A program made the translations under genes and the position numbers. The notes below the pieces were generated by a model. That model ran no database searches. It worked only from the letters and a program-made list of their open reading frames with translations, and was not told the origin of the DNA. From Candidatus Aminicenantota bacterium (GTDB lineage: Bacteria > Acidobacteriota > Aminicenantia > JAMOAD01): 34,605 nucleotides of DNA. How positions within the stretch are numbered: position 1 is the stretch's first letter; each line of letters opens with the position of its first letter. Positions 1-34,605 of the stretch are shown piece by piece. The DNA is taken from assembly GCA_027067555.1 (NCBI GenBank), contig JAMOVU010000105.1, positions 1 through 34,605 on the forward strand, read 5' to 3'.

Positions 1-2
1 AT

Positions 3-50
3 AATTATGAGATGGGAGAAGATAAACTGATATACAATTGCGCATATTGA
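3..50 (+). CDS. Possible 3' end of an upstream gene (fragment)
   Basis: An open frame enters from the left edge and ends with TGA at 48-50, giving a 15-residue tail ending in NCAY. Nothing identifies it. It could be the C-terminus of a gene upstream of the barrel protein or chance, since another frame also stays open to position 30. It is listed only to explain the window edge. Confidence 0.25.
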   Translation, partial: NYEMGEDKLIYNCAY

Positions 51-73
51 ATGAAATTTTAAAAAGATATAAT
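47..73 (+). promoter_or_regulatory. Candidate sigma-70 promoter for the barrel gene at 97
   Basis: An exact TATAAT lies at 68-73 with TTGAAT at 47-52. The spacer is 15 bp, shorter than the preferred 17, so the -35 assignment is weak while the -10 is strong. A start near 80 would leave a leader of about 17 bases carrying the AGGAGG at 85-90. Confidence 0.5.
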
Positions 74-96
74 ATTCTATTTTCAGGAGGAATTTG

Positions 97-2172
97 ATGA
101 AAAGGATAGGTTCAATAATATCAGTTATTCTTTTTACGGCAATCAGTATGCTTTTTTCGGGAGATTTTCCGTGGAATTTTGAAGAACTACTCTTTTTAAC
201 TCCATTCTCTCACTATGAATCAATAGAGGGTGAAAGAGCGGGTAATTTTTTGCTTGATTTTGAAGGTATAAATCTCACATCTCCAATAGATGGCTCGCCA
301 TTTTTGATTCCATCCCCTCATCTTTTTTCAGACTTAAAATCCAACACTCTATTTTCACCTGAATTTTACATCTCAGAAAACAAAAGTTCCGGGAAAATAG
401 GATTTTACAGAGACGGACTATCACTTAAGAGCGGAGAAACAACGGATATAAGGAATTCTCTCTTTTATTCCAACAATATATCCGAAAAAATTTTTTTTAA
501 TGTGAGTGTTCTCAATTCAGGAAATAGTTATTATCACTATGATAATGTATTTCATGGTCCTGCCGCAGAGTTGTTTATGAAATACAGGGGAGAAAATTCA
601 GTGCTTAACTTTTACTCATTCTTCTCAAAAACAAATGATTCCTCCCTCGAACTCGATGAACTTGAGCCCCCTCAAAAAGTAAAATTCAAAGATGATGCCT
701 TTGCTTCCCATACAAAACTTTTTACAGGTTTTTCTTATACTTATGACAACAGTACTCTTAAATTTAGTTCAAAACTATCATACGGCTTAAAAAATCAGGA
801 TGGAGAAAAGAACGGGATTGCTCTTTTTGACAGTGAAACTAATAGCTGGAGCGGGAATTTTCCATTTGCTGTTTCCTCCTCTTTTTTAACCATTAAAAAC
901 TCTATATCTTTAAATCTATCGAATGAAGATAATTTTAAGCTATTTCCCTCTTTGAATTTTGAATACCTTTCAGGAAAAACAAAGAGGGAAATCTCCGGTG
1001 AGGGAATAATTTATGATAATAGTATTAAAATTTCAGGATACGGATATGAGCTTAACTCAAGTTTGATAAGGATTTCACCAGAGGTTCACTTTTCAAAGGG
1101 CCTCAGGGAGGACTCCATAAGCTTTACACTTAAGATAGGCTATGAACTTTTATGGTACCCTGGAGGAGCCACAGGGGAATCAATCTTCCTGAACTCTCCT
1201 GAAATACTTTCAAAGATAGACTTTAAAGCTGAAAAGATAAAAGGTATGATAGGGATCTCTTATTATTCCACGCCAATTACCCTTGCAAAACTCTTTCCTT
1301 TAAGCAATAATTTTTTCAATTACAAAATCTCATTTTTTGAAAATGGCATCTGGAATGATATTGAAATAACCCCTAACTTAAAATATCATTATGATAACAG
1401 TTCCTCTTACAACAGGACAAAAAAAGCCTTCTTTTCCCTTTCCTACGGAGATAAAAACTCAAAAATAACTTTTAATTCTGTACTTTCGAAAACTTCCGAT
1501 TTCTGGGATAGAATGGATACCTCATCATCATATATAAGAGAAGGAGAACTTTTCATTAAAACTAATAATGGAGAATCAATAAATATCGGTACCCCTTCAA
1601 AAGAAAAGGATAATATCCTGTTTTCTCCCGAAAGAACCTTTTTAGGCTTAAACCTGAATTTACTGCTAAATTCCGAAAGTTTGAAATTTATTGCCGGGGT
1701 AACATACATGAAAACAACCGGCACATATGATAATCAGTATGTATCAATACTTGGAGGGTATGGCTCTAATTCAATCATTTTTTTATCTCCAAACATTCAG
1801 AACAGGCTAATAGACAATTTTGATCTCACATTTGGAAATGGGATTAAACTATATTCAAGGGTAAAATACATTTTTTCCGAAAATCTGATTGCTGAGCTCT
1901 TTTTTGTCCACCTCCCTCCTGTAAATTATTTCACATATACAAGCAGTATTTCCTCCATAGGCTATGTACCCGATTCAAGAGAAAAGAGCACTCCGTACAA
2001 CAATCTGTCCATAGGTTTTGATTATTCCCTCACCAAAATAAAGGTTTACCTTTATGTAAAAAATATCTTAAATTCAACTGCTCCTCTCTTGTTTCCTGTG
2101 AATGATAGTTCAGAATTTCTAAAAACAACAACCGGCATGGGGCTTTTTGTCGGCCTTGTTTACAGCCTTTAA
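97..2172 (+). CDS. TonB-dependent-receptor-like outer-membrane beta-barrel with a compact plug region
   Basis: A 691-residue predicted outer-membrane barrel. Residues 1-22 form a signal peptide (MKR, then a hydrophobic run). Residues 30-100 resemble a shortened plug (a DGSPF segment like the DG(V/L)P of TonB plugs). The rest alternates aromatic, polar and Ser/Asn-rich strands typical of barrels. The C-terminus (YVKNILNSTAPLLF, then a terminal strand ending GLVYSL) is like the last two strands of TonB receptors. A classical plug is 130-150 residues, so this one is reduced; no TonB box or carboxypeptidase-like domain is visible. The start is ATG 97, because AGGAGG at 85-90 is spaced six bases from it; an in-frame TTG at 94 is less likely. 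Substrate unknown. Confidence 0.75.
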   Translation: MKRIGSIISVILFTAISMLFSGDFPWNFEELLFLTPFSHYESIEGERAGNFLLDFEGINLTSPIDGSPFLIPSPHLFSDLKSNTLFSPEFYISENKSSGKIGFYRDGLSLKSGETTDIRNSLFYSNNISEKIFFNVSVLNSGNSYYHYDNVFHGPAAELFMKYRGENSVLNFYSFFSKTNDSSLELDELEPPQKVKFKDDAFASHTKLFTGFSYTYDNSTLKFSSKLSYGLKNQDGEKNGIALFDSETNSWSGNFPFAVSSSFLTIKNSISLNLSNEDNFKLFPSLNFEYLSGKTKREISGEGIIYDNSIKISGYGYELNSSLIRISPEVHFSKGLREDSISFTLKIGYELLWYPGGATGESIFLNSPEILSKIDFKAEKIKGMIGISYYSTPITLAKLFPLSNNFFNYKISFFENGIWNDIEITPNLKYHYDNSSSYNRTKKAFFSLSYGDKNSKITFNSVLSKTSDFWDRMDTSSSYIREGELFIKTNNGESINIGTPSKEKDNILFSPERTFLGLNLNLLLNSESLKFIAGVTYMKTTGTYDNQYVSILGGYGSNSIIFLSPNIQNRLIDNFDLTFGNGIKLYSRVKYIFSENLIAELFFVHLPPVNYFTYTSSISSIGYVPDSREKSTPYNNLSIGFDYSLTKIKVYLYVKNILNSTAPLLFPVNDSSEFLKTTTGMGLFVGLVYSL

Positions 2173-2204
2173 TTAATATCCTTATAACCCCTTATAAAAT
2201 CCTA

Positions 2205-2233
2205 TTGACAAAAAGCCTTTTGTATGGTTAAAT
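2205..2233 (+). promoter_or_regulatory. Strong sigma-70 promoter for the initiator tRNA
   Basis: Consensus TTGACA at 2205-2210, a 17-bp spacer, and TTAAAT at 2228-2233. A start near 2240 would lie about three bases before the mature tRNA 5' end at 2243, leaving little 5' leader for RNase P. Confidence 0.8.
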
Positions 2234-2242
2234 AGGGCATAT

Positions 2243-2317
2243 TGCGAGGTGGGGCAGTGGTAGCCCGTTGGGCTCATAACCCAAAGGTCGGAGGTTCAAA
2301 TCCTCCCCTCGCTACCA
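2243..2317 (+). tRNA. Initiator tRNA-fMet (CAT anticodon)
   Basis: A 75-nt cloverleaf. Acceptor GCGAGG 2244-2249 pairs with CCTCGC 2307-2312; the T stem is GGAGG/CCTCC with a TTCAAAT loop; CCA is encoded at 2315-2317. The anticodon loop CTCATAA is closed by three consecutive G:C pairs (GGG/CCC), the hallmark of initiator tRNA. Position 1 is T (2243) and position 72 is T (2313), so the first acceptor pair is a U-U mismatch. Initiators need an unpaired 1-72 for formylation; the usual bacterial mismatch is C1-A72. The overall match to E. coli fMet tRNA by eye is close. Confidence 0.95.
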
Positions 2318-2350
2318 CTTTTTCAAAGCAAAACAATTTTAAAATCAAAT

Positions 2351-2379
2351 TTGAACATTTTTTCTCCAAGTGATATAAA
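2351..2379 (+). promoter_or_regulatory. Candidate extended -10 promoter giving a leaderless aminotransferase mRNA
   Basis: TTGAAC 2351-2356, 17-bp spacer, TATAAA 2374-2379 preceded by TGA (extended -10). Only six bases separate the -10 from ATG 2386, so transcription would begin at about the A of the start codon. There is no Shine-Dalgarno sequence before this ATG, which fits leaderless initiation. Confidence 0.6.
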
Positions 2380-2385
2380 ATTAAT

Positions 2386-3612
2386 ATGATATTAAGAGAA
2401 GAGCTCCTTAAAATCTTAAAATCCGTGGAAGAGCCGGATTTTACCTTTGTGGAAAAGGACTTTCCACCCGTTTTCACAGGAGCTGAGGGCATAAAAGTTT
2501 ATGATTCGGAAGGCAATGAATATCTTGATTTTTCATCATTTTTCGGGGTGAGTTTTACAGGGCACTCTCAATCCTTTGTAAAGGAAGAAGCTGAAAAAGG
2601 GTTCTACCATGGCCTGGGAGATCTCATACCATCCGAAGAAAAAATTCTTCTAATGAAAAAACTTTCGGAAATCATAGGAAAAGGATACAGGGGTGTTCTT
2701 TCCCAGAATGGCTCCGATGCGGTTGAAGCCTGCCTCCGCTCTGCCTTTCTCTATAAATGGAGCAAAAAAATCATAGCCTTTCAAGGAGCATATCACGGAA
2801 CTTCACTGGGAGCGCTTTCCGTGACATACTCAAATAAATTCAGGAATAGATTTGAAAAGCTTTTGCCATTTGAAACAAAATTTTTTCAGTATTCTGTAAA
2901 TTCCATTCCAGAAATAAAAGATTTTCTAAAAAACAATGGAGTTTCTGCAATTATAATAGAGCCTGTTCAGGGAAGAGCCGGCATTAGAATAGCTGAAAAA
3001 GAGTTTTTACTTTCTTTGAAAAAATTATCAGATGAATTTGATTTGCCTCTGATTTTTGATGAAGTATTCACAGGATTCGGAAAAACCGGCGAATATTTTG
3101 CAAAGGATTATTTTGGCATAGAACCTGATCTTATTGCATTTGGAAAAGCTTTGAGCGGAGCTTTCCCCCTTTCAGGATGTTTCGGGAAAGAGAGAATAAT
3201 GAATCTATGGGGAAAAAGTAAGGGAGAAGCTTCTTTTACATTTACTTTTTCCGGAAATCCGTTTTTTTCAAGAGTTGCATTAAGGAATCTTGAATTTTTA
3301 GAAAAATTAAATTTCAGAAAAAAAGTCAGGGAAATTGAAAGTTTGATGAAAAAAGGATTGTCCGGGTTAAAAAACAAATATAAAAATAAAATAAAGGAAG
3401 TGAGAGGAATAGGAGTAATCTGGGGAATTGAACTTTATCATCCCATAGATTCATTTATTGTATTTAAAAAACTTCTTAATGAGGAGAGAATTATCACTCT
3501 TCCTTCAGGAGAAAATGGAGAAACACTTGAAGTTTTACCTTCTGTAATTGTAGAAGAAAAAGAGATTAAAAAATTCATTAACTCTCTGGAGAAAATCCTT
3601 GAAACTCTTTGA
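2386..3612 (+). CDS. Class-III PLP-dependent aminotransferase
   Basis: A 408-residue fold-type I aminotransferase of the acetylornithine/ornithine/GABA group. Visible motifs: SQNGSDAVEACLRSA (about 106-120, phosphate-binding turn and helix), GAYHG (about 134-138), IIEPVQG (190-196), LIFDEVFTGFGKTG (222-235, Asp225 contacting the pyridine nitrogen) and LIAFGKALSG (249-258, Lys254 the predicted Schiff-base lysine). Length is normal for the family. This family moves amino groups between glutamate or alanine and an aldehyde or keto acid, often a terminal aldehyde. It overlaps the next gene by 14 bases, and the LuxE/LuxC-type partners suggest it aminates the aldehyde they make. Substrate unknown. 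Confidence 0.85.
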   Translation: MILREELLKILKSVEEPDFTFVEKDFPPVFTGAEGIKVYDSEGNEYLDFSSFFGVSFTGHSQSFVKEEAEKGFYHGLGDLIPSEEKILLMKKLSEIIGKGYRGVLSQNGSDAVEACLRSAFLYKWSKKIIAFQGAYHGTSLGALSVTYSNKFRNRFEKLLPFETKFFQYSVNSIPEIKDFLKNNGVSAIIIEPVQGRAGIRIAEKEFLLSLKKLSDEFDLPLIFDEVFTGFGKTGEYFAKDYFGIEPDLIAFGKALSGAFPLSGCFGKERIMNLWGKSKGEASFTFTFSGNPFFSRVALRNLEFLEKLNFRKKVREIESLMKKGLSGLKNKYKNKIKEVRGIGVIWGIELYHPIDSFIVFKKLLNEERIITLPSGENGETLEVLPSVIVEEKEIKKFINSLEKILETL

Positions 3613-4531
3613 TGAAATAAAAAATTATATTGAAAATGAAAAAACCTTCAATGAAGAACTTGCCATCGAAATTGCAAACTTTCAATTAAAAAACAATCCT
3701 TTTTACAAAGCTTATGCGGAAAAAGTCGGAATAAAAAAGATAAAAAAAATTCAGGACATACCCTTTCTGCCGGTGGAATTTTTTAAAAATCAGAGGATTT
3801 TCTCTTTTGAAAAAGCGGATGGCTTTTTTATGTCAAGCGGTACAGGAGGAGAAAGAAGCAAAGTTTTTTACAATAAAAAAACCCTTGAACTTTATGAAAT
3901 TTCCGCTCTTAAAAGTTTTCCTTTCAAAGATAAAAAGATATACTCTCTTATTCCTCCCTTTTCAATAGCAGAAAATTCATCTCTATCTTTTATGCTTGAT
4001 ATTTTTTCAAGAAATCTAAATTTAGAGTATTTGAACAAAGAAAGCTTTGAAATAGATGAAAAAATATTTTTCAGGATTTTAAAGGAAAAAACAGAAGACA
4101 ACAGTGTTCTCTTTCTAACATCCCTGCAGCTTTTTAAATTATCCTCTTTAAAAAAGGAAAGCATTACTAAAAAGTTTACTATTATAGAAACAGGTGGATA
4201 CAAAGCCACAAAAAAGATTTACAGGAGAAAGAAACTTTATAAATTTGCTAAAAAAGTATTTGTAAACTCCGAGTTTTTCTCTGAATACGGAATGGCAGAA
4301 CTTTTTTCCCAGTTTTACACTGTTTCAAAAAACAGAGACTACACATTTTCACATTATAATTATATTTTTACAAAAGAGGGGAAAGGATTACTAAAAGTTT
4401 TTGATTTTGCGAATCTGGGAACAGTATCATCTTTATATATTCCGGATTTTATTGTAAAAAGGGGGAATGAGTTTGATGTTAAAGGAAGACTTACATCGGA
4501 AATAAGAGGTTGCGGCTATGTCTTTAAATAA
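3599..4531 (+). CDS. LuxE-type acyl-protein synthetase (acid-activating, adenylate-forming)
   Basis: A 310-residue protein of the LuxE family of the adenylate-forming superfamily, which activates a carboxylic acid with ATP and carries the acyl group on a cysteine. Visible motifs: IPFLPVEFFK (54-63), the P-loop-like MSSGTGGERSKVF (78-90), ETGGYKA (197-203), EYGMAELFSQ (229-238), and a C-terminal GRLTSEIRGCG segment with Cys305, placed like the acylated C-terminal cysteine of LuxE. The start is TTG 3599: GGAG at 3588-3591 gives a 7-base spacing and no better in-frame start is nearby. It overlaps the aminotransferase by 14 bases and the LuxC-like gene by 14. Slightly short compared with Vibrio LuxE (about 370-380). 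Cognate acid unknown. Confidence 0.85.
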   Translation: MKLFDEIKNYIENEKTFNEELAIEIANFQLKNNPFYKAYAEKVGIKKIKKIQDIPFLPVEFFKNQRIFSFEKADGFFMSSGTGGERSKVFYNKKTLELYEISALKSFPFKDKKIYSLIPPFSIAENSSLSFMLDIFSRNLNLEYLNKESFEIDEKIFFRILKEKTEDNSVLFLTSLQLFKLSSLKKESITKKFTIIETGGYKATKKIYRRKKLYKFAKKVFVNSEFFSEYGMAELFSQFYTVSKNRDYTFSHYNYIFTKEGKGLLKVFDFANLGTVSSLYIPDFIVKRGNEFDVKGRLTSEIRGCGYVFK

Positions 4532-5522
4532 AAAAGAGAAGACACTTAAAGCTCTTAAATTATTCAGACAAAGATATGAAGAGGGGAAAATTGTTTCCTC
4601 CAAAAAATATCAAAAAAAATTAGTTTTAGAGAGTATAGAGCATTTTATAAAGGAGACGAAAAACTATGAGGTAAAAGAACTTGTCTCTTCCTACAAAAAA
4701 ATATTCATCATCCTCCCTGCAAATGTTCCGACAGAGTTTTTTGAATTTATACCCATTCTTCTTTCATACAATGCTTTCTTTTTTTTCAAATTACCGAAAA
4801 GAAACAGGATTTTCATAAAAAGTTTTTTTGAAATATTGAATTTTAATAATATAAAAGCAGAATATCTATCCCACAAAAAAACTTTAAAAGAGGCAAAAAA
4901 TTTTGATTTTATTATAGGTTCAGGAAGCAGTGGGCTTGAGGATTTTTTAAAGTATTTAAATAAACCTTACAGATATTTCGGGCCCAAATTTTCCTTTGCA
5001 ATTATGGAAAAATTTTCAGAAAAAGATTTGAAATCAGTAGTAAAAGATTTTCTTTCCTTTGATACTGAAGGGTGCCTTTCCGTAAGATTTTTATTTACAA
5101 AATTCGACCTTGATTTGAAATTTTTAAAAGAAATGATAGAAAGTATAAGAAAAGAGCTGTATCCTCAAAAAGATTTTGACCCTTATCTTTTTGATTATTA
5201 TAATGCCGTAAACCATTATTATTCCAAAGAGGGACTTATCCTAAAAAGAGAAGCTGTCTTCAAAGTTAATGAATTCCCCAAGTACTTCCCTCAAAGAACC
5301 CTTTTTGTCAAAAAATATGAAAAAGAGACTGAAATTATTGATTTTTTAGAAGAGGCAAAAAACTCTGTTCAGGCAATTTTAAACAAGGATGGTTCGGAAT
5401 CAGATTTTTTCATCAAAAACACATCTGTATCTCTTTTTCTTCCGTCTGGAAGGGCTCAGTTTCCTCCTCTCGGATGGTTATTTGAAAGAGGTTTAAAATT
5501 AGATAATTTTTTTATAATTTAA
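4518..5522 (+). CDS. LuxC-type acyl reductase (short form)
   Basis: A 334-residue LuxC/aldehyde-dehydrogenase-like protein; family members reduce an acyl-cysteine intermediate to aldehyde with NAD(P)H. Visible: ILPANVPTEF (64-73, matching the AGNVP segment of LuxC), IIGSGSSGLEDF (132-143), RYFGPKFSFAIM (152-163), FDTEGCLSVRF (181-191) with Cys186 as predicted nucleophile, and a C-terminal GRAQFPPLGWLFERG. LuxC is normally about 480 residues, so this is a much shortened version, missing mainly N-terminal and inter-motif material. ATG 4518 lies inside the LuxE-like gene, implying translational coupling. It ends three bases before the convergent HDOD gene. Confidence 0.78.
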   Translation: MSLNKKEKTLKALKLFRQRYEEGKIVSSKKYQKKLVLESIEHFIKETKNYEVKELVSSYKKIFIILPANVPTEFFEFIPILLSYNAFFFFKLPKRNRIFIKSFFEILNFNNIKAEYLSHKKTLKEAKNFDFIIGSGSSGLEDFLKYLNKPYRYFGPKFSFAIMEKFSEKDLKSVVKDFLSFDTEGCLSVRFLFTKFDLDLKFLKEMIESIRKELYPQKDFDPYLFDYYNAVNHYYSKEGLILKREAVFKVNEFPKYFPQRTLFVKKYEKETEIIDFLEEAKNSVQAILNKDGSESDFFIKNTSVSLFLPSGRAQFPPLGWLFERGLKLDNFFII

Positions 5523-5525
5523 ACA

Positions 5526-6383
5526 CTACCCATAAAGCTTTATGAATTCATCAATCTCTTCCTGAATTTCATACATCTTTCTTTCGGCCTCACTCTCCCC
5601 TATTGACAATATTTCCAATTCCTCTTCTATGTTCTCTTTTCTCGGGGCATAAAGGCTATAACCTTTTTCTGAAGCAAGTTTATCATAAAGACTAATTATC
5701 GCAGGCAATTTTGTTTCGCTCTTTACAATTTTTGGATTATGATGATACAGGATTCCATAGGTAATTGTTTTACTCATCTTCCATGCTTTTGCGAGAAGAT
5801 AGCCAACCTCAAGGTGTGTGTATCCGAAAATCTCCTTTTCGTTTTCCACTGATGGGTTCTTTAAAGCATTGGTCTTTTCTATAACGCTCATATACCTTTC
5901 CTGAAACTCTTTTATAAGCAAGGCCTTTCCTATATCGTGTAAAAGGCCTGCAATATAACCCTCTTCAGGGTCACATATATCATAATCATTGGAGAAAATT
6001 CTTGATGCAAAAGCTACAAAAATGGAATGCCTCCACTGATTAAGCTGGAGTTTCGGATCCTTAATTTTATTCAAAAGATTTTTCGTAAAGTATGTCATCA
6101 AGATTGTTCGGAGATTGGAATAACCCAAAAATGTTATCGCATGACTCAGGGTTGAGATCTCCTGAACTGCTCCATAATAGGCTGAATTCGCTGTTTTTAG
6201 GATAAAAAAAGTTAAAGATTCATCAAGTAAAATTCTCTCTTTAATATCCCTAATATTTGACTTCGAACTTCTCAATAGTCCCATTGTCTCAAGCAAGATT
6301 TTTGTATTTGAAGGGAGCTCTTCCTTTATATCTATCTCCTTTATAACTTTATCAAGAGAAAATTCTTTATACGGTTTTTTCAT
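5526..6383 (-). CDS. HDOD-domain signalling protein
   Basis: A 285-residue protein with an HDOD domain: SNTKILLETMGLLRSSKSNI (24-43), ILLDESLTFFILKTANSAYY (about 49-68), the AITFLGYSNLRTILMTYF helix, and GYIAGLLHDIGKALL (about 142-156), which still carries an HD pair. HDOD proteins are HD-superfamily relatives used in stress, motility and two-component signalling; most lack phosphodiesterase activity. No receiver or GGDEF domain is fused. It follows pfkA after 11 bases and may be co-transcribed, but ATG 6383 has no Shine-Dalgarno and has a promoter-like element of its own. Role unknown. Confidence 0.85.
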   Translation of the reverse strand: MKKPYKEFSLDKVIKEIDIKEELPSNTKILLETMGLLRSSKSNIRDIKERILLDESLTFFILKTANSAYYGAVQEISTLSHAITFLGYSNLRTILMTYFTKNLLNKIKDPKLQLNQWRHSIFVAFASRIFSNDYDICDPEEGYIAGLLHDIGKALLIKEFQERYMSVIEKTNALKNPSVENEKEIFGYTHLEVGYLLAKAWKMSKTITYGILYHHNPKIVKSETKLPAIISLYDKLASEKGYSLYAPRKENIEEELEILSIGESEAERKMYEIQEEIDEFIKLYG

Positions 6384-6388
6384 TTTTT

Positions 6389-6417
6389 AATATATCAAAT
6401 ACCAAAGCCCGTTCCAA
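6389..6417 (-). promoter_or_regulatory. Candidate internal promoter for a leaderless HDOD mRNA
   Basis: On the minus strand, TTGGAA (6417-6412), 17-bp spacer, TATATT (6394-6389), then five A residues and ATG 6383. The element overlaps the 3' end of the phosphofructokinase gene. No Shine-Dalgarno is present. Chance cannot be excluded in such AT-rich DNA. Confidence 0.4.
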
Positions 6418-7489
6418 GAGCCATCGCCATTTTTACCATATCACTTTCAGGATCAACCCTCCTCGGATTTCTTGCGGCTTCTGCAAGAGAAACGCTTACT
6501 ATATCATTTCCTCTGCTTGCCACCATCTGACCGAATTTGCCCTCATGAATTAACCTTACAGCATGATAACCAAATCTTGTTGCTAACAGCCTATCAAAAG
6601 GAGATGGAGAACCACCCCTCTGCAAATGGCCAAGAACAGTTACTCTTGTCTCCATCCCGGTTCTTTCCTCAATTTCATCTCCCACTTTATTTCCAATCCC
6701 CCCCAATCTTATAGGCATTGTCGGGTCATCAACAATTTTTTTTACAACAACATCCCCACCTTTTGGTTTTGCTCCTTCACTGACAACAACAAGACTGAAT
6801 CTTTTCCCCTTTCGAACTCTCCTTTCTATCGTTTCAGCTACCTTATCAATTTCATAAGGAATTTCCGGAATCAGGATAACATCACCTCCTCCTGCAATTC
6901 CCGAATGAAGGGCAATCCAACCGGCATCCCTTCCCATTACCTCTATAACCATTACTCTGTGGTGGGATTCTGCGGTCGAATGCAATTTATCAATTGAAAA
7001 AGTAGCTACCTGGAGAGCGGAATCAAAACCAAATGTCACATCCGTTCCGCCAAGATCATTATCAATTGTTTTCGGGACCCCCACCATCGGGACCCCGTAT
7101 CTTTCGTAGAACTCAAGTGCAATACTCTGAGTACCATCCCCACCTATTGAAACAATAACATCAATATCATTGTATTCTATTGTTTTAATAACCTGCTCAC
7201 TAACATCAATAAACTCAGATTTTCCATTCTTTTCCACTCTATATTTGAATGGATTATCTCTGTTGGAAGTTCCCAGAATCGTTCCCCCTCGGGGAAGTAT
7301 ACCTGAAACATCTTTTTCCGTAAGAGGAAAAACATTCTTTTTTATTAACCCTGCAAAACCATCCCTTATTCCCACAACTTCATAGCCATACTCATTTATA
7401 GCTGTTTTAACAACCGCTCTTATAACAGCATTAAGACCGGGACAATCACCGCCGGCAGTTAAAACCCCTATTTTTCTTACTTTTGACAT
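6395..7489 (-). CDS. pfkA: 6-phosphofructokinase, mixed-substrate clade
   Basis: A 364-residue phosphofructokinase that phosphorylates fructose 6-phosphate to the 1,6-bisphosphate in glycolysis. Visible: GVLTAGGDCPGLNAVIRA (8-25), GGTILGTSNRDNPF (68-81), SIGGDGT (114-120), VPKTIDNDLGGTD (138-150, with the catalytic Asp of TIDND), EVMGRDAGWIAL, and the C-terminal GHLQRGGSPSPFDR. Glycine in GGDGT is the ATP-type residue (PPi enzymes usually have Asp: GGDDT), whereas lysine in PKTIDND is shared with PPi-dependent and group-III enzymes. I infer an ATP-using, non-allosteric group-III type. It has an SD (GGAGG, about 10 bases away) and follows the symporter by five bases. Confidence 0.93.
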   Translation of the reverse strand: MSKVRKIGVLTAGGDCPGLNAVIRAVVKTAINEYGYEVVGIRDGFAGLIKKNVFPLTEKDVSGILPRGGTILGTSNRDNPFKYRVEKNGKSEFIDVSEQVIKTIEYNDIDVIVSIGGDGTQSIALEFYERYGVPMVGVPKTIDNDLGGTDVTFGFDSALQVATFSIDKLHSTAESHHRVMVIEVMGRDAGWIALHSGIAGGGDVILIPEIPYEIDKVAETIERRVRKGKRFSLVVVSEGAKPKGGDVVVKKIVDDPTMPIRLGGIGNKVGDEIEERTGMETRVTVLGHLQRGGSPSPFDRLLATRFGYHAVRLIHEGKFGQMVASRGNDIVSVSLAEAARNPRRVDPESDMVKMAMALGTGFGI

Positions 7490-7494
7490 AGCTA

Positions 7495-9009
7495 TTATCC
7501 CTCCTTTTTATTTTTTATATCCCCAAAAAGCGGTTTTATTTCTTCCTCCGAAGGCGGAGGAGTCAAATAACTAACAACCACCAAAGCTAAAATTGATAAA
7601 ATTGCAGCAGGATAGATAATCGGAATCCCCCATGGGTCCCCATTGGGATTATTAATAGGTCTCATTATGGATGGCCAAATATACCCAGAAGCCTTTAAAA
7701 ATATTGCCACAACCGTACCAGTAATTATTGAAGCCAAACCTCCTGCCTTTGTAGCTCTTTTCCATGCAAGAGCTGCAATAAGCGCGGGCGTTATGGCAAC
7801 TCCGTAAATAGTATATGCAAAATAACTCATTTCCAGGACAGATGTCATTTTGGTAGCAAGGAGATATGCAATTATACCAAGAATAATAACCCATGCCTTT
7901 TGCAATAAAACCATCTTCTTTTGAGAAGCATTGGGATTTATAAATTTTTGATAAATATCTCTCATTATATTTGTTGTTGGAGAAAGGAGATAATTCATTC
8001 CAGTGGAAATAACCACAGCTGTAGCTGCTCCTAAAAGAAGAACACCTATCACAGGTGGTACCATTGTCTTTGCAGCAACAAGAATAATAGAAGCCGGGTC
8101 TATTCCTTCTTTACCTCCCGAAGAATTGAAAAGCTGAATTTTATCCCAAAACTTTGCACTTGCAAAAACAGCTATTACAATAACAACAGTCTCAACTACT
8201 ACTGTTCCAATTATCCATAAGCTAACAGCCTTTTTAGCATCTTTTGGAGTTTTTGCACTGTAAAATTTTTGATACATACTCTGAACACCCAATAGCAATA
8301 GCAAAGTAGCAAGAAAATAACTTCCTGCCTTTAAAAGAGGATGCGCCCCAAATTGTGAGTTTATTATAGTAAAGTTTTCAGGAGGTAAAACCTTTCTTAT
8401 ATGCTCCCAACCTCCAGCTGCTGCCATTACAAAGGGAGTCGCTAAAATTGTTGAAAGTAAGATAATTATGCCATTTGGTAAATCAGTGTATGCAACTGCA
8501 AGCATTCCAGCCGCTGCTGTAAATATAACAACAAAAAGGGCGGCCAAAAATTGTCCTTCACCAACACTTACTTTACCATCGGTAATTACATTTAAAATAT
8601 ATCCCCCGGCTCTGAATTGATAACTTACTATGGCGGTAAAGCTTATGATCAAAGCTATTGCTCCAAAAATCCTTGCAAAGCTGCCATACCTTACTTCCAA
8701 AATATCACCTATTGTATATTGGCCAAAAGTCCTTATTTTTGCTGCTAAAAAATAAATTATTAAAATTCCGACCCAGGCACCGGCCGGAAGCCACAGAGAA
8801 CTCCATCCTGCTTTTGCAGCATATTCGGCTCCTGCAATAAATGTTCCGGAACCTATCCATGTGCATATAAGAGTAAAAACCATTACATAAACATTTAAAG
8901 ATCTACCTGCGACCATAAAATCTTCCTGACTTTTAACTTTCTTTGCTCTGAGAAAATTAAAAATCAGAAGAATCAAAAAGTATGCTAAAATCAGATAAAG
9001 ATACCACAT
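7495..9009 (-). CDS. Sodium:solute symporter (SSS family)
   Basis: A 504-residue integral membrane protein with about 13 hydrophobic helices. The SSS signature appears as FMVAGRSLNVYVM (31-43) followed by TWIGSGTFIAGAEYAAKAGW (50-69), then ADLPNG-type and YLLSPTTNIMRDIY segments. SSS proteins couple Na+ entry to uptake of sugars, amino acids, organic acids or vitamins; the substrate cannot be read from sequence. The AAGGAGG Shine-Dalgarno at 9014-9020 supports ATG 9009. It heads the symporter-pfkA-HDOD operon and diverges from feoA. Adjacency to phosphofructokinase hints at carbon uptake, as inference only. Confidence 0.9.
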   Translation of the reverse strand: MWYLYLILAYFLILLIFNFLRAKKVKSQEDFMVAGRSLNVYVMVFTLICTWIGSGTFIAGAEYAAKAGWSSLWLPAGAWVGILIIYFLAAKIRTFGQYTIGDILEVRYGSFARIFGAIALIISFTAIVSYQFRAGGYILNVITDGKVSVGEGQFLAALFVVIFTAAAGMLAVAYTDLPNGIIILLSTILATPFVMAAAGGWEHIRKVLPPENFTIINSQFGAHPLLKAGSYFLATLLLLLGVQSMYQKFYSAKTPKDAKKAVSLWIIGTVVVETVVIVIAVFASAKFWDKIQLFNSSGGKEGIDPASIILVAAKTMVPPVIGVLLLGAATAVVISTGMNYLLSPTTNIMRDIYQKFINPNASQKKMVLLQKAWVIILGIIAYLLATKMTSVLEMSYFAYTIYGVAITPALIAALAWKRATKAGGLASIITGTVVAIFLKASGYIWPSIMRPINNPNGDPWGIPIIYPAAILSILALVVVSYLTPPPSEEEIKPLFGDIKNKKEG

Positions 9010-9036
9010 CTTTCCTCCTTAACTATTAATATTTAA

Positions 9037-9063
9037 ATTATATCTAATCAAAAAAAAAGTCAA
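9037..9063 (-). promoter_or_regulatory. Candidate promoter for the symporter operon
   Basis: Minus-strand TATAAT at 9042-9037 with TTGACT at 9063-9058; the spacer is 15 bp, shorter than ideal. The leader to ATG 9009 would be about 21 bases and contains the Shine-Dalgarno. The -35 abuts the inverted repeat at 9065-9084. Confidence 0.45.
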
Positions 9064-9064
9064 T

Positions 9065-9084
9065 AGGTTAAAGAGAATTAACCT
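9065..9084. promoter_or_regulatory. Inverted repeat, possible operator between the symporter and feo promoters
   Basis: AGGTTAA (9065-9071) and TTAACCT (9078-9084) form a perfect 7-bp inverted repeat around a 6-base centre. It touches the candidate -35 of the symporter promoter and lies 20 bases upstream of the feoA -35. The half-site resembles the AGGTTA arm of DtxR/IdeR boxes, but the arm spacing is five bases wider than that consensus. Confidence 0.4.
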
Positions 9085-9104
9085 TTCAAACGGAAAAGAA
9101 GAGA

Positions 9105-9133
9105 TTGACAATCAATTATAGTTCATATATAAT
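9105..9133 (+). promoter_or_regulatory. Full-consensus sigma-70 promoter for feoAB
   Basis: TTGACA 9105-9110, exactly 17 bp, TATAAT 9128-9133: a complete consensus match. The predicted start near 9140 would give a leader of only about nine bases, beginning inside the GAGG at 9139-9142. Such strength suggests a repressor controls it. Confidence 0.8.
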
Positions 9134-9148
9134 CTTACGAGGTAAAAT

Positions 9149-9379
9149 ATGACACTAATAAACGCTAAACCAAATAAAACTTACATAATAATAGGTTTTA
9201 ACGGAGGGCCAAACCTGATTCAAAGACTTTATTCCATGGGACTTTATCCCGGGGCAAGAATTCAAATTGTTAGTGTAGCTCCACTTAGAGGCCCACTTAT
9301 GGTAAAAAATATTGATAATGGAATTCAAATAGCTCTGGGACGGGGGATTGTAAGCAAGATAATTGTCACAGAGGCATAA
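9149..9379 (+). CDS. feoA: FeoA, ferrous iron transport accessory protein
   Basis: A 76-residue single SH3-like FeoA domain: LIQRLYSMGLYPGARIQIVS in the middle matches the family's (R)L..MGL.PG..(I/V)(E/Q)(V)(I/V) core, followed by GPLMVK and IALGRGIVSKIIV. FeoA is a cytoplasmic protein required for FeoB activity. It is followed by feoB after two bases. ACGAGG at 9137-9142 precedes ATG 9149. Confidence 0.92.
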   Translation: MTLINAKPNKTYIIIGFNGGPNLIQRLYSMGLYPGARIQIVSVAPLRGPLMVKNIDNGIQIALGRGIVSKIIVTEA

Positions 9380-9381
9380 AA

Positions 9382-11289
9382 ATGAAAAGGGTTGCTCTCA
9401 TCGGTCAGCCTAATTGCGGAAAATCAGCTCTTTTTAATGCAATAGCAGGATATAAGGCAAATTCATCCCACTTTCCGGGAACAACGGTTGAAATTTTAAC
9501 GAGTGAGGTCATTTATAAAGATGAAACTTTTGAATTGGTAGACCTTCCCGGCTCATATTCACTTTCTCCCTTTGACAAAGCAGAAGAAGTTAACACTTTA
9601 TTCATTTTAAAAGAAAATTTCGATCTTATAATCAATGTAATTGATGCATCCATTTTAAACAGATCTCTTGAACTTACCATAGAAATACTTGATATAGGGA
9701 AACCCACAATTGTCGTACTTAATATGATGGATGAAGCAAAAAAAAAGGGGATAAAAATTGATATTGAGAAGCTATCATCCATTCTCGGTGTGCCGGTAAT
9801 TCCAACCATTGCTCTTTATGGAGAAGGAGTTGATAATCTTCTGAATAATGTTATAAAAATTTTAAAAAACCCAAGAAACGCCAAGCCTATTACTCTTAAT
9901 TCAACCATTGAAGCAATCGTAAATAAATTATCCTCTTATTTCAAAGAGAGAGAAGAAAAAAGATTCATTGCTTTTAAAGGAATAGAATGGCCTGAATTAA
10001 AAAATCATATTAAAATTCCCAGGGAGTTTTTTGTTGAGATAGAAAGGATAAATGAAGAAATAGAAAAAATTTACGGAAAAGATATTAAGGAATTTATTTT
10101 TTCGGAAAGGCATCATCTCTCTATGAAAATTGCGGAGGAAGTGGTAAAAATAAGTCACACAATAGAAAAAACAATGGAAGAAAAGATAGACAAAATACTG
10201 TACCATCCATTTTGGGGCTATATAATCTTCCTGCTTTCTTTTATATTGGTGCTTCTTCTTATATTTAAAATAGGAGGTTTTCTTGAGGAAATATTTGTTT
10301 ATCCTTTTGATATTTTGTCCGCAAAATTCCAAACAATAAAGGCAGCAAAAATAATTAAACCTTTTATAAATGGGACACTGGAAGGAACAATGGGAGCCAT
10401 AGGGGTAATTATACCTTTTATGGTCCCGGTTATTTTCTTTATATCCCTTTTTGAGGAAACCGGTTTTCTTGCAAGGTCAGCTTTTCTTTTTGATAGCTTT
10501 ATGCATAAAATAGGATTACATGGCAAATCAATTCCCCCTCTAATAATGGGATTTGGCTGTAATGTCCCCGCAATCTCAGCCACAAGAATCATTGAAAGTG
10601 AAAGGGATAGAATAATAACAGCTCTTTTGATTCCATTTATTCCATGCTCCGCAAGAACAATTATCATATCCGCTCTTGTAAGTAAGTTCTTAGGAGTATG
10701 GTGGGCACTTTTTATTTATCTAATTTCCATAGTAATAGCAATAATAATAAGTCTTATAGCCTCAAAATTAATAAAATACCCTGCACCCGGTTTAATAATG
10801 GAGATCCCCGGTTTCAAAATCCCAAGTATGAAAAACGTACTTATTAAAACCTGGCTTCAATTAAAACCTTTTTTATTTTATGCTGTACCGATTTTAATTT
10901 TAGGTAGCATATTTATAGAATATTTTAAGTTATACGGAGCGGAAAGTATCATAAATGGAATCTTGAGACCTATAACCTATGTGTTAAATCTTCCTTCCCA
11001 AACAGGATTCACCCTCATTTTCGGATTTCTAAGAAAGGAGTTAGCACTTTTAATGTTAGGGCAATCACTCGGAGTTAAAATAACGGAAATCACTTCAGTT
11101 CTCACACCTTTACAAATCCTATCATTTACAATCTTCACGACTCTTTATGTACCATGTTTAGCCACATTGCTTATTCTTAAAAAAGAATTCAATGGCAAGA
11201 TTGCAACAATCTCTTTAATTTTAAATGTGACGGTAGCTCTTCTGGTAACCACCCTAATAATACAAATACTAAAAATTACAGGAATCTAA
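9382..11289 (+). CDS. feoB: FeoB, GTPase-coupled ferrous iron transporter
   Basis: A 635-residue Fe(II) transporter. The N-terminal G domain has G1 GQPNCGKS (8-15), G2 GTTVE (about 33-37), G3 DLPG (about 54-57) and G4 NMMDEAK. A helical linker (residues 170-265) follows, then about nine membrane helices with gate motifs, including GFGCNVPA (about 389-396) with the conserved cysteine and IPCSARTIIIS near 427. FeoB is often 700-770 residues, so this is a compact form without an extended C-terminus; no FeoC is present. GAGG with a 7-base spacer supports ATG 9382. The stop overlaps the next start (TAATG), tying the NusG-like gene to this operon. Confidence 0.95.
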   Translation: MKRVALIGQPNCGKSALFNAIAGYKANSSHFPGTTVEILTSEVIYKDETFELVDLPGSYSLSPFDKAEEVNTLFILKENFDLIINVIDASILNRSLELTIEILDIGKPTIVVLNMMDEAKKKGIKIDIEKLSSILGVPVIPTIALYGEGVDNLLNNVIKILKNPRNAKPITLNSTIEAIVNKLSSYFKEREEKRFIAFKGIEWPELKNHIKIPREFFVEIERINEEIEKIYGKDIKEFIFSERHHLSMKIAEEVVKISHTIEKTMEEKIDKILYHPFWGYIIFLLSFILVLLLIFKIGGFLEEIFVYPFDILSAKFQTIKAAKIIKPFINGTLEGTMGAIGVIIPFMVPVIFFISLFEETGFLARSAFLFDSFMHKIGLHGKSIPPLIMGFGCNVPAISATRIIESERDRIITALLIPFIPCSARTIIISALVSKFLGVWWALFIYLISIVIAIIISLIASKLIKYPAPGLIMEIPGFKIPSMKNVLIKTWLQLKPFLFYAVPILILGSIFIEYFKLYGAESIINGILRPITYVLNLPSQTGFTLIFGFLRKELALLMLGQSLGVKITEITSVLTPLQILSFTIFTTLYVPCLATLLILKKEFNGKIATISLILNVTVALLVTTLIIQILKITGI

Positions 11290-11762
11290 TGAAAGAATGG
11301 TATCTGATAATTACAAAACCTCAAAAAGAATTTTTTGTTGAAAAAGCTTTAAAAGAAAATTTAAAAGATCTTGAGGTTTATTGTCCCAAAAGATTAAAGA
11401 AAGGCAAACTAAAATCCTTTTTCCCGAACTATCTTTTTGTGAAATTTGATAAAGATAAATACTTCCATACAATCAAATACACAATGGGAGTTAAAAGTAT
11501 TTTCATGGTGGATGGAGAGCCGATCAAAGTTCCCGAAGAAATAATAAAAAAAATAAGAGAAAATGAAGAAAATGGAGTAGTAAAAATTAGAAGACATAGC
11601 GGACTTTTGAAAAAAGGAGATAGGGTCAGAATAGAAGAAGGGGCATTGGAAGGTATTGAAGGGATTTTTCACTCTGAGTTAAAAGATTCGGAAAGAATAA
11701 GAATTTTGGTTTCCTCTATTTTAGTAATTACCCAGAAAGAAAAAATCTCCAAAATAGGATAA
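11289..11762 (+). CDS. Specialised NusG paralogue (RfaH/UpxY/LoaP-like antiterminator)
   Basis: A 157-residue two-domain NusG-family protein. The NGN domain (1-95) begins WYLIITKPQKEFFVEKAL and contains FFPNYLFVKF and a GVKSIFMVDGEPIKVP segment; the KOW domain (about 105-155) has GLLKKGDRVRIEEGALEGIEG. Such paralogues bind RNA polymerase and suppress pausing or termination in selected long operons. General NusG is usually longer and sits by secE/rplK, neither of which is here. Its ATG overlaps the feoB stop, an unusual neighbour because most specialised paralogues head capsule or natural-product operons. Its target could be elsewhere or in the nearby long exported-protein operon. Confidence 0.82.
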   Translation: MKEWYLIITKPQKEFFVEKALKENLKDLEVYCPKRLKKGKLKSFFPNYLFVKFDKDKYFHTIKYTMGVKSIFMVDGEPIKVPEEIIKKIRENEENGVVKIRRHSGLLKKGDRVRIEEGALEGIEGIFHSELKDSERIRILVSSILVITQKEKISKIG

Positions 11763-11776
11763 ATTCACAATTATAT

Positions 11777-13159
11777 TTACTTAAAAGGATAATTAATCCC
11801 TAATTGATTAATTTTGTATCTAAGTACCCTCTCACTTATTCCCAAAAGCCTTGCTGCTTTTGTTTTCACTCCTCCGGATTTTTCAAGAGCTTTTAAAATT
11901 AGTTTTTTTTCTATTTTTTCTATAACAAGAGGTAAAGGCTCTTCAAGAGTATCAAAATTTTCAAAATCATCGCTGTCATTCACAGCAAGAAAAGAAGCTA
12001 TATCTTCCTTTTCTATAACACCTGTTTCATTTAAAACAACCCCTCTTTCTATAATATTTTCAAGCTCCCTTATATTCCCCGGGAAATTATATCTATTCAG
12101 AAGCTTAATAACATCTCTGCTTACACCTTTGATGTTTTTATTTTCCCTTTCATTAAATTTTTTAATAAAATAATCAACCAAATATGGTATCTCCTCCTTT
12201 CTTTCTCTCAAAGGAGGAACTTCAATTTTTATAACATTAAGTCTGTAATAAAAATCATCTCTGAATTTCTTTTCTTTTACTAATTTTTCAAGATTTTTAT
12301 TCGTTGCAGCAATAATTCGTACATCTGTTTCTATAGGAGTCGAAGAGCCGAGTCTTGTAACTTTTTTGTCCTGAATCACCCTTAATAGTTTTGCCTGAGT
12401 AACCAAAGGGATTTCAGCTATTTCATCCAGAAATAAAGTACCTCCATTGGCGGCTTCAAATTTCCCTTTTATTCTTCTGTCTGCTCCGGTATAAGCCCCT
12501 CTTTCAGCACCAAAAAGCTCTGACTCTATCAATGTTTCCGGAATTGCGGAAATATTAACCTTTATAAAAGGCTGGTTCGCTCTATCTGAAGAATAATGAA
12601 TTATTTCCGCAATCTTCTCCTTTCCTGTACCGGTTTCTCCTATTATAAGAACATTAGCATTACTCTTTGCAACCTTAATTGCCATTTTAACTATATTCTC
12701 CATCAGAGGAGATTTATAGACAAAATTATCAATATTAAAGCTACTTTCCCCCACTCTTTCTCTTAATTCCTTTAATTCTCTCTTTATCTCCATAAATTCA
12801 ACAGCCTTTTTTATTCTAACTATAAGCTCATCTTTTTTTATGGGTTTTTGCAGGAAATCAAAAGCACCTGCCTTCATTGCTTGAACAGCTAATTCAACAT
12901 CACCATAAGCAGTTACAAGAATCATTTGAATAAAAGGATATCTTTTCTTAATCGCTTTTAATATTTCTATCCCATTTGTCTCTTTTAATCTATAATCCAC
13001 TATCAAAACATCAAAAAAATCTGATTCCAAAGACTCAAAAAGCTCTTCTGAAGTTGAGAATGTTTTAACATTAAAGCCAGAAAGGCTTAAAATATCTTTT
13101 AAAAGCTCCCGCTGAAGCTTTTCATCTTCAATGATTCCAACTTTTATACTCCTACTCAT
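11777..13159 (-). CDS. NtrC-family sigma-54-dependent response regulator
   Basis: A 460-residue three-domain activator. Receiver (5-120): acidic pair Glu11/Asp12, phospho-acceptor Asp55 (VLIVDYR), and Lys in FLQKPI. AAA+ domain (about 140-375): Walker A GETGTGKE, an ELFGAERGAYTGA loop (the sigma-54-contacting GAFTGA with Tyr for Phe, a natural variant), Walker B GTLFLDEIAEI and RIIAATNKNL. The C-terminal Fis-type helix-turn-helix includes KAARLLGISERVLRYKI. An SD (GGAAGG) precedes ATG 13159. It follows the kinase by 16 bases and is the obvious candidate to act at the sigma-54-like element at 14995-15010. The gene ends 14 bases from the convergent NusG-like gene. Confidence 0.95.
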   Translation of the reverse strand: MSRSIKVGIIEDEKLQRELLKDILSLSGFNVKTFSTSEELFESLESDFFDVLIVDYRLKETNGIEILKAIKKRYPFIQMILVTAYGDVELAVQAMKAGAFDFLQKPIKKDELIVRIKKAVEFMEIKRELKELRERVGESSFNIDNFVYKSPLMENIVKMAIKVAKSNANVLIIGETGTGKEKIAEIIHYSSDRANQPFIKVNISAIPETLIESELFGAERGAYTGADRRIKGKFEAANGGTLFLDEIAEIPLVTQAKLLRVIQDKKVTRLGSSTPIETDVRIIAATNKNLEKLVKEKKFRDDFYYRLNVIKIEVPPLRERKEEIPYLVDYFIKKFNERENKNIKGVSRDVIKLLNRYNFPGNIRELENIIERGVVLNETGVIEKEDIASFLAVNDSDDFENFDTLEEPLPLVIEKIEKKLILKALEKSGGVKTKAARLLGISERVLRYKINQLGINYPFK

Positions 13160-13175
13160 TCTTCACCTTCCTCTT

Positions 13176-14438
13176 TCAAACTTTCAAAATAATCATATCT
13201 CCTAACTCATAGGAGAAATGTTCTATTTTCCACCTGTGAAACTCCACTATTTTTTTAACAAGAAAAGCAGTATCCTCTACTCCCTTAGTTCCGATCTTTT
13301 CCAATTTCTCGTCGGTATCCATATGAATCACTTCGAAGAATTTAGTCTTACCACTTCCTTTAATTGTAATTTCCCTTTTATCAGAATCAATCACGATAGA
13401 AACAAACCCATTCTTTCCGGCCCCTTCACAAAATCCTTTTATCAAATAATAAAAAAGAATTGATAATAACTCTTGATCCCCTTCAACAACGAGATTTTCT
13501 CCGTTTTCCTTTAAGCTTAAATTGACCTGATATTCTCTTTCTAAATTATTAAGGAGGGAAAAAATCAGGATGTTCAAATCAACGCTTTCTTTGGCCTGAG
13601 AAATATTATTATTTCCATCTCCCGCCTCTTTCTTTATTAGCATTTCAAAGCTACGGGTAAATCTCTTTATTCTCTCAATCTCCTCTCCTCCTCTCTTAAT
13701 TAATTCCTGAACTTTTTCACTTTCCTTTTCCACCCCTAACTTTTCAAAAATAAGATAAAGGGTATTTAAAGGATTTCTCAACTCATGGGAAAGAGCCATA
13801 GAAAGAACAGAGAGGGTTTTAAAAATCTTTTTTTCCCTTCTTTCCTTCTCTATAATTTTTTCTCTCTCTACCACAGAAGTATTGTACTCCATAATTTTAA
13901 TATAGTATAAAAATAAAAAAACAGCAATTAAAATATTAAAAATAACTAATATTCTAATATGCATTCTTTTTAACATAGCCGAATATTCCTGCATAAAACC
14001 AACGGTAAAAATGACTTCTTTTCCCTCAACAACCCCTTTAACATTTAATTCATATACTCTACCTACCGGTGTTTTTAAAACTCTAACCGATAACTCTTTT
14101 TTAGGAGAAAACCCAAAAATAGGTAAAAATCCTTCATATTTTGATTCCCAGCTCCACAAATCTTCTTTATTTATTCTAAAAGCATAATATATTACATCTT
14201 TAGATCCATAAAGCTCTTTAACAATACCATCCTTTAAAAGCTCCAATTCTTTAAAACTTTTTTGTTTTGAGAGCTCCATCTTAAAAAAAGAGCCTAAAAA
14301 ATTTAATTTTTCAAAATACCCCTTTTCAAGATTGTTTTTCAAAAAACTTTGATTCATAAAAAACAAAAGTACTGAAGCAATTATAAAAATGGTAAGAGGA
14401 AGTATATAAAAATACAGCAAAAGTTTCCTATTTCCCAT
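13176..14438 (-). CDS. Membrane histidine kinase with eroded ATP-binding domain
   Basis: A 420-residue sensor kinase paired with the downstream regulator. Helix 1 (about 8-28), an extracytoplasmic sensor of about 130 residues, helix 2 (about 160-182), a coiled linker, then a DHp domain with an intact H-box ALSHELRNPLNTLYLIF; His218 is the phospho-site. The catalytic domain keeps the overall layout (EGDQELLSILFYYLI; FLVKKIVEFHRWKIEHFS), but its signature residues are absent: the N-box asparagines are replaced (YYLIKGFCEG), the G1 DxGxG reads KGSGK, and G2 GTGLGL reads TKGVEDT. It may not bind ATP in the usual way. It lies seven bases after the small secreted gene. Confidence 0.88.
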   Translation of the reverse strand: MGNRKLLLYFYILPLTIFIIASVLLFFMNQSFLKNNLEKGYFEKLNFLGSFFKMELSKQKSFKELELLKDGIVKELYGSKDVIYYAFRINKEDLWSWESKYEGFLPIFGFSPKKELSVRVLKTPVGRVYELNVKGVVEGKEVIFTVGFMQEYSAMLKRMHIRILVIFNILIAVFLFLYYIKIMEYNTSVVEREKIIEKERREKKIFKTLSVLSMALSHELRNPLNTLYLIFEKLGVEKESEKVQELIKRGGEEIERIKRFTRSFEMLIKKEAGDGNNNISQAKESVDLNILIFSLLNNLEREYQVNLSLKENGENLVVEGDQELLSILFYYLIKGFCEGAGKNGFVSIVIDSDKREITIKGSGKTKFFEVIHMDTDEKLEKIGTKGVEDTAFLVKKIVEFHRWKIEHFSYELGDMIILKV

Positions 14439-14445
14439 TATTTTT

Positions 14446-14826
14446 CTATTTAACCCTCCATAAAGGAAATCCCTGCTTGGTTCTCAATTCAACAGAATAT
14501 CCTCCTATTGAAATTTTTCTAACTACTATCCAGTTCTCCTTAGCAAGAGAACCCAAAACATGGATTTTTAAATTTGGTTTAACCCTTTCAAAAAACTCCT
14601 CTTTTAAAAACCATCTCGGAGAAATTTCAAGGATAAAAATTTTATTTCCCACTTCCGATTTTGCTGTTATCAAAACAAAATCCTTCTCTCCGTACATAGA
14701 AATATTTGACAAAGAAAGGACTACAAGTTTAGTCTCAATTTCTTTCACAGGATTATACAATGTGGCATTAATATTTGTAAAAAAAAGATTAAAAAATAAA
14801 AACAAAAAAGCTATTAATTTTTTCAT
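14446..14826 (-). CDS. Small secreted protein of unknown function, possibly OB-fold
   Basis: A 126-residue protein with a clear signal peptide (MKKLIAFLFLFFNLFFTN, cleavage after about 21). The mature part of about 100 residues is strand-rich: ITAKSEVGNKIFILEISPRW, FLKEEFFERVKPNLKIHVLG, ENWIVVRKISIGGYSVELR and GFPLWR. The order (product strand, helix with a KPGD-like turn, then a strand ending in LR..G.PLW) resembles small periplasmic OB-fold proteins, but I cannot name a family. As first gene of the operon with the kinase and regulator, it could be a periplasmic ligand or input protein for the kinase. No Shine-Dalgarno is obvious before ATG 14826. Confidence 0.7.
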   Translation of the reverse strand: MKKLIAFLFLFFNLFFTNINATLYNPVKEIETKLVVLSLSNISMYGEKDFVLITAKSEVGNKIFILEISPRWFLKEEFFERVKPNLKIHVLGSLAKENWIVVRKISIGGYSVELRTKQGFPLWRVK

Positions 14827-14855
14827 GGAAATTAATATTAAATTTTCATACCAAA

Positions 14856-14874
14856 TTAAAAGCTTAGCTTTTAA
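14856..14874. promoter_or_regulatory. 19-bp perfect palindrome in the divergent control region
   Basis: TTAAAAGCT, a single T, then AGCTTTTAA: nine-base arms. It lies 30 bases upstream of the minus-strand secreted gene and about 170 upstream of the plus-strand barrel gene. It is suited to a dimeric regulator; the bound protein is unknown. Confidence 0.5.
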
Positions 14875-14904
14875 AGAAAATCACACCTTTACCTTTAAAG
14901 AAAA
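14870..14904 (+). repeat. Pair of 11-bp direct repeats, 24 bases apart
   Basis: TTTAAAGAAAA occurs at 14870-14880 and again at 14894-14904. The first copy overlaps the end of the palindrome at 14856-14874. They may be part of the same control region; low sequence complexity makes coincidence possible. Confidence 0.4.
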
Positions 14905-14906
14905 GG

Positions 14907-14942
14907 CGACATATTTGTCGACATCTAACCTTTTTTTGTCGA
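14907..14942. promoter_or_regulatory. TTTGTCGA repeats, candidate enhancer sites for the NtrC-type regulator
   Basis: CGACA-TATT-TGTCG (14907-14920) is a perfect inverted repeat, overlapped by the palindrome TGTCGACA (14916-14923). TTTGTCGA at 14914-14921 recurs at 14935-14942, a 21-bp period (two helical turns), so both copies face the same side of the helix. The cluster is 75-115 bases before a start predicted from the sigma-54-like element, the usual place for NtrC-type enhancers. Confidence 0.55.
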
Positions 14943-14994
14943 ACCATCTCTTTCTCAGAATTCCAATATTGTTCAAACAGTAGTTCTTTTTAAC

Positions 14995-15010
14995 TGGCAT
15001 ATTTATTGAA
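14995..15010 (+). promoter_or_regulatory. Sigma-54-like -24/-12 element before the exported-protein operon
   Basis: TGGCATATTTATTGAA places GG (14996-14997) and GA (15008-15009) ten bases apart, as in the sigma-54 consensus TGGCAC-N5-TTGC, with the -12 C replaced by A. The predicted start is near 15020, with the GGAG ribosome site at 15036-15039. A weak sigma-70 reading (TTGAAT 15006-15011, TAAATA 15028-15033) is an alternative. Confidence 0.45.
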
Positions 15011-15045
15011 TGATATTTTTTACTATTTAAATAGTGGAGAGAAGA

Positions 15046-16908
15046 ATGAAAAAAATCACCTTAATAATTATGTTATGTTTTTCTTTTTCTTTGTTTGGCC
15101 TTTCAATTTCTCACACTAAAATCACAAGTTTTAACATAGGAAACAGCATACCTCTCTCAGTAAAAATCCCTGAAAAAGTAAAGGTGGTCCTCATCTTTTA
15201 CAAAATTGGGGATAAAGTGGATCAGTATCAAGTTAGAATGATGAAAAAGGACAAAGTTGGCAATTATATTTATTCTCTTGATAGCAGAACATTTACAGCT
15301 AAAAAGCTAAGTTATCATTTTGTTTACTTAAAAGGAAAAGAATATTTCCGATATCCTCAAACATCCGATATTACAGCGATAGGACAGGGGCAATTAATAA
15401 AGCTCCCTGTTGTTCAGAAGCAGCCAAAACCATTCCCCCTTTCAATCTCAGGTAATTTCCAGGAACAGTGGCTTATAAGTACGAATGATGATAATAGTAA
15501 GGGAGAAAAACCAACCAAAAGCGGGAATTTAACTTTAAATGGAAACTTCACCTCCGGAAACTCTCAAATTAATTTTTCAACTACAGGGAATTATACTCCT
15601 ACACAAACAAAACAGTACAATGTTTCATCCGTTCTTTTCAAGTATAAAAGCGGAAATCACGATCTCGAAGTAGGAGATCTCTCCTTTCAAGCGCCGGATC
15701 TTGCTCTTTCTGCTTATGGTAAAAGAGGTCTGTATTATAATTTTTCTTCAAACAAAATCGGGATCGACCTTTTTTCTCTTAGCTCTCAGCAAATCGCCGG
15801 TTTAGGGCTCCCCGAGAAAAACTCAATGGTATCCGGAGGAAAATTTAGTTTAAAACTGGGAAGCTTTAACATTTATACATTTTATTTAAGTGGTAAGGAT
15901 GATCCTACGGTAGGACAAAACAGCTCTTATAGTTTTTCCTCTGTCAGAGAGGGGAGTGTATATGCTTTTGGGTTTACTTCCACTTTATTTAATTATGCAG
16001 TAAATCTGAATGCTTCTTATTTTTCCTCAAACTATACAAAGGATGCTCTTTCAAGCGAAAAGAAGAAAGATCATGCAATAAACTCAAGTATTTCAATAAA
16101 CTATAAAGGACTGAGTCTGAGCTCTACCTATAAAGAAATTGGAGCTTATTATAATACTGTGGGATCAAGTTATATGAGTAATAATCAGAGAAGTGCAGGA
16201 GCCTCTTTCGGATACACTTTTTCCAAAATAACCCTTTCTGCAAACTACAGCCACATGGAAAGCAACATCGCCAAATTAGATACAATACCAGAAAGTAAAA
16301 CCGATAATTTCAACTCAAGCATTAATCTGAATTTAGGTAAGATTTCTCTCGGGATAGGATACACAGCAAACAAACAGAGGACAACAACAAATGATGAAAG
16401 CAGTGGACTTTCAAGTAATATGGATACATCAAATTTTACACTTAATTTATCTATTACTCCGTCCTCTCATTTTAGTTGGAGTCTCAGTGGAGGTAAAAGT
16501 TTGAATAAATCATTAGATGAAAAAACATCTTACAGTTTTAACTCAAATATGAATATTTCCATAGGGAACTTTTTTTCCTTAACTCCATCCTTTACCTATC
16601 TTAAAGAGGATAAAAAGGGAAGCATATCAGAAACAATCACATCATATTTAAGCTATAACCTGACACTGATACCAAATGCTTTTTCATTGAGTGGTTCAGC
16701 CTCTTATAATGATAATAAAACACCGGGTGGTACGATGGATTCAAAATCCATTAATGCATCCAGCAGATTAACGCTCTCCTTTGGCTGGCTATGGAATAAG
16801 TTAAGCCAAAGCTCCGCTTATGTAGAAGCAAGTTATTATAAGACCGAATATACAGCTTTAACAAATGAATACTATAAAATATATGGAAGTATCTTAATTT
16901 CTTTTTAA
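15046..16908 (+). CDS. Predicted outer-membrane beta-barrel protein
   Basis: A 620-residue exported protein of unknown family. Residues 1-18 form a signal peptide (MKKITLIIMLCFSFSLFG). Residues 20-110 form a small strand-rich domain (KVKVVLIFYKIGDKVDQYQV). From about 140 to the end runs a series of amphipathic, Ser/Asn/Tyr-rich strands with short turns, ending in ISF, the terminal Phe of outer-membrane proteins recognised by BamA. No TonB plug is seen. The start is ATG 15046, because GGAG at 15036-15039 is six bases away; a GTG at 15034 lies upstream of this site. It is followed after 10 bases by the first PKD gene. A porin, export channel or anchor for the PKD proteins are all possible. Confidence 0.72.
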   Translation: MKKITLIIMLCFSFSLFGLSISHTKITSFNIGNSIPLSVKIPEKVKVVLIFYKIGDKVDQYQVRMMKKDKVGNYIYSLDSRTFTAKKLSYHFVYLKGKEYFRYPQTSDITAIGQGQLIKLPVVQKQPKPFPLSISGNFQEQWLISTNDDNSKGEKPTKSGNLTLNGNFTSGNSQINFSTTGNYTPTQTKQYNVSSVLFKYKSGNHDLEVGDLSFQAPDLALSAYGKRGLYYNFSSNKIGIDLFSLSSQQIAGLGLPEKNSMVSGGKFSLKLGSFNIYTFYLSGKDDPTVGQNSSYSFSSVREGSVYAFGFTSTLFNYAVNLNASYFSSNYTKDALSSEKKKDHAINSSISINYKGLSLSSTYKEIGAYYNTVGSSYMSNNQRSAGASFGYTFSKITLSANYSHMESNIAKLDTIPESKTDNFNSSINLNLGKISLGIGYTANKQRTTTNDESSGLSSNMDTSNFTLNLSITPSSHFSWSLSGGKSLNKSLDEKTSYSFNSNMNISIGNFFSLTPSFTYLKEDKKGSISETITSYLSYNLTLIPNAFSLSGSASYNDNKTPGGTMDSKSINASSRLTLSFGWLWNKLSQSSAYVEASYYKTEYTALTNEYYKIYGSILISF

Positions 16909-16918
16909 GGAGTAAAAA

Positions 16919-18856
16919 ATGAAAAGAAAGAAAAATTTATTTTTTCTTGTTTTGATATTAACAATTCCTTCTTTACTCATATCAATTACATACACACCTT
17001 CAAGTCCTCTTGTGGGCACCACTGTTAATTTTAGGACTGACAACTTTAATTACAGCAGTGGAAATATTACATGGCACTTCGGAGATGGAACAACAGGTAC
17101 AAGTACTGGATCTTATGGAGAAATAACTCATGTGTATAAGGATCCAGGAACTTATACAGTCACAGCACAGGACACATTTGGTTATGTCGATGAAACAACC
17201 ACTATAACCATTAATGATGACAGATCCATAACAGTATCATCTCCATACCAGGCAGGTAAACCTCTCACCATAACACTCGTGAATGCTAAATCTCCTCCCA
17301 TAAAATGGGATTTCGGAGACGGAGCTATTATAACAGGCTCATCAACAATAACTCACACTTACAGCAATTCCGGAACATATACAATAAAAGCTTATGATTT
17401 TAATGGGACATCTAAAACACCTGTTTCAAAAACAATAAAAATAGGAAATCCCAAAACTATTACCTGGACACCAAAAGAACCTTATGAAGATCAAAAAATA
17501 TATTTCAAAGCTCTGTATTTTAAAGGTTCAACATTAAAATGGGATTTTGGGGATGGAACAATTATAAATGCTCCCACTACAACCGAGCATACTTACAATG
17601 ACCCGGGAATATATACAATTAAAGTTTATGATTACAGTGGAAATGATGCATATCCAGCAGTAAGCCAGATAACTGTAAAAAAAGACCCAAGAAGTATTGT
17701 AGTCACCAATCCCACACCGGGTTTAACAGAACCGGTAATCTTTCAAGCCTTAAACTTTTTCTCCGACAATGTACTTTGGGACTTTGGAGACGGAACCCAG
17801 GAAGTCGGAGGCCCGATAATCACTCATAGATTTAGAAAAATCGGGGTTTTCACAGTAAAAGCAAAAGACTATGGGGGTAATTCCCAAAAGATTTTTGAAA
17901 CTAATATAACAGTAGTAGCACAAGGCTCGCACTCCTCGTCTTTAGTAATTTCAGGAATTGAACTTTATTTTACAAATAATAACAAAAACTATCTTGTGGT
18001 TCCAACCGGAACTACAAATGTTGGTGCAAAGGCAAGAATAAAGTACGAAGGAACAGGGATATTAAACGCTTACTGGGCAATAGATGGTCAGGCATATCAT
18101 TTAATTAATCGAGTGTTAAGTTTTGGACAATATGTAGAGTTATATCTCGATAAAATTCCTTCATTGGTTACAGGTTATCACACAATTTCAATAGTTTTTT
18201 CATCACCCCAGCCTGCTTTCGAAAAAATTCCGGAGCTTGGCCTTTTTGTTTCCCCAATTTCTAAGTTCGTGAATTTAATAACCCCTTATGATAAAGAGAA
18301 TTTTGCTCTCGGAGAAAATATTAATTTTACATGGAAGAGATATCCCCTTGCGTTAAAATATGGATTTGTAATAGGAAAAGATGCCCAATCTGTTTTAAAA
18401 GGGAAAGAAATTCAAAGGTTCTTTGTAAATAACCCGACCTATTCCCCAAAAATAAGCTATAAAATAGGCGACAAATATTACTGGATGGTAGAAGCTTATG
18501 ATATTTACAACAATGTAATAGCCAAGAGTGAATTAAGAGAATTTACAATAGTAAAGAATATTTTTACTATAAAAGAAAAAGAAAAAAATAACCTTATTGC
18601 TCTGGGAGATTCTGAATTTATCCTCTTAAATTTTGAAATAACAAGCGCAAAAATAAAAAAGAAAAAGTATTATCTTATAAGAATTTTTGTAAATAACTTT
18701 AAAGCCAATGAATTTGTAGAAAAAGGAGAAAGACTCAAATCAATAGAAACATCTGTCAAAATTAAAAAAGGAGTTGAAAATACAGTAAAAGTTAAAATTT
18801 ATGAAATTTTTCCTGACAGATTAAAATTAGTTTCGTATAAATTGATAAAACTTTAA
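16919..18856 (+). CDS. Secreted protein with four PKD domains
   Basis: A 645-residue exported protein: signal peptide 1-22, then four PKD beta-sandwich domains with WxFGDG motifs at about 52-57 (WHFGDG), 130-135, 208-213 and 287-292 (WDFGDG), each ending in a (T/I)H.Y/F....G.(Y/F)(T) strand. Residues about 345-450 form a domain shared with the next gene (contains KYEGTGILNAYWAIDG and a VLSFGQ segment). A fibronectin-like part (ITPYDKENFALGENINFTWK) and a Lys-rich strand domain follow. There is no membrane anchor or lipobox. AGGAG precedes ATG 16919. PKD domains usually mediate extracellular protein or glycan contacts. Confidence 0.82.
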   Translation: MKRKKNLFFLVLILTIPSLLISITYTPSSPLVGTTVNFRTDNFNYSSGNITWHFGDGTTGTSTGSYGEITHVYKDPGTYTVTAQDTFGYVDETTTITINDDRSITVSSPYQAGKPLTITLVNAKSPPIKWDFGDGAIITGSSTITHTYSNSGTYTIKAYDFNGTSKTPVSKTIKIGNPKTITWTPKEPYEDQKIYFKALYFKGSTLKWDFGDGTIINAPTTTEHTYNDPGIYTIKVYDYSGNDAYPAVSQITVKKDPRSIVVTNPTPGLTEPVIFQALNFFSDNVLWDFGDGTQEVGGPIITHRFRKIGVFTVKAKDYGGNSQKIFETNITVVAQGSHSSSLVISGIELYFTNNNKNYLVVPTGTTNVGAKARIKYEGTGILNAYWAIDGQAYHLINRVLSFGQYVELYLDKIPSLVTGYHTISIVFSSPQPAFEKIPELGLFVSPISKFVNLITPYDKENFALGENINFTWKRYPLALKYGFVIGKDAQSVLKGKEIQRFFVNNPTYSPKISYKIGDKYYWMVEAYDIYNNVIAKSELREFTIVKNIFTIKEKEKNNLIALGDSEFILLNFEITSAKIKKKKYYLIRIFVNNFKANEFVEKGERLKSIETSVKIKKGVENTVKVKIYEIFPDRLKLVSYKLIKL

Positions 18857-18885
18857 AATAAAAAATTTTTCAGGAGATAGAGAAA

Positions 18886-21240
18886 ATGAAGAAACTATTT
18901 ATATTTGTAGTGTGTCTTTTTCTTTCAATTCACCTTTTAAGTAAGATTATATTCACCCCTCAAAAGATAGTGATAGGGCAACAGGTCACTTTTTCAATTG
19001 ACAATCCAAATAATTGTTCAAGCTGCAGGTGGGAGTTTGGTGATGGAACCCGCCAGGATAATGTTAAAGATACTGATTCTGTAACACACATTTATACTAA
19101 AGCAGGTGGTTATATGGTAAAAATTACTTTTGACGGTTGCCAGGGAGTTACTCCACCTGCTCCTGAATTTTTAACAATCAATGTTGTTGACGAAAGAACA
19201 ATTAGCGTTACCCCACCTAACCCAAAAGCCCATGAAACCATAACATTCACATTAAACAATGCTCTCACTAATGTTGTAAGATGGAATTTTGGAGATGGCT
19301 CTCCTGAGATAACAGGTGGATCTTCCATAACACATGTATATAATAATTCCGGAAACTTTAAGGTTTCTGCCAAGGAAAAAGGGTTTACACAATCCCCAGT
19401 AGAAATAACCGTCAATATCAGCCCTGATCCAAGAACAGTAACCTTCAGCCCGCAAAACCCAAGAGAAAAAGAAGAGATTACCTTTCGGGCAAAAGCATTT
19501 AAAGCCTCCGGCCTTCTCTGGGACTTTGGCGATGGCAAGAAGGTCAGAGGAGGTCCCGTAATTGTTCACTCATACAATAATGCTGGCAATTATAATATTA
19601 AAGTTTTTGATAATGAAGGAAAAGATGAATTTCCTATACTTATCAATATTTCAGTACAAAAAGATTTGAGAGAAATAACATACAACCCTCCCGACCCTAC
19701 CCAGGGAGAAATTATTCGATTTTCGGCAAAAGGCTTTAAGTCATCCACTTTATCATGGGATTTTGGTGATGGAACAAAGAAGAAAGGAGGATCAAGTATT
19801 ACTCACTTTTATAGAAATTTTGGAATTTTTGAAATAAGAGTCTCAGACAATGGAGGAAAAAACTCAAATCCTTTCACAAGAAAGATTCAAATTACAAAAG
19901 ACAGAAGGAATATAACATGGGAACCACCAAATCCGGTTGATCATGAGCCTGTAAAATTTAAACTTATCTCATTTAATACAAATGGGTACCTATGGAGATT
20001 TGGCGATAGAGTGGAAAAAAGGACATCATTGCCTTATATCACACATACATATAACAAACCGGGGACTTTCACTGTTAGAGTTTATGATATCAAAGGAAAG
20101 TTCGGAACACCTCTTATAGCAAAAGTAACCATTTCAAAAGATCAAAGAAAAGTAATGGTAACCAAGAGAACCATTCATGTAGGGGAGGAAATTTCCATAA
20201 AAGCAATAGGTTTTAAATCCAATATTCTTCTATGGGATTTTGGCGATGGGGTGAAAAAGACAGGGAAAACAGAAGAAAGCCACATCTATTTGAAAACCGG
20301 TAATTATAAAATAACAGTAAATGACAAAGGAGGACAGGATAAAAAAGTTTTTACCGTCCAGGTACAAGTTCTTCCTGACCAGCGAAAGATTGAAGTTTCA
20401 AATTCAACGATTGGAATTGGAGAAAAAGCTCAAATCAAAGCATTGAATTTTTATTCACAAAAAATATTATGGGACTTTGGTGATGGAGTGAAAAAGATAG
20501 GCGGAAATACGGAAACCCATTACTACAGGAAAAAAGGCGAGTATTTGGTTAAGGCTATTGACTATGCAGGAAAAGATAAAAAAATTTTCACCGCTAAAAT
20601 CAAAGTTATTATTAAACCATCAAAAGTGTCAGCTCTTGCAATTTCAGGGGGAGAATTATTTTTTACCAGTACAGGGAAAAATTATTCCATTGCCTATTTA
20701 AGACAAAAGAATTTCACCGCTAAAGTCCGACTGAAATATGAAGGGACAGGAATAATATCTGCATATTGGAAAATTGATGATAAGCATTATAAATTAGTAA
20801 ATCAAATTTTAAGCTTTGGACAAAGTAAACTTTTTTCAATAAAGAATATTCCCACAATAGAAACAGGACTTCACAAAATAAGTTTCTGGATAAAATCCCC
20901 TAAAACAAAATTCGAACTTAAAGGATATTATTTTGTATCGCCTACGAAGGAAAAGGTTACTCTTATCATACCAAAAGACCAGAAAAAGATAGTTAAAAAA
21001 GAGATTACTTTAAAGTGGAAACCTGTAGAAAAAGCTGTCACATATAGAGTAATACTATCTCAAACAATTGATACACTCTTTAGAAAACCCTATAAAGAAT
21101 TTAAGAAAAAACAAACTATCTTTTACATTAAGAATCTTTCAAATGGAAAGTACTACTGGTTTGTTGAAGCTTTCGATAAGAACAACAGATTATTAGCATG
21201 TAGTAATATCAGTTCCTTTACAATAGACACAACTCCTTAA
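18886..21240 (+). CDS. Secreted protein with seven PKD domains (paralogue of the preceding gene)
   Basis: A 784-residue exported protein with signal peptide 1-19 and seven PKD repeats of about 80 residues: WEFGDG, WNFGDG, WDFGDG, WDFGDG, WRFGDR (variant), WDFGDG, WDFGDG. The first repeat has a CSSC pair and a further cysteine (FDGCQG), giving potential disulphides. The last 210 residues match the previous gene in order: an ELFFTSTGKNYS segment, KYEGTGIISAYWKIDD, LSFGQ, then a fibronectin-like VTLIIPKDQKKIVKKEITLKW module. The two genes are therefore tandem paralogues differing in PKD number. AGGAG precedes ATG 18886. Its stop overlaps the stop of the convergent TonB receptor gene. Confidence 0.85.
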   Translation: MKKLFIFVVCLFLSIHLLSKIIFTPQKIVIGQQVTFSIDNPNNCSSCRWEFGDGTRQDNVKDTDSVTHIYTKAGGYMVKITFDGCQGVTPPAPEFLTINVVDERTISVTPPNPKAHETITFTLNNALTNVVRWNFGDGSPEITGGSSITHVYNNSGNFKVSAKEKGFTQSPVEITVNISPDPRTVTFSPQNPREKEEITFRAKAFKASGLLWDFGDGKKVRGGPVIVHSYNNAGNYNIKVFDNEGKDEFPILINISVQKDLREITYNPPDPTQGEIIRFSAKGFKSSTLSWDFGDGTKKKGGSSITHFYRNFGIFEIRVSDNGGKNSNPFTRKIQITKDRRNITWEPPNPVDHEPVKFKLISFNTNGYLWRFGDRVEKRTSLPYITHTYNKPGTFTVRVYDIKGKFGTPLIAKVTISKDQRKVMVTKRTIHVGEEISIKAIGFKSNILLWDFGDGVKKTGKTEESHIYLKTGNYKITVNDKGGQDKKVFTVQVQVLPDQRKIEVSNSTIGIGEKAQIKALNFYSQKILWDFGDGVKKIGGNTETHYYRKKGEYLVKAIDYAGKDKKIFTAKIKVIIKPSKVSALAISGGELFFTSTGKNYSIAYLRQKNFTAKVRLKYEGTGIISAYWKIDDKHYKLVNQILSFGQSKLFSIKNIPTIETGLHKISFWIKSPKTKFELKGYYFVSPTKEKVTLIIPKDQKKIVKKEITLKWKPVEKAVTYRVILSQTIDTLFRKPYKEFKKKQTIFYIKNLSNGKYYWFVEAFDKNNRLLACSNISSFTIDTTP

Positions 21241-23504
21241 AATTTATATTTTATACCAAAGATAAATGTTCGAGGTTTGGAGGGGCCATAGATGTATCCC
21301 GCATCTCTAAAAGGACCTCTGTCGATATCCTTTTGAAATTCATTTGTAATATTATAAACTTTTGCAAAAATATCAGTTTTATTGTTTCCAGAACTTATAC
21401 TTTTTCTTATTGATAAACTTAGAACATAATAAGGATCGGTTATTTCAAGTCTGTCTTTCTTTATGTAACCTTTATAATGAGGCATTCTCATCCTACCATT
21501 GTATTCAAATGACAAATCCAGATTAAAAAATTTGAAACCATTAAAAAATAAAGTTGCATATCCATAATTTTCCGGGGTTTTAAAAGGAACTTTTGATTTA
21601 AAATTGGGCTCCGGTTCATCAAAAAAGCTCTTTTGATAGGTCCATCCCATGTCAAACTCAAAAAGAGAAGCAATCTTCCATCCTATATCAGTTTCAAGGC
21701 CATAAACTTTCAGTCCCTTTCCATTTTCTCTTAAAAACACCCTGGAATTCTCCGTTCCTTCAATCTCTCTTAAAACAAAGGTGTCAAGTAATCTATTATA
21801 AAAGAATCCCAAACTGAATTGAAAAGCTTTATTTTTATTAGCAAAATAATAATCAAAACTATGAGTTAAACTATAAGATCTCTCCTCCTTAAGTTGTGGG
21901 GAATTTTTTATTATAAACCCTTCCCCTCCTAAAATTGTTATATGCAAATCTTCATCAAATACCTGCGGAGCTCTGAAGCCTGTGGAAAGTGTTGTCCTTG
22001 ACTTAAGGTTTTTGCTTAAATTTAACATAACACTTATTCTTGGACTTGTAATAACTTTTTTTACTTTACTGTGCCTGTCGAATCTTATTCCATACAAAAA
22101 GTCTATTCTCTTACTAATTTGAAAATCATCCTGAAACATAATACCCATACTTCTGTAATAATCATTAATTATTCTATTATACGAAAGAGCCTGATCATTA
22201 AGTTTTTCAGCTCTATAACTTGCGCCAAATGTTAAAAGATGTTTTCCCGCTTTGTGGAAATAGTGCATTATTCCAATAAGGATAGGATTCTTTGTCTCCC
22301 CAAAAGCATTCGGATCTTTCCCTGCTCCATAATAAGAGTTCCTTTTTAAATAAGTGTATGAAAAAGCAAGCTTTAATACATCATCGCCAAAAAATTGCTC
22401 CCACCTTAAATTTGTATCAACCCTATTAGTTCTTGCCATTTCAGCTATTAATGCTTCCTGAGGCGGGAGTTCAAGATGGTCACCACCTCTCCTATATTCA
22501 TTTATTTTTGTAAAACCAAGTTTTAATTTTCCTTTTATTTCAGGGAAATATTTAAAAACATTAATCCCAAAAGCCATATCATTTAAAACACCCAAATTAG
22601 AAAATCCATCACCATTTACATCAACAGCCTGTCTGTTAAAATAGGTAGCAAAAAAAGATGATTTTGTTTGTTTATCAGAAGAAACATAATTATTAATAAA
22701 CCCCACTTTGATATAGGGTTTGCCTAAAATACTCTCACTCTGAAAATTAAGAGAGCTTCCATTTTCAAAACTTTCCCTGGTAATTAAATTTATAACACCT
22801 CCAATAGCATTTCCTCCGTAAAGAGAGGATGTCCCTCCTTTAACAATCTCTATCCGCTCAATCATCTCCGAAGGAATCTGCTCAAGCCCGTACACACTTG
22901 CAAGAGAACTTATAACCGGTAAACCATCAATTAAAATCTGTGTGTATTTTCCTTCCAGCCCGTTTAATCTTACCTGCGTATAATTACAGTTCTGGCAATC
23001 TGTTTCAACTTTCACGCCTGTTGTAAACCTCAATGCATCTGCAAGATTAACTGGAGTTTTCTCTTCTATCATTTTCTGAGAAATCACATATGTTTTTACC
23101 GGTATATCAAGTAATTTTTTTTCGCTCGCCGTTGCAGTTACAGTTACTGCTTCCTGAAGGCTTTCCATCATTTTAAAAAAAACCGGAACATTACTTTTTT
23201 TCCTTATTCTAAAAAAATTTGTCACATAGGGAGCATACCCTTCTCTGTATACCTCTATATGAATTTTCATTCTTTTGGGAACCAATAAAGAAAACAAACC
23301 TTTATTATTTGTTTCCACATTATCCCCTGTCTCGGGAATTACCACAATGGCACCTTTTACAGGTTCATTGTTTTCATTTACCACTTTTCCCACTATTTTT
23401 GCAAAGTTACCCTTTAACCAAAATAGCCCTATTTTATCAGATGAAAAACTCAGCGTTACACTAATTATAATAAACCCTGCTAAAATTACTACTTTTCTTT
23501 TCAT
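21237..23504 (-). CDS. TonB-dependent outer-membrane receptor with N-terminal carboxypeptidase-like domain
   Basis: A 755-residue TonB-dependent receptor. Signal peptide (1-22); a CarboxypepD_reg-like domain (about 37-110: GKVVNENNEPVKGAIVVIPE, then GLFSLLVPK); a plug (about 125-245) with ALRFTTGVKVETDCQNCNYT, QVRLNGLEGKYTQILIDGLP and IERIEIVKGGTSSLYGGNAI; then a 22-strand-type barrel ending in FIFGIKYKF. The CQNC pair in the plug is shared by a subgroup of receptors I associate with metal or cofactor uptake. A strong SD (AAGGAGG) precedes ATG 23504 but can be buried in the hairpin at 23511-23568. The 3' end overlaps the PKD gene by four bases, antiparallel. Confidence 0.93.
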   Translation of the reverse strand: MKRKVVILAGFIIISVTLSFSSDKIGLFWLKGNFAKIVGKVVNENNEPVKGAIVVIPETGDNVETNNKGLFSLLVPKRMKIHIEVYREGYAPYVTNFFRIRKKSNVPVFFKMMESLQEAVTVTATASEKKLLDIPVKTYVISQKMIEEKTPVNLADALRFTTGVKVETDCQNCNYTQVRLNGLEGKYTQILIDGLPVISSLASVYGLEQIPSEMIERIEIVKGGTSSLYGGNAIGGVINLITRESFENGSSLNFQSESILGKPYIKVGFINNYVSSDKQTKSSFFATYFNRQAVDVNGDGFSNLGVLNDMAFGINVFKYFPEIKGKLKLGFTKINEYRRGGDHLELPPQEALIAEMARTNRVDTNLRWEQFFGDDVLKLAFSYTYLKRNSYYGAGKDPNAFGETKNPILIGIMHYFHKAGKHLLTFGASYRAEKLNDQALSYNRIINDYYRSMGIMFQDDFQISKRIDFLYGIRFDRHSKVKKVITSPRISVMLNLSKNLKSRTTLSTGFRAPQVFDEDLHITILGGEGFIIKNSPQLKEERSYSLTHSFDYYFANKNKAFQFSLGFFYNRLLDTFVLREIEGTENSRVFLRENGKGLKVYGLETDIGWKIASLFEFDMGWTYQKSFFDEPEPNFKSKVPFKTPENYGYATLFFNGFKFFNLDLSFEYNGRMRMPHYKGYIKKDRLEITDPYYVLSLSIRKSISSGNNKTDIFAKVYNITNEFQKDIDRGPFRDAGYIYGPSKPRTFIFGIKYKF

Positions 23505-23510
23505 TTAAAA

Positions 23511-23568
23511 CCTCCTTTTGGGTAATTTCGTTTTTTACACTCTTTAATTAGAAAACCCAAAAAGGAGG
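23511..23568 (-). promoter_or_regulatory. Hairpin sequestering the TonB-receptor ribosome-binding site
   Basis: In the minus-strand mRNA, CCTCCTTTTTGGGT (23568-23555) can pair with ACCCAAAAGGAGG (23523-23511): 13 base pairs with one bulged T and a 31-base loop. The downstream arm contains the AGGAGG of the receptor gene. The upstream arm is the last codons (APPFWV) of the small membrane-protein gene, so ribosomes finishing that gene would open the hairpin. This predicts translational coupling. Confidence 0.65.
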
Positions 23569-23841
23569 AGCTCTTTTATGGTTTTTGTGAATTACATACT
23601 GTAATGATGGAATTAAATATTTTAATTCTACTGAATAAAGAAGTAAGAAAAGAAAAATAAAGATAACAAAAAAAGCATAATCTATAAAGAAAACCGAGTT
23701 TTTCTCAAAAATTCCAATCGGACATTTATCCTCTACCTGTAAAACTTTATCAGTGTGATAGAATTCAAAAGTTGAGAAGAAAAAGGCAATTATTATTATA
23801 AAAAATAAGAATAAGATTTTTTTCTTTCTATAGTAAAGCAT
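23548..23841 (-). CDS. Small membrane protein with CPIG and RAPP motifs, upstream of the TonB receptor
   Basis: A 97-residue protein if ATG 23841 is used; a TTG at 23859 would add six residues. Basic start (MLYYRKKK), a first membrane helix (FLFFIIIIAFFF), a short exported loop containing DKCPIGIF, a second helix (YAFFVIFIFLFLLLY), and a C-terminal tail ending HKRAPPFWVF. A conserved cysteine after the first helix and a terminal R-A/G-P-P motif occur in small membrane proteins (DUF2946-like) found beside TonB receptors for metals; I infer relationship from pattern only. No Shine-Dalgarno precedes either start. Its codons form one arm of the hairpin over the receptor's SD, which argues that it is translated. 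Confidence 0.6.
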   Translation of the reverse strand: MLYYRKKKILFLFFIIIIAFFFSTFEFYHTDKVLQVEDKCPIGIFEKNSVFFIDYAFFVIFIFLFLLLYSVELKYLIPSLQYVIHKNHKRAPPFWVF

Positions 23842-23846
23842 TTCAG

Positions 23847-23878
23847 AGTATAATAGCAAAAAATTTTTATTTTGTCAC
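23847..23878 (-). promoter_or_regulatory. Candidate promoter for the small membrane protein and TonB receptor
   Basis: Minus strand GTGACA (23878-23873), 17-bp spacer, TATTAT (23855-23850); an overlapping TATACT (23852-23847) ends five bases before ATG 23841. Either gives a start within a few bases of the ATG, with no Shine-Dalgarno, implying a leaderless or nearly leaderless mRNA. Confidence 0.45.
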
Positions 23879-23890
23879 CTTTTTTGAATA

Positions 23891-23906
23891 TTAGACAGTG
23901 ATCTAA
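23891..23906. promoter_or_regulatory. Short inverted repeat upstream of the receptor promoter
   Basis: TTAGA (23891-23895) and TCTAA (23902-23906) flank a 6-base centre, 13 bases upstream of the candidate -35 and just after the 3' end of the SRAP gene. It may be an operator; it has no T-tract making it a terminator. Confidence 0.3.
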
Positions 23907-23929
23907 ACAAATACCCTTGTATGTAAATT

Positions 23930-24631
23930 TTAAACTTGATTTTTAATAACTTCAGAATTACCTTCAGAGCTCTTTAAAAAAATCCGTTTGGAAACAGGAT
24001 AAGCAATAAGATCTCTATATTCATAAATTTTAAAAAACTCTTTTATCTCTTCTTCACCAAGCTTTTTTATAAGCCACTTCCTCTCCTTATCTTCAGGCAA
24101 AATCAAAGGCATTCTCTTTTTAGTATTATGAACTTTCTCCAGAAGAGAGTTTGCTTTATAGGTTAAAATAGAGACTGTCTTTATTAACTCTTTTGTTGCA
24201 GGGTTTATCCACTCATCCCAGATTCCTGCTATTGCAAAAAGTCTTCCATCTCTAAACTTTATGTAATAAGGAATTTTTTCTCCATTTTCATTATGCCACT
24301 CAAAGAACCCATCCGCTATAATCAAAGCTCTCTTTGATAAGATAGCTCTCTTATACGATGGCTTTATAAACACTGTTTCGGCTCTTGCATTAACGGTTTT
24401 TTTCCTTATATTCTCCGCTTCCTCCTGAGTTCTAATCCAATACGGGATTAACCCCCAATGATAAAAATCCGCTTTTTGCGGTGAATCTGACATAATAGTA
24501 AGCAATTTTGCTTTTTTATCAAAAGCAGAAATCCTGTACTTTGGTGTAAGAGAAATTCCTTCCGGTAATCTTACAAAAAATCTTTTCTCTATTTCCACTC
24601 TGGACTTGATTATTGAAATATAGTAGCACAT
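23930..24631 (-). CDS. SRAP-family abasic-site DNA-protein crosslinker (YedK/HMCES type)
   Basis: A 233-residue SOS-response-associated peptidase family protein, which crosslinks through the residue-2 cysteine to abasic sites in single-stranded DNA. Visible: N-terminal MCYY with Cys2 (most members read MCGR), WGLIPYWI, the NARAET segment, ADGFFEW with the catalytic Glu, and HNTKKRMPLIL with the catalytic His. Length is typical. The start codon must be here because Cys2 becomes the nucleophile after methionine removal. It begins one base after uvrB with no independent SD, so it is coupled to nucleotide-excision repair. Confidence 0.93.
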   Translation of the reverse strand: MCYYISIIKSRVEIEKRFFVRLPEGISLTPKYRISAFDKKAKLLTIMSDSPQKADFYHWGLIPYWIRTQEEAENIRKKTVNARAETVFIKPSYKRAILSKRALIIADGFFEWHNENGEKIPYYIKFRDGRLFAIAGIWDEWINPATKELIKTVSILTYKANSLLEKVHNTKKRMPLILPEDKERKWLIKKLGEEEIKEFFKIYEYRDLIAYPVSKRIFLKSSEGNSEVIKNQV

Positions 24632-24632
24632 C

Positions 24633-26612
24633 TTAAAAATTCAAAAGTATTTCTTTAAGCTCAAAAATCTTATCTCTGATAACAGCTGCTTTTTCAAACT
24701 CAAGATTATTTGCAGCATCTTTCATTTCAGCATCAAGTCTTTTTATCAATTCTTCAATTTCATCCTTAGAGCTATAAAACTCCTTTTTCTCAGCAACTTT
24801 TAAAATAGCAGGCATTTTCCTTGCATAAAAGAAATCTCTAATTTCCTTTTTCACAGTTCTGGGTTTTATTCTGTATTTTTTATTATATTCAATCTGAATC
24901 TTTCTTCTCCGGTTTGTCTCTGCTATCGCATTTTCCATTGAGAGAGTAATCTTATCAGCAAACAGGATAACCTTTCCATTAACATTTCTCGCAGCTCTTC
25001 CGAAGGTCTGAATTAAGCTTGTCTCAGACCTTAAATAACCTTCCTTATCAGCATCCAATACAATAACAAGACTTACCTCAGGAAGATCAAGGCCTTCTCT
25101 TAAAAGATTAATTCCAACTATTATATCAACATCTCCTCTTCTCAACTCTGTTAAAAGCTTTACCCTCTCAAGCGCATCAAGATCCGAGTGAAGATATTTT
25201 ACTTTAAAACCCTTCTCATAAAGAAAAGCAGCCAATTTTTCTGCCATTCTTTTGGTAAGAGTGGTAATCAAAACCCTCTCGCCTCTTTTAACCCTCTCTT
25301 TTATTTCCCTTTCAATTACCTCAATTTGATTTTTGGTTGGCTTAATCTCTACAACTGGGTCAATAAGACCCGTAGGGCGAATTATCTGCTCTACAACTCT
25401 ACCACCGGATTTTTTCACTTCATATTCAGAAGGTGTAGCAGAAAGGAAAAGAACTTTTTTAAACCTTTCTTCAATTTCCTTAAATTTTAATGGTCGATTG
25501 TCAAGAGCGGATGGCAATCTAAAGCCGTGCTCCACAAGAGTCTTTTTTCTTGATCTATCCCCCTCATACATTGCCCTCAATTGGGGTATGGTCATATGAC
25601 TTTCATCTATTATCATAAGAAAATCCTCGGGGAAATAATCAATAAGTGTATAAGGAGGCTCACCCTCTTCCCTTAAAGACAAATGTCTTGAGTAATTTTC
25701 GATTCCGGGACAATAACCCATCTCTTCCAAAAGTTCCAGATCATAATAAGTTCTTTCCTGAAGTCTCTGAGCCTCAAGTTTTTTCCCCTCTTTTTCCAGT
25801 TCGCTTACCCTCTCTTTCAGCTCTTTTTTTATCCTATCTACTGCTATTTTTAATTTACTCTCGGGAGTTATAAAATAATTTGTGGGATACAGATTAAATT
25901 CATCAATTTCTCTAATCACAAAACCGGTAAGAGAATCTATCTCAAATAAATTTTCCACTATATCTTCCTCTAACTCTACTCTTATCGGAGTTTTATGGTA
26001 AGGAGGGAAAATATCAAAAATATTCCCTCTTACTCTAAACATTGAAGGTTGTAAAATAAGGTCTTCGGTTCTTTCATATCTGAGTTCTGTCAAAAAATCC
26101 AAAAGCTTTTTTCGAGTCAGTATCCTATCTTTTTGAAGATTTAATTTCAATGAAAAATAGTTATTCGGATCACCTATTCCATATATACATGAAACCGAAG
26201 CAACAATTATAACATCCCGTCTTTCATAAAGAGACCTTGTTGCTGATAATCTCATTCTATCAATTTCCTTGTTTATCAGAGTCTCTTTTGCTATGTAAGT
26301 ATCAGTGGCCGGAAGATATGCCTCCGGTATGTAATAATCATAATAACTTATAAAGTACTCAACAGCATTTGCCGGGAAAAAGCTTTTAAATTCCTGATAG
26401 AGCTGTGCCGCAAGAGTTTTATTATGAGATATTATTAATGTTGGTAAGTTTAATTTTTCTATAACATTCGCAACAGTAAATGTCTTTCCGGAACCTGTTA
26501 CTCCCAATAAGGTCTGAAACCTTTCTCCCTTTTCAAAACCTTTAATTAACTCTTCTATTGCCTTTTTCTGGTCTCCTCTGGGTTTAAAGGGGCTTTTAAG
26601 AACAAAATTCAT
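24633..26612 (-). CDS. uvrB: UvrB, excinuclease ABC subunit B
   Basis: A 659-residue nucleotide-excision-repair helicase-like protein that loads at lesions with UvrA and recruits UvrC. Visible: Walker A GVTGSGKTFT (about 39-48), the beta-hairpin region YYDYYIPEAYLPATDTYI (about 91-108), DESH motif II (IDESHMTIPQLR), helicase motifs with GINLLREGLDLPEVSLV and QTFGRAARNVNGK, and a C-terminal UVR motif (NNLEFEKAAVIRDKIFEL) that binds UvrC. Length matches the family. ATG 26612 overlaps the stop of the preceding small gene by one base. Confidence 0.97.
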   Translation of the reverse strand: MNFVLKSPFKPRGDQKKAIEELIKGFEKGERFQTLLGVTGSGKTFTVANVIEKLNLPTLIISHNKTLAAQLYQEFKSFFPANAVEYFISYYDYYIPEAYLPATDTYIAKETLINKEIDRMRLSATRSLYERRDVIIVASVSCIYGIGDPNNYFSLKLNLQKDRILTRKKLLDFLTELRYERTEDLILQPSMFRVRGNIFDIFPPYHKTPIRVELEEDIVENLFEIDSLTGFVIREIDEFNLYPTNYFITPESKLKIAVDRIKKELKERVSELEKEGKKLEAQRLQERTYYDLELLEEMGYCPGIENYSRHLSLREEGEPPYTLIDYFPEDFLMIIDESHMTIPQLRAMYEGDRSRKKTLVEHGFRLPSALDNRPLKFKEIEERFKKVLFLSATPSEYEVKKSGGRVVEQIIRPTGLIDPVVEIKPTKNQIEVIEREIKERVKRGERVLITTLTKRMAEKLAAFLYEKGFKVKYLHSDLDALERVKLLTELRRGDVDIIVGINLLREGLDLPEVSLVIVLDADKEGYLRSETSLIQTFGRAARNVNGKVILFADKITLSMENAIAETNRRRKIQIEYNKKYRIKPRTVKKEIRDFFYARKMPAILKVAEKKEFYSSKDEIEELIKRLDAEMKDAANNLEFEKAAVIRDKIFELKEILLNF

Positions 26613-27025
26613 TATTTAGGAGCCTTAACATAGATCTTTATCTTTGTTCTCGCTTTAAAAACTTTTTGATAAAATCCTCCAAAGGGAATTACTTCCACTC
26701 CCTCCTCCAATACCTTCTTTTTATTTATCATTGTGTAAGAAATCGGAAATTGATAAACAACTAAAGTCTTTCCGTATTTTACTTTTTCAGGTTTTATCTT
26801 TAAGGCTGATTTATAATAGTTTACAACCTTTACAACAGAATCATTTGTTAAATATGAAAGAAGCCAGTTTTTCTCTCCTGTAAAGGAAAGAACCCTGGAA
26901 AACCAAGCGTTGGGATAAATTGGGATATTATTTATACTCTTTATTTTATTAAAATCAACCGTCTGGCTTCTCAAAAAAGAGGAGAAAAGTAAAAACATAA
27001 AAAACAAACGCAATATTTTTCTCAT
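26612..27025 (-). CDS. Small secreted protein of unknown function
   Basis: A 137-residue protein with a signal peptide (MRKILRLFFMFLLFSSFLRS, cleavage after about 20) and a mature alpha/beta domain: NIPIYPNAWFSRVLSF, WLLSYLTNDSVVKVVNYYKS, then strand-rich KTLVVYQFPISYTMINKKK and KARTKIKIYVK. The opening pattern (IPIYPNA, then a SYLT-DSV-VV-YYK helix) recalls exported proteins of unknown function in which a helix follows the signal sequence. It lies between mutL and uvrB, overlaps the uvrB start by one base, and has its own promoter-like element. No reason for linkage to repair is visible. Confidence 0.72.
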   Translation of the reverse strand: MRKILRLFFMFLLFSSFLRSQTVDFNKIKSINNIPIYPNAWFSRVLSFTGEKNWLLSYLTNDSVVKVVNYYKSALKIKPEKVKYGKTLVVYQFPISYTMINKKKVLEEGVEVIPFGGFYQKVFKARTKIKIYVKAPK

Positions 27026-27030
27026 ACTTT

Positions 27031-27059
27031 AATATATTATTTTAATAAGAAAAGTTCAA
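27031..27059 (-). promoter_or_regulatory. Candidate promoter for a leaderless secreted-protein/uvrB/SRAP mRNA
   Basis: Minus strand TTGAAC (27059-27054), 17-bp spacer, TATATT (27036-27031), then five bases to ATG 27025. There is no Shine-Dalgarno. The arrangement is nearly the same as before the aminotransferase (TTGAAC, 17 bp, TATAAA). Confidence 0.6.
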
Positions 27060-27066
27060 GAGAAAA

Positions 27067-28800
27067 TTATTTTCTTTTTAGCTCTCTTTTTATAAAATCC
27101 TCTGTTATTTCCACTATAATAGGTCGCGAATGGGGACACAAATACGGATTCTTTGTCTTAAAGAGATCAGAAACCAGTTTTACCATTTCTTCATAATTTA
27201 ATCTGTGATTAACCTTTATTGCAGATTTACATGCCATAAGTTTTAATACAGAATCTTCAGGGTTCTCTTCATATCCCTTTTCAAAATATTCAAAAATAAA
27301 AGCTCTTATATCACCGCCCTGCATTATTGCAGGATACTTTTTAACATGAATACTCTTTTCTCCCCAAATTTCAATTTCCCAACCATGTTTTTTTAATCTT
27401 TCAGCCTTTTCTTCAAAACTTTCGTCAATATTTATTTCGAAAATCAGAGGGAAAATGGGAGCAACGCTCTTTACAGACTCTTCTTTTTTTTCTAACAATC
27501 TTTCATATCTCACTCTTTCATCTGCATTATGCTGATCTACAATCAAAAGTTTTTTATCCTTTTCAACAATTATATAACTGTCAAGGAACTGTCCTATCAC
27601 CCTAAAATCAACAAGCATTTCTCCTCTCTCTTGAAAAGAGGGAGAGCCCCCCGTGTAAGCATAATCTCTATGAAAAAGTTCTTTTTGTCGGGTAGAAGAA
27701 TCCTCCCTTTCCCTCACAAAAGAAGAACCTCCCTTTACTTCATTCTGAGGAATCATTGTACTATAGTCAGAAACTTTATCGTAATCAGAAGGAATTTCAT
27801 TTTCAAGATAATAATTTTCAAGATTGTTTCTTACAACATTCCTTATAAACTTAAACATATCCGATGAATGTTTAAACTTAACCTCTGCTTTTGTCGGATG
27901 TATATTAACTTCCAACTCCGACGGAGGCATATCCACAAAAACAATAAACCCGGGTTTAACACCTTTTTGAAGATATGTATCATAAGCTTGATAGATTGCC
28001 TGTATCGTGACCTTTTCTTTCACCAGCCTATTATTAACAAATATAAGCTGAGGCATTTTTTTATATTCTTTAAGGCCTGGCTTAACAAAAAAACCAAATA
28101 GTCCGTACTCTCCATTCCAGCCCTCTATTTCAAAAAAATGCTCATAATAACTCTCCCCACCGTAAACCTGATAAAATCGCTCTTTTTTACTTTTAACTGA
28201 TTCATAAAAAAAACTCTCTTTTCCCTCTGATATAAGCCTAATACTTACACTTTCATTTGCAAGAGAAAAATCCTTTAAAAACTTTCTTATTGAAAGAGCT
28301 TCAGTTTGAGCTGTTCTGAGAAAATTTTTTCTTGCAGGAAGATTGTAAAACAGGTCTTCCACGATTACAGTTGTTCCCTTTCTGTATGCTTCACTTTCAA
28401 TCTCGGAAATTTCCCCGGAAAAAAAAGAAATTTTGGAAGAGGTATCATCCGTTTCTGTCGCTGTTATAATTGTTATTTTAGATATTTCTGCAATACTTGA
28501 TAGCGCCTCTCCTCTGAAACCAAAAGTTAAGATATTTTCAAGATCCTCCACATTCTTTATTTTTGAAGTGGAATGCCTCTTAAAAATCAGTGGCAAATCC
28601 TCTCTCAAAATACCTTCCCCATTATCTTTTACAACTATCTTCTTTTTACCACCTTCCACTATCTCAACTTCAATAAAATCAGCCTTAGCATCAAGAGAAT
28701 TTTCCACAAGTTCTTTTACTACGGAAAGAGGCTTTTCCACAACCTCTCCGGCAGCTATTTTTCTTGCAATTTCAGGAGGAAGAACCAATATTTTTCCCAT
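27067..28800 (-). CDS. mutL: MutL, mismatch repair endonuclease
   Basis: A 577-residue GHKL ATPase that links MutS to strand removal. N-terminal ATPase motifs: LVENSLDA, VKDNGEGI and TFGFRGEALSSI with a KRHSTSK segment. The C-terminal domain carries endonuclease features: DQHNADERVRYE, matching DQHA(x)2E(x)4E with Asn for Ala, plus ACKSAIKV and CPHSRPII. An intact endonuclease motif means strand discrimination without MutH, as in most bacteria. Start ATG 28800 shares a base with the stop of the HEAT-protein gene (TAATG), with GGAG 8 bases upstream. Confidence 0.96.
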   Translation of the reverse strand: MGKILVLPPEIARKIAAGEVVEKPLSVVKELVENSLDAKADFIEVEIVEGGKKKIVVKDNGEGILREDLPLIFKRHSTSKIKNVEDLENILTFGFRGEALSSIAEISKITIITATETDDTSSKISFFSGEISEIESEAYRKGTTVIVEDLFYNLPARKNFLRTAQTEALSIRKFLKDFSLANESVSIRLISEGKESFFYESVKSKKERFYQVYGGESYYEHFFEIEGWNGEYGLFGFFVKPGLKEYKKMPQLIFVNNRLVKEKVTIQAIYQAYDTYLQKGVKPGFIVFVDMPPSELEVNIHPTKAEVKFKHSSDMFKFIRNVVRNNLENYYLENEIPSDYDKVSDYSTMIPQNEVKGGSSFVREREDSSTRQKELFHRDYAYTGGSPSFQERGEMLVDFRVIGQFLDSYIIVEKDKKLLIVDQHNADERVRYERLLEKKEESVKSVAPIFPLIFEINIDESFEEKAERLKKHGWEIEIWGEKSIHVKKYPAIMQGGDIRAFIFEYFEKGYEENPEDSVLKLMACKSAIKVNHRLNYEEMVKLVSDLFKTKNPYLCPHSRPIIVEITEDFIKRELKRK

Positions 28801-31025
28801 TAAAAAAGCTCCTCTATAACCGCTTTTACCACCCTATACAAACTAAAGGTGGGTAAAAACATTTTAGCAAACTTATTTTCTATTAAAGATGAATCTTTAA
28901 TATCATTAAGAATTACAATTATCCCTTTCTTTGACACAAATTCCTCTTTTTTTGATAAATAAAATGAAGAATCCGTAATTATAATATCATCCTTTGAATA
29001 ATCTCCTATAAGAAGCTCTATATCACTAAAAAGGAGTAAAAATTGCCCCCTCAGCAAAGGTATCAGTTTTTTATCATTAAAAAGTAAGGCTATTCTTTGA
29101 GGCTTAATTTGAGATTTTTCTATGTATAAAAGACTGTCTTTTCCTTCATTAAATATCTTGTAAGAGATATACTTATGAATTTCAAAAAAGGTTGAATATT
29201 TCTCAAAATAAGACTCCCCTTTTTCTCTGAAAATTTTTTTAAGCAATCCGAGTATTTCATCCCTGTGAATGAATGCTGACAATGGATAGTTATTAAAAAC
29301 TTTAATCAGAATATCCAAATTATTGTTATCTCTATAAAAAATATCAAGATACTTTTTGCCATCAATGATTGATTTTAAATCTTTTCCTATATAAGAAAGG
29401 TTCTCTTTTATCCTTTTTATTTCTAATTTCTCCCCTTCAGAAATTTTCTGTCCTCTTTTTTTCACATAAGACTCAACAAGTTCTTCAATGGCCTTGTATA
29501 AATTCACTTCAAAAAATTTGATTTTTGTGAACAAAGTAAGAAAAGGCAGAACAATAGCTTTATTTGGGCTATTTGAAATCATTTCAAAAGTTCCTCTTAT
29601 CTTTTCTATTATGTTCTCATGATTTTCTGAAATAACAGGTTCAAACTCAGCCACATCAGAAACAAAATTGATTAATTCTCCTGTCTTCTTTACAGAAGGA
29701 TTCTTTTCAAATATGAATGAAAACACATAATAAATTGTATATAGAGGGAAGAGGGTTTTAATTGTCTCAAGAATGTCCTTTTCAAGATGAACACTTGCCC
29801 CTTTTAATTCCTCTTTTATAAGGTTTTCCACACTAAAATCAAAATTTTCTCTAAACTTTTGAAGAGCGACCTTTTTTATACGAACATCATTCGAAGTAAA
29901 AGAGGTTAAAACAATTTTCCTGAAAGCCTTATAATGTTTGGTGTAAAGATTGTTTAAAATTAAAATCTTATCTGTTTGCTCAAGTTCATCAAAATTTTCC
30001 GTTAAAAATATTGAGCCCTTATCAGTGGAAAGCAAAACTCTGATCATAGCTTCTTTTAAAGAGAAAGCATCACTGTCCTTTATCTTTTTGTAATTTTCAA
30101 TTACAAGTTCAGCACCCTCTTCATTACCTTCCAATCCCATAATTATATCTTCTCTCCATTCTTCCTTTTCCTCATAAATGGAAGAAAGAAGAGAAATAGC
30201 TTCTTTATAGGGAAATGAGGTAAGAAGTTTTATAACAATTTCAATTATCCTGTTATCCTGAGAAGTTTTATAAAGTGATTCGAGCTCTTCAACAAAAACC
30301 CTATCCGGATTTCTCTTTATGTAAACACTATATGGTAAAAAAATCTCATAAAGAGTATCGCATTTAATATGAGTTTTACAGGGAATTTTTTCATAAAATT
30401 CCTTAAACTTATCTTTTATTATATTTTTTAAACTATTATCCCCTGAATAACAGAGGATTTCAAAAATCGCAATTAAAATTTCTCTGTTTCTTATCTTCAG
30501 ATAAGGCAGAAAGAGTTTTGCTTCGGATGGTCCTACGATTCTTTTCAAAACAGAAATAATGGTCTTTAAGGATTTTTTATCAGTGGTGGGATCAACCAAT
30601 CTCGGAAGAAGGCTTAATACCGGATTATTCTGCTTTATTTTTGAAATTTCGCTTTTTAAAACACTTTCAAGAGTAGGATTATTGGTTTTTTCAAGAAGCA
30701 TTCCCAAAATATTCAAAGCCTTTTTATCATTATACTTTGAAATAGCTATTATGGCTTCCTTCTGCAGCTGAATATTAGTTTCGGAGGTGGCAATGTTTTT
30801 AAGGGGAATAAGAAAACTCGTTTTTCTGCTGTATCCCGCTACTTTTATGAAATTTATTCTTATTTTTATATTCAAGGATTTGTCCAATAAATAAGAGATA
30901 AAAGCTATTTCTCCTTCTTTTCCCTCTCTTTTTAAAAACTCTTCAAGCAAAAGCCTGAATTCAAGATCATTATAATTATCAGCTTTTTCTATAAGTTTTT
31001 TTAGAATAAGCTCTGATTTTCCCAT
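28800..31025 (-). CDS. HEAT-repeat protein with degenerate C-terminal receiver-like domain
   Basis: A 741-residue, mostly helical protein. From residue 1 to about 610 there are repeating pairs of amphipathic helices (e.g. QLQKEAIIAISKYNDKKALN, EILIAIFEILCYSGDN) typical of HEAT scaffolds. The last 110 residues read like a CheY fold: a RIALLFND strand, IELLIGDYS, DDIIITDSS with an Asp where phosphorylation occurs, a GIIVILND strand, and KMFLPTFSLYRVVKAVIEEL in place of the usual KPF..(E)L helix. The Lys and acidic pocket are partly lost. It may be a docking module rather than a phospho-switch. AGGAAG precedes ATG 31025; it is 11 bases after yraN. Confidence 0.72.
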   Translation of the reverse strand: MGKSELILKKLIEKADNYNDLEFRLLLEEFLKREGKEGEIAFISYLLDKSLNIKIRINFIKVAGYSRKTSFLIPLKNIATSETNIQLQKEAIIAISKYNDKKALNILGMLLEKTNNPTLESVLKSEISKIKQNNPVLSLLPRLVDPTTDKKSLKTIISVLKRIVGPSEAKLFLPYLKIRNREILIAIFEILCYSGDNSLKNIIKDKFKEFYEKIPCKTHIKCDTLYEIFLPYSVYIKRNPDRVFVEELESLYKTSQDNRIIEIVIKLLTSFPYKEAISLLSSIYEEKEEWREDIIMGLEGNEEGAELVIENYKKIKDSDAFSLKEAMIRVLLSTDKGSIFLTENFDELEQTDKILILNNLYTKHYKAFRKIVLTSFTSNDVRIKKVALQKFRENFDFSVENLIKEELKGASVHLEKDILETIKTLFPLYTIYYVFSFIFEKNPSVKKTGELINFVSDVAEFEPVISENHENIIEKIRGTFEMISNSPNKAIVLPFLTLFTKIKFFEVNLYKAIEELVESYVKKRGQKISEGEKLEIKRIKENLSYIGKDLKSIIDGKKYLDIFYRDNNNLDILIKVFNNYPLSAFIHRDEILGLLKKIFREKGESYFEKYSTFFEIHKYISYKIFNEGKDSLLYIEKSQIKPQRIALLFNDKKLIPLLRGQFLLLFSDIELLIGDYSKDDIIITDSSFYLSKKEEFVSKKGIIVILNDIKDSSLIENKFAKMFLPTFSLYRVVKAVIEELF

Positions 31026-31036
31026 TTTTATTCTTC

Positions 31037-31432
31037 CTAAATTTCAATTATACCATAACTCAGTTTTTCTTTCTTATTGATTGAAACGTAAAAAAGGCAT
31101 ATTTTAATATTTTCATAGGAGTTCAAATCCAATCTATTTGCAAAAGAATAAAGCCTTTTTCTTTTCCGTGAATCAATAGATTCAAAAACATCGCCAAAAT
31201 TCTCTCCATCTCTCATCTTTACTTCAAAAATATAAAGAGTACTCCCTTTCCTTGCCAGGATATCTATCTCCCCTCCCTTAAAAAACAGATTTCTCTTTAT
31301 AATACGATATCCCTTAAGCTCAAGGTAAATTACTGCAAATTCTTCAGCAAGTTTTCCTTTCTCCTTTTTCCCCTCTTTATTTTTCTTTAACTTCTTTTTT
31401 AATAAAAAAAATTTCATATACTTTGATATCAT
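31037..31432 (-). CDS. yraN: YraN/UPF0102 family putative endonuclease
   Basis: A 131-residue protein with the PD-(D/E)xK-like UPF0102 core: GKLAEEFAVIYLELKGYRII (about 26-45), GGEIDILARKGSTLYIFEVK (about 53-72) and a following MR residue pair. Family members are predicted nucleases often near rnhB, mutL or smpB-type housekeeping genes. The Lys-rich first 25 residues extend beyond the usual start; an internal Met7 is possible. The gene begins three bases after smpB. Confidence 0.88.
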   Translation of the reverse strand: MISKYMKFFLLKKKLKKNKEGKKEKGKLAEEFAVIYLELKGYRIIKRNLFFKGGEIDILARKGSTLYIFEVKMRDGENFGDVFESIDSRKRKRLYSFANRLDLNSYENIKICLFYVSINKKEKLSYGIIEI

Positions 31433-31435
31433 TAA

Positions 31436-31888
31436 CTAAAATTTTTTCTTTTTTAAATAGCGATCAATTTCTCTTTTAACCGCTTTTTCCTTAAGTTTTT
31501 GTTTTTTCTCATATTTTCTCTTTCCCTTGGCAAGAGCAATTTCAATCTTAATAATACCCCTTTCATTCAAATAAACTTTCAAAGGAATTATAGTAAGCCC
31601 TCTTTCTTTTACCTTGGAATGGATTTTTATTATCTCTTTTTTGTGCATTAAAAGCTTTCTCGTTCTTTTAGGTTCATGGTTCAGGTAGGTAGCCTGCTCA
31701 TAGGGAGCTATGTATGAATTTATCAAAAAAAGCTCTCCATTCTTAACTCTGCAATAACTATCCTTTAAATTAAAACTGCCCCTCCTTGCACTTTTAACTT
31801 CAGAACCCTTTAAAACAATTCCCGCCTCAAATTTTTCAATTATCTCAAAATCATTGTAAGCTTTTCTATTTGTTGAAAGAATCTTCAT
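31436..31888 (-). CDS. smpB: SmpB, tmRNA-binding trans-translation protein
   Basis: A 150-residue SmpB that delivers tmRNA to stalled ribosomes. Recognisable segments: NRKAYNDFEIIEKFEAGIVL (7-26), GSEVKSARRGSFNLKDSYC, an HEPKRTRKLLMHK basic loop, LIPLKVYLNERG-like and ALAKGKRKYEKKQ, and a Lys-rich tail. The start is ATG 31888: GGAG sits seven bases upstream; an in-frame GTG at 31903 would add five unconserved residues. It overlaps the end of the CorC-like gene by 23 bases. No tmRNA gene is seen in the window. Confidence 0.95.
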   Translation of the reverse strand: MKILSTNRKAYNDFEIIEKFEAGIVLKGSEVKSARRGSFNLKDSYCRVKNGELFLINSYIAPYEQATYLNHEPKRTRKLLMHKKEIIKIHSKVKERGLTIIPLKVYLNERGIIKIEIALAKGKRKYEKKQKLKEKAVKREIDRYLKKKKF

Positions 31889-33128
31889 TAATTTTCTCCA
31901 CACTTACTTTTAAAATCTTGTTATCTTTAACATCAAGAATTTTAATATAAAAACCATCAAATTCAAAACCATCACCCTGTTTAGGAATTTTCCCCAATCG
32001 ATCAAGAATAAACCCCGAGAGGGTAGAAAAATCTTCATCATAAGAAAGTTTTAAATCCGGAATCTCCATTTCCAAATCTCTAATAGGAGTTTCCCCATCT
32101 ATTTCCCATCCATTCTCTGTTTTTATAATGTTTTTTGCTTTTTCTTCATCCTTTTCATCATCGATAGCACCGGTAAGTTCTTCAATAATATCCTCCATCG
32201 TAATAATACCTTCAAAACTTTCAAATTCATCAACAACTATGGCAATATGAGTTTTGTTCATTCGCATTTTGTTAAAAGCAAATTCAATAAATACGGATTC
32301 CGGAAGATAAAGAGGCTTTTTTAATATATCGCTTATCTTAACATTTCTCTTTCTCAAATACGCAGACATCAAATCCTTTGCTAACAGAATACCCTTAATA
32401 TTATCAAGCCTTTTCTCATAAACAGGATAACGAGAAAACCTGTTCTTCTCTATTATTTCAAGAATTTCGGAAAGGGAAGTGTGAATCTCTATAGCAATGG
32501 TTTTATACCTTGGAACCATAACATCTTTAACTCTTTTTTGAAAAAAAGAGAAGAATCTGTGATAAAGCTCTTTTCTTCTTTCTGAAGGAATATCTATCTT
32601 GTGAGATTTAAGCCAAAGAGCAAGCGTCTCCTCATCTATATGAGGTCCTTTTTCCTCCTCAAGTTTAACCCTTTTCAGAAAAATCATGGTTATCCAATTC
32701 AGAACCAAAACAAATGGGGAGAACAATATTTTAAAAAATTTAATTAAATAAACATATGAAAAAGCTATTTTTTCAGAATAAACAGCTGCAATTGACTTTG
32801 GTGTGGCTTCTGAAAAAATTAAAATTAATACTGTAACCACTATTGTAGAATAAATCAGTGAAGAGCTCTCTCCTTTAAAAAATTTTGAAAACATAGCTGT
32901 TGAAATAGAAGCAAGAGCCGCATTAACAAGAGTATTTCCAATAAGAATAGTTGATAAAAATTCAGAAGGTTTTGAAATTAACTCTTTTAATAATTTGGCC
33001 TTCTTTTTTCCTTTTTTTGAAAGGTAGTCAATCTTATCTCTGTTTATCCCTGTGAGAGCTGTTTCAGCAGATGAAAAAAATGCACTGAGAACCAAAAAAA
33101 ATAAAAAAACCAATAAATATGAAATCAT
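31866..33128 (-). CDS. CorC/HlyC-family membrane protein (DUF21, CBS pair, transporter-associated domain)
   Basis: A 420-residue protein with a DUF21 (CNNM-like) membrane region: SAFFSSAETALTGINRDKID (15-34), and helices near 60-160. A CBS pair follows (about 200-325: VMVPRYKTIAIEIHTSLSEI, then IVVDEFESFEGIITMEDIIE) and a CorC_HlyC C-terminal domain (about 335-415). Relatives take part in Mg2+ or Co2+ efflux or homeostasis; the hemolysin name is historical. The start ATG 33128 directly abuts the carD stop (TAAATG), implying translational coupling. Transported ion unknown. Confidence 0.93.
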   Translation of the reverse strand: MISYLLVFLFFLVLSAFFSSAETALTGINRDKIDYLSKKGKKKAKLLKELISKPSEFLSTILIGNTLVNAALASISTAMFSKFFKGESSSLIYSTIVVTVLILIFSEATPKSIAAVYSEKIAFSYVYLIKFFKILFSPFVLVLNWITMIFLKRVKLEEEKGPHIDEETLALWLKSHKIDIPSERRKELYHRFFSFFQKRVKDVMVPRYKTIAIEIHTSLSEILEIIEKNRFSRYPVYEKRLDNIKGILLAKDLMSAYLRKRNVKISDILKKPLYLPESVFIEFAFNKMRMNKTHIAIVVDEFESFEGIITMEDIIEELTGAIDDEKDEEKAKNIIKTENGWEIDGETPIRDLEMEIPDLKLSYDEDFSTLSGFILDRLGKIPKQGDGFEFDGFYIKILDVKDNKILKVSVEKINEDSFNK

Positions 33129-33620
33129 TTAATTTGAAAGCTCTTCAAACCCTTTAAAAACTCTTTCCTTTATTTCTGTCTTTACTTCATCAACACCTTT
33201 TTTTAAAACCTTTGATATTTCCAATGACAGAAGAGTGAAAACTTTCTCAAAAAACTTTCTTTCATTCTTAGTCAGTCCCTTCTTTTTTTCAATAAAAAGG
33301 AGGTTTTTTACAATTAATCCCAGAGCCTTAGGGCTTCCCTCTAAAAATAATTCATTATGAAATTTATATCTTTTTTTCCAGTCCCTCTCTATTTTCATTG
33401 AACCCTTTTCAAAAAAGAGGAAAAGATCCTCTATTTCTTCTTTTTTCATCAAAGGTCTTATTTTAAGAGCATCAATATTTTCAAAAGGGACAAAAATTTT
33501 TGAATTTTCTTCAATAAAAGAGATAATATATGACTCTTCGTTTCTGCCCTCTATCGTCCCCAAACCCACTTGAGGATAAAAAACAGTTTCTCCTTCTTTC
33601 CAAAATCCATTATTATTCAT
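33129..33620 (-). CDS. carD: CarD/CdnL-family RNA-polymerase-binding regulator
   Basis: A 163-residue protein with the CarD_TRCF Tudor-like RNA-polymerase interaction domain (about 7-65: FWKEGETVFYPQVGLGTIEG and IFVPFENIDALKIRPLM) and a helical C-terminal part (KRYKFHNELFLEGSPKALGLI, LTKNERKFFEKVFTLLSLEI) that contacts promoter DNA in the family. CarD stabilises open complexes, chiefly at rRNA and housekeeping promoters. It heads the minus-strand run carD-corC-smpB-yraN-HEAT-mutL. ATG 33620 has no adjacent SD: a GGGAGG lies 17 bases upstream, inside the promoter spacer, and an in-frame TAA excludes upstream starts. Confidence 0.92.
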   Translation of the reverse strand: MNNNGFWKEGETVFYPQVGLGTIEGRNEESYIISFIEENSKIFVPFENIDALKIRPLMKKEEIEDLFLFFEKGSMKIERDWKKRYKFHNELFLEGSPKALGLIVKNLLFIEKKKGLTKNERKFFEKVFTLLSLEISKVLKKGVDEVKTEIKERVFKGFEELSN

Positions 33621-33625
33621 CGCAT

Positions 33626-33654
33626 ATTATACTATATCCTCCCTATAAAATCAA
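33626..33654 (-). promoter_or_regulatory. Promoter for a leaderless carD mRNA
   Basis: Minus strand TTGATT (33654-33649), 17-bp spacer, exact TATAAT (33631-33626), five bases, then ATG 33620. The predicted start is within a base or two of the ATG. The clearest example of the leaderless arrangement in this window. Confidence 0.68.
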
Positions 33655-33703
33655 TTTCCAAGGATCTACGAGTATTAACCCAATCATTCATAGCCCATTC
33701 TGT

Positions 33704-33732
33704 TTGACGCTTCTGTTTTTTTTTGATAAAAA
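33704..33732 (+). promoter_or_regulatory. Weak candidate promoter for the aldehyde ferredoxin oxidoreductase gene
   Basis: TTGACG 33704-33709, 17-bp spacer, TAAAAA 33727-33732, five bases to ATG 33738. The -35 is good and the -10 poor. It reproduces the spacing of the other leaderless candidates. Confidence 0.35.
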
Positions 33733-33737
33733 AGGAG

Positions 33738-34605
33738 ATGATAAATGGCTATAATGGAAAAGCTTTGGAAGTTGATTTAAGTTCAGGAAAGATAAGAGAA
33801 TTTACAATAGATGATGAAATCATAAAAAAATACATAGGGGGAAGAGGTTTGGGAGTATTTTTATTAACAAAATACTTCTCTCCAAACGAAAATCCTCTAT
33901 CTGAAAACAGCCCTTTAATTATAACAGCAGGAGGACTTACAGGAACAAGAACACCTACAAGCGGAAGATTTTCAATCACCTTTAAATCTCCTCTAACCGG
34001 TACTATCACAAGCTCCAATTCAGGAGGTTTTTGGGGAGTCAATTTCAGAAAAACAGGGTATGATGCTCTGATAATAAAAGGAATTTCAGAGACTCCAGTT
34101 TATTTATACATTTCAGAAGAAAAAGCCGAAATAGTAAAAGCATCAGATCTCTGGGGAAGAACATTACCTGAACTAACAGACACTTTAAGAAATAGATATA
34201 CCAAATCTGTAAAGGTTTTAGGAATAGGCCCTGCAGGAGAAAATCAAGTTTTAATTTCAGCTATAATGAATGATTACAGCAGAGCAGTTGCAAGGGGAGG
34301 CCCAGGAGCTCTGATGGGCTCAAAAAAATTAAAAGCAATTGTGGTGGACGGACGAAAAAAATTCTCCCCTATCAAACAAGAATTATATGAGGCAGGGATT
34401 CAGCAAGCAAACAAACTCTTAAAATCAATGCCTGTTACATCAAAAGCCCTGCCCCAATTGGGAACAATCGGACTTTTGAAATTAATAAATGATCATGATA
34501 TGCTCCCCCATAAAAATTTTCAGGATGTGTATCATAAACCGGAAAATATAGAAAAAATCAGCGGTGAGCTTTTAAGAAAAAAAATTTTACTTTCCAAAAG
34601 GGGAT
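33738..34605 (+). CDS. aor: Tungsten-type aldehyde:ferredoxin oxidoreductase, 5' part
   Basis: The first 289 residues of a gene cut by the window edge. The start MINGYNGKALEVDLSSGKI matches the family N-terminus. Then come GGRGLGVFLL (about 35-44), TAGGLTGTRTPTSGRFSI, KSPLTGTITSSNSGGFWG, GIGPAGENQV, and ARGGPGALMGSKKLKAIV, which matches the tungstopterin-binding AFOR N-domain. The enzyme oxidises aldehydes to carboxylic acids (or reduces acids) with ferredoxin in anaerobes. The Fe4S4 cysteines lie beyond the edge. GGAG (33734-33737) touches ATG 33738 with no spacer; the ATG at 33745, at ideal spacing, is out of frame and stops after 11 codons. An in-frame TTG at 33723 is an alternative. Confidence 0.93.
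   Translation, partial: MINGYNGKALEVDLSSGKIREFTIDDEIIKKYIGGRGLGVFLLTKYFSPNENPLSENSPLIITAGGLTGTRTPTSGRFSITFKSPLTGTITSSNSGGFWGVNFRKTGYDALIIKGISETPVYLYISEEKAEIVKASDLWGRTLPELTDTLRNRYTKSVKVLGIGPAGENQVLISAIMNDYSRAVARGGPGALMGSKKLKAIVVDGRKKFSPIKQELYEAGIQQANKLLKSMPVTSKALPQLGTIGLLKLINDHDMLPHKNFQDVYHKPENIEKISGELLRKKILLSKRG

Follow-up and report, generated by a model that had tools for sequence, protein, structure and literature searches.

Three overlapping genes of an uncultured Aminicenantes bacterium likely constitute a nitrile-free branch of queuosine biosynthesis, in which 7-carboxy-7-deazaguanine (CDG) would be converted to 7-aminomethyl-7-deazaguanine (preQ1) in place of QueC and QueF. They encode a class-III aminotransferase (AT), a LuxE-like ligase and a short LuxC-like reductase (mini-LuxC), and lie in a DNA stretch of 34,605 nucleotides, here called the window. 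Standard bacterial preQ1 synthesis after CDG proceeds through QueC, which forms a nitrile, and then QueF, which reduces it (PMC11130926, PMC5372742). The genes, their catalytic residues, the operon, the replacement pattern and the phylogeny are shown below; the catalytic steps, the intermediates, the cofactor and the amino donor are all inferred from genomic data, without biochemistry. No published account of the route was found in the open-licence literature searched, which excluded preprints and most subscription journals.

Genes and enzyme families of the trio

Three ORFs were confirmed, all on the + strand. The first (2386–3612) encodes the AT, a 408-aa class-III PLP aminotransferase and the proposed preQ1-forming transaminase. 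The second (3599–4531, TTG start) encodes a 310-aa LuxE-like acyl-AMP/acyl-cysteine ligase, the proposed CDG-activating enzyme, and the third (4518–5522) a 334-aa mini-LuxC acyl reductase with an ALDH-like fold, which is proposed to convert a CDG thioester to 7-formyl-7-deazaguanine. Neighboring genes overlap by 14 nt on the + strand (3599–3612 and 4518–4531), and both overlaps have the same length in the sister genome L012, where the genes occupy 6788–8014, 8001–8936 and 8923–9933. The first-pass annotation, made from sequence alone, had described these overlaps, the catalytic residues Lys254, SSGTGG, Cys305 and Cys186, and a LuxC-like protein about 145 residues short, all of which held. Its exclusion of bioluminescence for want of luxAB held as well within the set scanned: none of 20 window proteins matched the luxA or luxB families, and a lux operon was rejected on this basis. 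A tRNA-Met gene (CAT) is located at 2243–2317, immediately upstream of the trio.

The AT meets the criteria for a class-III aminotransferase (Pfam Aminotran_3, E = 2.6e-75; PLP lysine Lys254 present), and the lysine is invariant in all 16 module ATs compared (three from the window genus, four from family f4 and nine from WOR-3). It fails the criterion for an acetylornithine aminotransferase, scoring 240 bits against an NCBIfam ArgD cut-off of 410, and the residues at the ArgD signature positions do not meet the ArgD-type criterion either. All 16 module ATs carry Arg at the Glu of the QGE motif, Glu at the Arg of the C-terminal V[IL]R..PP motif, and Thr or Leu at the Arg of the FHGR/YHGR motif; in the window AT, the inverted pair is Arg197/Glu382 and the third position is Thr. 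Among 16 paralogues, 14 retain the Glu and the C-terminal Arg, and two divergent ones (par_G004c and par_G000c) have neither. In a tree of these 32 proteins, the module ATs form a single clade, with support of 100/100, apart from the paralogues. In ornithine aminotransferase, the QGE Glu, the C-terminal Arg and the YHGR Arg bind substrate carboxylates. Because such residues have this role, loss of the YHGR Arg fits a substrate without an alpha-carboxylate; the ligand of the inverted pair remains unassigned.

The LuxE-like protein has no Pfam match, and its similarity to NCBIfam LCFA_lig_LuxE (E = 5.9e-9, 35.4 bits) falls short of the equivalog cut-off of 550. Its assignment is also backed by the solved LuxE structure 7xc6_E, and the SSGTxG motif (residues 79–84) and Cys305, invariant in 17 of 17 LuxE-like proteins, satisfy the motif and C-terminal cysteine criterion of a LuxE acyl-protein synthetase. 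The third protein meets the Pfam LuxC criterion (25.3 bits, gathering score 21); its Cys186 is invariant in 15 of 15 LuxC-like proteins and corresponds in the alignment to the cysteine in DQQAC of the solved LuxC (7xc6_A). With 334 aa compared with 477 aa for solved LuxC, it does not meet the criterion for a full-length LuxC. Structure models, which were built from three sequences with low to moderate confidence (pLDDT 59.7 and 53.9) and used for fold only, tentatively match PaaK-type ligases and ALDH-fold enzymes. The pair thus resembles the LuxC–LuxE fatty acid reductase (PDB 7xc6), with which the SSGTxG motif and the catalytic-cysteine region of LuxC align. However, the two trio proteins are about 60 and 140 residues shorter than their LuxE and LuxC counterparts, lie below the LuxE equivalog cut-off in the case of the ligase, and are joined by an aminotransferase.

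Distribution of the trio and of queuosine genes

A scan of genome contigs with the LuxE-like protein returned two loci, one in an Aminicenantes sister and one in a WOR-3 bacterium, a member of another phylum. Restriction of the three genes to close relatives would have refuted the first-pass interpretation; their recurrence in WOR-3 means that it was not refuted. Within Aminicenantes, the LuxE-like gene is present in 10 of 60 genomes, the window's own included, of which three belong to the window genus and seven to family f4. In WOR-3 (Caldifarciminota), eight genomes have a strong LuxE match, and all eight carry AT, LuxE, LuxC, QueD and QueE in that order. This five-gene run is found in at least three different flanking contexts across diverged genomes; its genes were assigned by Pfam for locus L013 and by BLASTP to L013 and window proteins for the others. 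A ninth WOR-3 genome, G372, contains the AT and the first LuxE residues before the contig end cuts the locus.

Outside WOR-3, the linkage is looser. The trio in the window's genome is not beside queDE, which sit on contig C28. An AT orthologue with 54–55% identity is present in all four family-f4 genomes searched (G007, G011, G014 and G026), where it adjoins neither LuxE–LuxC nor queDE; this search took in four of the seven LuxE-positive members and left out G017, G020 and G023. Weaker LuxE matches occur in G352, where a LuxC-like gene adjoins, and in G353–G356, where no LuxC, AT, QueD or QueE match to the queries was found within the loci read. Weaker LuxE matches (E = 5e-23 to 8e-4) were also seen in other families of the window's phylum. 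No viral copies of the trio were confirmed. No preQ1 riboswitch was detected near the genes: in the window and at eight loci, nothing except tRNA attained the Rfam gathering score.

In genomes with the LuxE-like gene, neither full-length QueC nor QueF, the standard enzymes downstream of CDG, was found. Full-length QueC was found in none of the 10 LuxE-positive Aminicenantes genomes compared with 44 of the 50 LuxE-negative ones, and QueF above cut-off in none of the 10 compared with 40 of the 50 (Fisher p of about 1e-7 and 2e-6, respectively, uncorrected for relatedness). The LuxE-positive genomes represent few lineages, namely two Aminicenantes groups and WOR-3, and the counts are therefore not independent. 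The window's own genome has no QueF match and only short hits to the QueC profile, and so does not meet the QueC and QueF criterion of the queuosine pathway. In WOR-3, QueF was absent from all nine LuxE-positive genomes and exceeded 60 bits in 12 of 31 others. A composite query consisting of QueA, QueC, QueG and two LuxC sequences detected no full-length QueC in any LuxE-positive genome of either phylum, and the same query recovered it in ten LuxE-negative controls of both phyla, including WOR-3 genomes G341, G358, G366 and G405. As the QueC component was a single sequence, a very diverged QueC might escape. The Pfam QueC profile was applied to one WOR-3 genome only (G324) and gave a single sizeable hit, overlapping an ORF that by eye appears MnmA-like.

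The genes on either side of the missing steps are retained. Tgt, sought in Aminicenantes and not in WOR-3, is present in 10 of 10 LuxE-positive Aminicenantes, and QueA in 17 of 18 LuxE-positive genomes, being undetected in G026 only; G372, outside these 18, also bears QueA. Both proteins of the window's genome exceed their NCBIfam equivalog cut-offs and meet the criterion for a preQ1 user. Since QueA and Tgt both need preQ1, their retention in LuxE-positive genomes without QueC and QueF supports the trio as its source. QueD and QueE of the window's genome have QueD and QueE as their best NCBIfam models but fall below the equivalog cut-offs, as does the QueE of the QueC-bearing relative L050. 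This QueE of the window's genome contains the GCNLxCxFCDT and TGGEP motifs, and we counted the CDG-forming criterion as met. A WOR-3-type QueE is found in 10 of 10 LuxE-positive Aminicenantes, and in the QueE tree these sequences form a clade with those of WOR-3, G003 and G004 (100/100), apart from 12 QueE of LuxE-negative relatives. In most of these loci, QueD is a neighbor of QueE. ORF calling yielded no QueD in L087, L091 and L092, possibly owing to a preference for overlapping ORFs. A query with the E. coli QueG gave matches in genomes of f4 and WOR-3 but none in the window genus (G000–G002).

In two relatives, neither complete route was found. G004, which belongs to the window's family and is 95% complete, contains QueD and QueE on two contigs, Tgt and QueA (L090, L097 and L100), and no QueC, QueF, LuxE, LuxC or module AT was found in it. 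G003 is similar, except that it has a piece of LuxC truncated by the start of a contig.

Several further features of these loci were recorded. A 264-aa gene directly precedes queD on C28 of the window's genome (L095:7836–8630), and is also found before queD in G001 (L094) and G004 (L097). The Tgt of the family-f4 genome G014 (L099:7756–8847) is without the CxCYTC zinc-site cysteines present in Tgt of G000, G004, G005 and G058. A Cys158-type position of Tgt was considered as a marker of the module and dropped as uninformative, because it is also changed in two LuxE-negative relatives read.

The proposed route and its alternatives

As QueD and QueE lie beside the trio in WOR-3, and the trio genomes tested lack QueC and QueF, CDG is the likely acid and preQ1 the likely amine. 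QueD and QueE would make CDG, whose carboxylate would be adenylated by the LuxE-like enzyme to an acyl-AMP, with capture of the acyl group on Cys305. Cys186 of mini-LuxC would accept this group, and reduction with NAD(P)H would yield 7-formyl-7-deazaguanine, which the AT would turn into preQ1 for insertion into tRNA by Tgt and continuation to queuosine by QueA. The first-pass annotation had proposed conversion of a carboxylate through thioester and aldehyde to a primary amine and had left the substrate unnamed. The chemistry is supported as the best reading, by genomic inference and with no activity measured, and comparative genomics points by inference to CDG as the substrate.

The predicted route shares its start, CDG formation by QueD and QueE, with the standard QueD–QueE–QueC–QueF pathway (PMC11130926, PMC5372742), and by inference also its product, preQ1 for Tgt and QueA. 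It differs in that no full-length QueC or QueF was found in the trio genomes and that an acyl-AMP, an acyl-cysteine and an aldehyde are proposed in place of an amide and a nitrile. Precedent for the chemistry comes from TamA and TamH of tambjamine biosynthesis, for which ATP-dependent conversion of a fatty acid to an amine was demonstrated through adenylation, thioester reduction and transamination, with L-Glu as the donor (PMC9594044). As in TamA/TamH and in PigE of prodigiosin biosynthesis (PMC8341465), a thioester would be reduced and the aldehyde transaminated to a primary amine, and TamA likewise activates the acid with ATP. In contrast, TamA is an adenylation–ACP fusion and TamH a transaminase–reductase fusion, both acting on fatty acids, whereas the trio consists of three separate LuxE/LuxC-type proteins without a matched carrier protein domain, and its inferred acid is heteroaromatic. 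The ArgB–ArgC–ArgD and LysZ–LysY–LysJ systems take a carboxylate through an acyl phosphate to a semialdehyde and an amine, ending with a related class-III aminotransferase. The trio AT forms a clade distinct from that of the genome paralogues and does not have the Arg of the YHGR motif.

Two alternatives deserve consideration, neither of which we regard as likely. First, the trio may aminate a different acid, fatty or otherwise small, for another pathway, with the queDE adjacency in WOR-3 being incidental. Known LuxE and LuxC act on fatty acids, TamA/TamH yield fatty amines, and the trio does not adjoin queDE in the window's genome. However, the five-gene run is kept across diverged WOR-3 genomes despite changing flanks, QueC and QueF are absent where the trio is present, and preQ1 formation would be left unexplained in genomes that keep QueA. 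Second, preQ1 or queuine may be salvaged, with the trio, QueD and QueE making another 7-deazapurine or a pterin product. G004 suggests that at least one relative may rely on salvage or on an unknown route, and the LuxE-positive QueE form a separate clade with scores below the NCBIfam cut-offs. Against this, the QueE of L050 scores below them too, the motifs of the window's QueE are intact, and the replacement of QueC and QueF would go unexplained. A third possibility, that only LuxE and LuxC belong to the pathway, with the AT a passenger and an unrelated or generic transaminase finishing from the aldehyde, draws on the unlinked AT of family f4 but is very improbable, as every f4 genome searched has an orthologue that groups with the module ATs and shares their invariant Arg197/Glu382 signature, and the AT heads all eight complete WOR-3 runs.

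We thus favor the trio as the route from CDG to preQ1, and note as its weak points that neither complete route was found in G004 and G003, the separation of the trio from queDE in the window's genome, the unlinked AT of family f4, the few lineages behind the counts, the lack of a detected riboswitch and the undetected QueA of G026. A bolder reading, inferred and in our judgment probable, is that Aminicenantes and WOR-3 have in common an undescribed LuxE/LuxC/class-III AT module leading from CDG through acyl-AMP, acyl-cysteine and 7-formyl-7-deazaguanine to preQ1, with an AT distinguished by its inverted Arg197/Glu382 pair. If this is correct, genomes without QueC and QueF are not necessarily dependent on salvage, LuxE/LuxC-type enzymes gain a role in tRNA modification, and an acid-to-amine cascade acts on a heteroaromatic acid.

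Other features of the window

Three further regions of the window were noted. At 9382–11762, FeoB is followed by a NusG-domain gene that starts at the last base of FeoB. Adjoining genes at 15034–23504 encode a 624-aa protein without a Pfam match, two PKD-repeat proteins and a TonB-dependent receptor. On the − strand, 23930–31025 contains a cluster of SRAP, UvrB and MutL genes.
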